Source: Streptomyces colonosanans
GTDB taxonomy: Bacteria; Actinomycetota; Actinomycetes; Streptomycetales; Streptomycetaceae
Reading direction: 5' to 3'
Assembly: GCF_001866645.1 (NCBI RefSeq)
Contig: NZ_MLYP01000042.1
Location: 62,001-126,000 of the forward strand
DNA: 64,000 nt
Shown here: positions 1 through 64,000 of the stretch, piece by piece
Position numbering within the stretch: position 1 is the first letter of the stretch
How the letters are laid out: every line of letters begins with the position of its first letter
Position numbers and translations under genes: made by a program
The notes under the pieces: generated by a model
Told to the model about the DNA's origin: nothing
Database searches by the model: none
The model's input: only the letters and a program-made list of their open reading frames with translations

Positions 1-309
1 CCCGTGCCCGAGCCCGTGTCGTCGACGGTCACGCGTGCTGCCCTTCCGATCTGCCACGGTCAGGTATCGACCGCGGTCAACTCTACGGCAGGTGTGCGGT
101 AGCTCACTCCTCGGCGGGAACCTCCGGTGGTGGGGGCGGACACCCTGGGACACCCGGGGCCCGGAGCGGCCTCCGGCTCCGACGCGACCGCTCCCCGGGG
201 GCTCCGCCCCGGCCCCCGTATCGGCCTGAACGGCCTCGCTCGCGGACGAGCGCCGGACGGGCCGGTCGCGACCGGCCTCCGGGTGCCGGCCGGGCCGATC
301 CCCGCTCCC
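1..309. other. no gene recognised (3' flank of the biotin ligase gene)
   Basis: The short open frames here are GC-rich and have no recognisable protein similarity. They look like chance frames. The stretch lies downstream of the biotin ligase stop codon and ends at the window edge. I see no RNA gene and no convincing operator. Confidence 0.5.
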
Positions 310-1200
310 CTACGCCGGCCGCAGGTGCACGATGTCCCCCGCCCCCACCGGCTTCTGCATACCGTCCTCCGTCGCCAGCACCAGCCGGCCGTCGCCGTCG
401 ATCGCCACCGCCTCACCGGTGACGAAACGGTCGCCGGGCAGCTCGGCCCGTACGAGGCGGCCCAGGGTCGCGCTGCCCGCCGCGTACGTCTCCTGCAGAC
501 CGCTGGCCACCGGGTCGCCGCCCGCGGCGACCCACCGGCCGTACCAGTCCTCCAGGGCGCGCAGCACGGCCCGCAGCAGCGGGTCACGGTCCGTGGAGCG
601 GGCGCCCGCCAGGGCCAGGGAGCCGGCCGTGGGCACCGCAAGCTCCTCCTCACGGACGGAGACGTTGATGCCGATGCCGATCACGACCGCGTCCTCGCCC
701 GCGCGCTCGGCGAGGATCCCGCCGGCCTTGCGCTCCTCGCCGCCCACGGTGACGAGGACGTCGTTGGGCCACTTGAGTGCCGTGTCGACGCCCGCGGCCC
801 GCGCGAGCCCGGTCGCCACCGCCACCCCGGTGAGCAGCGGCAGCCAGCCCCAGCGGGCGACGGGCACCCCGACCGGCTTGAGCAGGACGGAGAAGAACAG
901 GCCGGAGCGGGGCGGAGCCGTCCAGGTGCGGTCGAGCCGGCCACGGGCGGCGCTCTGCTCCTCGGCGACCAGCACGGTGCCCTCGGTGGCCTTGCCGGAC
1001 GCGGCGAGGGCGACGAGATCGGTGTTGGTGGAACCGGTGCGGGGTACCACCTCGATCCCGGTCCACAGCCCGCCCTCCCGCACCAGCGCCCGGCGCAGCG
1101 CGGCGGCGTTCAGGGGCGGGCGATCCAGGTCTGACCAGCGGCCACGGCCCCCGGAGTCGTTCGACGGGTCATGGGCGTCTGAGGCATCTCGGCGCATCAT
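310..1200 (-). CDS. birA: biotin--[acetyl-CoA carboxylase] ligase
   Basis: Attaches biotin to the carrier lysine of acyl-CoA carboxylase through biotinyl-AMP, in the cytoplasm. The 296-aa protein has the class II biotin ligase core from about residue 48: RGRLDRTW (86-93, adenylate-binding loop), KWPND (143-147) and the following GGIL strand (160-163). There is no N-terminal winged helix, so it is the monofunctional type and cannot act as a BirA-style repressor. It is divergent from pccB, and the biotinylated alpha chain AccA2 lies 4 kb away, so ligase and substrate are neighbours. Two ATG codons are adjacent at the start (1200 and 1197); either could be used. Confidence 0.93.
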   Translation of the reverse strand: MMRRDASDAHDPSNDSGGRGRWSDLDRPPLNAAALRRALVREGGLWTGIEVVPRTGSTNTDLVALAASGKATEGTVLVAEEQSAARGRLDRTWTAPPRSGLFFSVLLKPVGVPVARWGWLPLLTGVAVATGLARAAGVDTALKWPNDVLVTVGGEERKAGGILAERAGEDAVVIGIGINVSVREEELAVPTAGSLALAGARSTDRDPLLRAVLRALEDWYGRWVAAGGDPVASGLQETYAAGSATLGRLVRAELPGDRFVTGEAVAIDGDGRLVLATEDGMQKPVGAGDIVHLRPA

Positions 1201-1394
1201 GCAACCCAGCCTAGGTGTGGTAAACGCCGCACTGCTGATCGGTGGGCAACGCCACTACGCTACGGATGAGTAACCGTTCGTTCTTCTGAGCATTCTCCTA
1301 GTGCCGTGACAGGCGACGGGGCAGACGCCGCCTGTCGGGTGCACTGACACCTCACCCTCACGTCCCCACTGAGCAGGCAGGGAGCCGCATCCCG

Positions 1395-2978
1395 ATGTCC
1401 GAGCCGGAAGAGATCGACATTCACACCACCGCGGGCAAGCTGGCGGATCTCCAGCGCCGGGTCCAGGAGGCGACACACGCCGGCTCGGAGCGCGCCGTCG
1501 AGAAACAGCACGCCAAGGGCAAGCTGACGGCCCGTGAGCGGATCGAACTGCTGCTGGACGAGGACTCCTTCGTGGAGCTCGACGAGTTCGCCCGGCACCG
1601 CACCACGAATTTCGGACTGGAGAAGAACCGCCCCTACGGCGACGGTGTCGTGACCGGTTACGGCACGGTCGACGGCCGCCCGGTCGCCGTGTTCTCCCAG
1701 GACTTCACGGTCTTCGGCGGTGCCCTCGGCGAGGTCTACGGCCAGAAGATCGTCAAGGTGATGGACTTCGCCCTGAAGACGGGCTGCCCGGTCATCGGCA
1801 TCAACGACTCCGGGGGCGCCCGCATCCAGGAGGGCGTCGCCTCCCTGGGCGCGTACGGCGAGATCTTCCGCCGCAACACCCACGCCTCCGGTGTGATCCC
1901 GCAGATCAGCCTGGTCGTCGGCCCGTGCGCGGGCGGCGCGGTCTACTCCCCCGCGATCACCGACTTCACGGTGATGGTCGACCAGACCTCGCACATGTTC
2001 ATCACCGGCCCGGACGTGATCAAGACGGTCACCGGCGAGGACGTCGGCTTCGAGGAGCTGGGCGGCGCCCGCACCCACAACACCGCCTCCGGTGTGGCCC
2101 ACCACATGGCCGGGGACGAGAAGGACGCCATCGAGTACGTCAAACAGCTGCTGTCGTACCTGCCGTCCAACAACCTCAGCGAGCCCCCGGTCTTCCCGGA
2201 GGAGGCGGAGCTGTCGGTCACCGACGAGGACCGCGAGCTGGACACGACCGTCCCCGACAGCGCGAACCAGCCGTACGACATGCACACGGTGATCGAGCAC
2301 ATCCTGGACGACGCCGAGTTCTTCGAGACCCAGCCGCTGTTCGCGCCGAACATCCTCACCGGCTTCGGCCGGGTCGAGGGCCACCCGGTGGGCATCGTCG
2401 CCAACCAGCCGATGCAGTTCGCCGGCTGCCTCGACATCGACGCCAGCGAGAAGGCCGCGCGCTTCGTGCGCACGTGCGACGCCTTCAACGTGCCCGTGAT
2501 CACCTTCGTCGACGTGCCCGGGTTCCTGCCCGGCGTCGGCCAGGAGCACACCGGCATCATCCGCCGCGGCGCCAAGCTGATCTACGCCTACGCCGAGGCG
2601 ACGGTCCCGCTGATCACGGTCATCACCCGCAAGGCCTTCGGCGGCGCCTACGACGTCATGGGCTCCAAGCACCTGGGCGCGGACCTGAACCTCGCCTGGC
2701 CGACCGCGCAGATCGCCGTCATGGGCGCGCAGGGCGCGGTCAACATCCTGCACCGGCGCACGATCGCGGAGGCGGACGAGCCGGAGACGACCCGCGCCCG
2801 GCTGATCCAGGAGTACGAGGACACCCTGCTCAACCCCTACATCGCGGCCGAGCGCGGCTACATCGACGCGGTGATCATGCCGTCCGACACCCGCCGCCAG
2901 GTCGTACGCGGTCTGCGTCAACTGCGCACGAAGCGGGAAAACCTTCCCCCGAAGAAGCACGGCAACATCCCCCTGTAG
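1395..2978 (+). CDS. pccB: propionyl/acyl-CoA carboxylase beta (carboxyltransferase) subunit
   Basis: Transfers the carboxyl group from carboxybiotin to propionyl-CoA (or acetyl-CoA), giving methylmalonyl-CoA or malonyl-CoA for fatty acid and polyketide synthesis. The 527-aa protein has the two crotonase-like halves of the family: an N-terminal oxyanion site around SGGARIQEG (about 138-146) and a C-terminal one at GGAYD (416-420). Asp420 corresponds to Asp422 of S. coelicolor PccB, the residue linked to acyl chain-length preference, which favours a propionyl-CoA role. A GGGAG-like ribosome site precedes the ATG. It is followed at once by the epsilon subunit, and the alpha chain accA2 is 2.2 kb downstream. 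Confidence 0.95.
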
Positions 2979-3002
2979 GCCCCCGGACCTTTGGAAGCCG
3001 AG

Positions 3003-3212
3003 ATGACGATCAAGGTCGTACGGGGTAATCCGACCCCGGAGGAGCTGGCCGCCGCACTGGCGGTGGTCCGAGCCCGCGCCGCGGCGGCGGCCTCCACACC
3101 GCCGGGCGCGGCGCGCCCTCGCGACGCCTGGGCCGACCCGGCCCGCCTCACAGGCCGCCGACTGCCCCAGCCGGGCGCGGCATCCTGGTCCCGCACCTAC
3201 TGGCCCGGCTAG
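3003..3212 (+). CDS. pccE: acyl-CoA carboxylase epsilon subunit
   Basis: A 69-aa protein with the short epsilon-subunit pattern: an N-terminal VVRGNPTPEELAAALAVV segment, a charged and Ala-rich middle, and a C-terminal W-x-R-x-x-W-P-like end (SWSRTYWPG). In actinobacteria this subunit stabilises and stimulates the AccA-PccB/AccB complex. It lies 24 nt after pccB and is surely cotranscribed. A TTG at 2991 would add four residues (MEAE). I prefer the ATG at 3003 because the family starts with M-x-I-K-V-V-R-G-N-P. Confidence 0.88.
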   Translation: MTIKVVRGNPTPEELAAALAVVRARAAAAASTPPGAARPRDAWADPARLTGRRLPQPGAASWSRTYWPG

Positions 3213-3447
3213 GCGGGCCCCGAGGGGCGCGGGGACTGCGCGAGCAGAGCATGACCGCCCGCAGTCACCCGCGCCCCCTCCAAGCGGCCGAGGGCCCGGC
3301 CCGACGGCCGCATCCTCGGTCCTGCGGGCGACGGCAACACCGTCGGTCCTCCGTGATGAGGCGGCGTACGCGGGGCAGAGAGCGCCGGGTCAAGTTGAGT
3401 ACGCGTACTCAGGCGCCGAAGCCCGCCATCGACGCACGATCGAAGGC

Positions 3448-3576
3448 ATGCTGTGGTCCGACCCCGACAATGAGCCGCCCAAGGAACTCCGCCACACTCA
3501 GGACATGTTGCGGCGGCTGGGGGTCCTCATGGCGGTGGCCATGCTGCTGGCGATGATCGTCATCGGCATCCGATGA
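3448..3576 (+). CDS. small single-pass membrane protein (42 aa)
   Basis: A short frame too small for usual gene callers: an acidic, proline-containing N-terminus ([11 protein letters not shown]), then an amphipathic stretch, then one hydrophobic helix (about residues 24-41, [16 protein letters not shown]) ending in a single Arg. The N-in/C-out or reverse topology cannot be decided. It ends 22 nt before maf, in the same direction. I recall an uncharacterised small membrane protein at this position in other Streptomyces, so I consider it real. Function unknown. Confidence 0.7.
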
Positions 3577-3598
3577 GGGGCGCGGATACGCTGAGCGC

Positions 3599-4219
3599 AT
3601 GACCGATCAGCCCCGCCGCCGTCTCGTGCTCGCATCCCAGTCCCCCGCCCGGCTCGGACTGCTCCGGCAGGCCGGACTCGACCCCGAAGTCATCGTGAGC
3701 GGGGTCGACGAGGACGCCATCGCCGCCCCCACCCCCGCGGAACTCGCACTCGCGCTGGCCGAGGCGAAGGCCTCCGTCGTGGCGGCGAAGCCCGAGGTCA
3801 TGGGTGCGCTGGTGATCGGCTGCGACTCGGTGCTCGATCTGGACGGCGAGGCCCTCGGCAAGCCCGCGGACGCGGAGGAGGCGACGGCCCGCTGGAAGTC
3901 GATGCGCGGCCGGGCGGGCACGCTCCAGACCGGTCACTGCGTCTACGACACGGTCAGCGGCCGGTACGCGTCCGCCACCGCATCCACCGTGGTCCGCTTC
4001 GGTGAGCCGACGGACGAGGAGATCGCCGCGTACGTCGCGTCCGGTGAACCCCTCTACGTGGCTGGGGCGTTCACGCTCGACGGGCGCTCGGCACCCTTCA
4101 TCGACGGCATCGACGGCGACCACGGCAATGTCATCGGCATCTCGCTGCCGCTGGTGCGCCGACTGCTGGCCGAACTCGGCGTCCGCATCACGGAGTTGTG
4201 GGCGCCCGGGAAGGAGTGA
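3599..4219 (+). CDS. maf: Maf-like nucleoside triphosphate pyrophosphatase
   Basis: House-cleaning pyrophosphatase that hydrolyses non-canonical or modified nucleoside triphosphates (often dTTP/UTP-type) to monophosphates. The 206-aa protein starts with the family signature [14 protein letters not shown], followed by the acidic ValAspGluAsp segment (SGVDED), and carries the catalytic region [16 protein letters not shown] around residues 78-93. The length is typical. A TACGCT sequence lies 6 nt before the ATG with no ribosome site, suggesting a leaderless transcript. Its 3' end faces the membrane-protein gene on the other strand. Confidence 0.92.
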
Positions 4220-4243
4220 GCCGGGCCCGGCCGCGGGAGGCGC

Positions 4244-4834
4244 TCAGGAGGTGACCGGTGCGGGGCCGTCGCTTCCCGGGGCCTGCGGGGGCGCCGGGGT
4301 TCCTGGGGGCTCCGGGGTTTCCCCATCCGCCAAGGTGCCGCCCCGGGGCTCGCCCTGAGCCGCTCCGCCACCCTCGGGGCCGGTGCCCGCGGGCGGTGCG
4401 CCGGCCGGGCCCTCCTGGCCGTCGTACGTCATCAGGGTGAGCAGGATCAGCCCGAGCACCACCATCAGATACGCGAACGCGCCCCAGCCGACCAGGCCGA
4501 CCGTGAAGGCGCCGAGCAGGCCGTGCACCACGGCGGCGCTGATCAGCAAGATGCGCCAGACGCCCGACGGGGAGCGGTCGCGCGCGGCGACCAGCAGGGC
4601 GGCGAGACCGCACAGCGCGAAGTAGAGCCCGAAGACGACACCGGCCGCCTTCGACGACACGGACATCATGTGCGGGTCGAGGCCGGCCAGGGACATGTCC
4701 TGCCGGTCGACGACCATGCCGAGGAACCAGTTCAGCAGCGCGACGCCGAACGCCTCCACGAAGAGGACGACCGTCACGATCCATGCCACCGGTCTGCGGA
4801 CCACCGGGCCCCCACCCACTTTCGAGCGCGCCAC
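4244..4834 (-). CDS. integral membrane protein, function unknown
   Basis: A 196-aa protein with about four predicted membrane segments: residues 14-38, 64-84, and two between 92 and 135. It ends in a hydrophilic Gly/Pro/Ala-rich cytoplasmic tail of about 55 residues. No catalytic motif is visible. It is convergent with maf (24 nt between stop codons) and divergent from accA2. No function can be assigned from the sequence. Confidence 0.75.
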   Translation of the reverse strand: MARSKVGGGPVVRRPVAWIVTVVLFVEAFGVALLNWFLGMVVDRQDMSLAGLDPHMMSVSSKAAGVVFGLYFALCGLAALLVAARDRSPSGVWRILLISAAVVHGLLGAFTVGLVGWGAFAYLMVVLGLILLTLMTYDGQEGPAGAPPAGTGPEGGGAAQGEPRGGTLADGETPEPPGTPAPPQAPGSDGPAPVTS

Positions 4835-5164
4835 GTGTTACCCCGAGTACGAGACATCGCGAACGCTACTCACGGGTATACCGCGGGGCAAGGGGTCTGG
4901 CGAAGGCAAAGAATCGTTGGGCCATTAGTAGGGACTCCACAAAGAAACACGACCTGCGGCGGGACTACTTCATAGAGACCTTGACCACGTCTGAAGGCTA
5001 GGGTTTTCCGGTGGGTTCCCATGTACGGCGGTGCGACAAGGGATTTCACAGCTTGAGTGAGCCTGGTTTCACGCTCCGTGTGGGCAAGCTCACCACTGGG
5101 GACGGGTCGAAACGTCGTGTCGGCAGTCCCTAAACTCGGCTTGTTTCAAGGAGAGGGAGCCATC
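4835..5164. other. divergent promoter region between the membrane protein gene and accA2
   Basis: No gene is visible. The last 20 bases hold a strong ribosome binding site (AAGGAGAGGG at 5148-5157) for accA2. A TTGACC at 4981 and a TAGGGT at 4999 are separated by only 12 bases, too close for a standard sigma-HrdB promoter, so I do not call a promoter. Confidence 0.5.
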
Positions 5165-6937
5165 GTGCGCAAGGTGTTGATCGCCAACCGTGGCGAAATC
5201 GCTGTCCGTGTCGCCCGGGCCTGCCGTGACGCCGGGATCGCGAGCGTGGCCGTGTACGCCGACCCGGACCGGGACGCCCTGCACGTCCGCGCTGCGGACG
5301 AGGCATTCGCCCTGGGCGGTGACACCCCCGCCACCAGCTACCTGGACATCGAGAAGGTCCTGCAGGCTGCCAAGGACTCCGGCGCGGACGCCATCCATCC
5401 CGGCTACGGCTTCCTCTCCGAGAACGCGCACTTCGCCCAGGCTGTGCTGGACGCCGGACTGATCTGGATCGGCCCGCCGCCGCAGGCCATTCGCGACCTG
5501 GGCGACAAGGTCGCGGCCCGCCACATCGCCCAGCGCGCCGGCGCCCCGCTGGTCGCCGGTACGCCCGACCCGGTCTCCGGCGCCGAGGAGGTCGTCGCCT
5601 TCGCCGAGGAACACGGCCTGCCCATCGCGATCAAGGCCGCCTTCGGCGGGGGCGGACGCGGCCTGAAGGTCGCCCGCACCCTGGACGAGGTCCCCGAGCT
5701 GTACGAGTCGGCGGTCCGCGAGGCCGTCGCCGCCTTCGGCCGCGGCGAATGCTTCGTCGAGCGCTACCTCGACAAGCCCCGCCATGTGGAGACCCAGTGC
5801 CTGGCCGACCAGCACGGCAACGTGGTCGTCGTGTCCACCCGCGACTGTTCCCTCCAGCGCCGCCACCAGAAGCTGGTCGAGGAGGCGCCCGCCCCGTTCC
5901 TGAGCCAGGAGCAGACCGCCGAGCTGTACCGGGCGTCGAAGGCCATCCTCAAGGAGGCCGGCTACGTGGGCGCGGGCACGGTGGAGTTCCTCGTCGGCGT
6001 CGACGGCACGATCTCCTTCCTCGAGGTCAACACCCGTCTCCAGGTCGAGCACCCGGTCACCGAGGAGGTCGCCGGCATCGACCTCGTGCGCGAGATGTTC
6101 CGCATCGCCGACGGCGAGGAACTGGGCTACGGCGACCCCGAACTGCGCGGCCACTCCTTCGAGTTCCGCATCAACGGCGAGGACCCGGGCCGTAACTTCC
6201 TGCCCGCCCCCGGCACCGTGACCACCTTCACCCCGCCGGCCGGCCCGGGCGTACGCCTGGACGCCGGTGTGGAGTCGGGTTCGGTCATCGGCCCGGCCTG
6301 GGACTCGCTGCTGGCCAAGCTGATCGTGACCGGGCGTACCCGCAAGGAGGCCCTGCAGCGGGCCGCCCGCGCGCTGGAGGAGTTCCAGGTCGAGGGCATG
6401 GCCACGGCCATTCCGTTCCACCGCGCGGTCGTCAGGGATCCCGCCTTCGCGCCGGAACTGACCGGCTCCGACGAGCCGTTCACGATCCACACCCGCTGGA
6501 TCGAGACCGCGTTCGTCAACGAGATCAAGCCGTTCACGGCGGCCGCGGATGCGGAGGCCGAGGAGGAGTCGGGCCGCGAGACGGTCGTGGTCGAGGTCGG
6601 CGGCAAGCGGCTGGAGGTGTCCCTGCCGGCGTCGCTGGGCATGTCCCTGGCCCGTACGGGTCTGGCGGCGGGTGCCAAGCCGAAGCGGCGCGCGGCCCGC
6701 AAGTCCGGCCCCCTCGCCTCCGGTGACACCCTCGCCTCCCCCATGCAGGGCACGATCGTCAAGGTCGCCGTGGAGGAGGGCCAGGAGGTCCAGGAAGGCG
6801 ACCTGGTCGTCGTCCTGGAGGCGATGAAGATGGAGCAGCCGCTGAACGCGCACAGGGCCGGCACCATCAAGGGCCTCAGCGCCGAGGTCGGCGCGTCCAT
6901 CACCTCCGGCGCGGCCATCTGCGAGATCAAGGACTGA
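5165..6937 (+). CDS. accA2: acetyl/propionyl-CoA carboxylase alpha subunit (biotin carboxylase + BCCP)
   Basis: ATP-dependent carboxylation of its own biotin; the carboxyl group is then passed to the PccB/AccB subunit. The 590-aa protein begins [15 protein letters not shown], has the biotin carboxylase ATP-grasp loop GGGGRGLK (about 165-172) and the [15 protein letters not shown] catalytic segment. It ends in a biotinyl domain with EAMKMEQPL, whose Lys555 is the biotin site. The frame is open further upstream, but GTG 5165 follows an excellent ribosome site (AAGGAGAGGG) and gives the standard family N-terminus. A strong hairpin follows the stop. Length and sequence fit AccA2 of S. coelicolor, shared by the acetyl- and propionyl-CoA carboxylases. 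Confidence 0.95.
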
Positions 6938-6953
6938 CACAGCGTCCATCGAG

Positions 6954-6991
6954 GCGCCCGGCGGACCTGGAACAGCGGGTCCGCCGGGCGC
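6954..6991 (+). terminator. hairpin terminator after accA2
   Basis: A perfect 14-bp inverted repeat (GCGCCCGGCGGACC at 6954-6967 and its complement at 6978-6991) with a 10-nt loop, followed by TTCGCTTTT. It starts 16 nt after the accA2 stop. Confidence 0.85.
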
Positions 6992-7184
6992 TTCGCTTTT
7001 CCACGCGGCGGACGGGGGCGACGGCCGTTCGAGCGCCGTGGGGGCGGGTGCGGGCCACGGCCGCGAGCGCACGGGAGACACCGGACGCACCCAAGTCGTG
7101 CGCCCGACGCGCCGGAGTCGTACGCCACGGGCGCCGGATGCACGACGAGGTGACTGCGCCTGTCCGGGCAGTCGCGACTTCGCG

Positions 7185-8150
7185 CTATCGGCGGCGCAGG
7201 TCCGCAACGCGCGCGCGTTCTCCCGCGGGCTGCTCCCCCAGGGCCGTCGCGCTGCGCAGTTGCGGGCCACCCCCGGGGACTTGGCTGCGGCGCGGGCCGG
7301 GCAGGGGCATGTCCCGGCGCGGCTGACGCCCCGCGGCGACGGGCTCACCTCCCGCCGAACCGCTGCCCGACGCCCCGGCGACCGCGATCTGTACGCCCTG
7401 ATCGGCCAGGGCCTGCAGTTCGGTGGCCGCGCGGTCGTCGTGCGCGGGCGGCTCGTCCGTCACCAGGTGGGTGATGAGGTCCGTCGGCACGGTCTGGAAC
7501 ATCGTGTCCGTGCCGAGCTTGGTGTGGTCGGCGAGGACGACGACTTCGGCGGCCGCCTGCACCAGCGCACGGTCGACGGACGCCGACAGCATGTTGGACG
7601 TGGAGAGCCCGCGCTCGGCCGTGAGCCCGCTCCCGGACAGGAAGGCTCTGGAGACCCTCAGCCCCTGCAGGGACTGCTCCGCTCCACTGCCGACCAGGGC
7701 GTAGTTGGACCCGCGCAGGGTGCCGCCGGTCATCACGACCTCCACGCGATTGGCATGGGCCAACGCCTGGGCCACCAGCAGGGAGTTGGTGACCACGGTC
7801 AGCCCGGGTACCCGCGCGAGCCGGCGTGCCAGCTCCTGAGTGGTGGTACCCGCCCCGACCACGACGGCCTCGCCCTCTTCGACGAGACCCGCGGCGAGGT
7901 CGGCGATGGCCGTCTTCTCGGCGGTCGCGAGATGCGATTTCTGCGGAAAGCCGGACTCCCGCGTGAACCCGCCCGGTAGTACCGCACCGCCGTGCCGGCG
8001 GTCGAGGAGTCCTTCTGCCTCCAGCGCGCGCACGTCCCGTCGTACGGTCACTTCGGAGGTCTGGACGACGCGGGCGAGTTCACGGAGCGACACGGCACCG
8101 TTCGCTCGCACCATTTCGAGGATCAATTGGCGACGTTCTGCAGCGAACAC
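7185..8150 (-). CDS. DeoR/GlpR-family transcriptional regulator
   Basis: A 321-aa protein with an N-terminal winged helix (residues 1-57; the recognition helix lies in SEVTVRRDVRALEAEG) followed by a DeoRC sugar-phosphate-binding domain (about 75-235, with VVVGAGTTTQELAR and a DHTKLG motif near 200). The last 60 or so residues form a basic, Pro/Gly-rich tail not found in ordinary 250-260-aa DeoR proteins. I recall the same tail in Streptomyces orthologues, so it is probably not a frameshift. It lies downstream of lpdA on the same strand. By location it is one candidate regulator of the nucleoside genes, but nothing in the sequence shows that. Confidence 0.88.
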   Translation of the reverse strand: MFAAERRQLILEMVRANGAVSLRELARVVQTSEVTVRRDVRALEAEGLLDRRHGGAVLPGGFTRESGFPQKSHLATAEKTAIADLAAGLVEEGEAVVVGAGTTTQELARRLARVPGLTVVTNSLLVAQALAHANRVEVVMTGGTLRGSNYALVGSGAEQSLQGLRVSRAFLSGSGLTAERGLSTSNMLSASVDRALVQAAAEVVVLADHTKLGTDTMFQTVPTDLITHLVTDEPPAHDDRAATELQALADQGVQIAVAGASGSGSAGGEPVAAGRQPRRDMPLPGPRRSQVPGGGPQLRSATALGEQPAGERARVADLRRR

Positions 8151-8317
8151 GAAACTGACAGTAACCCCAACGACCGTCTGCTTTCAGCAGTTTGCGCCGA
8201 ATAACAGAAGTTGTTCGCACGGCAGGGCGGGAGATGGTATAAGCGCCTACTCCCGGGTCCTATGCCACACGCATCGTCGGCGACGCCCCGTGACCTGCGC
8301 CGTCCGCCCCGGGGCCG

Positions 8318-9766
8318 TCAGTCCTCGCCGTTGAGCTTCCGCGTGTGCAACTGCCGCGCCACCTCGGCGATCGAGCCCGACAGGGACGGGTACACGGTGA
8401 AGGCGTTCGCAATCTGTTCGACCGTCAGATTGTTGTCGACCGCGATCGAGATGGGATGGATCAGTTCGGAGGCGCGCGGTGCGACCACCACACCGCCGAC
8501 CACTATCCCGGTGCCCGGGCGACAGAAGATCTTGACGAAGCCGTCGCGGATGCCCTGCATCTTGGCGCGCGGGTTGCGCAGCAGCGGCAGCTTGACGACC
8601 CGGGCGTCGATCTTGTCGGCGTCGACGTCCGCCTGGGTGTAGCCGACGGTGGCGATCTCGGGGTCGGTGAAGACGTTCGAGGAGACGGTCTTCAGGTTGA
8701 GCGGGGCCACCGCGTCGCCCAGGAAGTGGTACATGGCAATGCGCCCCTGCATGGCGGCGACGGACGCGAGGGCGAAGACGCCGGTCACGTCACCGGCCGC
8801 GTACACGCCCGGAGCCGTCGTCCGGGAGACCTTGTCGGTCCAGATGTGCCCGGACTCGCGCAGCTTGACCCCGGCCTCCTCCAGCCCCATCCCGCTGCTG
8901 TTGGGGATGGCGCCGACGGCCATGAGGCAGTGTGAGCCCGTGATCACCCGCCCGTCGGAGAGGGTGACCTCGACCCGGTCGCCGACGCGCTTGGCGGACT
9001 GTGCGCGCGAGCGGGCCATCACGTTCATGCCGCGCCGCCGGAAGACGTCCTCCAGGACGGCGGCGGCGTCGGGGTCCTCGCCTGGCAGCACGCGGTCGCG
9101 GGAGGAGACGAGGGTGACCTTGGATCCGAGGGCCTGGTAGGCGCCGGCGAACTCGGCACCGGTGACACCGGACCCGACGACGATGAGCTCCTCGGGCAGC
9201 TCGTCGAGGTCGTAGACCTGGGTCCAGTTGAGGATCCGCTCACCGTCGGGCTGGGCGTCGGGCAGCTCGCGCGGGTGACCGCCGGTGGCGATGAGCACGG
9301 CGTCGGCGGTGAGGGTCTCCTCGCTCCCGTCCGCGGCCCGGACGACGACCTTGCGCGACCCGTCCAGGGCCTGCATGCCCTCCAGCCGACCGCGGCCGCG
9401 CAGGACCCGGGCGCCGGCGCGCGTCACGGACGCGGTGATGTCGTGGGACTGGGCGAGCGCGAGCCGCTTCACTCGGCGGTTGACCCTTCCCAGATCCACC
9501 CCGACGACGCGCGCGGCCTGCTCCAGGGGCGGGGTGTCGTCGGCGACCAGGATGCCGAGCTCCTGGTACGACGAATCGAAGGTGGTCATCACCTCGGCCG
9601 TGGCGATGAGCGTCTTCGACGGCACGCAGTCGGTGAGCACCGACGCCCCGCCAAGACCGTCGCAGTCGACGACGGTCACCTCCGCGCCGAGCTGTGCGGC
9701 CACCAGCGCCGCTTCATATCCGCCGGGTCCGCCACCGATGATCACGATCCGAGTCACGTACCCCAT
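8318..9766 (-). CDS. lpdA: FAD-dependent NAD(P)H-quinone dehydrogenase (LpdA-like)
   Basis: A 482-aa pyridine nucleotide-disulfide oxidoreductase-type flavoprotein: an N-terminal FAD-binding GGGPGGYEAA, a central NAD(P)-binding region (VVGSGVTGAEFAGAY) and a C-terminal dimerisation domain. At the usual redox-active disulfide it reads GGASVLTDCVPSKTL, so only the second Cys is present and it cannot work as dihydrolipoamide dehydrogenase. This matches the mycobacterial LpdA (Rv3303c) subgroup, which reduces quinones. The ORF extends upstream, but ATG 9766 gives the conserved start MGYVTRIVIIGGG. The divergent neighbour is a gamma-glutamylcyclotransferase-like gene. Confidence 0.88.
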   Translation of the reverse strand: MGYVTRIVIIGGGPGGYEAALVAAQLGAEVTVVDCDGLGGASVLTDCVPSKTLIATAEVMTTFDSSYQELGILVADDTPPLEQAARVVGVDLGRVNRRVKRLALAQSHDITASVTRAGARVLRGRGRLEGMQALDGSRKVVVRAADGSEETLTADAVLIATGGHPRELPDAQPDGERILNWTQVYDLDELPEELIVVGSGVTGAEFAGAYQALGSKVTLVSSRDRVLPGEDPDAAAVLEDVFRRRGMNVMARSRAQSAKRVGDRVEVTLSDGRVITGSHCLMAVGAIPNSSGMGLEEAGVKLRESGHIWTDKVSRTTAPGVYAAGDVTGVFALASVAAMQGRIAMYHFLGDAVAPLNLKTVSSNVFTDPEIATVGYTQADVDADKIDARVVKLPLLRNPRAKMQGIRDGFVKIFCRPGTGIVVGGVVVAPRASELIHPISIAVDNNLTVEQIANAFTVYPSLSGSIAEVARQLHTRKLNGED

Positions 9767-9861
9767 TGTCCCGCACGCTTCGAGTGGTGCTCCTCCGGGG
9801 GCGGCGGGCGGTACGTCTGTTGCAGCCGAGGCGGACGGGGTGCTGCCGTACTCTCGACAGC

Positions 9862-10338
9862 ATGTCGCTCTACGCCGCGTACGCCGGCAACCTCGACGCG
9901 CGGCTGATGTCCCGCCACGCACCCCACTCACCGCTGCGCGCCACCGGCTGGCTCAACGGCTGGCGGCTGACCTTCGGGGGCGAGCAGTGGGGGCTTCCCT
10001 CCTCGACCGGAGCCGAGGACGTGGGACGGGGCTGGGAGGGCGCCCTCGCGACGATCGTCGAGGACCCGCTCACCCAGGTCTTCGTCGCGCTGTACGACAT
10101 CGCCCCCATGGACGAGGACTCCCTGGACCACTGGGAGGGCGTGAGTCTCGGCGTCTACCGCCGCCTGCGCGTGCGCGTGCACACGCTGGACGGCGAGGAG
10201 ACAGCCTGGGCCTATGCCCTGAACGGCTACGAGGGTGGCCTTCCCTCGGCCCGCTACCTGGGCGAGATCGCTGACGCCGCCGAGTCCGCAGGGGCGCCAC
10301 ACGATTACGTGATGGAGCTGCGTAAGCGGCCCTGCTGA
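9862..10338 (+). CDS. gamma-glutamylcyclotransferase-like protein
   Basis: A 158-aa protein of the AIG2/GGCT fold. It begins LYAAYAGNLDARLM, the family's substrate-binding YxSN-like turn, and contains the ALYDIAPMDEDSLDHWEG and YALNGYEGGLPSARYL segments of the barrel. The family cleaves gamma-glutamyl amino acids to 5-oxoproline or acts on related amides; the physiological substrate here is unknown. ATG 9862 is chosen because it starts the domain and has a TACTCT -10-like box exactly 7 nt before it, suggesting a leaderless transcript. Confidence 0.82.
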   Translation: MSLYAAYAGNLDARLMSRHAPHSPLRATGWLNGWRLTFGGEQWGLPSSTGAEDVGRGWEGALATIVEDPLTQVFVALYDIAPMDEDSLDHWEGVSLGVYRRLRVRVHTLDGEETAWAYALNGYEGGLPSARYLGEIADAAESAGAPHDYVMELRKRPC

Positions 10339-10388
10339 CGGGGACCGGTCCCTAGACTCGGGGGGACCGATGCAGGAACGGGAGAACC

Positions 10389-10673
10389 ATGACCGGCACG
10401 CGCACGTACCACGTCTTCTACACCGAACAGGCGGCGACGGTACGTGACCGGCTCGACGACCGGCAGCGCGCCGCGTTCGACAAGGGGATCGCCGTCCTGG
10501 CACGCGACCCCTTCCTGCCCGCGTCCCGCGCCATAAGCTCCACGGGGGACGACCGTACGGTCCGGCTCACCCAGAACATCCTGGTGGAGTACACGATCAG
10601 CCTGGGCCGGCTGCTGGTCTTCATCGTCGAGGTCTTCAACGACAAGGACGTCGTCATCACGGACGAGGGCTGA
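10389..10673 (+). CDS. small RelE/ParE-fold-like protein, no partner antitoxin
   Basis: A 94-aa protein with a strand-helix-helix-strand pattern (TYHVFYTEQAATVRDRL, RQRAAFDKGIAVLARDPF) and a C-terminal beta hairpin (VRLTQNILVEYTISLGRLLVFIVEV). This resembles the RelE/ParE toxin fold. The gene has a GGGAG ribosome site (ACGGGAGAACC before the ATG). No antitoxin-sized partner gene lies on either side, and the canonical RelE C-terminal catalytic residues are not evident. I regard it as a solitary fold relative rather than a functional toxin; this is low-certainty inference. Confidence 0.6.
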   Translation: MTGTRTYHVFYTEQAATVRDRLDDRQRAAFDKGIAVLARDPFLPASRAISSTGDDRTVRLTQNILVEYTISLGRLLVFIVEVFNDKDVVITDEG

Positions 10674-10816
10674 ACCTCCCACCAGGGGCCGCCCCGCCCA
10701 GCAGAGGGCCGACCCGCCCACCGGGCGAAACGACTTCCGGTGGAAACGGCATCCGGCAGAAACGGGTTCCGACCAAAACGGCAAGACAACGATCGCATTG
10801 CCGTGACCTCCCTCAT

Positions 10817-10828
10817 CTACGCGCGTAG
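10817..10828. promoter_or_regulatory. CTACGCGCGTAG operator, PNP gene
   Basis: A perfect 12-bp palindrome. It lies 12 nt upstream of a TACCCT -10-like box (10841-10846), which itself is 7 nt before GTG 10854. The same word occurs, exact or nearly, before five other nucleoside-metabolism transcription units in this window, so I infer an operator for a shared regulator. Confidence 0.75.
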
Positions 10829-10853
10829 GCACTGACCGGCTACCCTCGTGCGC

Positions 10854-11678
10854 GTGAACGCATCTCTTCTTCCGGACGACATCCAGGGCGACCCCTACGC
10901 CGCCGCCGACGCCGCCGCCGCGCGCCTGCGCGAGCTGACGGGCGCCGAGACCCACGACGTCGCCCTCGTGATGGGCTCCGGCTGGGCGCCGGCCGCCGAC
11001 GCTCTCGGCGAGCCCGAGGCGGAGTTCCAGGTCACCGAGCTGCCCGGCTTCCCGCCGCCGGCCGTCGAGGGCCACGGCGGCAAGATCCGCTCGTACCGGA
11101 TCGGCGACAAGCGGGCCCTGGTCTTCCTGGGGCGCACGCACTACTACGAGGGCCGCGGTGTCGCCGCCGTGGCGCACGGTGTCCGCACCGCCGTCGCGGC
11201 CGGCGCGAAGACCGTCGTCCTCACCAACGGTTGCGGCGGCCTGCGCGAGACCATGCGCCCCGGCCAGCCGGTCCTGATCAGCGACCACATCAACCTGACG
11301 GCGACCTCCCCGATCGTGGGCGCCAACTTCGTCGACCTGACCGACCTGTACTCCCCGCGTCTGCGCGCCCTGTGCAAGGAGATCGACCCCACCCTTGAGG
11401 AGGGCGTCTACGCGCAGTTCACCGGCCCGCACTACGAGACCCCGGCGGAGATCCGCATGGCCCGTGTCATCGGCGCGGACCTCGTGGGCATGTCGACGGT
11501 CCTGGAGGCGATCGCCGCACGCGAGGCGGGGGCCGAGGTCCTGGGCATCTCCCTGGTGACGAACCTGGCCGCCGGGATGACGGGCGAGCCGCTGAACCAC
11601 GAAGAGGTCCTCCAGGCGGGCCGCGACAGTGCGACGCGGATGGGAATGCTGCTGACGCAGGTGCTCGGCCGACTGTAG
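10854..11678 (+). CDS. purine-nucleoside phosphorylase (trimeric, family 2)
   Basis: Phosphorolysis of purine (deoxy)nucleosides to base plus (deoxy)ribose-1-phosphate. The 274-aa protein has the phosphate-binding [11 protein letters not shown], the LGRTHYYEG histidine loop, [19 protein letters not shown] and the VTNLAAGM Asn loop that contacts the purine. This is the trimeric PNP pattern, not the hexameric DeoD type. I chose GTG 10854 over GTG 10848 because a -10-like box lies 7 nt upstream of it, consistent with a leaderless transcript. The next gene on the strand is the phosphomutase that can handle its sugar-1-phosphate product. Confidence 0.92.
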
Positions 11679-11910
11679 GGCGCCCTGCCCGGGGTGAACC
11701 ATGTGGACGGGATGCGACACGCGCCCCGCCCCGCCCTCGACCGCCCACGCGCGGAAGGGGACGGGGCGGGGTGTCCGCCTACGACGGCCGGCGCGCAGCC
11801 ACAGGCCCCCGGGTACCCACCGGCTTCGTGCCGGACCAGGGCGGACCACCGCCGACGCGCCCACCCGCCGCAGGCGACGAACCCACCACGCGCGACCGGC
11901 CGCCCTACAA

Positions 11911-11934
11911 CCGAAACCGAAACCGAAACCGAAC
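11911..11934. repeat. CCGAAA hexamer tandem repeat
   Basis: Three exact CCGAAA units and a partial fourth (CCGA-ACC), in the 300-bp gap between the PNP gene and the phosphomutase gene. The rest of that gap (11679-11978) has no gene that I can support; its open frames are GC-rich chance frames. A simple AGAGG-like ribosome site (11963-11968) precedes the phosphomutase GTG. Confidence 0.7.
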
Positions 11935-11978
11935 CCGCACCAAGCGCCCCCGACCACACAATGAGAGGTTGACCCGAC

Positions 11979-13631
11979 GTGCACGACGAACTCATCGCAC
12001 GGGCCAAGGCGTGGCTGGCCGAGGACCCCGACGCGGAGACCCGTGAGGAACTCGCGGGGCTCATCGACGCCGGGGACCACGTCGAGCTCGCCGCACGCTT
12101 CAGCGGCACCCTCCAGTTCGGCACCGCCGGCCTCCGCGGCGAACTCGGCGCCGGCCCCATGCGTATGAACCGCTCCGTGGTCATCCGCGCCGCCGCCGGT
12201 CTTGCCGCGTTCCTGAAGTCGAAGAACCAGGGTGACGGCCTCGTGGTCATCGGTTACGACGCCCGCCACAAGTCCGCCGACTTCGCCCGCGACACCGCCT
12301 CCGTGATGACCGGCGCGGGCCTGCGGGCCGCTCTCCTCCCCCGTCCCCTCCCCACCCCCGTCCTCGCCTTCGCCATCCGGCACCTCGGCGCGGTCGCCGG
12401 TGTGGAGGTCACCGCCAGCCACAACCCGCCCCGGGACAACGGCTACAAGGTCTACCTCGGCGACGGCAGCCAGATCATGCCCCCCGCCGACGCCGAGATC
12501 GCGGCCGAGATCGACGCCCTCACCACCCTCAGTGCGATCCCCCGCCCGGACTCCGGCTGGGACACGCTCGACGACAGCGTCCTCGACGCCTACCTCGCCC
12601 GCACGGACGCCGTCCTCGCCCCGGGCTCCCCGCGCACCGCCCGCACCGTCTACACGGCGATGCACGGTGTCGGCAAGGACGTCCTCCTCGCCGCGTTCGC
12701 CCGGGCGGGCTTCCCGGAGCCGGTCCTCGTCCCCGAACAGGCCGAGCCCGACCCCGACTTCCCCACCGTCGCCTTCCCCAACCCGGAAGAGCCCGGCGCC
12801 ATGGACCTCGCGTTCGCCAAGGCCCGCGAGACGGACCCCGACCTGGTGATCGCCAACGACCCGGACGCCGACCGCTGTGCCGTGGCCGTCAAGAACGGCG
12901 AGGACTGGCGCATGCTCCGGGGCGACGAGGTCGGCGCGCTCCTCGCCGCGCACCTGGTCGGGCGCGGCGCCCGGGGCACCTTCGCCGAGTCGATCGTCTC
13001 CTCCTCCCTCCTCGGCCGTATCGCCCAGAAGGCGGGCCTGCCGTACGAGGAGACCCTCACCGGCTTCAAGTGGATCGCCCGTGTCGAGGGCCTGCGCTAC
13101 GGCTACGAGGAGGCCCTCGGCTACTGCGTCGACCCCGAGGGGGTGCGCGACAAGGACGGCATCACGGCCGCCCTGCTGATCGCCGAACTCGCCTCCACGC
13201 TCAAGGCCGAGTCCGGCAGCGGCTCCGCGGGGGGCCGCACCCTCCTCGACCTCCTCGACGACCTCGCCGTCGAGCACGGTCTGCACGCCACGGACCAGCT
13301 CTCGGTCAGGGTCGAGGACCTGTCGGTCATCGCGAACGCGATGCACCGCCTGCGCGAGCAGCCCCCGGCCCACCTCGCGGGCCTGCCGGTCATCCACAGC
13401 GAGGACCTCGGCAAGGGCACGGACCAGCTCCCGCCCACGGACGGCCTGCGCTACACGCTCGACGGCGCCCGCGTGATCGTCCGTCCCAGCGGCACGGAAC
13501 CGAAGCTGAAGTGCTACCTGGAGGTCGTGGTCCCCGTCTCCTCGCACGCCGACCTTCCGGCGGCCCGCGCCAGGGCCACGGAACTCCTGGCGTCGATCAA
13601 GCGCGACCTGTCGGCAGCCGCCGGCATCTGA
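11979..13631 (+). CDS. phospho-sugar mutase (phosphomanno/phosphopentomutase-like)
   Basis: A 550-aa alpha-D-phosphohexomutase. It has the phosphoserine loop VTASHNPPRDNGYKVY (phosphorylated Ser147), a metal-binding NDPDADRCAV (about 293-302), a sugar-binding GFKWI loop, and the C-terminal phosphate-binding RPSGTEPK. The family interconverts sugar 1- and 6-phosphates. Placed between PNP and DeoC, and with no DeoB-type phosphopentomutase in view, it probably converts (deoxy)ribose-1-phosphate to the 5-phosphate; this substrate is inferred from context. The start is GTG 11979. Confidence 0.88.
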   Translation: MHDELIARAKAWLAEDPDAETREELAGLIDAGDHVELAARFSGTLQFGTAGLRGELGAGPMRMNRSVVIRAAAGLAAFLKSKNQGDGLVVIGYDARHKSADFARDTASVMTGAGLRAALLPRPLPTPVLAFAIRHLGAVAGVEVTASHNPPRDNGYKVYLGDGSQIMPPADAEIAAEIDALTTLSAIPRPDSGWDTLDDSVLDAYLARTDAVLAPGSPRTARTVYTAMHGVGKDVLLAAFARAGFPEPVLVPEQAEPDPDFPTVAFPNPEEPGAMDLAFAKARETDPDLVIANDPDADRCAVAVKNGEDWRMLRGDEVGALLAAHLVGRGARGTFAESIVSSSLLGRIAQKAGLPYEETLTGFKWIARVEGLRYGYEEALGYCVDPEGVRDKDGITAALLIAELASTLKAESGSGSAGGRTLLDLLDDLAVEHGLHATDQLSVRVEDLSVIANAMHRLREQPPAHLAGLPVIHSEDLGKGTDQLPPTDGLRYTLDGARVIVRPSGTEPKLKCYLEVVVPVSSHADLPAARARATELLASIKRDLSAAAGI

Positions 13632-13637
13632 CGGCCT

Positions 13638-13663
13638 GCGCGCGGGCCCTGCGGCCCGCGCGC
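13638..13663 (+). terminator. hairpin after the phosphomutase gene
   Basis: An 11-bp perfect stem (GCGCGCGGGCC at 13638-13648, complement at 13653-13663) with a CTGC loop, 7 nt after the stop codon. There is no T-run, as is usual in Streptomyces. Confidence 0.75.
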
Positions 13664-13785
13664 ACGGCGGCTGTCCCCGGGGCGTGGTCCGGCTTCCCCG
13701 CCCCACGCCATGAAGTGACCGTGGGGACCAGGGCCGGGACCCGCCGAGCGCCTGCCCGACCCCGGCCGTCTCCTGAACGGTCGGC

Positions 13786-14445
13786 TCAGCCCACCGCCAC
13801 CAGAATCGCCAGCAACACCGCCCCGGCCACCGCAGGCGCCATCACCTCGTACGCCCAGCGGACCGTCGGTTCGCCCTGGGCGCGCTCGGCCTTCTCGTGG
13901 ATCTCGGCCAGTTCGCGCAGGTCGTGCATGATCTGGTCGCCCTGGGCTCGGGTGGGCTTGGCCGGGGTCGCCGAGGCACCCGGGCGGCCCTGCGTGCCCC
14001 CGCCGGAGGCCTGCGCGGCCGCCCGGCTCTGCTGCCGTGTCACCTTCTTGCGGGCGCGCAGCGAGACGGGCACCGCCCACAGCTGGTACTTGGTGCCGGA
14101 CGTGGCGACGACCTCGTTCGAGTAGCCGGAGCGGAGCGAGGCGACCGAGCCCCAGGGCAGCACGATCACACGGAGCGGATTGCGGATGCGCAGCCGCTCC
14201 TCGTTCGCGTACACGGCCGGGCGTACGGTGAAGGCGGTGACCAGCGGAGTGATCAGGACCATTGCGGCGAGCGCCAGCCAAGGGGTGCGGCCGTGACCCG
14301 AGACCAGCGCGTCGATGCCGAGCCAGAGCACGATGGCGAGCAGCAGCACACCGCCCACGATGCCGCCGGGCGAGCGGAAGATCCGGTCCCGGGACTCGGG
14401 TACCGAGGAGTCCGGCGCGGGCGTTGGGCGATCGGGGGTCGTCAT
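13786..14445 (-). CDS. PH-domain membrane protein
   Basis: A 219-aa protein: a proline-rich N-terminus, two membrane helices (about 31-48 and 55-75, GGVLLLAIVLWLGI and LALAAMVLITPLV), and then a bacterial PH-like domain (VRPAVYANEERLRIRNPLRV to GTKYQLWAVPV). A charged linker with heptad-like HDLRELAEIHEKAERAQ follows, and a C-terminal helix. Topologically it resembles actinobacterial PH domain membrane proteins of unknown role. It is divergent from deoC. The start at ATG 14445 is preceded by CAGAAT 7 nt upstream. Confidence 0.8.
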   Translation of the reverse strand: MTTPDRPTPAPDSSVPESRDRIFRSPGGIVGGVLLLAIVLWLGIDALVSGHGRTPWLALAAMVLITPLVTAFTVRPAVYANEERLRIRNPLRVIVLPWGSVASLRSGYSNEVVATSGTKYQLWAVPVSLRARKKVTRQQSRAAAQASGGGTQGRPGASATPAKPTRAQGDQIMHDLRELAEIHEKAERAQGEPTVRWAYEVMAPAVAGAVLLAILVAVG

Positions 14446-14564
14446 GGACCCGATTCTGCACGACGGGTGCGGAGTGCTCCCCAGTCGGTACGCAACCGTG
14501 GCCCGTGCGGTGCGTACCTGTGTCCCGCCCGCAGCGGGAGTGGCCCCCCGGGGGTGTACAGCCG

Positions 14565-14576
14565 CTACGCGCGTAG
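14565..14576. promoter_or_regulatory. CTACGCGCGTAG operator, deoC
   Basis: A perfect copy of the palindrome. A TATGCT -10-like box (14578-14583) follows after one base, and GTG 14590 is 6 nt after that box. A bound protein would sit directly over the promoter. Confidence 0.8.
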
Positions 14577-14589
14577 ATATGCTCGCCTG

Positions 14590-15555
14590 GTGACCATGCC
14601 CACTTCTGCACCCGCTGCTGCACACGCACTCACGGACGTCGCCTCGTCCGACAGCACGCTGCGCCGCTTCCTCCATGGGCTGCCCGGCGTCGACACGGTC
14701 GGCCTGGAGGCGCGCGCCGCCGCCCTCGGCACCCGTTCCATCAAGACCACCGCGAAGGCGTACGCCATCGACCTCGCCATCTCGATGGTCGACCTGACGA
14801 CGCTGGAAGGCGCGGACACCCCGGGCAAGGTCCGGGCGCTCGGCACCAAGGCGGTGCACCCCGACCCGACGGACCGTACGACCCCCACGACCGCGGCCGT
14901 CTGCGTCTACCCCGACATGGTGGCCGTCGCCAAGGAGGCCGTCGCGGGCTCCGGGGTGAAGGTCGCCTCGGTCGCCACCGCGTTCCCGGCGGGCCGTGTC
15001 GCACTCGACGTGAAGCTGGCCGACGTGCGGGAGGCCGTGGCCGCGGGCGCCGACGAGATCGACATGGTCATCGACCGCGGGGCGTTCCTCGCGGGCAGGT
15101 ACATGAAGGTGTACGACGAGATCGTCGCCGTGAAGGAGGCCTGCGGGGCGGCTCGCCTGAAGGTCATCTTCGAGACGGGCGAGCTGTCGACCTACGACAA
15201 CATCCGCCGCGCCAGCTGGCTCGGCATGCTGGCGGGCGCCGACTTCATCAAGACCTCGACCGGAAAGGTCGCCGTCAACGCGACCCCGGCCAACACCCTC
15301 CTCATGCTGGAGGCCGTACGCGACTTCCGCGCCCAGACCGGCATCCAGGTCGGCGTGAAGCCCGCCGGCGGTATCCGCACCTCCAAGGACGCCGTCAAGT
15401 TCCTGGTCCTCGTCAACGAGACGGCCGGCGAGGACTGGCTGGACAACCACTGGTTCCGCTTCGGCGCCTCCTCGCTTCTGAACGATCTCCTGATGCAGCG
15501 TCAGAAGCTGGCCACCGGCCGCTACTCCGGCCCTGACTACGTGACGGTGGACTGA
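14590..15555 (+). CDS. deoC: deoxyribose-phosphate aldolase
   Basis: Cleaves 2-deoxyribose-5-phosphate to acetaldehyde and glyceraldehyde-3-phosphate. The 321-aa TIM-barrel protein has the Schiff-base lysine in DFIKTSTGKV (Lys221 from the GTG) and the proton-relay lysine in GVKPAGGIRT (Lys257), plus the EIDMVID strand. It is longer than the E. coli enzyme because of an N-terminal extension. I prefer GTG 14590 because of the promoter spacing; ATG 14596 would remove two residues. The aldehyde dehydrogenase gene starts 5 nt after its stop, so the acetaldehyde produced can be oxidised by the next gene product. Confidence 0.94.
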   Translation: MTMPTSAPAAAHALTDVASSDSTLRRFLHGLPGVDTVGLEARAAALGTRSIKTTAKAYAIDLAISMVDLTTLEGADTPGKVRALGTKAVHPDPTDRTTPTTAAVCVYPDMVAVAKEAVAGSGVKVASVATAFPAGRVALDVKLADVREAVAAGADEIDMVIDRGAFLAGRYMKVYDEIVAVKEACGAARLKVIFETGELSTYDNIRRASWLGMLAGADFIKTSTGKVAVNATPANTLLMLEAVRDFRAQTGIQVGVKPAGGIRTSKDAVKFLVLVNETAGEDWLDNHWFRFGASSLLNDLLMQRQKLATGRYSGPDYVTVD

Positions 15556-15560
15556 TCACC

Positions 15561-16997
15561 ATGGCATCCGCATTCGAGTACGCACCCGCACCCGAGTCCC
15601 GCTCGGTCGTCGACATCGCGCCCTCCTACGGCCTGTTCATCGACGGCGAGTTCACCGAGGCGGCGGACGGCAAGGTCTTCAAGACGGTCAGCCCGTCCAC
15701 CGAGGAGGTCCTCTCCGAGGTCGCCCAGGCCACCGCGGAGGACGTCGACCGCGCGGTGAAGGCCGCCCGCAAGGCCTTCGAGACGTGGTCGGCGCTGCCC
15801 GGCTCCGAGCGCGCCAAGTACCTGTTCCGCATCGCCCGCATCATCCAGGAGCGCAGCCGCGAGCTGGCCGTCCTGGAGACGCTGGACAACGGCAAGCCCA
15901 TCAAGGAGACCCGCGACGCCGACCTCCCCCTGGTCGCCGCGCACTTCTTCTACTACGCGGGCTGGGCCGACAAGCTCGACCACGCGGGCTTCGGCCCCAA
16001 CCCCCGGCCGCTGGGTGTCGCGGGCCAGGTCATCCCCTGGAACTTCCCCCTCCTGATGCTGGCGTGGAAGATCGCCCCGGCGCTGGCGACGGGCAACACG
16101 GTCGTTCTCAAGCCGGCCGAGACCACTCCCCTGTCGGCGCTCTTCTTCGCGGACATCTGCCGCCAGGCGGGCCTGCCGAAGGGCGTCGTCAACATCCTTC
16201 CGGGCTATGGCGACACGGGCGCCGCGCTCGTCGGGCACCCGGACGTGAACAAGGTCGCCTTCACCGGCTCCACCGCCGTCGGCAAGGAGATCGCCCGCAC
16301 GGTCGCGGGCACGCAGAAGAAGCTCACGCTCGAACTGGGCGGCAAGGGCGCGAACATCGTCTTCGACGATGCCCCGATCGACCAGGCCGTCGAGGGCATC
16401 GTGACCGGCATCTTCTTCAACCAGGGCCAGGTCTGCTGCGCGGGCTCCCGCCTCCTGGTCCAGGAGTCGATCCAGGACGAACTGCTGGAGTCCCTGAAGC
16501 GGAGGCTCACGACCCTCCGCCTGGGCGACCCGCTCGACAAGAACACGGACATCGGCGCGATCAACTCGGCCGAGCAGCTCGCCCGGATCACCGCCCTCGC
16601 CGAACGGGGCGAGGCCGAGGGTGCCGAGCGCTGGTCCCCCGCCTGTGAACTCCCCACGTCCGGCTACTGGTTCGCCCCGACGCTCTTCACGAACGTCACC
16701 CAGGCGCACACCATCGCCCGTGACGAGATCTTCGGCCCGGTGCTGTCCGTCCTCACCTTCCGCACGCCGGAGGAGGCCGTCGCCAAGGCCAACAACACCC
16801 AGTACGGCCTGTCGGCGGGCATCTGGACGGAGAAGGGCTCCCGCATCCTGGCGGTGGCGAACAAGCTCCGCGCGGGTGTCGTCTGGTCCAACACGTTCAA
16901 CAAGTTCGACCCGACCTCGCCGTTCGGCGGTTACAAGGAGTCGGGCTTCGGCCGCGAGGGCGGCCGCCACGGCCTGGAGGCGTACCTCGATGTCTGA
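15561..16997 (+). CDS. aldehyde dehydrogenase
   Basis: A 478-aa NAD(P)-dependent aldehyde dehydrogenase with the general-base Glu258 in LELGGKG and the catalytic Cys in FNQGQVCCAG (Cys292). The cofactor-binding IPWNFPLLM and FTGSTAVGKEI segments and the C-terminal SPFGGYKESGFGREGG are all present. It lies directly behind deoC. Oxidation of the acetaldehyde from deoxyribose breakdown is therefore the likely role, though the family's substrate range is wide. It overlaps the next gene by 8 nt, so translation is coupled. Confidence 0.93.
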   Translation: MASAFEYAPAPESRSVVDIAPSYGLFIDGEFTEAADGKVFKTVSPSTEEVLSEVAQATAEDVDRAVKAARKAFETWSALPGSERAKYLFRIARIIQERSRELAVLETLDNGKPIKETRDADLPLVAAHFFYYAGWADKLDHAGFGPNPRPLGVAGQVIPWNFPLLMLAWKIAPALATGNTVVLKPAETTPLSALFFADICRQAGLPKGVVNILPGYGDTGAALVGHPDVNKVAFTGSTAVGKEIARTVAGTQKKLTLELGGKGANIVFDDAPIDQAVEGIVTGIFFNQGQVCCAGSRLLVQESIQDELLESLKRRLTTLRLGDPLDKNTDIGAINSAEQLARITALAERGEAEGAERWSPACELPTSGYWFAPTLFTNVTQAHTIARDEIFGPVLSVLTFRTPEEAVAKANNTQYGLSAGIWTEKGSRILAVANKLRAGVVWSNTFNKFDPTSPFGGYKESGFGREGGRHGLEAYLDV

Positions 16998-17877
16998 CGA
17001 ACGACTTTCCGTCTTCAAGACCTACAAGCTGTACGTGGGCGGGAAGTTCCCGCGTTCCGAGAGCGGCCGGGTGTACGAGGTGACCGATTCGAAGGGCCAG
17101 TGGCTGGCGAACGCGCCCCTCTCCTCCCGCAAGGACGCCCGTGACGCCGTGGTCGCCGCGCGCAAGGCGTTCGGCACCTGGTCGGGCGCTACGGCCTACA
17201 ACCGCGGCCAGATCCTCTACCGCATCGCCGAGATGCTGGAGGGACGGCGCGACCAGTTCGTGCGCGAAGTGGCCGACGCGGAGGGCCTGTCGAAGTCGAA
17301 GGCGGCGGCGCAGGTGGCCGCGACGATCGACCGCTGGGTCTGGTACGCGGGCTGGACCGACAAGATCGCCCAGGTGGTCGGCGGCGGCAACCCGGTCGCG
17401 GGCCCGTTCTTCAACCTGTCGACGCCCGAGCCGACCGGCGTGGTCGCGGTCCTCGCACCCCAGGAGTCGTCCTTCCTGGGCCTGGTCTCGGTGGTCGCCC
17501 CGGTGATCGCGACCGGTAACACGGCGGTCGTGGTGGCCTCCGAGAAGGCCCCGCTCCCCGCGCTCTGCCTGGGCGAGGTGCTGGCCACCTCCGACCTGCC
17601 GGGCGGTGTCGTGAACGTCCTCTCCGGCCGTACGGCGGAGATCGCAGCGCCGCTCGCCGCCCACCAGGACGTCAACGCGATCGACCTGGCCGGGGCCGAT
17701 GACGTCCTGGCGAAGGAACTGGAGATCGCGGCGGCGGACAACCTGAAGCGCGTCCTTCGTCCACAGCCTGTGGACTACACCGCGACGCCGGGCATCGAGC
17801 GGCTGACGGCGTTCCTGGAGACGAAGACGGTCTGGCACCCGACGGGTTCGCTGGGCGCGTCGGGCTCCTCTTACTGA
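16990..17877 (+). CDS. short aldehyde dehydrogenase-like protein without catalytic Cys
   Basis: A 295-aa protein matching the N-terminal, cofactor-binding two-thirds of the aldehyde dehydrogenase family: the YVGGKFPRSESGRVYEV start, the WVWYAGWTDKIAQVVGG helix and GVVAVLAPQESSFLGL. It lacks the GQxCC cysteine loop and the substrate half, and ends in a KTVWHPTG segment. It looks like a dedicated non-catalytic or NAD-binding partner of the preceding full-length enzyme, with which it overlaps by 8 nt. Its natural-looking C-terminus and my memory of an orthologue of the same length suggest it is not simply a truncated pseudogene. Confidence 0.82.
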   Translation: MSDERLSVFKTYKLYVGGKFPRSESGRVYEVTDSKGQWLANAPLSSRKDARDAVVAARKAFGTWSGATAYNRGQILYRIAEMLEGRRDQFVREVADAEGLSKSKAAAQVAATIDRWVWYAGWTDKIAQVVGGGNPVAGPFFNLSTPEPTGVVAVLAPQESSFLGLVSVVAPVIATGNTAVVVASEKAPLPALCLGEVLATSDLPGGVVNVLSGRTAEIAAPLAAHQDVNAIDLAGADDVLAKELEIAAADNLKRVLRPQPVDYTATPGIERLTAFLETKTVWHPTGSLGASGSSY

Positions 17878-17895
17878 GACGGCCCCGAGACCGAT

Positions 17896-17931
17896 GAGCC
17901 GCGCTTCTTCTCCATCCGGGAAGCGCGGCTC
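17896..17931. terminator. bidirectional hairpin at the left edge of the island
   Basis: An 11-bp perfect stem, GAGCCGCGCTT (17896-17906) and AAGCGCGGCTC (17921-17931), with a 14-nt loop. It lies between the stop of the aldehyde dehydrogenase-like gene and the stop of the convergent ATPase gene. The stem and the following CTCCAT are repeated at the other edge of the island (37374-37422). Confidence 0.8.
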
Positions 17932-17945
17932 TCCATCTGTCCCGC

Positions 17946-20900
17946 TCAGCCAAGCGCAGTTCGCGTCGCACCGCCATGTCGTGTGACCCGTGGGCGGCAG
18001 TCAACCTTGACAACCCCCCTGACGAACGCCTCATCCGTGGCTTTCCCGGACCACACGTAAGCCTCACCGGGTCTGAGCGCCGCCAACTTCTCGGGGTTCA
18101 GGCCCGCCAAAGCGGCATTGACCTTTTGCAGGTGTTTCAGCCAGGCCGGCGATGTGAACCTGTGCAGCACTATGTGAGTGGAGAGTTCGATGAGCTCTGA
18201 CGGCACGGACGGCGGATCCTGACTGGCGACGAGCACGGACATACCCTTGTGTCGCATTTGCCGCACGTTGGATACCAAGCCATTCACCAGGTCGCCGCTG
18301 TCGGCGTACTTGTGCGCCTCATCGAAGACAACCAGCTTGTTGAACGGACGTCCCTGGTCGGTCGCCTCCGAGAACAGCTGCATCAGGACGACGAACAGGC
18401 TCAGCGCATCGCTCTTCTCGATGTCGTCAGAGCGCAAGTCCACAACGATCAGGCGTCCAGGACGCGCCAGCTCCGTGATGCGCACCGAGTCGTCGATGTA
18501 GTCGCCCGCGATGTCGAGGCGTTCCCTGGCCTTCCTCTTCAGGTGGTCTTCGAGACTCGACTCCTCTACTCCGCGTCGCACCGCCTCCCATGTCAGGTCG
18601 GCGCGATTCGCCTTGATGATCCTGCTGATCTGCCGGATGTAGCCGGACTGGTTTCCGATGGCTCCCATGAGAAATTTCCAGTGGGCGATCTTCAGTTCCG
18701 CGGCAGCGAATGCCAACGGGTGCACCTGGACGCCTGGATATCGCGCCTGACGCTCCTCCACATACTCCTCGGGAACGAGCAGGACCACGTCCTCAAGGCC
18801 GGTGGGCTGTGCCCCGTACCGCCGTCGCAAGGCCTCTCGCTGCCCCTCGTCGTCGTTGGCCTGGAGCATGCTCAAGAACTCTGGCTCGTACTCCGAGGTT
18901 TCGCTGTAGTGGAAGACAATGCTCGCCAGAGGGCTTGCCAGCCGGTTGACCCCGGGTACCTGGACGCTCGCCATCTCCAGTACAGATCCCAGCGTGTAGC
19001 TCTTGCCGCCACCCTGCACACCGAACAGGCTGATCGCGTGGGTCTCATTGAGGTCCAGTGCGACCGTGCGACCCGCACTCATACCGAGCAGGCCGAATTG
19101 CGCCGATGCCCTGGAGGTGCCTAGGACGACGTCCGGATCCCCGGTTTCCAGGGCGTCGGACACCTCACCTTCCGAACCGGGTTCGACGGCTCCGCCCCCT
19201 TGCACTTCTCGCATGTCGCCCTGGGGTGACGAGACAGGCCCTCCACGCTGGTCGATCGCGCCAGCAGAATCGCTTGACGCGATCGCATCCCGCTCACCGA
19301 GCGGCGACGCGGCGTCGGGCGCGCGCCCAAATTCGTCAGGGCCAAGGGGCGTCGGGATATCGGGCTCGTCTTCGTCCGGGTCCTCGGAAAGGGGAGCAGG
19401 CTCCTCAGGGATGTCCCGGGTACGCGTGCGAGGCCTCAGCCGCATGGTCACCCCGGCGACGGAATCGCTCTCCTTCGTGCCAAAAGCCTCCCACCCCGGC
19501 AGCACAGGCTCGTCCTGCGCAGCATCCTCTGGAGCCGGAAGGTACTCCGTCGCTATGGCATCGAGCAGTTGCACCGCCTGGTCCCGGCCGATGCGATGGA
19601 ACGCGACGCCTTCTTCCTCGTCGGTGTCGAATCCGTCCTGGGACAGGTCGAACACGAGGCCACTACGAGTGAATTCAAGGCGATAACCGTGGTCGAGGCG
19701 CTTCAGGAACCAGCGTGCCTCGTCCATCGCGCGCTCATCGAAGAGACCGTACCGGCCCGCACGGGACAGGTACTGATCGAGCAGAGTTCGCAACGCCACG
19801 TTCTGGAGCGGGCGGTCGGCACGCCCCTCTGAAGGATCGAACCGCTGCGCAAGAATCCGCTCGGTGTTCTCGGTCTGGCGGATGACCTGCCGGCGTTTAC
19901 TCTGGTACGCGCCGATGCCACCACTGGTGTGGCACTTCACCTCCAGCAGACGGCAGACGATCGTCCGTCTCTCGGCATCAAGGTCGAACAGGGCGAGGTC
20001 GGTGCGGTGCAGCCGAACTTCTGTGTCTCCGCCCGTGGCCCGGCTGCGTTCCTCGTCGTAAAGCTCGGGATGCGTATCGAGGGGCACGAGAATCTGGTTG
20101 CGCAGCGCCTTGCGTGCCCCAAGGTAGAGGCGTGCGAGCGCGAGGCCCAGGACTTCCGTGCGCTGGCTCTCGCCAAGTGCCGCGAGCTTGAACACAAGGC
20201 TTCCGGACATTTCGCGCAGTTGATCGAAGAAGGTCCGGATGTGCCGTTCGGGAATGCCGAGCGCGCGATCCGCCAGGACGGGTGCGATGAGGGCACGCAT
20301 CTCGTCCAGCGATCGTGAGGAGACAACCAGTTGGTGTCCCAATCCACCGCGAGACATGGTTGTGTGGTCGATGATGTATTCCGAACGCCCGCGCCGCCCG
20401 TGATCGAAGTATTCGGCACCAAGGGTGCGGTCCACGGTGACGACCCAGTCGCTCATCCGGTGGACCTCGTGTAGGAGGGCTCGATCGTCCGGCGTCAGGC
20501 GGACCGTGATCTGCGGGAGCATTCCCGGCCGGTGTTCGCCCGCGCTGGCCGCGACCAGGGCGGCCGACAGCGTTCTGGGCAAAGCCGCAAGAAGGTCGCC
20601 CGTCGTCTCGGCCCCTGTCACCGGGTCGGTGACGCCGTGGCGGGGCTGCCGGGTCCACTCGACGTTCTCGTCGTCCTCCTGGTACGCGCTGCTCATCTCC
20701 TGGACGAGGCCGTGCACCGCGACGCGCCCGGTGCCGTCGCTGCCGGCCGCGATGTCGTGGCTCTCTCCACCGAAGGGATTGAAGAGGAAGGTGAGGTGGG
20801 CGGGGAAGTCGTCCGCCGACCTCAGGAGTTCGGCGGCATCCCGGATCACCACCGACAGTTTGGGGCGCAACGGGTCTCCGGGAGTCGCGAACGCCTCGGC

Positions 20901-23483
20901 GGCGGCGGAGCGCGGGCCGCTTGACGGGCCCATCAGGTCGGTCAGTGCCGAACCTGTCCATGGATCGTCCGGCACGGCGGTGAACAACCGCACCGTGTAA
21001 TGGAGATGCGACAGATGACGTCGCTCTTGAAGAGAGACCAGCATGTCGGCAAGGAGTTCACCGTGTCCCGCGCCGAGCGCGTTGATCACCAGGGTTTCGG
21101 CATAGGGGTGGAGGCGGATGTACTTCTCGACCCGGTCGGCGAGTTCACCACCGCTGACACCGCCCGCCGCGGCTGCCGCGTCGATACCCAGCGCATCCGC
21201 CACCCTGGCCAGCACTTCGCGTGGGTCGTCGACTTCGCTGGGCAGACAGATCTGCCAGTAGTCGGTCAACCGGCTGCTGGCAAAGGCGAGTTCGCCGGAA
21301 TCCAGAGGGACGGCGAGCGGATACCCGAGGGGGGCGAGCCGCTGTTCCAGGCTGTCCAGCCGCGCCCTGACCACGCCTGCCGAAGCGCCCTGGAGGCTGT
21401 CGAGCCAGTGGTCGGCCAGGGCTGCCTGTCCGCTCCACCACAGCATGCGCAGCGGATGGGTGGGGGCAACGAGGATCACGGTGCGTCGGCTGCCGTCGAT
21501 ATCGTGAAGGCGAACGACGAGTGTGTCCGTGCGCAGCAGACTGCGCAGTGCGGCCCGCCGCTGATCGGTGTCAGAGGCGTTCGGTCGATCCAGGGACCGT
21601 AGGCAGAAGGTGACGGCACCAAGATATGCCTCCGCATAGGCCTCCACCGCTTCCCTGAGTGCACGCGGGTCCATGCCTTCCACAATCAGGGCATCTCCCA
21701 CGCCGCCGGGTGATGCCGGTAGAGAGAAGTGATTGAAGAGCGCTGCGCGTGCATGGACGTAGTCCTGCACGGGCCCGTCAGGCGGGATGTCGGAAGTCCC
21801 CTCGGTGGACTCGGGAATGACGGCGCCCCCTGCCGGATCCACCTCGATCTCAGGGCCGTCCAGCGCGTGCGGTTCGCGCAGCATGCGCTGCTGCGCCTCG
21901 GCGAGAATCCTCGGCACATCGATGGTGACCAGTCCGGCGGGCCCGAACGACGCACGAAGCGAACGAGTCTTGAGACTCGTACTGCGCGGCCCCCAGCCGA
22001 TGTCGCGGCACTGCACACGGTGGGGTGTTCGTCCCTCGGCGAGCGCTGTGAAGCGCAGCCGGTTGACGGCCTGGGCGAGGCCGGGCGCATGGTGGCCACG
22101 CTGGGCGGGCGGTTCGTCGAACTCGCCTTCAGGGATGACGTAGAAGCGGTTGCTCTCGTGCGGCTTACGGCCCTCAGTCTGCCCACCGAAGGCGAACCGC
22201 AGCGGATCGCCGTTGCCGTCGAGCGGAGTGACCCGCACGAAGTGCCAGCCCTCCTCCCAGTCGGGGTTCCGGCGTCCCTTCTTGAGCTTGATGGTGGCCC
22301 TGAGGGCGGATTTAGTTTTGGCGGTGACCGGCTTGGTGATGGTCAGCCCTGTAGGGCTGGCAAGTGGCGTGCTGTCGCCTTCGTCCTCGGTGTCGTCCCC
22401 GGTCTCGGCGCAGATCTCGACCTTGAAGCCTTTGATTCCCGTGATGCTGCGCGGGTCGGGATCCACGGTGAAGGTGACGGGCAGGGAGGACAGCCCGCCC
22501 GGCAGCAGGTAGGGCTGGCCGAAGAGGCGCTCCAGGGCGGGGTGGTTGCGCTGGTCCTCCGCGTTCTCACCGGCTTTGGGCAGCGCGGTCAGATCGTCGA
22601 CCTCGATGCGTACGGTCTGGCCGGAGGGGTCGTTCTCCTGTGGCCAGTGCTGGAAGGCGAGAGGCCAATTCTCCGGGTCGGCGGCGATGGCCCGACACCA
22701 GTGACGGGGATCGGTCAGCCCGGTCGCCGCGGCGAAGTCGACCAGGCGGCGCAGGAAGCGCTGGTGTTCAGCCGAGTTGCGGGGCAGGCCGAGGGCGAGA
22801 ATGCGCTGCCTGTCGGTGGCGGCGCCTTCGGTGAGCTTCTCGACGGTGCGACGGTTGCGCTGAATCTTGGGAACGACGAGGGTGGGATCCGCGAAGAGGC
22901 GGAAGTCCGGGATGAGGCCCAGCAGATGGATGGCCGCTCCGGCAGCCTCCGGATGATACTCGTTCTCCCTCAGGGTGAGCAGATACCGAGCAGCTGTCCG
23001 GTCACCAGTGTCGGACATCTCCGCGAGCAGTTGCTCGACTCCCCCACGCAGTTGCTCGGGGACGTCCTTGAGCACGTTCCGCTTCAACCGGGTGTGAATC
23101 TCTTGAAGAGAGATCTCCTCGAAGGTAGCGACGGAGAAGGAGTCCTCCGCGCTGGCCTTGGTTCCGGGCGGTACGAAGACCAGCAGTGGCGGCCTCAGCC
23201 GTCCCTGCTCATCGGGGTTCCGCAGTTCGACCAGCTTGGTACTGGTGATGTATCTGCCGTCCCCCTTAGTGGGGCTGGTCGCGAGGACATGCACCTGAGC
23301 ATCGGGGACGGCTGTGCACAGACCGCCCGCGAGGCGGGCGGCAAGCTGGGAGTCGAGTCCTCCCACACGCATGCAATGGCCCGGTTCTCGGGCACGCAAC
23401 AGCTCGGCGAGGCGCGGCAGGATGACGTGTTCGAGGGCTTGCCGCCAGTCGGTCTCTGAGATCTCCACCAATCCGCGTGCCAT
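17946..23483 (-). CDS. large HerA/FtsK-like ATPase with nuclease-like motif (MAD8-type)
   Basis: An 1845-aa protein. The C-terminal third is a HerA/FtsK-type ATPase: P-loop GVQGGGKSYTLG (about 1490), Walker B LVVFDEAHKYAD (about 1719) and a following VASQDP sensor. Near residues 1160-1183 is a TDLALFDL...LLEVKCHTS pattern resembling a PD-(D/E)XK nuclease core. The first 1000 residues carry no motif I can name. It is last in the operon, 8 nt after the 564-aa gene. By type and position it fits the ATP-binding protein MAD8 of the methylation-associated defence system (family name from memory). Inferred role: DNA translocation and cleavage of unmodified invading DNA. Less extreme GC and codon bias than neighbouring core genes suggests acquisition by transfer. 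Confidence 0.8.
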   Translation of the reverse strand: MARGLVEISETDWRQALEHVILPRLAELLRAREPGHCMRVGGLDSQLAARLAGGLCTAVPDAQVHVLATSPTKGDGRYITSTKLVELRNPDEQGRLRPPLLVFVPPGTKASAEDSFSVATFEEISLQEIHTRLKRNVLKDVPEQLRGGVEQLLAEMSDTGDRTAARYLLTLRENEYHPEAAGAAIHLLGLIPDFRLFADPTLVVPKIQRNRRTVEKLTEGAATDRQRILALGLPRNSAEHQRFLRRLVDFAAATGLTDPRHWCRAIAADPENWPLAFQHWPQENDPSGQTVRIEVDDLTALPKAGENAEDQRNHPALERLFGQPYLLPGGLSSLPVTFTVDPDPRSITGIKGFKVEICAETGDDTEDEGDSTPLASPTGLTITKPVTAKTKSALRATIKLKKGRRNPDWEEGWHFVRVTPLDGNGDPLRFAFGGQTEGRKPHESNRFYVIPEGEFDEPPAQRGHHAPGLAQAVNRLRFTALAEGRTPHRVQCRDIGWGPRSTSLKTRSLRASFGPAGLVTIDVPRILAEAQQRMLREPHALDGPEIEVDPAGGAVIPESTEGTSDIPPDGPVQDYVHARAALFNHFSLPASPGGVGDALIVEGMDPRALREAVEAYAEAYLGAVTFCLRSLDRPNASDTDQRRAALRSLLRTDTLVVRLHDIDGSRRTVILVAPTHPLRMLWWSGQAALADHWLDSLQGASAGVVRARLDSLEQRLAPLGYPLAVPLDSGELAFASSRLTDYWQICLPSEVDDPREVLARVADALGIDAAAAAGGVSGGELADRVEKYIRLHPYAETLVINALGAGHGELLADMLVSLQERRHLSHLHYTVRLFTAVPDDPWTGSALTDLMGPSSGPRSAAAEAFATPGDPLRPKLSVVIRDAAELLRSADDFPAHLTFLFNPFGGESHDIAAGSDGTGRVAVHGLVQEMSSAYQEDDENVEWTRQPRHGVTDPVTGAETTGDLLAALPRTLSAALVAASAGEHRPGMLPQITVRLTPDDRALLHEVHRMSDWVVTVDRTLGAEYFDHGRRGRSEYIIDHTTMSRGGLGHQLVVSSRSLDEMRALIAPVLADRALGIPERHIRTFFDQLREMSGSLVFKLAALGESQRTEVLGLALARLYLGARKALRNQILVPLDTHPELYDEERSRATGGDTEVRLHRTDLALFDLDAERRTIVCRLLEVKCHTSGGIGAYQSKRRQVIRQTENTERILAQRFDPSEGRADRPLQNVALRTLLDQYLSRAGRYGLFDERAMDEARWFLKRLDHGYRLEFTRSGLVFDLSQDGFDTDEEEGVAFHRIGRDQAVQLLDAIATEYLPAPEDAAQDEPVLPGWEAFGTKESDSVAGVTMRLRPRTRTRDIPEEPAPLSEDPDEDEPDIPTPLGPDEFGRAPDAASPLGERDAIASSDSAGAIDQRGGPVSSPQGDMREVQGGGAVEPGSEGEVSDALETGDPDVVLGTSRASAQFGLLGMSAGRTVALDLNETHAISLFGVQGGGKSYTLGSVLEMASVQVPGVNRLASPLASIVFHYSETSEYEPEFLSMLQANDDEGQREALRRRYGAQPTGLEDVVLLVPEEYVEERQARYPGVQVHPLAFAAAELKIAHWKFLMGAIGNQSGYIRQISRIIKANRADLTWEAVRRGVEESSLEDHLKRKARERLDIAGDYIDDSVRITELARPGRLIVVDLRSDDIEKSDALSLFVVLMQLFSEATDQGRPFNKLVVFDEAHKYADSGDLVNGLVSNVRQMRHKGMSVLVASQDPPSVPSELIELSTHIVLHRFTSPAWLKHLQKVNAALAGLNPEKLAALRPGEAYVWSGKATDEAFVRGVVKVDCRPRVTRHGGATRTALG

Positions 23484-23491
23484 GTCCGCGT

Positions 23492-25186
23492 CTACCTTCC
23501 GCCCGCCGTGACCAGGCCGTCTTCGGTGATCGTGAACCTCGGGGTGATCACCTGGGTGAGATAGGCGTCCGAGAGGTCTTCGTAGAAGCCGATCTCACGC
23601 ATCCGCGTGGTGAACGCCTCGGTGTTGGCCCGTAGGACCGTTTCCTCCTCCAGCCCCACCGGATCGAAACCGTCCGAAGTCGGCAGGCGGTCCACGTAGA
23701 GGCCGTACCGATCGCGCAGCAGCGCCAGGAACTCGTCGAGCCGCAGGGAGACCGTGTGGTGGGTGTACGGGGAGAAAGTGCCGCGGGGGTTCACCCGCAG
23801 CAGCGCCACCTGCACCAGCACCTCAAGCAGGGCGCTGTCCAGGACGAAGCGGCGGCGGCCCCGGTGGGGCTGGGCGATGGCCGCGCCGGGTCGGTTCTTG
23901 AGCAGCAGGGCATCGATGGTGTCGACGATGTACTTGTGGTGGTATCGCCCTCGGTAGGCCATAAGGAGTTCCAGGTACTTCTCGAAGGGGTCGAGTCCCA
24001 TGGCCTCGTCTAGCAGAGGGCGTACTTCCTCGGGCTGTTCGCTCACCGGGGTGTCGTCGGTGATCGAGGTCAGCCTGGAGCTGAAGAACTCCTCACGCGA
24101 CTTGCCGTATGCGTCCGTGCCGAAGCGCAGCAGTTCAGGCACGGTGAAGTGACCGCGGACAGGTCTGGTTTCCTTACCCTGGCCGACCAGATGCTCGGCG
24201 AATTCGTCGAGTTTGCGGATGGTGTATGCGGCGCGGACGAAGCCAGGGATGCGGCGGAGCCAGTGTTCCGCGCTGTGCTCTGCGAGGGCTGCGGCGGGGG
24301 TTCCGGGCGCTCCGGCGACATCGACGAAGAGCCCGACACGGAAGGGGCATCCGGCGAGCGGATCGGGTGCGGCGGCCGAGGCGGGGCAGCGGTCGTGACC
24401 GCAGGCCGGGTCCGTCGCCGACCGGGCGACCGCCTGGGGCAGCAGCTTCATCGTCTTGAGCTGGCCGAGGGCGAGATGAAAGGCGAAGAGGATCTTCAGG
24501 TACTCGACCATGGTGATGCGGGGCAGCAGGTCTTTCAGAGAGAGCAGCCGCACCACGTCGTCGGCCAGGAGGTCCGCCTGTCCGATGCACAGCGGGGGCG
24601 CGGAGTACCAGCCCTTGACACTGTGCGGGCTGTCCGCCTTGACCTGACTGTTGAGATGCAGCACCGCCTGGGTCTCGACGTCGATGGGAGCTGTCTGGGC
24701 CGGTACCGAGTTCGCGGCGTCGAGACCGGTGAAGAAGAATTTCCGGATCTGGTCCAGCGCGAGCTCTCCGTAGGGGCCACGGGCGTGCCGCAGCATCTCG
24801 TACAGCTGCGCATCAGCGCCGTACGGACGGGAGTGGTAGTAGTTGCGGAACTTGTACGTGAGACCGTGCAGGGGCCGCAGCCCGGCGACCGCCTGGGTGG
24901 GCCTGCCTCGGTTGACCATGTCGAGGAGCTGGGTCTCGACCCAGCGCCGGGCCATGTCCGGGTGATCGGCGAAGCCCTGGAACCGGTCCGTGTGGCGGGC
25001 GTCGGTGAACTCGCCGGCGAACTCCGCCACCGACAGGTCATTGCGCCGCACCATACGGCTGGTGAGGCCCTTGTGGTTGAGCCGCATCAGGAAGCCGGTG
25101 AGGACCCGGTCCATCTGCACGCGCTTGAACTCCAGGTAGGAGACGCCGAGATGCTTGAACTCGGTGTCGCGTCGGCGCAGTGCCAT
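23492..25186 (-). CDS. 564-aa defence-operon protein (MAD7-type), unknown function
   Basis: A soluble, mostly helical-looking protein with no catalytic signature that I can identify. A small Cys/His-containing stretch (CGHDRCPASAAAPDPLAGCP, about residues 268-287) could bind a metal. Its ATG overlaps the stop codon of the kinase gene (ATGA), and the ATPase gene follows 8 nt later, so the three proteins are made from one message and probably form one complex. The position between the kinase and the HerA-type ATPase is that of MAD7 in the methylation-associated defence system. That assignment is from context and memory. Confidence 0.72.
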   Translation of the reverse strand: MALRRRDTEFKHLGVSYLEFKRVQMDRVLTGFLMRLNHKGLTSRMVRRNDLSVAEFAGEFTDARHTDRFQGFADHPDMARRWVETQLLDMVNRGRPTQAVAGLRPLHGLTYKFRNYYHSRPYGADAQLYEMLRHARGPYGELALDQIRKFFFTGLDAANSVPAQTAPIDVETQAVLHLNSQVKADSPHSVKGWYSAPPLCIGQADLLADDVVRLLSLKDLLPRITMVEYLKILFAFHLALGQLKTMKLLPQAVARSATDPACGHDRCPASAAAPDPLAGCPFRVGLFVDVAGAPGTPAAALAEHSAEHWLRRIPGFVRAAYTIRKLDEFAEHLVGQGKETRPVRGHFTVPELLRFGTDAYGKSREEFFSSRLTSITDDTPVSEQPEEVRPLLDEAMGLDPFEKYLELLMAYRGRYHHKYIVDTIDALLLKNRPGAAIAQPHRGRRRFVLDSALLEVLVQVALLRVNPRGTFSPYTHHTVSLRLDEFLALLRDRYGLYVDRLPTSDGFDPVGLEEETVLRANTEAFTTRMREIGFYEDLSDAYLTQVITPRFTITEDGLVTAGGR

Positions 25187-28100
25187 CAGCGCGCACCCTC
25201 CGTGTCGTGTCCGCTGGTTTCGGGCGCCGCGGAGTCGGGCAGTGCGGGGGCCAGGCTCAGGGCGCCGTCGGGCAGTCGGCTGAGCCGGTAAGGCGGCGAG
25301 CCGGGCGCGTTGAGCAGCACCTCCTGGTAGGAGGTGGCGGCCAGTGCGTTCTTGAAGACGGCCAGGGCGAGGTTCTGTCCTTGGCGGTCCTCCACTCCGG
25401 GCTGGTGGCCCTGGTGCAGCCGGTCGAGCAGTTCGTACAGGTCGAGCCGGACAGCCAGTTGGGCACGGTGGGCGCGTCCGTCCTCGGGATGGTGGCGCAC
25501 CACGAGTTCGCGGGCGCTCGTCTCCACGTACCTCGAGGAGGGCGGCTCGGCGACGGCGATCGTGAAGCTGCCCGCCGGGAACAGCCGGTGACTGCGTACA
25601 GTGCCTCCGGGCACGGCACGCACTTGCAGGGCCAGGTCTCTTCCCTCCCTGCCGAGAGCGCGCGGCATACCCTCACCGCGGTTGACCGCCTCGATGAGGC
25701 GGGACAGCTCCTCGGGGCCAGGATTCCCCGCGGCCAGGAGGCGCAGGAAGCGGTCGGCGGCCTGGTAGGGCAGCAGGCCCATCCATCGGGTGTCGTCGAG
25801 GCTCTCGAAGTAGAAGCGCCGCCGTGCCGCGGCAAGGTAGGCACGGTGCGCGGAGATCTGGGCGCGGTCGGCGAGATGTGTGCGGGGCAGGGCGCGGAAG
25901 CGTTCGGTGAGGAGCCTCTCGTCGAGGTCTCCGCGCTGGTCGAAGGAGACAAGGGTGTGGCCAGCGGCGGGGCCCGTGTAGTCGAGGCGCCGGTCCAGCT
26001 GGGGATCCGGTACGGCTGCGACGTCGAGCTCGCGGAGCTGGCCGAGAAGGCGGTCCCGCTCATCGGTACCGCTCTCGCCGGTGTGGATACCCGCCCAGCT
26101 GGTGAAGTAGAGGCTGTCGAGAACGTCTTGCCGTGCCTCGTGATCGTCGCTTGCGTAGAGCGCCTGGATCTGGGCGCAGTCGCGGCCCGAGGTGAGGGTG
26201 TAGGCGAGAGCGGAGCGCAGGTCGCGCAGGGTGATGTGGAGCCGCCCGCGCAGATGCACCATGCGGTAGAGCGTGGCGAGCCGCTCGGTGACCTGTTTCC
26301 CCGCGGTGGGGTGGGCGAAGGTACGGGCGTTGTGGAGGGCGTAGCAGCGCGGGGCGAGCGCGCAGGACGCGCAAGCCTCCCAGTTTCGTTCGCCGGTCAG
26401 CGAGGCAACCATCCGGTGCATGATCGATCCGGTGCCGTCCGGATCGGCCAGGACATCGCGGGCGTTGAGGTTGACGACGGCGACTCCGTGCGCTCCGCGG
26501 CCGGTGGACAGCCCCTCCCGGACGATGGCGGCGAGCAGCGGATATCGGTCCTCGTGCCGGGCGGCGAAATCGACGAGGCGGCCTTCGTTGACAGCGATGA
26601 GCCGGGTCTGGTCATCGGGCCATGCCTGGGGAACCTGCCCCTGGTAGGGGGCGAGGAAGGTGTCGAGGACGGTGTCGTTCTCGGTGTCTCCCTCGTCCTG
26701 GCTGCCATCGTGGTTGGTGTGGAAGGTACGGCCGTCCAGGGTGAAGTCGTCGCCGTTGGCGCGAGGTTCGTCGAAGTCGGCGCCGCGGCGGCGTGCCTCG
26801 TCCGCGAGGTGTTGCAGGAAGGCTGTCTTGCCGTCGCCGGCGTTGCCGGTGATGACCACGAGACGGTGCAATCCCTTGAGGACGTCCGGGCGCAGTCGGG
26901 AATCGAGGGCAGTCTCGACGTAGAGCGGGTGGTCGGCGGGATCCAGGCCGCGGGTGCCTGCGTTGGTGCGGGCGCTCTGGCTGTAGAGGGTCTGGAGATG
27001 GCTGACGAAAGGGTTACGGCCCGCAGAGTCACCACCGGTCGCTGTGAGGCGCGATCGCGCCGCCGGGACGTGCGGCACGATCCGTACTTCGTGTACGGCG
27101 GCGAGCGCGGCGCGGAACTCCTCGGCGTCGCGGTAGCGCTGATGGCGGCGGGGGGCGATGGCACGCAGCAGAACCGCGGTGAAGTCGGGATCGAGGTCCG
27201 CGAGGCCGGGCAGCCGTCTCGGGTCGAGCGGCTGCGTGCCTCGCTGCGGGGTCCTTTGGCCCTCCCACGGATAGCCGCCGGTGAGCGCCTCGTACGCGGA
27301 GATCCCGAGGGCGAAGAGGTCGAGATCGGTGAGCTGTTCGCGGCTGGGCCGCTTCAGACCGGTGGCCTCGGGCGCGAGGTAGCGGGGTGAGCCGAGGGTC
27401 GGGGTGAGCGTGGAGTCCTCGGAGACGGCCGCGTTGAAGTCGAGGATACGGGCGCCGTCGGCCGTCCACAGCAGGTTGCTGGGCTTGATGTCGCAGTGGA
27501 ACACACCGTTGAGGTGCAGGTGGCCCAGTCCGGCGAGGCAGTCGTCGAGCAGCTTGCGCACGTCGGCGGGGCCCAGGGTGCGGTCCTGGTTGAGGACGCG
27601 TTGCAGATCCTGTCCCTCCGCGAACTCCATACGAAGGTATGGGAAGCGGCTCTTGGGCAGCCACTCGGCGTCAATGAGCCGCACGAGGTTGGTGTGCGGA
27701 GGCAGTTTGCGCAGGATCCGGTACTCGCCCTTGAGGCGCTCCTCGACGGACTCGTGGTCCTTGGTGATGATCTTCAGGACTTCGTCGGCGTCGTCCAGGG
27801 TGTTGAACACCCGGTAGACGACGCCGAACTGGCCCTGCCCCAGCCGAGCGCGCACCCGGAACTTCTCGGTGAGGCGGAAGCCCTCGGGCAGGTCGGCATA
27901 GCTGTACGGGTTGTTCCAGTCGAAGGGGTCGCCAGGCTCCTCGCGCACCGGGCGCCGTGCCTGCACCCGGGAGCGGCCCGCGTCGGCCATGGACAGCCTG
28001 CTGATCACGTCCCGGGCGAGTGGCCGGTCGGCCGGGTCGACGGACAGCAGCCCCCGGATGACCGCCTTGAGCTCGGGATCGAGCTGTTCGGTCTCGTCGA

Positions 28101-29391
28101 GGCTGTCGAGCAGTATCCCGCCCGCCCCCAGAGAGGGAAGCTCACCCGTGTAGAGCTCGTGGAAGAGCACACCGGCCGCGTACAGGTCGGTGGCCGGGGA
28201 GAAGCTGCCGGGATGCTGATGGCACTCGGGCGCGAGATACGCCGAGGGCTGATGGACGTACGCCGCCATGCCCACGCTGAGCTCGCTCGGGCGGGGCGGC
28301 CCGGGATGCGCGTAGTCGAAGCCGGTGAGCATGGCGACGCCGTTGCGTCCGACGAGCACGGTGTCCGGGCTGAGATAGCGGTGGACCACCCGGTGGGCGT
28401 GTGCGACAGCGAGGCCGCTGAGGACCCCGTCCACGATGCGCCGCCTGGCGTCGGCGCCGAGCGCGGAACGGCCCTTCGCGTCCAGCTTGACGCGCAGGGC
28501 TTCGGCGAGGACGTCCTTCAGAACGACGGCGTATCCCTCGCCCTCGTCCAGCGGGAAGGACGTGACGCACGGGACGATGTTCGGGCAGGGGGGAAGCTTG
28601 TTGAGGGCCTGGATCGGGTTGCCGATGCGCGCGTACGCCGTGGACCGCTGCTCGTCGGGCAGTAAAGGGTCGACGGCGTGTGCTTGGAGGATGTACGTCC
28701 CCGACCGCGGCTGGTCCGCCAGCCGCACCTGGTACACGGAGACGCGGCGGGCCGGGTCGTCGTCCTCGGACGTGTCGGTGTGGTCGGCCTCATGGAGGGT
28801 CTCCACGACCTCGTAGTGGCCGAAGCGCCGCTTCCCGGCCGGCGGACGGGTCTCCGCCTGGAAGACACGGGCCAGGTCGGCACGTAGCGCCGAGATGTCC
28901 CCCGTGGGCCGGTTCCCCGGCGGGCGGTGGCGCTTGAGGAAGGGCACCAGGTCGTCGAGGTGGAGGGTGCTCGGCTCGTCACGGCCATCGGGGTCGTGCA
29001 GGGTGGCTCCCGGGTACGGCAGGATCACCAGGCCCTCGCACCACACCGACCCGAGCCGCCCTCCCCCGGCCCGGGACCGCGCCAACAGGTCGGCGGCGAC
29101 CCGCGCATGGTTACGGATCTTCCGCCCCGGGCTCGCGAACGGCGCGCCCCGCGGATACCAGCGCCCGCCGCGCACTTCGACCCGGCCGTGCACCCCCTTG
29201 GTGTCCGCGAGGTAGACGGCGTGATCGGCGATGATCGCCAGATCCACCTCGAACATCGGTCGCCCCGGCCCGTACGGCAGCTCGAAGTTGGCGACGACGA
29301 TCCACTCGTCCGACGCGTGCTCCCGCAGATGGCGCAGCACCATGCGTTCGGCCTCGTTGGCCGGCTCCCCGATCGGGATGATCCGCGCCAT
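25186..29391 (-). CDS. NERD-pseudokinase-Ser/Thr kinase-ATPase fusion (MAD6-type)
   Basis: A 1401-aa four-part protein. (1) Residues 1-110: NERD nuclease-related domain, with Asp50 and the Asp63-Thr-Lys65 core. (2) About 160-450: a kinase-like domain with HRYLSPDTV in place of HRD and GFD in place of DFG, so probably inactive. (3) About 505-790: a Hanks-type kinase with GQGQFGVVY, HCDIKPSNLL (about 631-640), ILDFNAAV and an APEA loop, probably active. (4) From about 830: a P-loop ATPase with ITGNAGDGKTAFLQ (about 848). NERD-kinase fusions are known from PglW of BREX type 2 and from the MADS kinase. The neighbours favour MADS. It heads a three-gene operon under a damage-type promoter. Confidence 0.82.
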   Translation of the reverse strand: MARIIPIGEPANEAERMVLRHLREHASDEWIVVANFELPYGPGRPMFEVDLAIIADHAVYLADTKGVHGRVEVRGGRWYPRGAPFASPGRKIRNHARVAADLLARSRAGGGRLGSVWCEGLVILPYPGATLHDPDGRDEPSTLHLDDLVPFLKRHRPPGNRPTGDISALRADLARVFQAETRPPAGKRRFGHYEVVETLHEADHTDTSEDDDPARRVSVYQVRLADQPRSGTYILQAHAVDPLLPDEQRSTAYARIGNPIQALNKLPPCPNIVPCVTSFPLDEGEGYAVVLKDVLAEALRVKLDAKGRSALGADARRRIVDGVLSGLAVAHAHRVVHRYLSPDTVLVGRNGVAMLTGFDYAHPGPPRPSELSVGMAAYVHQPSAYLAPECHQHPGSFSPATDLYAAGVLFHELYTGELPSLGAGGILLDSLDETEQLDPELKAVIRGLLSVDPADRPLARDVISRLSMADAGRSRVQARRPVREEPGDPFDWNNPYSYADLPEGFRLTEKFRVRARLGQGQFGVVYRVFNTLDDADEVLKIITKDHESVEERLKGEYRILRKLPPHTNLVRLIDAEWLPKSRFPYLRMEFAEGQDLQRVLNQDRTLGPADVRKLLDDCLAGLGHLHLNGVFHCDIKPSNLLWTADGARILDFNAAVSEDSTLTPTLGSPRYLAPEATGLKRPSREQLTDLDLFALGISAYEALTGGYPWEGQRTPQRGTQPLDPRRLPGLADLDPDFTAVLLRAIAPRRHQRYRDAEEFRAALAAVHEVRIVPHVPAARSRLTATGGDSAGRNPFVSHLQTLYSQSARTNAGTRGLDPADHPLYVETALDSRLRPDVLKGLHRLVVITGNAGDGKTAFLQHLADEARRRGADFDEPRANGDDFTLDGRTFHTNHDGSQDEGDTENDTVLDTFLAPYQGQVPQAWPDDQTRLIAVNEGRLVDFAARHEDRYPLLAAIVREGLSTGRGAHGVAVVNLNARDVLADPDGTGSIMHRMVASLTGERNWEACASCALAPRCYALHNARTFAHPTAGKQVTERLATLYRMVHLRGRLHITLRDLRSALAYTLTSGRDCAQIQALYASDDHEARQDVLDSLYFTSWAGIHTGESGTDERDRLLGQLRELDVAAVPDPQLDRRLDYTGPAAGHTLVSFDQRGDLDERLLTERFRALPRTHLADRAQISAHRAYLAAARRRFYFESLDDTRWMGLLPYQAADRFLRLLAAGNPGPEELSRLIEAVNRGEGMPRALGREGRDLALQVRAVPGGTVRSHRLFPAGSFTIAVAEPPSSRYVETSARELVVRHHPEDGRAHRAQLAVRLDLYELLDRLHQGHQPGVEDRQGQNLALAVFKNALAATSYQEVLLNAPGSPPYRLSRLPDGALSLAPALPDSAAPETSGHDTEGAR

Positions 29392-29488
29392 CGCCCCGCT
29401 CCCTCGTTCTCACGCCGTACGCACACCGCACCCGCCCCACGAGCACCGGCACGCACACGGTCATATGCCGACGCCTGTGTCACGGGAC

Positions 29489-29511
29489 ACTCTAGGACGC
29501 CCCACTGACAA
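29489..29511 (-). promoter_or_regulatory. RecA-independent DNA-damage-type promoter before the kinase operon
   Basis: On the minus strand it reads TTGTCAGTG, then 8 bases, then TAGAGT. This fits TTGTCRGTG-N8-TAnnnT, the motif described for RecA-independent, PafBC-controlled damage promoters in mycobacteria. The kinase ATG is 98 nt downstream. Two more exact matches in this window precede a beta-clamp gene and an ECF sigma gene. Confidence 0.72.
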
Positions 29512-29537
29512 CGCGCCGGAATCCGGCCGCGCCCAGG

Positions 29538-29723
29538 TCACAACACCTCGCCCCGGCTACGGGCGTTGGCCACGGCCACGCGGGCCCGCAACAGCCTGTC
29601 GTCCGGCGACGTGCCGCCCACCGAGCCGTCGGCAGCCACCGGCTCGACGTCACCGGGACGCGCGGTCCACTCCCGGCCGCCGCCGGGAGGGCGCAGCCAA
29701 ACGTAGCCGTCGAGGTGGTCCAT
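29538..29723 (-). CDS. small conserved-type hypothetical protein (61 aa)
   Basis: A 61-aa acidic protein starting MDHLDGYVWLRPPGGGREW, preceded by a good ribosome site (GGAAAGGAG, spaced 6-7 nt from the ATG). Its stop is 27 nt before the kinase promoter. Similar small proteins with a DGYVWLRPPGGGREW-like start occur beside DUF5753 regulators in Streptomyces, as I remember. It therefore probably belongs with the divergent regulator pair rather than with the defence operon. Function unknown. Confidence 0.6.
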   Translation of the reverse strand: MDHLDGYVWLRPPGGGREWTARPGDVEPVAADGSVGGTSPDDRLLRARVAVANARSRGEVL

Positions 29724-30100
29724 GACGACTCCTTTCCGGTCCCGCCGTGTGTCATAGGCGAGTTCACCGACGGGGAAACGGCCCGGCTCATCGGCGGCGC
29801 GGGCGGTCGCCTGGTCGGCGGCACGCGCCTGCGCGGCGGCCTTGTCGGCGGCTCGATCGGGGCGGTGGGGGGTCGTACGGCGGGTCAACTGTGCCTCCTG
29901 TGCGGTTCTCGCTGTTCGCGCTCTCAGCGTCACCGTCAGGAACCGTCGCTGGACAGGGGGACGGTGTTCCACGAGGAGATCCGGAACAACCCTCACCTGC
30001 CGTTCTTCACCGTTCGCACCCACGCTGTCACCGAACGCGACTAGCGTGGACGGCGTGATGACATCCCCTCGGGGATGCGGAACCACGAGGGAGCACCGCC
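29724..30100. other. divergent promoter region, candidate regulator inverted repeat
   Basis: A 377-bp gap between the 61-aa gene and the DUF5753 regulator. The open frames in it have no recognisable features. An inverted repeat CGTTCG (30011-30016) and CGAACG (30032-30037), 15 nt apart, lies 64-90 nt before the regulator's ATG beside a TAGCGT -10-like box (30042-30047). It could be that regulator's own operator; this is a guess from symmetry only. Confidence 0.4.
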
Positions 30101-30949
30101 ATGACCAAGCCCGGCCGCGCACTCACCCCCGCCCGCTCCGCCCGCGACCTCTACGGCGTGGAACTCAACCGCCAACGCCAGCTCGCCGGGCTGTCGTTGG
30201 ACCGACTGTCGGACATCGTCAACTACAGCAAGACACATCTGCACGGGGTGGAGACGGGTGAACGGCTTCCGTTGCCGCCGATCTCGGAGAAGCTGGATCT
30301 GGCCTTTGGGACAGGGGAGTTGTTCCAGGGGCTGTGGGGCGCGATGAAGCGGGAGCACACGGCTCGCCGGTTCGATCACTGCTTGGAGCTGGAGGCTCGG
30401 GCGGCGCGGATTCAGGAATTTGGCGCGAACGTCATCCCCGGGCTGCTCCAGACCCCCGCGTACATGCGCGCGTTGTTCATCAAAGGCAATCCAGGAATGA
30501 GCCCCGTGAAGATCGACGACTTGGTGGCGGCCCGCCTGAGTCGCCAGGAGGTTCTTCGACGCGACAATACGCCGGACTTCTGGTGGATTCTCGGTGAAGC
30601 GACCCTGCGCCAGGCTGTGGGCGGACCGAGGGTGATGTGTGAGCAGCTCACGGCCTTGCTTCCGCTAGCGGAAACACGCCGCACGACGATCCAAGTCATC
30701 CCGTTCGAGGCGGGCGCGTGCACCCTGATGAACGGCACACTCATCTTGCTGACTCTCCCGGACAACTCGACCACCGTGTACCAGGAAGGCCCCAGGAACG
30801 GCGAGATCTTCGACGACCGGGATACCGTCACGCTGCGCATGCGAGAGTACGATCTGATGAAGGCCAGCGCCCTCTCGCCAGGAGAGTCCGCAGCGCTGAT
30901 CGAAGCGACGATGGAGACATACCAGCCATGCGAGCCACCTCGGACCTGA
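30101..30949 (+). CDS. XRE-family regulator with DUF5753 domain
   Basis: A 282-aa protein with an N-terminal helix-turn-helix (about 20-75; LSLDRLSDIVNYSKTHLHGVETGERLP) and a C-terminal DUF5753 domain that begins at LEARAARIQEFGANVIPGLLQTPAYMRAL. This is the Scr1/WhiJ-like class abundant in Streptomyces. Such proteins usually work with an adjacent DUF397 protein, which is present here and overlaps its 3' end by 22 nt. The pair stands on the opposite strand inside the defence gene set, between the kinase and the specificity subunit. Whether it controls the defence genes or is a passenger cannot be told. Confidence 0.9.
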   Translation: MTKPGRALTPARSARDLYGVELNRQRQLAGLSLDRLSDIVNYSKTHLHGVETGERLPLPPISEKLDLAFGTGELFQGLWGAMKREHTARRFDHCLELEARAARIQEFGANVIPGLLQTPAYMRALFIKGNPGMSPVKIDDLVAARLSRQEVLRRDNTPDFWWILGEATLRQAVGGPRVMCEQLTALLPLAETRRTTIQVIPFEAGACTLMNGTLILLTLPDNSTTVYQEGPRNGEIFDDRDTVTLRMREYDLMKASALSPGESAALIEATMETYQPCEPPRT

Positions 30950-31137
30950 GCATCGCCCACTGGCGCAAGTCCTCCTACAGCGGAAACCAGCAGGGGGATG
31001 CTTGCGTCGAGGTCTGCGACGACTTCCCCGGCACGGTCCCCGTCCGCGACAGCAAGAACACTGCTGGCCCTGTCCTGACGCTCCCTGGCCGATCCTGGCA
31101 GCGGTTTATCGACGGCCTCAAGGACGGGGCGCTGTAG
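30928..31137 (+). CDS. DUF397 domain protein
   Basis: A 69-aa protein with the standard DUF397 pattern: HWRKSSYSGNQQGDACVEV, VPVRDSKNTAGPVLTL, and a C-terminal W-x-x-F-I-x-G-x-K helix. These proteins partner DUF5753 regulators, in some cases modulating them in an antitoxin-like way. The start ATG 30928 lies inside the end of the regulator gene, so translation is coupled. It faces the hsdS-like gene, 50 nt between stop codons. Confidence 0.9.
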   Translation: MRATSDLSIAHWRKSSYSGNQQGDACVEVCDDFPGTVPVRDSKNTAGPVLTLPGRSWQRFIDGLKDGAL

Positions 31138-31187
31138 GGCACTTACGTCGAGTACCGCCCCTCGCCGACATACAGCTCCGCACAGGC

Positions 31188-32609
31188 TCAGCCGGTCACG
31201 GCCTCCTCCAGCTTGGCGAGGGCCAGATCTTCCTTGACGTCGGCTTCGTCGCGCTTCCTGTACGCGTCACGGATGGTGTTGGCGATGCGATCACGGTCGG
31301 CCTCCGTCAGAACCGGCACAGGAATGCTCGTACGCAGCTCCTCATGGATGTCCTGCTGCTTGCCACCAACGGACATGGAACGCAGAACGCGGAAGGCGGC
31401 CTCCGAACGGAGAAAAGCGAAGAGGTAGGCACCCGGAACAGTGGGTTCCCCACTCACGACACGCAGGAAGTGCTGACTGTAGGCGTGGTCGAGCCAGGAG
31501 CCGGTTACCAGGAACGGGCGACAGAACACCTCGTTCTCGCCCAAAGTTCCCTGAGCCGCAATCATCACTGTCTCATCCGACGCAAAAATGCCCGGCGGCG
31601 CCTGCTCTGGGCTGATCCAACGCCCCTCCGGTCGCAACCAGAACGCCTGACGCTGGCCAATGAGGCGTACAGCGCCGTGGTCCGGTTCTGCGTCAATGCG
31701 CTTGAAACGCACCCCGGACCCCAGCACGCCCCCCTTGCAAACCTCCCCCAACGTCACACACTCCACAGACCCCAGCCGCTCCAGAATCTCCTCGGCCCGC
31801 GGCTGGAAGTTGAGCGCCCGCAGCGTGGTCGCCGTAAGGCCCCGCTTCACGAACCCCAAGTCCCGCCCGCGTTCATGCCACCTGAGGTCGAGCAGGTCCT
31901 CCAGGTGAGCCGTGCTGAAGAGATCGCGCGTGGCCTGGGCAAGCCCCTCCTGAAACGCAGCCCGCAACTCGGCTGCTTCCTGAATGAGTTCGTGGATCTC
32001 CTTCTCGACCGCATCACCGAAGCGAGGGATCGGGATATCCCCCACATGGTCAGGAGAGATGTGCTTGACGGCCGATCCGTATACCCCACCCCTGACGAGC
32101 ACCTCACCGAACCGGCTACTCAGGAAGGCGCACAGATACCCAGGAGGGGTAATCCCGGAATCGGGCTCGACCTTGATGACGTCTTCCGATGACCAGAAGC
32201 CGACCATGTCAGGCCGTACATAAGCCCGTCGCCCCGCATTGAATCCCGACCGGGAGATCAGCGTCATCCCGGATTTGAGCTTCAGGTCGGCCAGCCGGGA
32301 TGACACGGCGTCTTCCCTGCGCAGCAGGGGCAGTGTCGAGAAGTCGGCGAGTTGCATGTCCTTGCTGCCGACGAACGGCACGCCATGCGCGGGGTCAGTC
32401 ACGTACACGCGCCGGAAGAGCGGTCCGCTGACAATGCCCCCGGACCGGCCACCGGTCAGGTCCCTCAGCGGCACCTTCTCCACCCGCAGCCGCTCCAGCA
32501 ACCGCTTCGTCGCGAACGCCCCCGACAAGTAGGGCTTGGCATCCAGCCGCAACCCCTGCTTGTCGAGCCACCCGCGCATCGCCGGGTTCCCCGGTTCCGC
32601 GACCTTCAC
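31188..32609 (-). CDS. HsdS-like DNA specificity subunit (MAD5-type)
   Basis: A 473-aa protein with the two-repeat layout of type I S subunits: an N-terminal target-recognition region (to about residue 200), a helical spacer (EKEIHELIQEAAELRAAFQEGLAQA), and a second target-recognition region ending in a conserved helical arm (ADRDRIANTIRDAYRKRDEA). Each repeat contains the ISPDHVGDIPIP or LRTSIPVPVL end-of-domain pattern. It should direct the methyltransferase to a bipartite sequence. It overlaps the methyltransferase gene by 4 nt. No HsdR gene is present, so it is not part of a classical type I system. The type and position fit MAD5 of the methylation-associated defence system. Confidence 0.84.
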   Translation of the reverse strand: MKVAEPGNPAMRGWLDKQGLRLDAKPYLSGAFATKRLLERLRVEKVPLRDLTGGRSGGIVSGPLFRRVYVTDPAHGVPFVGSKDMQLADFSTLPLLRREDAVSSRLADLKLKSGMTLISRSGFNAGRRAYVRPDMVGFWSSEDVIKVEPDSGITPPGYLCAFLSSRFGEVLVRGGVYGSAVKHISPDHVGDIPIPRFGDAVEKEIHELIQEAAELRAAFQEGLAQATRDLFSTAHLEDLLDLRWHERGRDLGFVKRGLTATTLRALNFQPRAEEILERLGSVECVTLGEVCKGGVLGSGVRFKRIDAEPDHGAVRLIGQRQAFWLRPEGRWISPEQAPPGIFASDETVMIAAQGTLGENEVFCRPFLVTGSWLDHAYSQHFLRVVSGEPTVPGAYLFAFLRSEAAFRVLRSMSVGGKQQDIHEELRTSIPVPVLTEADRDRIANTIRDAYRKRDEADVKEDLALAKLEEAVTG

Positions 32610-34894
32610 GCCTCCGCCCCCGGCTTCCAGGGAAGTTCGTCCCGGTACCGGTCCAGGAACGCGTGGTACTCGGTGATGACGCTCGGCCGGTTGTGGCGCT
32701 TGCGCCGTTGCCGTAGGGGCATGAGGTCATCGTCGCGGATCAGGTCACGCCGCTTGAGGGTGCGGGGAATCGCCACGTTGTTGACGACGATCTCGTCGGT
32801 CACCTCGTACTCGTCCACGACGAGGTCACCACGAGCGTCCCGCACATACAGAGGATTGCCGCGCCGGTCGACGCCGACCTTCTCCGCGACGGCCATGAAC
32901 ACCGGGTAGTCGGCGGGACCGTGCACCCGTTCCTGGAACTTCTCCTCATCCGTCTTCTTCGTCAAGAAGAGCAACGTGGTGAGGATGTTGACGCCCGCAC
33001 CCTCGACGAAGATCTCCACCGGGAGTTCGACGCTGGCCATGACCCAGCACTCGTCGAGGACGTACTGGCGTACCGCCTCGTCGTCGGGGCCGGGGTTGGA
33101 GAGGATTCCGTTGGGCAGGACGATGCAGAGACGACCGCCGGGCCGTACCCATTCGATCGCCTTCTGGACGAAGAGCCGTTCCGGGGCGACGGAGTAGGCG
33201 GGCTTGCCGCGCTTGAGGGTGCCGTCCGGCTTCCGGCTCCAGCCGTAGGCGATGCTCCGCTCCTTCTCCACACCCGACGGGTGCTTGCGGAACAGGTCCA
33301 GGACCGGGCCTGTCACCGGGATGTCCGTACCGAAGGGGGGGTTAGTGAGCAGCACATCGAGCTTGCCGGGTTCGATGCGGTGGCGGAACGGCTCGGCGAG
33401 CCTGACGCCGGGGAGGTTGCCCAGCCAGGGGAAGCCGAGGGAGTCCATCTGGAACGTATGGCCCGCGATGTCGGTGAGCATCATCACACCGAACGCGGCG
33501 GCGCGCGTCAGGAAGGGGTCGAAGTCCGCTCCGAAGATCCGTTCCTCGGCGTACCGGCCGAGCCGCTGCCGCAGCGCGGTCTCCAGGCGGGCCCGTTCCT
33601 GGACGGACAGTGACTGCTCGTCGTCGGGCATCCACTTGTGCAGCACGTGGAGCAGGGTCTCGCGCAGGAACCCCCCGGTGCCGCAACACGGGTCGAAGAC
33701 GGTCTCGCCCTCCTTGGGGTCGAGGATCTCGACCGCGAGCCGGACCGCCCGGAGCGGAGTGAAGTACTGGCCGCGGTCACCACGCAGGTTGTCACCGACG
33801 AGTTCCTGGTACGCGGTGCCGAGGGCGTCGAGCGAGGTGTCGTGCAGGCTGTAGGTGGCCAGTTCACCGGTGATGAACGTCAGGGCTCCGTCGCCGAGGG
33901 TGAGCCGGTCGTACTCGTCGAACAGTTCCTGCTCGGCGTAGAACTCCTTGACCTCCTCGAAGAGTTCCCTGACCCGGGCAGCGACGGCGGGGCTGCCCTC
34001 CTCACCCATGACGGCGGCGGCGAGGTCGGCGCTGTCGACGTGGAACCGGGTCTCCCGCTTGCCCTCCCGCACCAGACGCTCGTCGTAGAGCTTGGCGAAC
34101 AGGACGTACAGGAACTGCCAGAACGCGGCGTCCTTGGGCAGGCCCTCGTTTCCGTGGATGTAGTTGTGGCAGCGGCGGAAGGCGAACCGCAGCATCGATT
34201 CGTCGGCCCGCCGCATCACGGCGAGCGAGGAAGCATTGCCTTGGGCGTCGAAGACCGTCGCGTCGCCGCGCGGCCAGTTCAGCAGCGGCAGGTACTTCTC
34301 CTCGAAGGGCGAGGAGGTGTCGCGGCGGATGAAGTACAGGTCCTTGTCGTCGGTCCACATGCCATACACGCACTCGTCGCCGGCGGCGTGCATCAACGAG
34401 GCAACCTCGTCGACCTGCTCCTTGGCGTGCGCGAATGTGCGGATCTTGGAGACGGTACGGCTCTCCTTGGGGCGGGCCTTGGTGACGACGATGCGCCGCA
34501 CGTACTGCAGCTTGTGCGGCTTGCCGTGTTCGAAGATCGCGATGCTCGCGCGGCGCCGGGACTTACGGCCGGTCTCCTCGTTGATCACAGGAATCGAGAA
34601 GTCGGCTTCCATGTCACGGGGATCGATGCCGTACTGATGGACCAGCGAGCGGGCGATCCGCTGGCGCACCTTCTCAGCCTCGGTGAGCTTCACCACCTCC
34701 GTGCCGGTGATGTAGTCGAAGCCCTCGTCGTCCTGAAGCTTCCGCGGCTCCGCGCTCTCCCCCGAGCCGTTCTCTGCGCTCACCATCTCCGCGCCCCGCT
34801 TGCCGGACTTCCCACGCTTCCTCGACGCCCCGGACGCCCCCGGCTTCGGCTCTCCCCCGCCAGGAATGTCAAGACCCAGCTGTTCCTCAGCCAT
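32606..34894 (-). CDS. N6-adenine DNA methyltransferase, HsdM-like (MAD2-type)
   Basis: A 762-aa methyltransferase. The SAM-binding motif I is DPCCGTGGFL (about 397-406) and the catalytic motif IV is NPPF (about 515), the form of type I-like N6-adenine enzymes. A lysine-rich, low-complexity N-terminus of about 60 residues precedes a domain with the VVTKARPKESRTVSKIRTFAH region. I chose ATG 34894, which has an AAGGTGG ribosome site; the ORF is open further upstream. Its stop overlaps the S subunit start, and the AIPR gene lies 151 nt upstream. Expected role: marking host DNA so that the defence proteins spare it. Confidence 0.87.
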   Translation of the reverse strand: MAEEQLGLDIPGGGEPKPGASGASRKRGKSGKRGAEMVSAENGSGESAEPRKLQDDEGFDYITGTEVVKLTEAEKVRQRIARSLVHQYGIDPRDMEADFSIPVINEETGRKSRRRASIAIFEHGKPHKLQYVRRIVVTKARPKESRTVSKIRTFAHAKEQVDEVASLMHAAGDECVYGMWTDDKDLYFIRRDTSSPFEEKYLPLLNWPRGDATVFDAQGNASSLAVMRRADESMLRFAFRRCHNYIHGNEGLPKDAAFWQFLYVLFAKLYDERLVREGKRETRFHVDSADLAAAVMGEEGSPAVAARVRELFEEVKEFYAEQELFDEYDRLTLGDGALTFITGELATYSLHDTSLDALGTAYQELVGDNLRGDRGQYFTPLRAVRLAVEILDPKEGETVFDPCCGTGGFLRETLLHVLHKWMPDDEQSLSVQERARLETALRQRLGRYAEERIFGADFDPFLTRAAAFGVMMLTDIAGHTFQMDSLGFPWLGNLPGVRLAEPFRHRIEPGKLDVLLTNPPFGTDIPVTGPVLDLFRKHPSGVEKERSIAYGWSRKPDGTLKRGKPAYSVAPERLFVQKAIEWVRPGGRLCIVLPNGILSNPGPDDEAVRQYVLDECWVMASVELPVEIFVEGAGVNILTTLLFLTKKTDEEKFQERVHGPADYPVFMAVAEKVGVDRRGNPLYVRDARGDLVVDEYEVTDEIVVNNVAIPRTLKRRDLIRDDDLMPLRQRRKRHNRPSVITEYHAFLDRYRDELPWKPGAEA

Positions 34895-35045
34895 CGCGAT
34901 AGCGCCCACCTTGTCCCGTATTGCCACAATTCGCACCGGCCGCGGTCGCCCGCCGATACCACTCAAGACTAGGGCAGCGCGGAACCGGTTCCTCGCCGTT
35001 CCGCGCTGCCCACGGTCCGTAGTCACGGTCGAGGAATCCCAGCCC

Positions 35046-37196
35046 TCACTCCTCGCCGCCCTCGCCTGCATCGAGATCATCGACCGCCCGCAGCTCCGCC
35101 GCGATATCGGCCAGCGAGCCCTCGCCCGGGATATGCCAGTAGCGGGTCCCCTGGACCTGCTGATGGACCCCCATGGCCTCACCGCGCATCTGCCGGGTGA
35201 GCGTGGAGGGCGCGTACGGCTGGCCGTCCGCCTCCCACACCAGCGGCTTCGTCTTGTTGTTCCGCCACACCGCACGGGTTCGGTTCGCATCAGCGGCGAG
35301 CCAGTTCGGCAGCCCTCGGCGGTCGGGGCCGGTCACGGGACGGAACTCCAACACCGTGCCCTCGGCGATCCGCCCGGCGTCGACGATCACCCGCACCGCG
35401 TTCGCGAGCCGACCGGCCCTGCCCTGCGTCTGCTCGGTGACCCGGTAGTCGCTGAAGTCAGGTGCCTTGTCGCCCGAGCCGAGACGCTCCAGCAGCCGCC
35501 GCTGCACGACCTTTACCCGGTCGGCCGTGCGGACGGTCGTCGCGTACTGGCTCTTCTCGCCGAAGGCCGTGTCGGCGATCTCCACGAACCACCACAGGGC
35601 CCGCTCCGTCAGCTCTGGCACCTCGGCCAGCCGCGCCCCCCACGCGGCCTCCTGTGCCTCACTCGAGTCGTCGAGGGTGCCGGTGTCCATGGTGTGGAAG
35701 ATCGCGTGGGCTATGAGCAAATCGGCATTGCCCGCCGCGCTCGCGACCCGCCCATACAGATCGACGCGCAACTTGTACAGGGCGGCGCGCACCTCCCGCA
35801 GCAGCTGCACGACGCGCCAGACACGGGCGGCGCTCGGCCGGCGTCCAAAGAGGTCACGGTAGTGGCGGTCCTCCCACAGAGTGGATGAGTCCCGTTTGGC
35901 CCTGGCGACCATCTCGGGCGACCGGTGGGTCGCGGCGAGGGCGAGGGCGGCCTCGGTCATGGTGCAGCCGGCCGCCTCGTGGGGCGCTGGTTCCCCGCGC
36001 CTGATGACGTAGTTGAGACCAAGCGAGACGATGAAGTCGTCACGCAGGTCGAACTGGACCTGGTCACGCGACTTGAAGTCGCGCTCCTGCACCGGATTCT
36101 GGGTGTTGGCGGCAGTGGTGACCCGGTCGCCGAAGCCCTCAGGACATGCCTTGAGGGAGATGATCCGCACCAGAACCCGGCCCTTCCCCGCCGTTCCCGG
36201 ACTCTTCTGCACGGCGCGCGCGATCGCATCGACGGTCTGCGCGCCGTTGACGACGCTGGCGCCCTTCAGTCGGAAGCCGACCCCCGCGCCCGGCCTGAAC
36301 TCCCCCTTCCCCTTCGGGTCATAGCTCTCGCACAGCAGCGTGATGCCGTTACTGAAGTACCAGAAGTGTTCGGGCTCGCTGAGGAGTGTGCCTTGGATCT
36401 TGGGATTGACGTCGGACACGTCCAGGGCATCACGAATGTTGCGCGAGAACAGGTGAGCCCGATTGTCGCCCTGGTACCACTCGGCGATCTCGGCCACGGA
36501 GACGGTGCCGTAGAAAGCCTCGTACGGAATCGTTTCCTTGCCCGCCCCTTCGAGCCAGACGTCAAGCTCGACCTGCCGCTCGCCTTGGTCGCCGAGAAGT
36601 TCCTGATACAGCCCCCGCAAATCGATGACCTTGTAGTCGATCATCCCTGGAATCCAGCTGCGGGAGCGGATACCCTCTTCGAGTTCCCGCTTGATATTGG
36701 GGTGCAGGTCGTTTTCCGTGACGAGCGCCAGCACCAGCTTGATGGTGCCGGGGTTGTCGAGCGCGGTCTCCAGTGCTGCCGCATGGGGCTCGATCCGGCT
36801 GTTGAAGCGGTGGAACTCCAGCGCCCTCAGATCGTCCAAGCCCCGGAAGAGTGCCCTGAGCTCGCGCTCACCGAAGCCCGCGGTGCCGTTCTCACTCCAC
36901 TTCGCCTGTACCAGCGTGATGTGGTACCTGTCCTCGCCGCGTTCCTCGACGGCGACGGCGTCGATGCCCCGGTCCCCGAAGTCGTCGATAAGCCCCGAAG
37001 CCGCCTCCCGGTCGCTCCACCGCGTCTCCTGTTTCACAGCCAGGGCCGCGACCGCACGGCTCAGGAAGGCCCTTTCCTCTTCCTTGGTGCTCGAGTTGGC
37101 GCGGTCCGACATGTCGATGTGCGGCCGGAACCTCTTCTCCAGTCCTTTGCGCAGATGGCGCATGTAGTACGAATTGGCCACGGACGAATTGGCCAC
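35046..37196 (-). CDS. AIPR-family (abortive infection) protein with Mrr-like N-terminus
   Basis: A 716-aa protein. The AIPR signature is clear: WYFSNGITLLCESY (about 280-293) and ASVVNGAQTVDAI (about 313-325). Its N-terminal domain has a GIDAVAVEE...ITLVQAKW pattern (about 75-100) like the D-x(n)-Q-x-K active site of Mrr-type nucleases. AIPR proteins are linked to phage resistance in lactococci and often sit beside methyltransferases. Here it is first in the methyltransferase/S-subunit group. GTG 37196 is chosen because a GGGGGG(A) stretch precedes it. A 15-bp tandem duplication overlaps the start region. It may be the effector nuclease that responds to unmethylated DNA; this is an inference. 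Confidence 0.8.
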   Translation of the reverse strand: MANSSVANSYYMRHLRKGLEKRFRPHIDMSDRANSSTKEEERAFLSRAVAALAVKQETRWSDREAASGLIDDFGDRGIDAVAVEERGEDRYHITLVQAKWSENGTAGFGERELRALFRGLDDLRALEFHRFNSRIEPHAAALETALDNPGTIKLVLALVTENDLHPNIKRELEEGIRSRSWIPGMIDYKVIDLRGLYQELLGDQGERQVELDVWLEGAGKETIPYEAFYGTVSVAEIAEWYQGDNRAHLFSRNIRDALDVSDVNPKIQGTLLSEPEHFWYFSNGITLLCESYDPKGKGEFRPGAGVGFRLKGASVVNGAQTVDAIARAVQKSPGTAGKGRVLVRIISLKACPEGFGDRVTTAANTQNPVQERDFKSRDQVQFDLRDDFIVSLGLNYVIRRGEPAPHEAAGCTMTEAALALAATHRSPEMVARAKRDSSTLWEDRHYRDLFGRRPSAARVWRVVQLLREVRAALYKLRVDLYGRVASAAGNADLLIAHAIFHTMDTGTLDDSSEAQEAAWGARLAEVPELTERALWWFVEIADTAFGEKSQYATTVRTADRVKVVQRRLLERLGSGDKAPDFSDYRVTEQTQGRAGRLANAVRVIVDAGRIAEGTVLEFRPVTGPDRRGLPNWLAADANRTRAVWRNNKTKPLVWEADGQPYAPSTLTRQMRGEAMGVHQQVQGTRYWHIPGEGSLADIAAELRAVDDLDAGEGGEE

Positions 37197-37199
37197 GGA
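37170..37199. repeat. 15-bp tandem duplication at the AIPR start
   Basis: CGAATTGGCCACGGA occurs twice in direct succession (37170-37184 and 37185-37199). It gives the AIPR protein a duplicated VANS(S) at its N-terminus and two in-frame GTG start codons (37196 and 37181). Confidence 0.9.
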
Positions 37200-37371
37200 G
37201 GTCCCCCCTGAATTCGCTGGGCTTCGAGGCGGCACGCCGTCGTGAGCGCACGCCACCGGCAAGGCTATCCCGGCAGGTAACAAGCGTTCCGCGTGGTCCG
37301 ATGGAACACCCCGATCCCGACAGAGCAGATCAGGCCGATCCATGGTTGAGACCACGTCGCCCCACAAACCG

Positions 37372-37419
37372 GAGAGCCGCGCTTATCCCCTCCGGACAGA
37401 GGGGATAAGCGCGGCTCTC
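37372..37419. terminator. 21-bp-stem hairpin at the right edge of the island
   Basis: A perfect 21-bp inverted repeat (37372-37392 and 37399-37419) with a 6-nt loop. Its outer stem, AGAGCCGCGCTT / AAGCGCGGCTCT, and the following CTCCAT match the hairpin at 17896-17936. It lies immediately 3' of the convergent secreted-protein gene and upstream of the AIPR gene, so it can terminate the former. Confidence 0.85.
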
Positions 37420-37438
37420 CATGCGCCCGCCGGAGGGC

Positions 37439-37840
37439 TCAGCGCACCGCCCCGAGCACCTGGCCGAGCACCGGCACGCTGCCCAGCGACGACGCCTGGG
37501 CCACCGGCCGGGTCAGGGCCTGCGAGCTCAGCGGCTTGAAGTCGGCGATCTGCGTGCCGACGCCGTTGTCGAGCGGGTCGACTCCCGTGCCCGCCAGCGG
37601 GTTGGGCTTGAGGTTCGCGAGCGGGCCGGTGGCGTATCCGACGCTGCCCTTGAGCGCCTGCAGCCCCGACTGCGGGTCGACCTGGCCGAGCGACGCGGGC
37701 CGGGCGCGCGTCGCGTCAGGGGCCGGGCCGGTGGCCGCCGACGCCGCGGCCGCACCCGCCCCCAGTGCGACGCCCGTGGTCGCGAGGGCGACGAGGGCGC
37801 GCCGGGCGGTGGGGGTGTGGGGGGAGGCATGTCGTGCCAT
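37439..37840 (-). CDS. small secreted Ala/Gly/Pro-rich protein
   Basis: A 133-aa protein with a Sec signal peptide: basic TARR, a hydrophobic ALVALATTGVALGAGAAAA core, and a likely cut after ASA near residue 35. The mature part has no domain I know, but contains short repeats of the type PLANLKPNPLAG and ends SVPVLGQVLGAVR. It resembles the other small secreted protein in this window (43810-44148) in style. ATG 37840 follows an AAGGTGG ribosome site. Exported, perhaps to the cell surface; role unknown. Confidence 0.75.
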   Translation of the reverse strand: MARHASPHTPTARRALVALATTGVALGAGAAAASAATGPAPDATRARPASLGQVDPQSGLQALKGSVGYATGPLANLKPNPLAGTGVDPLDNGVGTQIADFKPLSSQALTRPVAQASSLGSVPVLGQVLGAVR

Positions 37841-37968
37841 GGCTGCTGCCACCTTCTGCTCGCCGAGAGTAATCCGTTCGACGCACAGGGTAGTTGAGGT
37901 GTGATGTCCGTTCCAACGGAGACCCGCGGGGTCGGCGCGCCGCGGGCGATGCGTCAAACTGGTGTCTC

Positions 37969-38616
37969 GTGAGTCCCCAACCCCCGGCCCCGGCCCGCGT
38001 CGTGCTGCTCTGCGGCCCCTCCGGCTCCGGCAAATCCCTCGTCGCCGCCCGTTCCGGCCTGCCCGTGCTGCGGCTGGACGACTTCTACAAGGAGGGCGAC
38101 GACCCCACGCTGCCGCTGGTGGAGGGAAGTTCGGACATCGACTGGGACCATCCGCGGTCATGGGACGCGGACGCCGCGATCGCGGCCATCGTCGAACTGT
38201 GCGCCAAAGGCCGTACGACGGTGCCCGTGTACGACATCTCGCTGAGTGCGCGTACGGGCGAGGAGACCCTGCACATCGACCGCACGCCGGTGTTCATCGC
38301 CGAGGGCATCTTCGCCGCGGAGATCGTGGAGCGCTGTCGCGAGCTGGGCGTTCTCGCCGACGCGCTGTGCCTGTCGCGGGGGCCGTTCACCACGTTCCGC
38401 CGCCGCTTCCTGCGCGACCTCAAGGAGGGCCGCAAGTCGGTGCCGTTCCTGGTGCGCCGCGGCTGGCGGCTGATGCGCGCGGAGCGGTCGATCGTCGCCC
38501 GTCAGACGGCGCTGGGCGCGTACGCCTGCGACCGGGACGAGGCCCTGGGCCGGCTGGCGGCAGCAGCCGCGGGCCGTCGCGCCCCGGCGAAGACGGCAAC
38601 GAAGACGACGACGTAG
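37969..38616 (+). CDS. uridine kinase-like P-loop protein
   Basis: A 215-aa P-loop kinase with GPSGSGKS near the N-terminus (about 15-22), the LRLDDFYKEGDDPTLP segment typical of the uridine kinase/PRK family, DWDHPRSWD, a PVYDISLSAR substrate loop and FIAEGIFAAEI. Uridine kinases phosphorylate uridine and cytidine to the monophosphates (salvage). The first codon is GTG 37969; the open frame upstream is not supported by a ribosome site. It is convergent with sigQ across a hairpin. Confidence 0.8.
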   Translation: MSPQPPAPARVVLLCGPSGSGKSLVAARSGLPVLRLDDFYKEGDDPTLPLVEGSSDIDWDHPRSWDADAAIAAIVELCAKGRTTVPVYDISLSARTGEETLHIDRTPVFIAEGIFAAEIVERCRELGVLADALCLSRGPFTTFRRRFLRDLKEGRKSVPFLVRRGWRLMRAERSIVARQTALGAYACDRDEALGRLAAAAAGRRAPAKTATKTTT

Positions 38617-38656
38617 CCCCGTACGCACGCAGACCCGTACGGGGGACAACGAGAAC

Positions 38657-38689
38657 GGGGCTGGACAGACCCCCCGGCCCTCCAGCCCC
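38657..38689. terminator. hairpin between the uridine kinase-like gene and sigQ
   Basis: A 9-bp perfect stem (GGGGCTGGA at 38657-38665, complement at 38681-38689) with a 15-nt C-rich loop, placed between two convergent genes. It can serve both directions. Confidence 0.7.
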
Positions 38690-38696
38690 GCTCTCT

Positions 38697-38760
38697 GGTG
38701 CTCCCCCGTGGTGATCCCCCGTGATCCCCCTGTGGTGCTCCCCCGTGTCCCCCCGATCCC
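38697..38760. repeat. degenerate GTGxTCCCCC-type short repeats
   Basis: Five or so imperfect direct copies of GTG(G/A)T(G)CTCCCCC / GTGATCCCCC in succession just after the sigQ stop codon. Not part of any gene that I can see. Confidence 0.55.
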
Positions 38761-39561
38761 TCAGGCGACCAACTCGCCGAAGGACTCCTCCTCGTCACGG
38801 CCGAAGCTGAGGACCTCGTCCTCGCGCAGCCGGCGCAGCGAGCGCCAGATGCTGGACTTCACCGTGCCGACACTGATGTCGAGGATCTTCGCGATCTCCG
38901 GGTCCGTGCGGCCCTCGTAGTAGCGCAGGACCAGCATGGTGCGCTGGAGTTCCGGCAGCCGGGCGAGCGCCTGCCACAGGACGGCGCGCAGTTCGGTGCC
39001 GCGCATCGCGTCCATGTCGCCGATGGTCTCCGGCAGTTCCTCGGTCGGGTACTCGTTCAGCTTGCGGCGGCGCCACGCGCTGATGTGCAGGTTGGTCATC
39101 GTCCGCCGCAGGTAGCCCCCCACCGCGGCCTTGTCGGTGATCCGGTCCCACGCCCGGTACGTCGAGAACAGCGCGCTCTGCAGCAGGTCCTCGGCCTCGA
39201 AGCGGTCACCGGTCAGGTGGTAGGCGGTTGCGTACAGGGAGGCGCGGCGTTCCTCGACGTAGGCGGTGAACTCCACCTCCGCCGCCGAACGACGCTCCCC
39301 CTGGACCTCCCCGTACGCGGCTCCCCCGTGAGCCTCCCCCGCGTGTGCGTCAACCACCGCCATGTAGGGCTGGCGCCCCTGCTGGGCAGACGCGGTGTAC
39401 TGACGCCCGGTGCCGCGAGTGCACCCCCGCCCTCCCCCGAGCTCTCGACTGCGCTCGAGCAGGGAGGCACCCCCTCCGGCACCGGACTTCCCGACGCTCC
39501 GATTGACGTCGTGCAGACGCGTGACAACTGCGCTCGTGCTGGTGCCGTGCAGCGTGTTCAT
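38761..39561 (-). CDS. sigQ: ECF sigma factor SigQ (SigE-family type)
   Basis: A 266-aa extracytoplasmic-function sigma factor. Region 2 starts at EFTAYVEERRASLYATAYHLTG and includes AEDLLQSALFSTYRAWDRI; region 4 is LPELQRTMLVLRYYEGRTDPEIAKILDISVGTVKSSIWRSL. A long N-terminal stretch of about 90 residues is outside the sigma core. The gene is divergent from afsQ1-afsQ2, the arrangement known for sigQ, which AfsQ1/AfsQ2 controls and which affects antibiotic production under nitrogen stress. The start ATG 39561 (MNTLHG) is what I recall from S. coelicolor; a start inside would also be possible. Confidence 0.88.
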   Translation of the reverse strand: MNTLHGTSTSAVVTRLHDVNRSVGKSGAGGGASLLERSRELGGGRGCTRGTGRQYTASAQQGRQPYMAVVDAHAGEAHGGAAYGEVQGERRSAAEVEFTAYVEERRASLYATAYHLTGDRFEAEDLLQSALFSTYRAWDRITDKAAVGGYLRRTMTNLHISAWRRRKLNEYPTEELPETIGDMDAMRGTELRAVLWQALARLPELQRTMLVLRYYEGRTDPEIAKILDISVGTVKSSIWRSLRRLREDEVLSFGRDEEESFGELVA

Positions 39562-39662
39562 CTCGCGCCCCCCGTCGTGGAGTCCCGGACTTCCGGCCGC
39601 CGTGCGGCCTTGTTCATGTCGAAAAGATTGCCCGGGTGACTTCATGGCCGTGTCCGCCGACT

Positions 39663-39678
39663 GTCACAGGCCTGTCAC
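39663..39678. promoter_or_regulatory. AfsQ1 binding site in the sigQ-afsQ1 intergenic region
   Basis: GTCAC-AGGCCT-GTCAC, an exact match to the published AfsQ1 pattern GTnAC-n6-GTnAC. A further GTCAC follows 4 nt later, and a GTGACGTCAC palindrome lies at 39701-39710. The location between the divergent genes fits control of sigQ and autoregulation. Confidence 0.8.
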
Positions 39679-39825
39679 AGAGGTCACCCACAGCCGCATC
39701 GTGACGTCACAGAGTGGCGTTGTGCGACTACAGCGGCATGTCGGCGCCCCGTGCCGTGCGGGAAGGATGTGATGGAGTGCTCGGGCGGTCGAAACACAGC
39801 CGTGGTATGAGCCAGAATGAGGCCC

Positions 39826-40503
39826 GTGCCTTCCCTGTTGCTGATCGAGGACGACGACGCCATCCGAACGGCCCTGGAGCTCTCTTTGACGCGCCAGGGT
39901 CACCGCGTGGCCACCGCTGCCACCGGCGAGGACGGTCTCCAACTGCTGCGCGAGCAGCGCCCGGACCTGATCGTGCTGGATGTGATGCTGCCCGGCATCG
40001 ACGGATTCGAGGTGTGCCGGCGCATCCGGCGCACCGACCAGCTGCCGATCATCCTGCTGACCGCGCGCAACGACGACATCGACGTCGTGGTCGGGCTGGA
40101 GTCCGGCGCCGACGACTATGTCGTCAAGCCTGTGCAGGGGCGGGTGCTGGACGCCCGGATCCGGGCCGTGCTGCGACGCGGCGAGCGCGAGGCCAGTGAC
40201 TCGGCGACGTTCGGCAACCTGGTCATCGACCGGGCGGCCATGACGGTCACCAAGAACGGTGATGATCTCCAACTGACGCCCACCGAACTGAGGCTGCTCC
40301 TGGAGCTGAGCCGGCGGCCCGGTCAGGCGCTGTCGCGGCAGCAGTTGCTTCGGCTGGTGTGGGAGCACGACTACCTGGGCGACTCGCGGCTCGTCGATGC
40401 GTGCGTGCAGCGGCTGCGCGCCAAGGTCGAGGACGTGCCGTCGTCCCCCACGCTGATCCGTACGGTCCGTGGGGTCGGATACCGACTGGACGCTCCTCAG
40501 TGA
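39826..40503 (+). CDS. afsQ1: response regulator AfsQ1 (OmpR family)
   Basis: A 225-aa OmpR/PhoB-type regulator: receiver domain with the acidic pocket EDDDA and the phospho-acceptor Asp52 in LIVLDVMLPG, Lys of VVKPVQGR, and a C-terminal winged helix (LTPTELRLLLELSRRPGQALSRQQLLRLVW to VRGVGYRLD). GTG 39826 is chosen because it puts the acceptor at residue 52, as in the studied AfsQ1; ATG 39817 would add three residues. Overlaps afsQ2 by 4 nt. Globally affects antibiotic biosynthesis and nitrogen responses in S. coelicolor. Confidence 0.93.
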   Translation: MPSLLLIEDDDAIRTALELSLTRQGHRVATAATGEDGLQLLREQRPDLIVLDVMLPGIDGFEVCRRIRRTDQLPIILLTARNDDIDVVVGLESGADDYVVKPVQGRVLDARIRAVLRRGEREASDSATFGNLVIDRAAMTVTKNGDDLQLTPTELRLLLELSRRPGQALSRQQLLRLVWEHDYLGDSRLVDACVQRLRAKVEDVPSSPTLIRTVRGVGYRLDAPQ

Positions 40504-42065
40504 CCGATCCGCACGAGGAACGCCGCGGCTGGGCCGCGGCTCGCAAGGCCGTACCGTCACACCTGCGCTTCACGAGCCTCAGGCTGCGCCTGGTCGTGGT
40601 GTTCGGGCTCGTCGCGCTGACCGCCGCCGTGTCGGCGTCCGGCATCGCCTACTGGCTCAACCGCGAGGCCGTGCTCACCCGTACCCAGGACGCGGTACTG
40701 CACGACTTCCAGCAGGAAATGCAGAACCGGGCGAGCGCGCTGCCGGGGCACCCGACGCAGGACGAACTGCAGCACACCGCCAGCCAGATGGCGGGCAGCA
40801 GCCAGCGCTTCAGCGTGCTGCTGATCGCGCAGGACGAGCACGGGAAAACGGTGGTCGGCAACTCCGACCTGGGCACCTTCACCCTTCAGGACGTGCCGGA
40901 GTCCCTGCGCAAGGCGGTGGACAAGCAGCAGCACGTGTCATCGTCCGACAAGGACGCCTACCACCTGTACTGGCAGCGGATCGTCCAGCACGGCAAGCCG
41001 TATCTGGTCGGCGGCACGAAGGTGATCGGCGGCGGCCCCACCGGCTACATGCTCAAGTCCCTGGAGCCGGAGGCCAAGGACCTCAACTCGCTGGCCTGGT
41101 CGCTCGGTATCGCCACCGGTCTCGCGCTGATCGGCTCGGCGCTGCTCGCACAGGCCGCCGCGACGACCGTGCTGAAGCCGGTGCACCGGCTCGGCATCGC
41201 GGCCCGGCGTCTGGGCGAGGGCCGGCTGGACACCCGGCTGCGCGTGTCCGGCACCGACGAACTCGCCGACCTGTCCCGGACCTTCAACCGCGCGGCCGAG
41301 TCCCTGGAGAAGAAGGTCGCGGACATGAGCGCCCGCGAGGAGGCCTCCCGTCGCTTCGTCGCCGACATGTCCCATGAACTGCGTACTCCGCTCACGGCGA
41401 TCACGGCGGTCACCGAGGTGCTGGAGGAGGAGCTGGACGCCGAGACGGGCGGCATAGACCCGATGATCGAGCCCGCCGTCCGGCTCGTGGTCAGCGAGAC
41501 CCGCCGGCTGAACGACCTCGTCGAGAACCTGATGGAGGTCACCCGCTTCGACGCGGGCACGGCCCGGCTGGTCCTGGACGACGTGGACATCGCCGACCAG
41601 ATCACCGCGTGCATCGACGCCCGCGCCTGGCTGGACGCCGTCGAACTGGACGCCGAGCGCGGCATCATGGCCCGCCTCGACCCGCGCCGCCTCGACGTGA
41701 TCCTGGCGAACCTGATCGGCAACGCGCTCAAGCACGGCGGTTCACCGGTACGCGTCCGCATCCGCGAGGAGGGCGAGGACCTTCTCATCGAGGTGCAGGA
41801 CCACGGCCCCGGCATCCCCGAGGACGTCCTGCCCCATGTCTTCGACCGCTTCTACAAGGCGAGCGCCTCGCGCCCGCGCTCCGAGGGCAGCGGCCTCGGC
41901 CTGTCCATCGCCCTGGAGAACGCGCACATCCACGGCGGCGAGATCACGGCCGCCAACGCGTCCGGGGGCGGAGCGGTGTTCACGCTGCGCCTGCCGCGCG
42001 ACGCCTCGCCGCTCATCGCGGAGGAGACGCGGGACGGGAACGGCACCGAGGAGAACGCCCGATGA
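40500..42065 (+). CDS. afsQ2: sensor histidine kinase AfsQ2
   Basis: A 521-aa membrane sensor kinase. Two membrane helices (about 29-50 and 200-220) flank an extracytoplasmic sensor domain. A HAMP domain follows, then the dimerisation/phospho-acceptor helix with MSHELRTPLTA (His292) and a HATPase domain with NALKHGG, DHGPGIP and GSGLGLSIA boxes. The GTG start overlaps the afsQ1 stop (GTGA), so the pair is translationally coupled. Partner of AfsQ1. Confidence 0.92.
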   Translation: MTDPHEERRGWAAARKAVPSHLRFTSLRLRLVVVFGLVALTAAVSASGIAYWLNREAVLTRTQDAVLHDFQQEMQNRASALPGHPTQDELQHTASQMAGSSQRFSVLLIAQDEHGKTVVGNSDLGTFTLQDVPESLRKAVDKQQHVSSSDKDAYHLYWQRIVQHGKPYLVGGTKVIGGGPTGYMLKSLEPEAKDLNSLAWSLGIATGLALIGSALLAQAAATTVLKPVHRLGIAARRLGEGRLDTRLRVSGTDELADLSRTFNRAAESLEKKVADMSAREEASRRFVADMSHELRTPLTAITAVTEVLEEELDAETGGIDPMIEPAVRLVVSETRRLNDLVENLMEVTRFDAGTARLVLDDVDIADQITACIDARAWLDAVELDAERGIMARLDPRRLDVILANLIGNALKHGGSPVRVRIREEGEDLLIEVQDHGPGIPEDVLPHVFDRFYKASASRPRSEGSGLGLSIALENAHIHGGEITAANASGGGAVFTLRLPRDASPLIAEETRDGNGTEENAR

Positions 42066-42676
42066 CGCCACGTCGCGCCCGCCCCTGGCTCGCCGCCCCG
42101 CTCCTGGCCGCGCTGCTGGCCGGCTGCGGCATCCGCCCCACCCAGGTGCCGACGGAGTTCGGCCCCGCGCCCTCCCGGGTGCCCTGCGCGCTGTCCGGCA
42201 CGGACTCGTCCACGCAGACCGGCCGCGGCATCCCGGTCCAGATCTTCCTGCTGTGCGCCTCGCAACTGGTGACGGCGGACCGGTCCGTGCGCATCCCGGA
42301 CGGACCGGCCGAGGCAGAGCGCCGGGTGCTGGTGGCACAGGGGCTGCTCGACCAGCTCGCCGTGCAGCCCTCGTCCGGGGAGCAGCAGGCGGGCTACACG
42401 ACCGGCGTGACCGGAGGCATCAGGGCGAGCGGCCCGCGCGGCAAGGACCCTGACGGCACCTTCCGGCTGAGCACCCGGCCGCAGGACCTCACCTCGTACG
42501 CCCTCGCGCAGATCGTCTGCACCTTCGCCGACTCCGAGGCGACCGCCGCCGAGGACGGGAGCGTCGTACTCGGCGGCCCTGCCGGTCAGCCCCTGCGCCG
42601 CTACACATGCACCACGGAGGTGCGCTCCCACCCGGGCACGGTCGCACCGCCGTCCAGCCAGGTCACCGGGCCCTGA
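42062..42676 (+). CDS. lipoprotein of the afsQ operon
   Basis: A 204-aa protein with a lipoprotein signal: basic TPRRARPW, hydrophobic LAAPLLAALLAGC, lipid attached at Cys22 or so. The mature part has a GerMN-like flavour (two similar halves: VPCALSGTDSS... and RPQDLTSYALAQIVCTFADSEA) but no clear domain. Its ATG overlaps the afsQ2 stop (ATGA). Being the third gene of the two-component operon, it may serve as an envelope partner of AfsQ2; this is an inference from position. Confidence 0.85.
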   Translation: MTPRRARPWLAAPLLAALLAGCGIRPTQVPTEFGPAPSRVPCALSGTDSSTQTGRGIPVQIFLLCASQLVTADRSVRIPDGPAEAERRVLVAQGLLDQLAVQPSSGEQQAGYTTGVTGGIRASGPRGKDPDGTFRLSTRPQDLTSYALAQIVCTFADSEATAAEDGSVVLGGPAGQPLRRYTCTTEVRSHPGTVAPPSSQVTGP

Positions 42677-42793
42677 ACCGGCCGGGAGACCGCCCGTCCG
42701 CCGGGGCGCTCACGGCTCGTACGTGTGCCGTAGCACTCACCCATCGTGGTGCATCACGGAACCGATCCCGTGGAGGGCCGCGTCTAGCAGGGC

Positions 42794-43345
42794 GTGCAGC
42801 GTCAAGGCTCAAACGGCGGCAGCGCCGCGATCCGCGTCCGTGTGGCAGGAGGTGTCCTCCTCGTCGCACATCTCGCGTTCGTCGCCTGGATCACGCTGCG
42901 CCCGCTGGACGTGCCCTGGGTCAGACCCGCCAATCTGCACCCGTTCGCCGGCATCAGGGCCGATCTCGCACTGGGCTGGCCGGAGGCCGCCCGCCGCATC
43001 GGGGAGGGGCTCGCGCTGCTCGCGCCGCTCGGGGTGCTGCTGCCCCTGGCCGGCGGCCGGCTCGTCGTCTCGCCGCTCGCCTCGCTGGCCCGTACGGTCG
43101 CCGCGGGCACCCTGCTCTCCCTGGGGATCGAACTGCTGCAGACCGGGGTGCCCGGTCAGGTCGCGGACATCGACGCGGTGCTGCTCAACACGGTCGGGGT
43201 GGCACTGGCGCACCTTCTGGTCGTGCCCGCGGCCCGGGCCCGGCTGCGCCGCCGGGCCACGTCCAGGCAGCGGGCCGCGCTCCTCCGGGAGGACCTGTCT
43301 CAGGGGCGTCCCCCGACGATTCCCAGGGTCGGAATGGCCCCGTAG
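42794..43345 (+). CDS. VanZ-family membrane protein
   Basis: A 183-aa protein with about four membrane helices and the VanZ signature elements LNLHPF-like (ANLHPFAGI), LAPLGVLLPL, ELLQTGVPGQVADIDAVLLNTVGVALA, and a basic cytoplasmic tail. VanZ-type proteins are linked to low-level teicoplanin resistance, but in most genomes their role is unknown. The GTG start at 42794 is weakly supported by a ribosome site; a later start at about GTG 42839 would lose little. Confidence 0.8.
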   Translation: MQRQGSNGGSAAIRVRVAGGVLLVAHLAFVAWITLRPLDVPWVRPANLHPFAGIRADLALGWPEAARRIGEGLALLAPLGVLLPLAGGRLVVSPLASLARTVAAGTLLSLGIELLQTGVPGQVADIDAVLLNTVGVALAHLLVVPAARARLRRRATSRQRAALLREDLSQGRPPTIPRVGMAP

Positions 43346-43509
43346 AGGGACGCTTCGCGCCCTTCGTCTGCGTAGCGTGGAACACGTCGAGAGCGTCGAA
43401 GACACCGACACCATCGAAGACATCGAGATCGTCGGGGACATGACGCCGAGGCGACGTCCCGGCGCCCGCCGGGGCCATCACTCCACTCACGGTTCGCGAA
43501 GGAGCCACC

Positions 43510-43713
43510 ATGACCGCCCTTGCCCGCCCCACTCACGGACGGATGATCGGCGGAGTGTGCGCAGCGCTGGCACGGCGCTTCGGCACCTCCGCGACGACGA
43601 TGCGCGTGATCTTCCTGCTGTCGTGTCTGCTTCCCGGCCCACAGTTCCTGCTCTACATAGCGCTGTGGATCCTGTTCCCGTCGGAGGAGACGGCGGCGAA
43701 CCGGGCCTGGTGA
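43510..43713 (+). CDS. PspC-domain small membrane protein
   Basis: A 67-aa protein with the PspC fold: RMIGGVCAALARRFGTSATTMRVIF, then a hydrophobic helix (LLPGPQFLLYIALWILFP). PspC proteins are phage-shock/stress-related membrane proteins. An AAGGAG-like ribosome site (GAAGGAGCCACC) precedes the ATG. Followed by a strong hairpin. Confidence 0.9.
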   Translation: MTALARPTHGRMIGGVCAALARRFGTSATTMRVIFLLSCLLPGPQFLLYIALWILFPSEETAANRAW

Positions 43714-43758
43714 CGTCTCGCGCTCCGGTGCGGCGGCACGCCGGTACGCCGATATGCC

Positions 43759-43787
43759 GATGGGCGCCCCGGAGCGGGGCGCCCATC
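43759..43787. terminator. hairpin between pspC and the secreted-protein gene
   Basis: A perfect 12-bp stem (GATGGGCGCCCC at 43759-43770, complement at 43776-43787) with a 5-nt loop between convergent genes. Confidence 0.8.
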
Positions 43788-43809
43788 GACGTCGTACGGG
43801 CAGGTGGCG

Positions 43810-44148
43810 TCAGCCCAGCGGGATGCCGTTCACCGGCAGGCCGTGCGTGGGCAGCCCCTTGACCGGCAGTCCACCGAGCAGCCCGGCGGTCGGTTGGGTG
43901 ACGACCCTCTGCGCGGCGGGCCGGGCGGCGGTCACCGCCGTGCCGACCGCCTTCTGTCCCTGGCTGACCACCTCACCCGCGCCGGGCAGCACCTGGGCGA
44001 CGTTTCCCGGCGGCATCGCGTGGCGGGCGGTGTTCATCCCGGGGACGTCCGGCACGGCCGGGGCAGCGCCCGCGACGCCCGCGCCCGCGGCGGCGAAGGC
44101 GGCACCGAGAGCGGCGACACCGAGGGTCTTGGCAGCAGACTGCTTCAT
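43810..44148 (-). CDS. small secreted protein with short Gly-Leu-Pro repeats
   Basis: A 112-aa protein with a signal peptide (KQSAAKTLGVAALGAAFAAAGAGVAGAAP, cut after AGA/AAP near residue 29). Its C-terminus contains a run of GLP-V-G/N-G-L-P units (LLGGLPVKGLPTHGLPVNGIPLG). No known domain. Such small exported proteins are common in streptomycetes. It is convergent with pspC. Confidence 0.75.
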   Translation of the reverse strand: MKQSAAKTLGVAALGAAFAAAGAGVAGAAPAVPDVPGMNTARHAMPPGNVAQVLPGAGEVVSQGQKAVGTAVTAARPAAQRVVTQPTAGLLGGLPVKGLPTHGLPVNGIPLG

Positions 44149-44234
44149 GGCGAATGCGTCCTTGAATCCGATGACGGGAATATGAGCGGTCCAAAACCGT
44201 AAACACGCCGCGGCAGGCACCGCAAACGTCCCGC

Positions 44235-44263
44235 AGCGGCCGGGACATACGCTCCCGGCCGCT
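44235..44263 (-). terminator. hairpin terminator after add
   Basis: A perfect 11-bp stem (44235-44245 and 44253-44263, AGCGGCCGGGA and its complement) with a 7-nt loop, 15 nt beyond the add stop codon. Confidence 0.8.
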
Positions 44264-44278
44264 CGACAAGAGGACCCC

Positions 44279-45433
44279 TCAGTCTTCGGACGCCGCAAAA
44301 CCGCTGCTGGAAGCAGCCTGCCTGAACAGCCATTCGGATTTCAGTTCGGCATAACCGGGCTTGATGACGTCGTTGATCATCGCCAGTCGTTCATCGAAAG
44401 GAATGAATGCCGACTTCATGGCATTGACGGAGAACCACTGGAGGTCGTCGAGCGTATAGCCGAATGCCTCGACCAGGTGCTCGAATTCCCGGCTCATGCT
44501 GGTTCCCGACATCAGCCGGTTGTCGGTGTTCACCGTGGCACGGAAGTGCAGCCGCCGCAGCAGCCCGATGGGGTGGTCGGCGTACGACGCGGCGGCGCCG
44601 GTCTGCAGGTTGGAACTGGGGCACAGCTCCAGCGGGATGCGCTTGTCGCGCACGTACGAGGCGAGGCGCCCGAGTTCCACCGAGCCGTCCTCGAGGACCT
44701 GGATGTCGTCGATGATGCGCACCCCGTGCCCGAGCCGGTCGGCGCCGCACCACTGCAGGGCCTGCCAGATCGAGGGCAGCCCGAAGGCCTCGCCGGCGTG
44801 GATGGTGAAGTGGTTGTTCTCGCGCTTGAGGTACTCGAAGGCGTCGAGGTGCCGGGTGGGCGGGTAACCGGCCTCGGCACCGGCGATGTCGAAGCCGACG
44901 ACCCCCAGGTCCCGGTACCGGTTGGCGAGTTCGGCGATCTCCAGGGCGCGGGCCGCGTGCCGCATGGCGGTGAGCAGGGCACCCACACGGATGCGGTGGC
45001 CGTTCGCCCTCGCCCGCCGCTCGCCTTCCCTGAAGCCCTCGTTGACCGCCTCGACGACCTCTTCGAGGGCGAGCCCGCCCGCCAGATGCTGCTCGGGCGC
45101 GTACCGCACCTCGGCGTAGACGACCCCGTCCCCGGCGAGGTCCTCCGCGCACTCGGCCGCCACGCGCACCAGCGCCTCGCGGGTCTGCATCACGCCGACG
45201 GTGTGGGAGAAGGTTTCCAGGTACCGTTCCAGGGAGCCGGAGTCGGCGGCCTCGCGGAACCAGATGCCCAGCTTCTCCGGGTCGGCCTCGGGAAGGTGCG
45301 CATAGCCCGTCTGGCGGGCGAGTTCGACGATCGTGCCGGGGCGCAGCCCCCCGTCGAGATGGTCGTGCAACAGGACCTTGGGCGCCCGGCGGATCTGATC
45401 CCGGTTCGGGGTGTTCTGGTGCTGGCTCGTCAT
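44279..45433 (-). CDS. add: adenosine deaminase
   Basis: Deaminates adenosine and deoxyadenosine to inosine, providing the substrate for PNP. The 384-aa protein has the metal-binding HDH of LHDHLDGGL, the catalytic [14 protein letters not shown] and the NTDNRLMSG Asp motif. ATG 45433 gives the correct domain start. A TATGGT -10-like box ends 6 nt before it and the CTACGCGCGTAG operator overlaps the promoter, so the transcript is probably leaderless and regulated with the other nucleoside genes. Confidence 0.94.
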
Positions 45434-45449
45434 TTTCGCACCATAGCCC

Positions 45450-45461
45450 CTACGCGCGTAG
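45450..45461. promoter_or_regulatory. CTACGCGCGTAG operator, add
   Basis: A perfect palindrome. On the minus strand it ends 4 nt before the TATGGT box (45445-45440), and the ATG is 16 nt from the operator. Confidence 0.8.
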
Positions 45462-45545
45462 AACTTCAGGTGCGGCAAAGCGTCGATATCCAAAGGTGAT
45501 CCACCGGACGGTTTCGTATCCGGTCGCTTCTGACACTGTTCTGCT

Positions 45546-46307
45546 ATGGCACACCAAGCGACGCCGGTTCGCAGGGCCCGGCTGGGAAGAGCACTCGGCC
45601 CGGAGCCGACGGCGGTGAGCGGTGCGGTGCTGCTGCTCCCGGGCGGCGACCGGGTCTCCACCCGCAGACCGTCCCCCTTGATGGCGACCGCCTCCGTCCG
45701 TGCGCTGGGCCGCCACCTGGCGCGCGCGGGGCGGCGTGACGGCCTGGTCAGCCATGTGGTGCACTACCGGTACCGGGGCTGGAACGACGACGAGGCGCAT
45801 CTGGTGCACGACGCCACCTGGGCCGCCGACGAGGTCGTACGGCGCTACGGGGACGTGCCGGTGTGTCTCGTCGGCCGGGACATGGGCGGCCGGGCGGCGC
45901 TGCATGCGGCCGGCCACTCGGCCGTCACCTCGGTTCTGGCGCTGGCGCCCTGGCTTCCCGAGAACGACAGGGCGGCGTCGTCCGAACCGGTGAAGCAACT
46001 CAGCGGCCGGCAGGTGATGATCGTGCACGGCACGAACGACGGGCGTACGGACCCCGAGCTGTCGTTCCGGCTGGCGGCGCGCGCGAAGAAGGCTAACCGC
46101 GACATCTGCCGCTTCGAAGCGCACTCCGACGGGCACGGGTTGCACCACTACCGGTCCGAAGTGCACGCGCTGGCCGAGGACTTCGTGATGGGAACGCTGT
46201 TCGGGCGGGCCTTCTCCCGGCCGGTGACGGACGCGCTTGCGGCCCCGCCCCCGCTGGGGTTGCGGATGCCGTTGGCGGCGGGGTTCGGGCGGTCGCTCAG
46301 GAAGTGA
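45546..46307 (+). CDS. alpha/beta-hydrolase family protein
   Basis: A 253-aa protein of the dienelactone-hydrolase-like alpha/beta fold: LLLPGGD early turn, nucleophile elbow GRDMGGR, an Asp-containing HGTNDGRTD loop and a final His in SDGHGLHH. At the elbow the usual Ser of GxSxG is Asp, so it would use an aspartate nucleophile or be non-hydrolytic. The substrate is unknown. It starts at ATG 45546 and is divergent from add. Confidence 0.8.
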
Positions 46308-46395
46308 GGGGAACGCCCTTCGCCGGGGCGCGGGGCTGCGGTGGCAGCATTCGGCTGAGCCGTGCGGGCGCGATCGGCCGGCCACGGCCCGCCCG

Positions 46396-47346
46396 TCAAT
46401 CGGGCAGAAGCCGCCCCCTCCGCGACAACAGGAACCTCTTGAACGCCGCCACCGGCGGCGTGTCGACGTGGCCCTCCAACCACGCCACCCCGATCTCCCG
46501 CACCGCTCGCGGCGCGGTGACCGTCAGTTCCACGACACCGGGGCGCGGTACGGCGGGCGGCGGCAGCAGCGCCACGCCGAGCCCCGCCGCGACCAGGCCG
46601 CGCAGCGTCTCCGCCTCCTCGCCCTCGAAGGCGATGCGCGGGGCGAACCCGGCCTTGCGGCACAGGTCGTCGGTGATGCGCCGCAGTCCGTAGCCGGGTT
46701 CGAGGGTCACGAAGGTCTCGTCGGCGGCTTCGGCGAGGCGGATGCGCCTGCGGCCCGCGAGCCGGTGGTCGGCGGGGACGACGAGCCGCAGCTTCTGCTC
46801 GTCGAGGCGGCGGGCGACCAGGTCCGGGGCGTCGGGCACCGGGGAGGTCAGGCACAGGTCCAGCTCCCCCGCCCGCAGCTTCTCGAGCATCGCCTCCCCG
46901 TAGTTCTGCACGAGGCTGAAGCGGACGCGCGGGTGGTCGGCGCGGAAGGCGTGGATCAGTCCGGGCACGGTCTCGGCGCCCATCGTGTGCGGGAAGCCGA
47001 AGGTGACCTTGCCGGCGGCCGGGTCGACGTCCGCGCGTGCCTCCTCGGCGGCCCGCTCGATCTCCGCGAGGGCGCGCTCGACGGAGGCGAGGAACGTACG
47101 GCCGACCGGGGTGAGCGAGACCGTCCGGCCGCGGCGGGCGAAGAGCTCGACGCCCAGGTCCTCTTCGAGCCGGACGAGCGCACGGGACAGGGTGGACTGC
47201 GGGACCTGCATCTCCTGGGCGGCGCGCGTGACGTGTTCGGTCCGGGCGACTCCGGCGAAGTACGCCAGCCGCGGCGCGAGCAGCGCGACGACGTCTTCTG
47301 TGTCACCGGACGGTGACAGGCGAGCGGCTGACCTCTGCTGATGCAT
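46396..47346 (-). CDS. LysR-family transcriptional regulator
   Basis: A 316-aa LysR regulator: an N-terminal winged helix-turn-helix (about 20-80; TRAAQEMQVPQSTLSRALVRLEEDLGVELFAR) and a co-inducer-binding domain (VTFGFPHTMGAETVPGLI onward). The neighbouring divergent MFS gene is its probable target, the classic arrangement. The start ATG 47346 (MHQQRSAARL) is the best of several; the open frame extends 13 codons upstream. The intergenic region carries inverted repeats that could be its binding site. Confidence 0.9.
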   Translation of the reverse strand: MHQQRSAARLSPSGDTEDVVALLAPRLAYFAGVARTEHVTRAAQEMQVPQSTLSRALVRLEEDLGVELFARRGRTVSLTPVGRTFLASVERALAEIERAAEEARADVDPAAGKVTFGFPHTMGAETVPGLIHAFRADHPRVRFSLVQNYGEAMLEKLRAGELDLCLTSPVPDAPDLVARRLDEQKLRLVVPADHRLAGRRRIRLAEAADETFVTLEPGYGLRRITDDLCRKAGFAPRIAFEGEEAETLRGLVAAGLGVALLPPPAVPRPGVVELTVTAPRAVREIGVAWLEGHVDTPPVAAFKRFLLSRRGRLLPD

Positions 47347-47393
47347 CACAGGAACAATTATGAGGTTTCTGTGCATTGGACGCATGAGCAGAG
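47333..47393. promoter_or_regulatory. inverted repeat between lysR and MFS genes
   Basis: Outer arms CTCTGCTGATGC (47333-47344) and GCATGAGCAGAG (47382-47393) are complementary at 11 of 12 positions. Inside them, ATGCATCACAGGAAC and GTTTCTGTGCAT form a second imperfect dyad. The region spans the start of lysR and the MFS promoter; likely the LysR operator. Confidence 0.55.
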
Positions 47394-47411
47394 TGTCCGT
47401 ACGTTCGAAGC

Positions 47412-48677
47412 ATGCCTGCCGCCGATACCGGGGCGTCCACCATCGTGGGCGCCGACCCCGTCACCGTCCCCGACTCCCGTATGACCCCGGGCGACCCCGG
47501 CTACCGCCGGATGAGTCTCGCCCTCTTCCTGGCGGGGGTCGCGACCTTCGCCCTCCTCTACTCCACGCAGGCCCTGCTGCCGCTCGTCTCCCACGACTTC
47601 GGGGCGACGGCGAGCGCGGCGAGCTGGACGGTGTCGGGCGCGACCGGTGCGCTGGCGCTGTTCGTCCTCCCCATGAGCGCGCTGTCCGAGCGCTTCGGGC
47701 GGCGCACGCTGATGACGGCGTCGCTGGCAGTGGCGGTGACCGTCGGTCTCCTGGTCCCCTTCGCCCCGTCGCTGGGCGCACTGATCGCGCTGCGGGCCGT
47801 CCAGGGCGCGGCCCTCGCGGGCCTGCCCGCGTCGGCGACCGCGTATCTGGCGGAGGAGGTCAGCCCGAGGGCCCTGATCACGGCGATCGGCCTGTTCGTG
47901 GCCGGCAACAGCGTCGGCGGGATGAGCGGCCGGATCATCACCGGCTGGGTCGCACAGGAGTGGGGCTGGCGGGTGGCCGTGGGCACCGTCGGCGTGATCG
48001 CGGTCGGCTGCGCGGTGGCCTTCCGCCTCCTGCTGCCTGCGCCGCGGCACTTCGAGCCGGGCTCACTGCGCCCGCGCGTCCTGGCCCGCTCGGTCCGCGA
48101 CCACCTCGCCAATCCGCTGCTGCGCCGGCTGTACGCGATCGGCGCGCTGTTCATGATGGTGTTCGGCGGCGTCTACACGGTGATCGGCTACCGCCTCACC
48201 GAAGCGCCGTTCTCCCTGCCACAGGGCATCATCGGCTCGATCTTCCTGGTGTACCTGGTGGGCACGGTGTCGGCGTCGACCGCGGGCAGGCTGGTGGGCC
48301 GTCTGGGCCGCCGCGGTGCGCTCTACCTGGCGGGCGGCACGACGACGGCGGGCCTGCTGGTGTCGCTGGCGCCCTGGCTGCCGCTGGTGCTGCTGGGCCT
48401 GGTCCTGATCACGGCGGGCTTCTTCGCTGGCCACGCGGTCGCGTCGTCGGCGGTCAGCCACACGGCGAAGCAGGGCCGCGCCCAGGCCTCCGCGCTCTAC
48501 CAGTCGTCGTACTACATCGGCTCCAGCGCGGGCAGCACCCTCGGCGCGGTCGCCTTCCACTCGGGCGGCTGGGCGGGAACGGTGGCCATGGGCCTGCTGG
48601 CGGTGCTCGGCGTCGTGACGATCACGGTGCTGGGGTCGCGGGCGGCGCGGGCCGAGCGGTGGCTCGTGACGGCCTGA
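47412..48677 (+). CDS. MFS transporter
   Basis: A 421-aa major facilitator with about 12 helices. The loop 2-3 sequence ALSERFGRRTLM fits the MFS motif A, and a second copy lies at RLVGRLGRRGALYL after helix 8. The protein resembles the drug/YnfM-type exporter subfamily. It is divergent from, and probably controlled by, the adjacent LysR regulator. Substrate unknown. Confidence 0.9.
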   Translation: MPAADTGASTIVGADPVTVPDSRMTPGDPGYRRMSLALFLAGVATFALLYSTQALLPLVSHDFGATASAASWTVSGATGALALFVLPMSALSERFGRRTLMTASLAVAVTVGLLVPFAPSLGALIALRAVQGAALAGLPASATAYLAEEVSPRALITAIGLFVAGNSVGGMSGRIITGWVAQEWGWRVAVGTVGVIAVGCAVAFRLLLPAPRHFEPGSLRPRVLARSVRDHLANPLLRRLYAIGALFMMVFGGVYTVIGYRLTEAPFSLPQGIIGSIFLVYLVGTVSASTAGRLVGRLGRRGALYLAGGTTTAGLLVSLAPWLPLVLLGLVLITAGFFAGHAVASSAVSHTAKQGRAQASALYQSSYYIGSSAGSTLGAVAFHSGGWAGTVAMGLLAVLGVVTITVLGSRAARAERWLVTA

Positions 48678-48709
48678 GTACCGGACAAGTTCCCCCTGGT
48701 CGGCGCCCG

Positions 48710-48732
48710 TTGTCAGTGGTCGCGTATAGCGT
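48710..48732 (+). promoter_or_regulatory. RecA-independent DNA-damage-type promoter, second beta clamp
   Basis: TTGTCAGTG, 8 bases, TAGCGT: an exact fit to TTGTCRGTG-N8-TAnnnT. The first usable ATG is 36 nt downstream. Confidence 0.75.
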
Positions 48733-48767
48733 CCGCGCCACAACTGGGCCGAGCAGGGGGTTTGTGC

Positions 48768-49901
48768 ATGCAGTTCCGGATCGACCGCGGAGTCCTCGCC
48801 GAGGCCGTGGGGTGGGCGGCCCGTGTACTGCCCACGCGGACACCGGTGCCGGTGCTGGGCGGGCTGCTGCTGGAAGCGACGGACGGACGGCTGAGCGTCT
48901 CGGGGTTCGACCTCGAGACAGCGGCGCGTATCGAGACCGAGGCCGAGACGACGGCGGACGGACAGGTGGTCGTCCTCGGGCGCAGACTGCTGGACATCTG
49001 CCGGGTCCTGCCCGACGGGCCGGTGAGCTGCGGCCTGGAGGGGACCCGGTTCACGGTGGAGGCCGGCGGCACAAGCTTCGGGCTCTCGACGCTGCCGCGG
49101 GAGGACTACCCGACGCTGCCGGCGGCGCCGCAGCCGTACGCGAGCGTGGACGCCGCCGCCTTCGCGACCGCCGTCGGACAGGTCGTCCTGGCCGCCGGAC
49201 GCGACGACACCCTTCCCGCACTGACCGGTGTACAGCTGTGCCTGGACGGCGACACGATGACGCTGGCCGCGTCGGACCGCTATCGGTACGCCGTACGGCA
49301 GTTGGAGTGGAAGCGTGAGGCCGCGGCCGACGACAGGGTGGAGGCGTTGCTGCCCGCGCGCCGGCTGTTCGACGTGGCACGGTCGCTGGCCCGCTCCGGC
49401 CGGGTGCGCATCGGACTGGCCGGGGGACTGATCGGCTTCGACGGGGGCGACATACGGGCGACGGTGCGGCTGCTGGAGGGACGGCTGCCGCGGTACGGGT
49501 CGCTGTTCGACATGGCGGGAGCCGCGGTCGCCGAAGTGGCCTGCGAGGCGCTGACGGAGGCCGTGCGGCGGGTCGCGGTGGTCGCGGAGGCGAACAGTCC
49601 GGTGCGGCTGGACTTCACGTCCGGCGGATCGGTGCTGCTGCGGGCCGGCTACGGGGACGACGTCGCCGCACAGCGGGTGCCTGCCGCGCTGAGCGGTGCG
49701 GAGGAGGTGAACGTGGCCTTCAATCCGGGGTACTTGCTGGACGCCCTGGGCTCCTTCGAGTCGCCGCGCGTGCGGATGGAACTGCTGGGGGCGGGCCAGC
49801 GGGCGCTGCTCACCGGACTGGGGCGCGTCGAAGCCGGCGACGGAGGCGGGGCGCACGCCGTCCACCAGCATTTGCTCATTGCGGTGAGACAACTGGTCTG
49901 A
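48768..49901 (+). CDS. DnaN-like sliding clamp paralogue
   Basis: A 377-aa protein with the three-domain beta clamp pattern: FRIDRGVLAEAVGWAARVLP, a second domain starting at VDAAAFATAVGQVVLAAGRDDTLPALTGVQL, and a third from ACEALTEAVRRVAVVAEANSPVRLDF. The C-terminus ends in HQHLLIAVRQLV rather than the M-P-M-R-like end of the replicative clamp. This is not the dnaA-dnaN-recF locus, so it is an extra clamp. A damage-type promoter precedes it. I infer a role in repair or translesion synthesis. The start ATG 48768 (MQFRID) is preferred to TTG 48762. Confidence 0.88.
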   Translation: MQFRIDRGVLAEAVGWAARVLPTRTPVPVLGGLLLEATDGRLSVSGFDLETAARIETEAETTADGQVVVLGRRLLDICRVLPDGPVSCGLEGTRFTVEAGGTSFGLSTLPREDYPTLPAAPQPYASVDAAAFATAVGQVVLAAGRDDTLPALTGVQLCLDGDTMTLAASDRYRYAVRQLEWKREAAADDRVEALLPARRLFDVARSLARSGRVRIGLAGGLIGFDGGDIRATVRLLEGRLPRYGSLFDMAGAAVAEVACEALTEAVRRVAVVAEANSPVRLDFTSGGSVLLRAGYGDDVAAQRVPAALSGAEEVNVAFNPGYLLDALGSFESPRVRMELLGAGQRALLTGLGRVEAGDGGGAHAVHQHLLIAVRQLV

Positions 49902-49929
49902 GCTGGGCTTTCCCTCACCTTCCGGGCCG

Positions 49930-49952
49930 TTGTCAGTGGCCTGCGGTAGCTT
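49930..49952 (+). promoter_or_regulatory. RecA-independent DNA-damage-type promoter, ECF sigma gene
   Basis: TTGTCAGTG, 8 bases, TAGCTT: again a full match to the motif. The sequence just before it (CCGTTGTCAGTGG) matches the clamp promoter as well. The start codon is 57 nt downstream. Confidence 0.75.
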
Positions 49953-50009
49953 CCGAGGTGCTGGGGCGCGACAGCGCGCCGGACAAAGCGGCCACAGAGT
50001 GGGTGAACC

Positions 50010-51026
50010 ATGGGTGACGGCACGGCGACGGTGGACGACCTCGATGTCCGGCTGGAGAAGCACCGGGTCGAACTGACGGGGTACTGCTACCGCATGCTCG
50101 GGTCCTCCTTCGAGGCCGAGGACGCGGTGCAGGACACGATGGTCCGCGCCTGGCGGAGCTACGAGAAGTTCGAGGGCCGCTCCTCGCTCCGCTCCTGGCT
50201 GTACCGGATCGCGACCAATGTCTGTCTGGACATGCTGAACGCGGGCAACAAGCGTGCCCGCCCGGTGGATCTGACCGACTCCACCCCGCTGGCCCAGGCC
50301 GCCCTTTCCCCCCGCCCGGACAGCACCTGGCTGGAGCCGATGCCGGATGCCCGTGTACTGCCGTCCGTGAGCGACCCGGAGGAGGCCGCGGTGGCGAAGG
50401 AGTCGGTGCGGCTCGCGTTCATGGCCGCCCTGCAGCAACTGCCGCCCAAGCAGCGTGCGGTGCTCATCCTGCGCGAGGTGCTGGCCTGGAAGGCGAGCGA
50501 GGTCGCCGAACTGCTCGGCGCCTCGGTCGCCTCGGTCAACAGCGCACTGCAGCGGGCCCGCGCGACGCTGGCCGAGAAGGGCGGGGAAAATGCCGACGCC
50601 GCCGTCCTCGACCCCCTCGACGAGGAGCAGCAAAAGCTCCTGGAGCGCTATGTGGCGGCCTTCGAGGGGTACGACATGACGGCGCTGACGGCCCTGCTGC
50701 ACGAGGACGCGGTGATGACGATGCCGCCGTTCGACCTGTGGCTGCGCGGTACGCCGGACATCACCGGGTTCATGACCACGCTCGGTTCCGCCTGCGAGGG
50801 CTCGCGCCTGGTGCCCGTCGCGGTCAACGGCCTGCCGGGCTTCGCCCAGTACAAGCCGGACCCGGACACGGGCGGCTTCACGGCGTGGGCGGTCCAGGTC
50901 CTGGAGATATCAGACGGCCGACTCACCGGGTTCCACTTCTTCCTCGACACCGAGCGCTGGTTCCCGCTGTTCGACCTGCCCCTCCAGCTCGAAGGAGAGG
51001 CCGACCAGGTTCAGCAGGGCGCCTAG
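50010..51026 (+). CDS. ECF sigma factor with C-terminal SnoaL-like domain (SigG/SigJ type)
   Basis: A 338-aa sigma factor: region 2 (YCYRMLGSSFEAEDAVQDTMVRAWRSYEKFEGRSSLRSWLYRI), region 4 (LPPKQRAVLILREVLAWKASEVAELLGASVASVNSALQRAR), then an NTF2/SnoaL-like domain of about 120 residues (LLERYVAAFEGYDMTALTALLHEDAVMTMPPF onward). ECF factors with such extensions regulate themselves through the extra domain rather than an anti-sigma. The mycobacterial counterpart SigG is damage-induced, which agrees with the promoter seen here. Its 3' end overlaps the convergent STAS gene. Confidence 0.9.
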   Translation: MGDGTATVDDLDVRLEKHRVELTGYCYRMLGSSFEAEDAVQDTMVRAWRSYEKFEGRSSLRSWLYRIATNVCLDMLNAGNKRARPVDLTDSTPLAQAALSPRPDSTWLEPMPDARVLPSVSDPEEAAVAKESVRLAFMAALQQLPPKQRAVLILREVLAWKASEVAELLGASVASVNSALQRARATLAEKGGENADAAVLDPLDEEQQKLLERYVAAFEGYDMTALTALLHEDAVMTMPPFDLWLRGTPDITGFMTTLGSACEGSRLVPVAVNGLPGFAQYKPDPDTGGFTAWAVQVLEISDGRLTGFHFFLDTERWFPLFDLPLQLEGEADQVQQGA

Positions 51027-51296
51027 CGCGAGGTCGGGGTCGCGCAGCAGTATGCGGCCCCCGGCCCGCCTCGCGGCGAGCTGCAGCCGTGCCAGCAGGT
51101 CGACGGCGCCCAGACCCGGCGGTCCCAGCCCACCCACGTCGCACACCACGGCCCCGGCCCGGGTCGCCTCCAGCAGCCCGCGTACGTCGTCGCACATCCC
51201 CCTCACCTCCTCCCGGGTGACGGGGCCGGCGAGTACGAGCACAGCGGGTGTCATGTCCTCCACGATCCGTAGACCGTCCGCCAGCGCGCAATTCAT
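50910..51296 (-). CDS. STAS-domain protein (anti-sigma antagonist-like)
   Basis: A 128-aa protein with a STAS fold: LVLAGPVTREEVRGMCDDVRGLLE, VVCDVGGLGPPGLGAVDLLARLQLAARRAGGRI, and an ILLRDPDLALGALLNLVGL helix. The usual phosphorylatable Ser in the D-x-S/T-x-G turn is replaced (DVGGLG), so it may bind a lipid or partner without phospho-control. Its last 39 codons lie antisense over the end of the sigma gene (117 nt overlap), which is unusual. I keep it because the domain is clear and complete. Confidence 0.75.
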   Translation of the reverse strand: MNCALADGLRIVEDMTPAVLVLAGPVTREEVRGMCDDVRGLLEATRAGAVVCDVGGLGPPGLGAVDLLARLQLAARRAGGRILLRDPDLALGALLNLVGLSFELEGQVEQREPALGVEEEVEPGESAV

Positions 51297-51432
51297 CGGT
51301 GCGCGGGGGCCTGCACGCCCCCGCGGAGATCACATTGACCCGCTCGCCTCCTTCCCCGGAAGGTGGCTGTATGCCCCACGGATCGCCACCGCCTTGGACA
51401 CCCGACGACCTCCTGCCCGCCAAGGAGGCCGC

Positions 51433-52353
51433 GTGCAAGGGGTGTTGACCGGGTTCGCGGTCATCGCGGTAGTGATCGGCGTCGGCTATGCGATCGGGCG
51501 GCGTGGCTCTCTCGGCGACCAGGGCGGCGAGGTGCTGACCACGCTCGCCTTCCAGGTGGCGACCCCGGCCCTGCTGTTCACCACACTGGCCCGGGCCGAC
51601 CTGTCGGTGGTCTTCTCCAGCCGGCTGCTGGTGACGGCGCTGAGCACGGCGGCGGCCGGAGGCGCCTTCGTGACGGTCGGCGTCGTACGTCGCTGGGGGG
51701 TGGGCCGCACCACGATCGGCGCGCTGTGCTCCAGCTACGTCAACGCCGGCAATCTCGGCATCCCGATCGCCGCCTACGTCCTCGGCGACGCCTCACTGGT
51801 GGCCCCCGTCCTGCTGTTCCAGCAGATCGTGGTCACGCCCGTCGCCCTGACGGTCCTCGACCTCTCCGGCGCCGGTGAGAAGGGCGCCCTGTGGCAACGC
51901 CTGCTGACGCCGCTGCGCAACCCGATCGCGGTGGGCGCGCTGACCGGAGTCCTGACCTCGGCGACCGGACTGCACGTCCCCGGCCCGGTCATGGAGCCGC
52001 TGACCCTGATCGCCGACATGTCCGTCCCGGCCGTCCTGTTGGCCTTCGGCATCGCGCTGCGCGGCAGCACGGCCCCCGGCCGGGGCCGCGACCGCCACCT
52101 GGTGCTGCTCTCGGTCGCTCTGAAGTCGCTGGGCCAGCCGCTCGCCGCCTGGGCTCTGGCGACGGGCGTCTTCGGGCTGCACGGTGCCGAACTGCTCGAT
52201 GTGGTGGTCACCTCGGCCCTGCCCGCGGCCCAGAACCTGTTCACCTATGCCAGTCGCTACCGGGTGGGCGAGTCCCTGGCCCAGCAGTCGATCCTGTTGT
52301 CGACGCTGCTGTCGGTGCCGGTGTTGGTGGGGGTGGCGGCGTTGCTCGGGTGA
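51433..52353 (+). CDS. AEC-family transporter (auxin efflux carrier-like)
   Basis: A 306-aa membrane protein with about ten helices and the AEC pattern: an N-terminal FAVIAVVIGVGYAIGRRG, central NAGNLGIPIAAYVLG (the conserved N-x-G-x-x-G-x-P loop), and a C-terminal ALPAAQNLFTYASRYRVGE. The frame is open further upstream, but an ideal AAGGAGG ribosome site (51422-51428) decides GTG 51433. Likely an organic acid or amino-acid-derivative exporter; substrate unknown. Confidence 0.9.
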   Translation: MQGVLTGFAVIAVVIGVGYAIGRRGSLGDQGGEVLTTLAFQVATPALLFTTLARADLSVVFSSRLLVTALSTAAAGGAFVTVGVVRRWGVGRTTIGALCSSYVNAGNLGIPIAAYVLGDASLVAPVLLFQQIVVTPVALTVLDLSGAGEKGALWQRLLTPLRNPIAVGALTGVLTSATGLHVPGPVMEPLTLIADMSVPAVLLAFGIALRGSTAPGRGRDRHLVLLSVALKSLGQPLAAWALATGVFGLHGAELLDVVVTSALPAAQNLFTYASRYRVGESLAQQSILLSTLLSVPVLVGVAALLG

Positions 52354-52360
52354 CGAGCGG

Positions 52361-52945
52361 TCAGTCGACCGGGAACTCTCCGGTGTCGATCACGAGGTCG
52401 AAGGGGGCGGGGAGCTTGATGGTGTCGCCGAACTTGACGGCGCTGAGGACCCGGTAGACGTCACCGTTGGGCTCGCCGTACAGCGTTGCCGTGGGACCGC
52501 CTGTGGCCCAGCGGTCGACGAGGAGGTAGAAGGGAATACCGGCAGTCGCGTAGGCGGCGGTCTTGCTGACGCGATCGTGACGGACGCTGGAACGGGAGGT
52601 CACCTCGACAACGAGTTCAGCGAGGGCTGCCGGGATGTGGGTGTCCGCGTCGGCGCCGTCCGGCAATGGGGTCACCACGAGGTCCGGGATCAGCATGCCC
52701 AGACGGGAGGGCACAGCGATCGCGAGAGTTTGGTAGATCCCCCAGTCGTCGGGAATGACGGAGTAGAGCCGACGCTGGATACGTTCTGCGATCACGTTGT
52801 GTCGGCACGCGGGGGCAGGTGACACGGTGACGATCCCCTCGATGATCTCCACCTTGCTGCCCTCGGGCCATTCCATCTCCTCCCAGAACCGGACGAGGTC
52901 GTCCCAGTTCCGGTCAGGCTCCTGGCTCACGGTGAGTGCGCTCAT
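52361..52945 (-). CDS. Uma2-family (DUF820) putative restriction endonuclease-fold protein
   Basis: A 194-aa protein with the DUF820 fold, a PD-(D/E)XK relative: EIIEGIVTVSPAP, LIPDLVVTPLPD and the ELVVEVTSRSS strand with the expected D, E and downstream Lys of VSKTAAYATAGIPFYLLVD. The family is expanded in Streptomyces and cyanobacteria; biochemical role unknown. It is convergent with the AEC transporter (7 nt between stops) and intact, unlike the copy at 61640-62274. Confidence 0.88.
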   Translation of the reverse strand: MSALTVSQEPDRNWDDLVRFWEEMEWPEGSKVEIIEGIVTVSPAPACRHNVIAERIQRRLYSVIPDDWGIYQTLAIAVPSRLGMLIPDLVVTPLPDGADADTHIPAALAELVVEVTSRSSVRHDRVSKTAAYATAGIPFYLLVDRWATGGPTATLYGEPNGDVYRVLSAVKFGDTIKLPAPFDLVIDTGEFPVD

Positions 52946-53039
52946 GGCGGTCTCCAATCGGTCATCACCGATCCCAGCATGCCGAACGGGATCGGCGGCA
53001 GTCCACCGATCCCGTTCACCCGAATGGGAAAGCACCTGG

Positions 53040-54317
53040 TCAGGCGATACGTTCCCGCACCACGGGCGAGGCCGCGTACTCCGTGCCCGGCGCCGCGATG
53101 TCGTACGAGCCCTCCACCGCCTGGATCGCGTACTCGAAGCGCTCGGGGGTGTCCGTGTGCAGGGTGAGCAGCGGCTGCCCCTCCTGCACGGTCTCGCCCG
53201 GCTTGGCGTGCATCTCGACGCCCGCCGCCGCCTGCACCGGGTCCTCCTTGCGGGCGCGGCCGGCACCGAGGCGCCAGGCGGCGACGCCGATGTCGTAGGC
53301 GTCCAGGCGGGTCAGGACACCCGACGACGGCGCGGTGATCACGTGCTGTTCCCTCGACGTGGGCAGCGGCGCGTCCGGGTCCCCGCCCTGGGCCGTGATC
53401 ATGCGGCGCCAGACGTCCATCGCCGAGCCGTCGGCCAGGGCCTTGGCCGGGTCCACATCCGTCAGCCCGGCCGCGGCCAGCATCTCCCGCGCGAGGGCCA
53501 GGGTCAGTTCGACCACGTCCGCCGGGCCGCCGCCCGCCAGGACCTCCACCGACTCGCGGACCTCCAGCGCATTGCCCGCGGTCAGGCCGAGCGGCGCCGA
53601 CATGTCCGTCAGGAGCGCGACCGTCTTCACGCCGTGGTCCGTGCCCAGGCCGACCATCGTGGAGGCCAGTTCGCGCGCATCCTCGATCGTCTTCATGAAG
53701 GCGCCGGAGCCGACCTTCACGTCCAGGACCAGCGAACCCGTCCCCTCCGCGATCTTCTTGGACATGATGGACGAGGCGATCAGGGGGATGGCCTCCACCG
53801 TTCCCGTGACATCGCGCAGCGCGTAGAGCTTCTTGTCCGCGGGCGCCAGGCCATCGCCCGCGGCGCAGACCACCGCGCCGGTGGTGTCGAGGACGTGCAG
53901 CATCTCCTCGTTCGACAGCAGCGCACGCCAGCCGGGAATCGACTCCAGCTTGTCCAGCGTGCCGCCGGTGTGGCCGAGGCCGCGGCCCGACAGCTGCGGA
54001 ACGGCCGCGCCGCAGGCGGCGACCAGCGGGGCGAGCGGAAGCGTGATCTTGTCGCCGACGCCACCCGTGGAGTGCTTGTCGGCCGTGGGGCGCGACAGCG
54101 ACGAGAAGTCCATGCGCTCGCCCGAGGCGATCATAGCGGCGGTCCAGCGGGCGATCTCGCGCCGGTTCATGCCGTTGAGCAGGATCGCCATGGCCAGCGC
54201 GGACATCTGCTCGTCGGCGACCTCGCCCCGGGTGTAGGCGTCGATGACCCAGTCGATCTGCTCGTCGCTCAGCTCACCGCGGTCCCGCTTGGTGCGGATG
54301 ACGGAGATGGCGTCCAT
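53040..54317 (-). CDS. deoA: thymidine phosphorylase
   Basis: Phosphorolysis of thymidine and deoxyuridine to the base and deoxyribose-1-phosphate. The 425-aa protein has the N-terminal helical domain (MDAISVIRTKRDRGELSDEQIDWVIDAYTRGEV), the phosphate-binding KHSTGGVGDK and the family signature SGRGLGHTGGTLDKLE. It is preceded by a near-perfect operator and by a hairpin that isolates it from cdd, so it has its own promoter. Feeds the phosphomutase and DeoC. Confidence 0.95.
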   Translation of the reverse strand: MDAISVIRTKRDRGELSDEQIDWVIDAYTRGEVADEQMSALAMAILLNGMNRREIARWTAAMIASGERMDFSSLSRPTADKHSTGGVGDKITLPLAPLVAACGAAVPQLSGRGLGHTGGTLDKLESIPGWRALLSNEEMLHVLDTTGAVVCAAGDGLAPADKKLYALRDVTGTVEAIPLIASSIMSKKIAEGTGSLVLDVKVGSGAFMKTIEDARELASTMVGLGTDHGVKTVALLTDMSAPLGLTAGNALEVRESVEVLAGGGPADVVELTLALAREMLAAAGLTDVDPAKALADGSAMDVWRRMITAQGGDPDAPLPTSREQHVITAPSSGVLTRLDAYDIGVAAWRLGAGRARKEDPVQAAAGVEMHAKPGETVQEGQPLLTLHTDTPERFEYAIQAVEGSYDIAAPGTEYAASPVVRERIA

Positions 54318-54377
54318 GGCATTCCTTCCGGCAGGTTCACATCACTCATGCCCGTACAACTCTGTACGTACGGGACT

Positions 54378-54389
54378 CTACGCGCATAG
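54378..54389. promoter_or_regulatory. CTACGCGCATAG operator, deoA
   Basis: One mismatch to CTACGCGCGTAG. Flanking bases extend the symmetry (CTCTACGC / GCATAGAG). It lies 60 nt upstream of the deoA ATG and beyond the hairpin after cdd. Confidence 0.7.
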
Positions 54390-54405
54390 AGACAGGCGGC
54401 GAAGT

Positions 54406-54432
54406 GGCCCCTCCACACCAGGTGGAGGGGCC
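54406..54432 (-). terminator. hairpin after cdd
   Basis: A perfect 10-bp stem (GGCCCCTCCA at 54406-54415, complement at 54423-54432), 7-nt loop, placed 6 nt after the cdd stop. It separates the ABC-cdd operon from deoA. Confidence 0.75.
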
Positions 54433-54438
54433 GCGACT

Positions 54439-54846
54439 CTACTTCAGATGATCGGGGCCGAAGGCCTGCGGAAGCATCTCCGACAAGGGCACGATGCCCG
54501 CCGGTGTCTCCAACAGCAGCTCCGGGCCGCCGAATTCGTACAGCAACTGGCGGCAGCGGCCGCACGGCACCAGTACCGCGCCCTGGCCGTCGACGCAGAC
54601 GAAGTGCGTCAGCCGGCCGCCGCCGCTGAGCTGCAGCGCCGAGACCAGGCCGCATTCGGCGCACAGCCCGAGGCCGTACGAGGCATTCTCGACGTTGCAT
54701 CCGGTGACCGTGCGGCCGTCCTCGACGAGTGCCGCCGCGCCGACCGGATAGCCGGAGTACGGGACGTACGCCCGGGACATCGCGTCCCGGGCCGCCTCGC
54801 GCAGCGACTCCCAGCCCTCCCAGTCTCTGGCCTCGGGGGGCGTCAC
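54439..54846 (-). CDS. cdd: cytidine deaminase
   Basis: Deaminates cytidine and deoxycytidine to the uridine forms. The 135-aa protein has the zinc ligands and catalytic Glu in CNVENASYGLGLCAECG and PCGRCRQLL. A small N-terminal extension precedes the standard AYVPYSGYPVGAAAL segment. GTG 54846 overlaps the permease stop codon (GTGA), so it is the last gene of the ABC transporter operon and the imported nucleoside is deaminated by the same operon's product. Confidence 0.93.
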   Translation of the reverse strand: MTPPEARDWEGWESLREAARDAMSRAYVPYSGYPVGAAALVEDGRTVTGCNVENASYGLGLCAECGLVSALQLSGGGRLTHFVCVDGQGAVLVPCGRCRQLLYEFGGPELLLETPAGIVPLSEMLPQAFGPDHLK

Positions 54847-56135
54847 TTGCCCTGCCCCTTCCGGTAGCGCATACCGTCCGCCTTGGGCATCCGAAGGCGC
54901 TGCGCCGACAGCGACAGCACCAGCAGTGTGACCACGTAGGGGGTGGCGCCCACGAAGTCGCCGGGCACCTCCTTCGTCAACAGGTACCACGCCAGGATCA
55001 GCACGGCGATGACCGCGGTGACGGCGGCCTGCCACATCGCCTTGCGGTACAGCTTCCACAGGGCGAGAAGCGCCAGCAGCACGAAGAGCAGGAGCAGCAG
55101 CGCGTGCACGGTCTCACCGCCGTTGCGCAGCTGGAGCGCGTCGGAGAAGCCGAACAGGCCCGCACCCATGGCGACTCCGCCGGGCCGCCAGTTACCGAAG
55201 ATCATCGCCGCGAGACCGATGTAGCCGCGCCCGCCCGTCTGGCCTTCCAGATAGGTGTGCGAGGTGACCAGCGCGAGGAAGGCGCCGCCGAGTCCGGCGA
55301 GGCCGCCGGAGATGGCGACGGCCGCGTACTTGTACGAGTAGACGTGGACGCCGAGCGACTCGGCGGCGATCGGGTTCTCGCCGCAGGAGCGCAGCCGCAG
55401 GCCGAAGGGCGTACGCCACAGCAGCCACCAGCTGCCGACGAACAGGACCACGGCGAGGACGGTCACCACGGAGACGTCGGTGACCAGTCCGCCGAGGATG
55501 CCGGCGAGGTCGGAGACGAGGAACCAGTGGTGCTTCTCGATCGAGGAGAGTGCGTCGGACAGCCCCGGGACGGTGATGTGGGGCAGGCTGTCGACGGGCG
55601 GGGACTGCTTGGGGTTGCCGCCCTTTTCCGCTGGCGTGCCGTCCGCGAAGAAGATCTTGGCGAGATACTGGGTCGCACCGAGCGCGAGCAGGTTGACGGC
55701 GACACCGGAGACGATGTGGTCGACACCGAAGGTGATGGTGGCGACGGCGTGCACCAGACCGCCGATGACGCCGAAGCCGATACCGCAGAGCAGACCGAGC
55801 CAGGGGTTGGTCTGCCAGCCGAGCCAGCCCGCACCGAAGGTGCCGAGGATCATCATGCCCTCGAGGCCGATGTTGACCACACCGGCCCGCTCGGACCACA
55901 GACCCGCGAGACCGGCGAGGCCGATCGGCACGGCGAGGCCGAGTGCGGCGCTGATCTGGCCCTCGGAGGTGAGCTGGTCGGCGCCGGTGATGACGCGCAC
56001 GGCGGCGACCAGGATCAGCGCGCCCATGATGATCAGCAGGATCTGCGCGAGCGAGAAGCGGGAGCCCTTGGGCTGCTGGGACCCGCTCGCCTTGGCCGCC
56101 GCGGGGGGCGGCGTGTCGGTCATCGTGGCAGTCAC
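54843..56135 (-). CDS. nucleoside ABC transporter permease (YufQ-type)
   Basis: A 430-aa integral membrane protein, the BPD_transp_2 fold of the BMP-type nucleoside importers, with an LAVPIGLAGLAGLWSERAGVVNIGLEGMM signature. A hydrophilic N-terminal lead of about 30 residues comes first. GTG 56135 overlaps the upstream permease stop and follows a GGAGG sequence; ATG 56123 is an alternative start. Partner of the next permease and of the double-ABC ATPase. Confidence 0.88.
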   Translation of the reverse strand: MTATMTDTPPPAAAKASGSQQPKGSRFSLAQILLIIMGALILVAAVRVITGADQLTSEGQISAALGLAVPIGLAGLAGLWSERAGVVNIGLEGMMILGTFGAGWLGWQTNPWLGLLCGIGFGVIGGLVHAVATITFGVDHIVSGVAVNLLALGATQYLAKIFFADGTPAEKGGNPKQSPPVDSLPHITVPGLSDALSSIEKHHWFLVSDLAGILGGLVTDVSVVTVLAVVLFVGSWWLLWRTPFGLRLRSCGENPIAAESLGVHVYSYKYAAVAISGGLAGLGGAFLALVTSHTYLEGQTGGRGYIGLAAMIFGNWRPGGVAMGAGLFGFSDALQLRNGGETVHALLLLLFVLLALLALWKLYRKAMWQAAVTAVIAVLILAWYLLTKEVPGDFVGATPYVVTLLVLSLSAQRLRMPKADGMRYRKGQGK

Positions 56136-57262
56136 TTCGCCACCTCCAGGTTCTCGGTCGGGGCGGCGGCCTGGGCGGCGAGTTCCGCGCCGACGCGCTG
56201 CTGCTGGCGCTTGAGGCCGTAGCGGCGCACGACCTCGTAGGCGACGACGACGCACAGGACGATGACGCCCTGGATGACGCCCAGGATCTCCTTGTCGTAG
56301 CCCTGGAACTCCAGGTGGTTCGTGGTGCGCTCCAGGAAGCCCCAGAGCAGGGCGCCCAGCGCGATGCCGACCGGGTGGTTGCGGCCGAGCAGCGCGATCG
56401 CGATGCCGGTGAAGCCGATGCCGACCGGGAAGTCGTTGCTGAACTGGTGGCTGTCGTTCAGCAGGGTCGGCATGCCGATCAGACCGGCCACCGCACCAGA
56501 GATGATCATGCTGGTGGCGACCATCCGCTTGACGCTGACGCCGCTGGCCGCGGCCGCGCTCTCGGACTGGCCGACGGTCCGCAGGTCGAAGCCGAAGCGG
56601 GTGCGGCCGAGCACGAACCAGTACGCGATGCCGACGATCACGGCGACCACGATGAAGCCCCACACCGTGCCCGCCGGGCCTCCGTCGATGGAGAAGAACC
56701 AGGAGTCCTTGGGCAGCGGCTTCGTCGAGACGAGGGTGCCGCCCTGCTGCAACTCTCCGAGCCGGCCGGGCTGGAGGAAGTAGGCGATGATCGCCGTGGC
56801 GATGGAGTTCAGCATGATGGTCGCGATGACCTCGCTGACGCCGCGGGTCACCTTGAGGACGCCCGCGATGGCCGCCCACAGGGCGCCGACGCCCATCGCG
56901 CACAGGATGATCAGCGGGATGGCGATGAACCCGGGCAGGTTCAGCGCTCCGCCGAGGACGGCCGCGATGAACGCGGCGAGCCGGTACTGGCCGTCGACAC
57001 CGATGTTGAACAGGTTCATGCGGAAGCCGATGGCCACCGCGACGCCGGCGAGATAGTACGTGGTCGCCTTGTTCAGGATGTAGACCTGGCTGTCACTGGC
57101 GGAGCCGTACGTGATCATGTCGCTGAAGGCGGCGAACGGGTCCTTGCCCGTGCCGAGTATCACCAGGGTGGTGACGACCAGGGCGGCGACGACCGCGAGC
57201 AGCGGCGCCGCGACACCCAGGAGCAGCCGCTCCTTGTCGATCCGTGAGGTCAGCTTGTTCAT
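56132..57262 (-). CDS. nucleoside ABC transporter permease (YufP-type)
   Basis: A 376-aa membrane protein with about ten helices and the related BPD_transp_2 signature (YLAGVAVAIGFRMNLFNIGVDGQY). A periplasmic loop of 70 or so residues lies in the middle. It overlaps the ATPase gene and the second permease gene by 4 nt each. Forms the channel with the other permease. Confidence 0.88.
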   Translation of the reverse strand: MNKLTSRIDKERLLLGVAAPLLAVVAALVVTTLVILGTGKDPFAAFSDMITYGSASDSQVYILNKATTYYLAGVAVAIGFRMNLFNIGVDGQYRLAAFIAAVLGGALNLPGFIAIPLIILCAMGVGALWAAIAGVLKVTRGVSEVIATIMLNSIATAIIAYFLQPGRLGELQQGGTLVSTKPLPKDSWFFSIDGGPAGTVWGFIVVAVIVGIAYWFVLGRTRFGFDLRTVGQSESAAAASGVSVKRMVATSMIISGAVAGLIGMPTLLNDSHQFSNDFPVGIGFTGIAIALLGRNHPVGIALGALLWGFLERTTNHLEFQGYDKEILGVIQGVIVLCVVVAYEVVRRYGLKRQQQRVGAELAAQAAAPTENLEVAK

Positions 57263-58836
57263 TCGGCGGCGTCCTCTGCGTGCTCCGTGTCCTCCGGGCC
57301 CTCCAGGTGGCCGGTGGCCGCACCCGTCATGGCGGAGCCCAGCTCCTCGGGAGTGATGGTGGCGGGGTCGGCGTCGGCGACCAGGCGGCCGCGGTACATC
57401 ACCCGCAGGGTGTCGGAGAGCCCGATCAGCTCGTCCAGGTCGGCGGATATCAGCAGCACCGCCAGGCCCTCGCGGCGGGCCTCACGGATCTGGTCCCAGA
57501 TCTGCGCCTGCGCACCGACGTCCACACCGCGCGTGGGGTGGGCGGCGATGAGCAGCTTGGGGTGGTGGCTCATCTCGCGGCCGACGATCAGCTTCTGCTG
57601 GTTGCCGCCGGACAGGGACGCGGAGGTCACGTCGATGCCGGGCGTGCGGACGTCGTACTCGCGCACGATGCGCTCGGTGTCGGCGCGCGCGGCCTTGATA
57701 TCGATCAGGCCGCCCTTGGAGTTGGGCCGCTCGGTGACATGGCCGAGGATGCGGTTCTCCCACAGCGGCGCCTCGAGCAGCAGCCCGTGCCGGTGGCGGT
57801 CCTCGGGGATGTACCCGATGCCGCCCTCGCGGCGCTTGCGGGTCGGCGTGTTCGAGATGGCGTCGCCGTCGAGGCTGATGACGCCACTGTCGGGGGCGCG
57901 CATGCCCATGATCGCCTCGACCAGCTCGGACTGGCCGTTGCCCTCCACACCGGCGATGCCGAGGACCTCGCCCTTGTGGATGGTAAAGCCGATGTCGTCG
58001 AGGATGATCCGCTCGATGCCGTCGAGGTCGGTCTGCGTCAGGCGCAGCGCGTCCACGGTGAGCATCGGGACGTCCGTGACGGTGGAATCCTCGGTCTCCG
58101 GCGAGGGCAGTTCGCTGCCGACCATCAGTTCGGCGAGCTGCTTGGAGGTGGTGGTCTTCGGGTCGGCGGTGCCGACGGTGGTGCCGCGCCGGATGACGGT
58201 GATCTCGTCAGCGACGTTCAGCACCTCGCCCAGCTTGTGCGAGATGAAGATGACCGTGAGGCCCTCGGACTTGAGCTCGCGCAGGTTGTCGAAGAGCGCG
58301 TCGACCTCCTGCGGCACGAGGACCGCGGTGGGCTCGTCGAGGATGAGGGTGCGGGCGCCGCGGTAGAGGACCTTGAGGATCTCCACACGCTGGCGGTCGG
58401 CGACGCCGAGCTGTTCGAGGAGCACGTCGGGCCGCACGTTCAGCCCGTACGCGTCCGAGATCTCGTTGATCTTCTTGCGGGCCTTGGCCCCGATGCCGTA
58501 CAGCTTCTCCGCGCCGAGGACGACGTTCTCGAGGACGGTGAGGTTGTCGGCGAGCATGAAGTGCTGGTGCACCATGCCGATGCCGCGCGCGATGGCGTCG
58601 GCGGGGTTGTGGAACGAGACCTGTTCGCCGTCGACGGTGATGGTGCCCTCGTCCGGCTTCTGCATGCCGTAAAGGATCTTCATCAGCGTGGACTTGCCGG
58701 CACCGTTCTCACCGCAGAGGGCGTGGACGGTGCCCTTGCGGACGGTGATGTCGATGTCGCGGTTGGCGACAACGCCGGGGAAGCGCTTGGTGATGCCGCG
58801 CAGTTCGACGGCAGCGGGAGGGCTGGACGCGTTGAT
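57259..58836 (-). CDS. nucleoside ABC transporter ATPase (two ABC modules), ATC start
   Basis: A 525-aa RbsA-type double ATPase. Module 1: GENGAGKS, LILDEPTAV. Module 2: a degenerate P-loop (GVEGNGQS), LSGGNQQK and a Walker B region of the LLIAAHPTRGVD type. The correct frame has an in-frame stop just upstream and no ATG, GTG or TTG before the first P-loop. The only start with good spacing is an ATC (58834-58836), 8 nt after GAGGAG (58845-58850); it gives INASSPPAAVELRGITKRFPG, the expected N-terminus. Powers nucleoside import with the two permeases and the lipoprotein. Confidence 0.85.
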   Translation of the reverse strand: MNASSPPAAVELRGITKRFPGVVANRDIDITVRKGTVHALCGENGAGKSTLMKILYGMQKPDEGTITVDGEQVSFHNPADAIARGIGMVHQHFMLADNLTVLENVVLGAEKLYGIGAKARKKINEISDAYGLNVRPDVLLEQLGVADRQRVEILKVLYRGARTLILDEPTAVLVPQEVDALFDNLRELKSEGLTVIFISHKLGEVLNVADEITVIRRGTTVGTADPKTTTSKQLAELMVGSELPSPETEDSTVTDVPMLTVDALRLTQTDLDGIERIILDDIGFTIHKGEVLGIAGVEGNGQSELVEAIMGMRAPDSGVISLDGDAISNTPTRKRREGGIGYIPEDRHRHGLLLEAPLWENRILGHVTERPNSKGGLIDIKAARADTERIVREYDVRTPGIDVTSASLSGGNQQKLIVGREMSHHPKLLIAAHPTRGVDVGAQAQIWDQIREARREGLAVLLISADLDELIGLSDTLRVMYRGRLVADADPATITPEELGSAMTGAATGHLEGPEDTEHAEDAAE

Positions 58837-58909
58837 GGCGCACTCTCCTCAAGGGAAAGGGACTTCGGGGGAGGGCGGGCGTCGGCGACGCTAGCGCGGC
58901 AACTCATAG

Positions 58910-58921
58910 CTACACGCGTAG
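58910..58921. promoter_or_regulatory. CTACACGCGTAG operator, ABC-cdd operon
   Basis: One mismatch to the palindrome, 73 nt before the ABC ATPase start. It is in the 212-bp gap between the lipoprotein gene and the ATPase gene, so the operon has its own promoter in addition to read-through from the lipoprotein gene. Confidence 0.7.
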
Positions 58922-59048
58922 AGTTGACACATTGTTATGGCCCGGCGCGGGGGGCGGTGTGCACCCCCGCACCGAGCCGTGGTCCGCCGGGACCGTCAGG
59001 TCACGGGAAGGTCCGCACGATCCCGTGCACCGTCCCGCGACCGCCGGG

Positions 59049-60107
59049 TCACGGGGTCGTCTTGACCTTGATCTTGCCGTCGATGATGCCCTGCTGGGCG
59101 GCGTCGAGCTTGGCCTTGATGTCGTCGATGAAGCCACCGCTGGTGGAGAGCGAGACACCCTTCTCGGCCAGGGAGTAGCTGTGGGTGCCGGTCAGCGGCT
59201 TGCCGTCCTTGACGGACTTGATCAGCTCGTAGACGCCGACGTCGACGTTCTTGACGACCGAGGTCAGGATCGACTTCTTGTACTTGGCCAGACCCGGGAT
59301 GTTGTACTGGTCCGAGTCGACACCGATGCCCCAGGCGCCCTTCTTGCCGCTGACGGCCTCGATCGAGCCGTTGCCGGAGGAGCCGGCCGCGCTGTAGATG
59401 ACGTCGGCGCCCTTGTCGAGCATGCCCTGCGCGGCTTCCTTGCCCTTGTCGGGGGAGCTGAAGCCGGAGGTGTCCGAGCCGTGGCTCAGGTACTGGGTAT
59501 CGATCTTGATCTTCTTGTTGGTGTCCTGGACACCCTGGACGAAGCCCGCCTCGAACTTCTTGATGAGCGGGACGTCCACGCCTCCGATGTAGCCGACGTG
59601 GTTGCTCTTCGTCTTCAGGGCGGCCGCGACGCCGGCCAGGTAGGAGCCCTGCTCCTCGGTGAAGACGATGCTGTCGGTGTTCTTCGTGTTCACCACGGAG
59701 TCGACGATGCCGAAGGTGGTCTTCGGGAACTTCGCCGCAACCTTGGTCATGGAGTTGGAGTAGGCGTAGCCGACACCGATGATCGGGTTGTAGCCCGCGG
59801 AGGCGAGGTCCGAGAGGCGCTGCTCGCGGTCGGCCTCGGTGTCCGTGGTCTTCGCGGTCAGCTCCTTGAGCGAACCGCCGAACTCGGACTTGGCCTTGTC
59901 GGCGCCGCGCGCGGCGGAGTCGTTGAAGGAGTGGTCGCCACGGCCGCCGACGTCAAACGCGAGACCGATCTTGACACCGTTCTTGCCCGAATCGGACGAG
60001 CCCGACCCGGAATCCTTCTCGTTGGACGTGCTGCCACACGCGGTGGCGGAAAGCGCGAGGGCCGCGGTCGCGAGACACGCGGCAGAGATCTTGGCTACCC
60101 GGCGCAA
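59049..60107 (-). CDS. BMP-family nucleoside-binding lipoprotein
   Basis: A 352-aa substrate-binding lipoprotein of the BmpA/PnrA (Med) type: basic signal RRVAKISAACLATAALAL with ATAC as lipobox (lipid on Cys near residue 24), a Ser/Gly-rich linker, and the domain with VKIGLAFDVGGRGDHSFND, NPIIGVGYAYSNSM and GVDSDQYNIPG. TTG 60107 is preferred because an AAGGAG sequence precedes it; the longer TTG frame start at 60122 is less likely. Delivers purine/pyrimidine nucleosides to the ABC transporter encoded next. Confidence 0.88.
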   Translation of the reverse strand: MRRVAKISAACLATAALALSATACGSTSNEKDSGSGSSDSGKNGVKIGLAFDVGGRGDHSFNDSAARGADKAKSEFGGSLKELTAKTTDTEADREQRLSDLASAGYNPIIGVGYAYSNSMTKVAAKFPKTTFGIVDSVVNTKNTDSIVFTEEQGSYLAGVAAALKTKSNHVGYIGGVDVPLIKKFEAGFVQGVQDTNKKIKIDTQYLSHGSDTSGFSSPDKGKEAAQGMLDKGADVIYSAAGSSGNGSIEAVSGKKGAWGIGVDSDQYNIPGLAKYKKSILTSVVKNVDVGVYELIKSVKDGKPLTGTHSYSLAEKGVSLSTSGGFIDDIKAKLDAAQQGIIDGKIKVKTTP

Positions 60108-60165
60108 GGGGGGCTCCTTCAACCTGACCGAAGCGCCACTTCCGGCGCTGGTTTTCGCCGCATCG

Positions 60166-60177
60166 TAACGCGCGTAG
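60166..60177. promoter_or_regulatory. TAACGCGCGTAG operator-like site, BMP lipoprotein gene
   Basis: Two mismatches, both in the left half. The right half GCGCGTAG is intact. It lies 58 nt before the start of the lipoprotein gene. The weakest member of the set, but in the expected place. Confidence 0.6.
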
Positions 60178-60253
60178 ATGCCAGATAAAGCCCTCTTCGG
60201 AAGCCGTTATCGGATTGACGCGAACAGGTCTTGAACGTATAGGTCGCCCCGGG

Positions 60254-61504
60254 TTACGAGCGGGCTGCGTCCAGTAGCGCCGCGGCCGTGAACAGTTCGA
60301 CACCCACCGTGATCGCGGACTCGTCCGCGTCGAAATCCCCCTGGTGCAGATCGCGCACGGTGCGCTCGCCGGGCCTGCGGACACCGAGCCTGGCCATGGC
60401 CCCGGGGACGTGCTCCAGGTACCAGGAGAAGTCCTCGCCGCCGAGGCTCTGCTGGGTGTCCTCGACGGAGTGCATGCCGCGCCGCGCCATCATGGCGTCC
60501 CGCAGCAGCTCGGTGACCGCGGGGTCGTTGACGACGGGCGGCACTCCTCGCACGTAGGTGATCTCGGACTTGGTCCGGTACATGCCCGCGATCTCGTCGA
60601 TGGCGGCGTGGACCAGGTCCGGCGCCCGCCGCCAGGCCTCCAGGTCCAGGCAGCGAACGGTCCCGGACAGCTCGGCGTGCTGCGGAATGACGTTGCAGGC
60701 GTGTCCCGATTCGATACGTCCCCAGGTCACCGCGAGCCCCGAGCGGGCATCGATGCGGCGGGCGACGAGCGTGGGAACCTCGGTGACGACCTTGGCGGCC
60801 GCGCTCACCAGGTCGGTGGTCAGGTGCGGGCGTGCGGTGTGCCCGCCGGGACCGTCCAGTGCGACCTCCAGCCGGTCGCAGGCGGAGGTGATGGGGCCGA
60901 TGCGCAGTCCGATCCGCCCGGCGTCGACCCTCGGGTCGCAGTGCACGCCGATGATCTTCCCCACACCGTCGAGCACCCCGGACTCGATGGCGTCCGTCGC
61001 ACCGCCCGGCAGCACCTCTTCGGCGGGCTGGAAGATCAGCCGCACGGGCCGGGGCAGGAGGCCCTGCCGTGCCATTTCGGCGAGGACGAGTCCGGCGCCG
61101 AGGACGACGGTGGTGTGGATGTCATGTCCGCAGGCATGGGCGCGGCCCGGGACGGTGGACCGGTAGGCGCACCCGGTCTTGGTGTCCGGGATGGGCAGTG
61201 CGTCGATGTCGGCGCGCAGCGCGAGCATGGGCCGTACGCGGCCCTCGACCGGGCCCTGCGCTTCCCCGCCGATGTCGCACACGAGCCCGGTGCCGATGTC
61301 GAGCACGCGCGGCGTGAGTCCGGCCCGCTCCAGCCGTGCCTTGAGCGCAGCGGTGGTGCGGAACTCCTGGTTGCCGAGCTCGGGGTGCATGTGCAGGTCA
61401 CGCCGGAAGGCGACGAGCTCGGTCCGGAGCTCCTCGGGCAGCACGCCGGGCAGCGGGGCGTCTCCGGATTCCTCGGGAAGGTCGGTTTCGGACTCGCGGG
61501 ACAT
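60254..61504 (-). CDS. M20-family amidohydrolase (peptidase/aminoacylase-like)
   Basis: A 416-aa metallohydrolase with the M20 metal ligands: RADIDALPI, the HACGHDIHT segment and PAEEVLPGGA (catalytic Glu pair). The middle dimerisation domain follows (SACDRLEVALDGPGGHTARPH). It resembles amidohydrolases that cleave N-acyl amino acids or related amides. The start is uncertain: ATG 61504 or GTG 61516. It lies next to the nucleoside transport genes but has no evident link with them. Confidence 0.88.
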   Translation of the reverse strand: MSRESETDLPEESGDAPLPGVLPEELRTELVAFRRDLHMHPELGNQEFRTTAALKARLERAGLTPRVLDIGTGLVCDIGGEAQGPVEGRVRPMLALRADIDALPIPDTKTGCAYRSTVPGRAHACGHDIHTTVVLGAGLVLAEMARQGLLPRPVRLIFQPAEEVLPGGATDAIESGVLDGVGKIIGVHCDPRVDAGRIGLRIGPITSACDRLEVALDGPGGHTARPHLTTDLVSAAAKVVTEVPTLVARRIDARSGLAVTWGRIESGHACNVIPQHAELSGTVRCLDLEAWRRAPDLVHAAIDEIAGMYRTKSEITYVRGVPPVVNDPAVTELLRDAMMARRGMHSVEDTQQSLGGEDFSWYLEHVPGAMARLGVRRPGERTVRDLHQGDFDADESAITVGVELFTAAALLDAARS

Positions 61505-61639
61505 CAGTTGGTTCACCCTTTGAAGGGTAGGCGCGACGGGGGTCAACTGACGGGCGATCAAGAAAAGTTCAGCCGGATTGACGTAAGAAATCCGGCACGC
61601 GCCCGCATGGTGAGACCCGCCAGTGGGTAGGTCCTTTTT

Positions 61640-62274
61640 TTACCCCCGTTCGACCACCTTGCCGGGCCTCCCCTCGTCGTCCGCTTCCTCGGCGGGCATG
61701 GCGAACTCCGACGTGTCCAGATCGAAGTCGAAGGGCGCGGGGACGTGAAGGGGTCGCCCGAAGGGCACGTTGGTCCGGGAGCGGTAGCCCTTCGGGGACG
61801 GGTCCCAGAACGCGCTGATCTCCTGGGCCTGCATGTCGAGCACGAGGTACACCGGCACCACGCGCCCATAGGTGTCCAGCTTGTCGAGCCAGTCGACGTC
61901 CTTGGTCGGCTCGGAGGTCAGCTCGGCGACGAGGGAGAGTGCGGAGCCGTCGGCGTGACGGCCGGCGGCTTCGAAGGCGGCTTCGTCGGCGACGTGCAGG
62001 TCAGGTCCGAAGGCGCGGTCAGAGCCCGGAAAGCTGAAGAGGAAGGGCGCCGTGTCCACGTCGTGCCCTTCTGGGGCATGGGGCTCGAGCTGCCGCCTCA
62101 ACGACTTCATCGGCCTCTTGCAGCGCAGCTTCGACCACGGCGACACGACGATCTTCCCCCGGATGCCTTGTAGCCGTCAGGTGTGTCCAGCTCCTCGACG
62201 GTCCGGAGCATGTCCTCGAAGTCTCCGGACGACGGGCTCTCCATGGGCTTCGGCCGCTCGATCATGGTGGTCAC
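61640..62274 (-). pseudogene. Uma2-family gene, frameshifted
   Basis: The N-terminal piece (GTG 62274, then MIERPKPMESPSSGDFED and EELDTPDGYKA) and the C-terminal piece (SPWSKLRCKRPMKSLRRQLE through the PD-like HVADEAAFEA and SLVAELTSE strands) belong to one DUF820/Uma2 protein but lie in different frames. The frame is lost just after DGYKA, near 62165, where a few bases appear to be missing compared with the usual E-I-I-x-G-K-I sequence. A ribosome site (TGGAGG) precedes the GTG. As read here it cannot make a full protein; a sequencing error cannot be excluded. Confidence 0.75.
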
Positions 62275-62393
62275 CGCGGTCCTCCACTGACGACAAGGCA
62301 TGGCGTTGGCTCCACGGTAGCGTCGGGAGGGGATCACTGCCCGTAGTAGGCGCCCGTACACCCGATCGGGTAACCCGCGGCGGCGCCCCTCCC

Positions 62394-63530
62394 CTACGCC
62401 GTCCCGGGCGTCACCGCCAGCAGCCGGTGTGCGTCCCGCGCAGTCCCCGTCACCCCCGCCAGGAATCCCTGGGCCCGCGGGGACGCCGTCTGCGTGAGCC
62501 AGGCCGGGTCGATGTCGCAGACCGCAACCCGCACCTCGGTGCCGGCCAGGGCGAGGGGCAGAGTGTGGACGACCGTCGACGGGAAGCTCAGGATCGTACG
62601 GCCGATGGGGCCCCGGCGGGCGATCAGTTCCAGGGGCAGGTCGGGGCGGACCACCTCCAGACCGGTCTCGACGGCCAGGCGGTGCAACTTCTCGGAGCTC
62701 TCGCGGCGGTGCGCGAAGTAACGGGTGGCGCCGTGGGAGCGGGCCAGGGAGCGGACCGCGTCGAGATAGCGGTCCGGGTCGACGACGCCGGTCTCCACGA
62801 GTGAGGTGCCCACCAGGTCGGCGCCCCTCGTGAGGCGGGGCGGACCGAAGCGGGCCCGGGTCCAGGAGAAGTCGTTGGCGGTGAGACGGACGCCTTCGGG
62901 GGCCGCCTCGATCGGCATGGCGGAGAAGACCTCGACGCGGCGCCCGCCGGACGGCGTCAGGCGGCGCCGGGCCGCGGCGGAGACCGGGGAGAAGACCAGG
63001 TCGCGGGGCCCGGGGCGGCCGCCGCGCCGGTGCCAGCGCACCAGCCTCTCGCCCTGCGCGAGCTGGGCGACGAATTCCATGGTCGCGGTGCCGTCGTCGA
63101 CGACGACGACGTCGCGAACCCGGGTGATGGTCAGCAGGAGCTGTACGTAGCGGGAGAACGGGTCGCCGATGACGATCCGCGAGGCCTCGCGCAGCAGGGG
63201 GGCCAGGCCGCCGATGGTCCGGAACGGGGCCGTGAAGCCGCCGCGCGCCTCCTCCCAGCGCACCTCGTGGCCCTCGCCGCGGGCGAGTTCGGCCATGCGG
63301 CGCAGCTGGCCCCGGGTCATGGGGTCGGTGGGCGACAGCACCACAAGGGTCAGGGAGTCCCCGGCCGGGCCAGTGGCCGGCACGCGCCGTGTCCGGGGAG
63401 GCACCGGCTGCCTGCGCGAGGGCTGGGGCGCCTGGGTGTGCGCCCACTCCAGCACATTGAGGAGCTGGACGGGGCTCTCGACGAAGGCGAGCGTGGAGGT
63501 GGGGCCCGTCGGCCCGACTCGGGGACTCAT
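62394..63530 (-). CDS. polysialyltransferase-like glycosyltransferase (glycopolymer cluster)
   Basis: A 378-aa protein that resembles the alpha-2,8-polysialyltransferase (GT52-like) family. It has an N-terminal LAFVESPVQLLNVLEWA, central VVVVDDGTATMEFVAQLA and a C-terminal TILSFPSTVVHTLPLAL, similar to the donor-binding S-x-x-S/T pattern of that family. The neighbouring NeuB-type gene supplies the sugar. In S. coelicolor this region is tied to the cell-wall glycopolymer poly-Kdn (from memory). The start is ATG 63530. Confidence 0.75.
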   Translation of the reverse strand: MSPRVGPTGPTSTLAFVESPVQLLNVLEWAHTQAPQPSRRQPVPPRTRRVPATGPAGDSLTLVVLSPTDPMTRGQLRRMAELARGEGHEVRWEEARGGFTAPFRTIGGLAPLLREASRIVIGDPFSRYVQLLLTITRVRDVVVVDDGTATMEFVAQLAQGERLVRWHRRGGRPGPRDLVFSPVSAAARRRLTPSGGRRVEVFSAMPIEAAPEGVRLTANDFSWTRARFGPPRLTRGADLVGTSLVETGVVDPDRYLDAVRSLARSHGATRYFAHRRESSEKLHRLAVETGLEVVRPDLPLELIARRGPIGRTILSFPSTVVHTLPLALAGTEVRVAVCDIDPAWLTQTASPRAQGFLAGVTGTARDAHRLLAVTPGTA

Positions 63531-63579
63531 GGTCGTACGACCGTTGCCTTTCGGGCGGTTTCGGGGGTCGGGTGGACCG

Positions 63580-64000
63580 TCAGACCGCCACCGGCTCACC
63601 GGCGGCCGCGGCGATCTCCGCCTCGGCGACCACACCGGTGACGCGGCGGAGCTTCTTCATCGGGCCCAGCTCGGAGTCGTAGACCTTCTTCACGCCGTCG
63701 CCCAGCGACGCCTCGATGGTGCGGATGTCGCGGACCAGGCGCTGCAGGCCCTGCGGCTCCACCGATGCGGCCTGGTCGGAGCCCCACATCGCACGGTCGA
63801 GGGTGATGTGGCGCTCGACGAAGCAGGCGCCGAGGGCGACCGCGGCCAGCGTGGTCTGCAGGCCGGTCTCGTGGCCGGAGTAGCCGATCGGGACGTTGGG
63901 GTACTCCTTCTCCAGCGTGTTGATCACGCGCAGGTTCAGCTCCCCGGCCTTCGCCGGGTAGGTCGAGGTGGCGTGGCACAGGAGGATGTTGTCCGAGCCG
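63580..64000 (-). CDS. N-acetylneuraminate/ulosonate synthase, C-terminal part (NeuB-type)
   Basis: Runs off the window edge; about the last 140 residues are present. It shows LLCHATSTYPAKAGELNLR, the VPIGYSGHETG metal-binding segment, GACFVERHITLDR and the final KVYDSELGPMKKLRR segment, as in NeuB proteins that condense phosphoenolpyruvate with a hexosamine or hexose to a 9-carbon ulosonic acid. A C-terminal antifreeze-like SAF domain, common in the family, is not present: the protein ends 25 residues later. Provides the monomer for the polymer made by the neighbouring transferase. Confidence 0.88.
   Translation of the reverse strand, partial: GSDNILLCHATSTYPAKAGELNLRVINTLEKEYPNVPIGYSGHETGLQTTLAAVALGACFVERHITLDRAMWGSDQAASVEPQGLQRLVRDIRTIEASLGDGVKKVYDSELGPMKKLRRVTGVVAEAEIAAAAGEPVAV

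Follow-up and report, generated by a model that had tools for sequence, protein, structure and literature searches.

The mad operon and its neighbours

The window analysed here, a stretch of 64,000 nucleotides of Streptomyces colonosanans DNA, covers positions 62001–126000 of its contig in a genome of 7.0 Mb. It contains a group of defence-type genes on the minus strand, all of which were recognised by PADLOC models. The mad6 gene (25186–29391) encodes a protein of 1401 amino acids with a NERD domain, two Pkinase stretches and an SspF-like C-terminal part. It is followed by mad7 (23492–25186; 564 amino acids; mad7 model, E = 9.9e-100) and mad8 (17946–23483; about 1840 amino acids; mad8 model, E = 8.2e-40). 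Upstream lie mad5 (31188–32609), encoding 473 amino acids resembling a DNA specificity subunit, and mad2 (32606–34786), encoding an N6-adenine DNA methylase; the open frame of mad2 reaches 35290, and its codon usage fits a start at 34786. The interval between mad5 and mad6 holds a divergent helix-turn-helix/DUF5753 gene on the plus strand (30101–30949) and a second frame, on the minus strand, within 29538–30122. An AbiU-like (AIPR-type) gene on the minus strand (35046–37196) is located directly upstream of mad2 and might belong to the defence island. A gene with an N-terminus similar to that of this AbiU-like protein is found just before mad6, on the opposite strand, in four homologous loci (L019, L020, L021 and L043), and the copy in L019 scans as AIPR/AbiU.

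The matches of mad2, mad5, mad6, mad7 and mad8 identify the operon as resembling MADS (Maestri et al. 2024; PMC12904381); its anti-phage activity and its recognition of self by methylation are inferred. It differs from MADS in that the helix-turn-helix/DUF5753 gene splits the operon, in that a putative damage-type promoter is present, and in that no similarity to mad3 (AAA ATPase) or mad4 was found within window positions 15001–40000.

A damage-type promoter motif precedes mad6

The sequence TTGTCAGTGGGGCGTCCTAGAGT occupies positions 29511–29489 of the minus strand. It is composed of TTGTCAGTG (29511–29503), the 8-nt spacer GGGCGTCC and a −10 box, TAGAGT (29494–29489). The motif points toward mad6, lies between the stop codon of the minus-strand frame (29538–29540) and mad6, and is separated from the mad6 ATG (29391) by 97 nt. 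The consensus of PafBC promoters in mycobacteria is TTGTCRGTG, an 8-nt spacer and TANNNT. We annotated 29489–29511 (minus strand) as a putative PafBC-type (RecA-NDp) promoter on the basis of its match to this consensus, its rarity and its retention in homologues. Neither TTGTC nor TGTC was found in the relevant passages of the open-access papers searched; the genes that the consensus letters precede in the genome, described below, support their identification as a damage motif.

The pattern TTGTCRGTG-N8-TANNNT has exactly three matches in the window and none in 100 dinucleotide shuffles (expected number 0.00). The second copy (48710–48732, plus strand) lies 35 nt before a gene for a DnaN-like clamp (48768–49901, with the start taken as 48768), and the third (49930–49952, plus strand) lies 57 nt before a gene for an ECF sigma factor (50010–51026). 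The motif upstream of mad6 is real, correctly placed and not a product of chance. A LexA box is the expected mark of an SOS promoter. With up to two mismatches allowed, the window contains four matches to the consensus of this box; the closest is at 33015 and none is near 29489–29511, so that the element does not qualify as an SOS (LexA) promoter. The predicted RNA structure of the leader showed no excess over shuffled sequences (z = −0.61).

A perfect 5-bp inverted repeat, GTGTC-CCGT-GACAC (29477–29490, minus strand), spans the expected transcription start. We considered it as an operator and dropped it, since the repeat is lost in L018, L036, L039 and L040.

The motif heads a repair-type gene set in a genome that encodes PafB and PafC

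Genome-wide, the pattern has 32 exact matches, and the reversed pattern has none. For each of the 32 sites we retrieved the surrounding DNA and noted the two longest frames that start at most 450 nt downstream; 24 downstream proteins (mostly the longest frame) were then scanned against Pfam. Nearly half of the sites (15 of 32) precede genes for DNA repair, replication or damage-type sigma factors. These are recA, uvrA, uvrB, two uracil-DNA glycosylase genes (ung), ogt and an alkZ-like gene; the helicase or ATPase genes rarA/mgsA, DinG-like, RecD2-like and DSHCT helicase; and thyX, ssb (after rpsF), the DnaN-like clamp gene and the ECF sigma factor gene. SigG is a member of the PafBC regulon in mycobacteria (PMC8223512). 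Among the remaining 17 are the site at the mad operon and sites before genes for an ABC/peptidase protein, an MFS transporter, a glycosyltransferase, a WGR protein and a DUF2797 protein, as well as sites before unclear frames. An exact copy on the same contig but outside the window (G000:C104:36511–36533) lies 270 nt before a frame named by eye, which we take to encode an ABC-transporter ATPase-like protein and hence a non-repair target.

No other defence system was apparent among nine proteins downstream of own-genome motif sites that were compared with PADLOC models. The match of one regulon protein (L045) to mad3 (1.2e-26) was attributed to general similarity through its ABC ATPase part, and the matches of another (L053) to the PDC-S68 and RecD models were likewise attributed to general domain similarity rather than defence.

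These results bear on a preliminary description of the locus. Its claim that the motif stands at 29489–29511, on the correct strand before the kinase gene, held, with 97 nt between the motif and the start codon. Its statement that two other exact matches in the window precede a repair-type clamp and a SigG-like sigma factor also held, the clamp being DnaN-like and the sigma factor of the ECF type, as did its inference that the motif is used in this genome. The description of the genes as a kinase-led defence operon is supported by the PADLOC recognition of Mad6, Mad7 and Mad8.

Both subunits of the presumed activator are encoded in the genome. PafB matches the PafB chain of structure 7p5x, the M. 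smegmatis initiation complex, over its whole length (E = 5.9e-53); the match of PafC to the PafC chain covers residues 16–324 of 345 (E = 9.6e-51). The two genes are adjacent and near pafA and prcBA, which is the usual proteasome locus. The gene order there (L081) is prcB, prcA, two further genes, pafA, an FKBP-type gene, pafB, pafC, tatC and a helicase gene that carries the motif; except for pafB, pafC and the helicase gene, these names were read by eye from translations. The genome contains five WYL matches, PafB and PafC included.

The motif is enriched throughout the genus

All 101 sampled genomes of the genus (own genome included) contain between 9 and 44 exact matches, compared to 0–2 for the reversed pattern. 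Eight further genomes, reached via named Streptomyces loci, gave 24–43 matches and 0–1 for the reversed pattern. In a class-wide sample, 87 of 118 genomes had at least one match; outside the family of the window the counts were mostly 0–8, with maxima of 12 (family f4), 14 (f26) and 26 (f19). An initial search in earlier work suggested that S. venezuelae has not conserved the motif of M. smegmatis (PMC9380542). Our genus-wide counts contradict this remark, although S. venezuelae was not identified among the sampled genomes. The counts are in agreement with SCO6735 of S. coelicolor, which has a RecA-NDp promoter and rises 5-fold after UV (PMC5087735; PMC9411070). Related earlier work reportedly includes a study of recA in S. 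rimosus from 2002 and a 2004 paper on the motif, both cited in PMC9411070.

The motif is retained in two clades of homologous loci

We searched for Mad7 in 394 genomes of the family (15 matched), 394 of the class (7 matched), 392 of the genus (21 matched), 200 of the order of genome G714 (7 matched) and 22 of the order of genome G545 (1 matched). There is overlap between these samples, and the family, class and genus counts each include the own genome. Nine named Streptomyces loci were added to the results. We left out L038 (from the genome of L018), G949, G911, G1021 and G977 (judged to be the genomes of L039, L040, L042 and L044) and the fragments L015, L016 and G1049. The final set has 40 loci without duplicates or fragments, 31 of them from the family of the window.

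In the 810,131 bases of these loci, read on both strands, the pattern has 19 exact and five one-mismatch matches. All 24 precede mad6 or mad2 in the sense orientation, with none elsewhere in the 810 kb, whereas the reversed pattern has no exact match and a single one-mismatch match in the same bases. The 24 matches are not independent events, as the loci share ancestry.

A tree of Mad7 with 33 rows (L089 and L102–L107 were not in it) resolved three clades. Clade A consists of the window locus, L017, L018, L036, L037, L039 and L040 (support 95/93); it carries the inserted helix-turn-helix gene, and the motif stands before mad6 in 7 of 7 loci. Two of its members come from named strains, L036 from S. 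graminilatus and L018 from Streptomyces sp. CCM_MD2014. Clade B (L022–L029, L088 and L090–L095; support 97/93) lacks this insert, mad6 follows mad5 directly, and the motif stands before mad2 in 14 of 15 loci, being exact in 12 and having one mismatch in L023 and L091; L028 is without it. In L022, L024, L090 and L095, and also in L106, the tblastn match to the Mad2 of the window begins before the motif; we infer from the alignments that the start of mad2 lies downstream of the motif in these loci. Clade C (L019, L020, L021, L041–L044 and L087; support 94/88) keeps the operon with the motif in none of its eight loci; a −10-like TAAAGT or TAGAGT box precedes mad6 in the seven loci displayed. A long, fully supported branch separates clades A and B, and the fewest changes of motif label on the tree is three (L034 not counted). 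The distance between these clades, together with the different places of the motif, suggests that the promoter was gained twice or moved.

The seven loci of family f17 behaved in a mixed way. A form of the motif whose first base is not T precedes mad2 in L103, L105 and L106, L104 has two mismatches, and L033, L102 and L107 are without the motif. This non-T form occurs 4–15 times in f17 genomes, compared to 0–2 times in the control. L034 and L035 have no motif, and L034 can hardly show one because its contig stops about 265 bases before the mad2 match. L089 was counted as motif-less, but it has no recognisable mad2, mad5 or mad6 N-terminus. In that genome (G825) mad7 is preceded only by the C-terminal quarter of mad6, with mad2, mad5 and the kinase part unrecognised upstream, and the locus may be a rearranged or a different system. 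Similarity to mad3 and mad4 is present in the clade C loci, in L022, in L034 and in six of the seven f17 loci (L033 through L085). We dropped the idea that the promoter and mad3/mad4 exclude each other, because both occur in L022, and because L028, L035 and L107 lack mad3/mad4 as well as an exact motif.

The mean pairwise identity within clade A is 1.0 for the core (12 specified bases), 0.61 for the spacer, 0.23 for the 60 nt upstream and 0.41 for the 60 nt downstream. The corresponding values for clade B without L028 are 0.95, 0.52, 0.23 and 0.47. A core that is constant while the spacer and flanks drift argues for function.

The preliminary description proposed to look for the motif upstream of mad6 homologues and named its loss in homologous islands as a refutation. 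Both outcomes were obtained: the motif is kept in clades A and B, and it is missing from the sister clade C. This result indicates that the promoter is specific to certain clades and not universal for MADS. A further limit is that in clade B the motif precedes the methylase gene mad2 and not mad6. The identification of a PafBC-type damage promoter is supported by the tests at the level of sequence (PafB and PafC, the repair regulon, and retention before mad6 or mad2), and induction by damage is inferred.

Two side observations were made in these loci. In clade B, for example in L026, another conserved −10-like element, GTAGGAT or a variant of it, lies roughly 100 nt past the motif and before mad2; it is common to the clade B loci displayed, including the motif-less L028. 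It may represent a basal promoter beside the inducible one, and might do much of the work; this is inferred from sequence alone. In Streptomyces sp. P3 (L043/L100), several mad genes match in broken pieces, a pattern that could reflect a decaying copy of the system.

Interpretation and alternative explanations

The most probable explanation, in our view, is that the element serves the defence genes as a damage promoter that depends on PafBC and not on RecA/LexA. The motif, its orientation, its genomic regulon, the presence of PafB and PafC and the retention in homologues are shown, while binding, induction and a benefit for defence are inferred. In mycobacteria, single-stranded DNA activates PafBC, and the sigma-A polymerase then uses the −26 motif (PMC11804915). 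In the mechanism that we propose, single-stranded DNA would build up when phage or plasmid replication stalls, when invading DNA is cut or when the cell's own DNA is damaged, and PafBC would bind it through its WYL domains. The loaded PafBC would then let sigma-A RNA polymerase use the −26 motif and the −10 box, with a predicted transcription start about 7 nt after 29489. Thus damaged or single-stranded DNA would probably turn on defence along with repair, although this induction is inferred in the absence of expression data. In clade A, Mad6, Mad7 and Mad8 would rise together with RecA and UvrAB. These three genes are the kinase and presumed restriction module of a MADS-like system. Because mad2 and mad5 lie upstream and are split from mad6 by the divergent regulator gene, the promoter would lift restriction over the methylation side. 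In clade B the promoter heads an uninterrupted operon and would drive all of it, not the kinase module alone. The effect of raising Mad6–8 cannot be predicted in detail, because the mechanism of restriction by MADS is given as unknown (PMC12904381).

Several observations leave room for other explanations. All eight loci of clade C and L028 are motif-less, which counts against our reading to the extent that the motif is dispensable for some relatives. The absence of the motif from clade C, which keeps the operon, could also be taken to mean that the motif is an inherited leftover or a chance sequence without function. We regard this as very unlikely, given that the core has stayed the same next to a diverging spacer and flanks, and that the motif occurs at two places in two separate clades, always in the sense orientation (24/24), with no other match in 810 kb. 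A real damage promoter might instead be served by another WYL regulator or an ECF sigma factor. Only two of the five WYL matches in the genome are PafB and PafC, and SiwR of M. smegmatis likewise activates from the −26 region after genotoxic stress (PMC10693628). This alternative is unlikely: the motif heads a classical set of repair genes, the usual locus holds an intact PafB and PafC, and the promoter controlled by SiwR contains a 19-bp imperfect palindrome (PMC10693628), whereas the mad6 motif is not palindromic.

The alternative that remains possible is that the promoter is used for self-tolerance or recovery, in a system that harms host DNA or guards unmethylated repaired DNA, rather than for sensing of invaders. 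In its favour, the methylase gene also lies behind the motif in clade B and in some f17 loci, and the methylase could remethylate newly repaired DNA. On the other hand, the clade A promoter precedes only mad6–8, the presumed restriction side, which would worsen self-damage.

The preferred reading, a PafBC-dependent damage promoter for defence genes, can be compared with known systems. The likeness to the RecA-NDp promoters of mycobacterial PafBC and of Streptomyces recA and SCO6735 lies in the type of motif, the repair targets and the presence of PafBC; the targets of PafBC promoters described in PMC8223512 are repair and stress genes, whereas here the target is an anti-phage operon. BrxR of BREX, CapW of CBASS and the ssDNA-responsive CapH/CapP also tie the expression of defence to WYL proteins or single-stranded DNA (PMC10693628; PMC9122588). 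However, the known WYL regulators of defence are repressors beside their own systems (PMC10693628), and here a host-wide activator would act. The defence system AbpAB is similarly activated when host DNA is damaged, or by phage SSB, but the title and the start of the abstract of its paper (PMC10732053) concern activation of the system and mention no damage promoter.

Control of a defence operon by PafBC was not found in the open-access literature searched (titles and abstract starts; most subscription papers lay outside its scope). The single elements are known, namely PafBC promoters, their use in Streptomyces, and MADS; their combination is likely to be new. According to a paper of 2023, regulation of phage defence by a WYL transcription factor was still undescribed in Actinobacteria (PMC10693628), and a paper of 2022 treats the existence of a PafBC-type response in Streptomyces as an open question (PMC9380542). 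Both gaps can now be tested directly, with a motif that is strongly enriched in 101 of 101 sampled genomes of the genus, heads repair genes in the genome examined here and reaches a defence operon. If the proposal is true, sensing of single-stranded DNA by a housekeeping repair regulator sets the level of a restriction system, and immunity is raised on demand and otherwise kept low.

Wadjet-like genes behind the motif in other genomes

We took 40 further motif sites from genomes G784 (26 sites) and G829 (14 sites), picked by eye to avoid recurring spacers, and scanned 25 of the 40 downstream proteins, picked by codon composition. The Pfam matches among them again include repair and replication proteins, such as polymerase III alpha, MgsA, AlkZ-like, UvrD and Ogt-type proteins. 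Matches to GajB and RTasHel and one match to mad2 (1.2e-15) among the G784 and G829 proteins were taken as general domain similarity and not defence.

Two of the 25 proteins are JetA of Wadjet type III (PADLOC, E = 4.5e-188 and 2.9e-188), each starting 7 nt past an exact motif. In both loci (L120, 1–4551, from G784; L146, 1–4501, from G829) jetA is followed by jetB-like and jetC genes, and the JetC of L120 matches its PADLOC model with E = 3.5e-161. The frames between jetA and jetC have no PADLOC match and are 52–54% identical to the second gene of a jet cluster on a Rhodococcus plasmid (L148), which ends in an annotated JetD. In the two Streptomyces genomes, the DNA retrieved beyond jetC showed no similarity to JetD, and these jet clusters may therefore be condensin-like and not defence. 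Similarity to jet genes was likewise absent at 31 stretches of the own genome, at the other 38 of the 40 sites and in 18 further stretches (some overlapping) from three genomes. With so small a sample, it is no more than possible that Wadjet-like genes share the promoter.

A bolder reading is that PafBC couples immunity to DNA damage in actinobacteria generally, with unrelated systems that target invaders placed under an ssDNA-sensing repair activator. We lean slightly against it at present. It draws on the occurrence of MADS under the promoter in two clades and at two positions, and on jetABC in the two Streptomyces genomes and on the Rhodococcus plasmid, where a motif with one mismatch lies 100 nt before the jetA-like gene.
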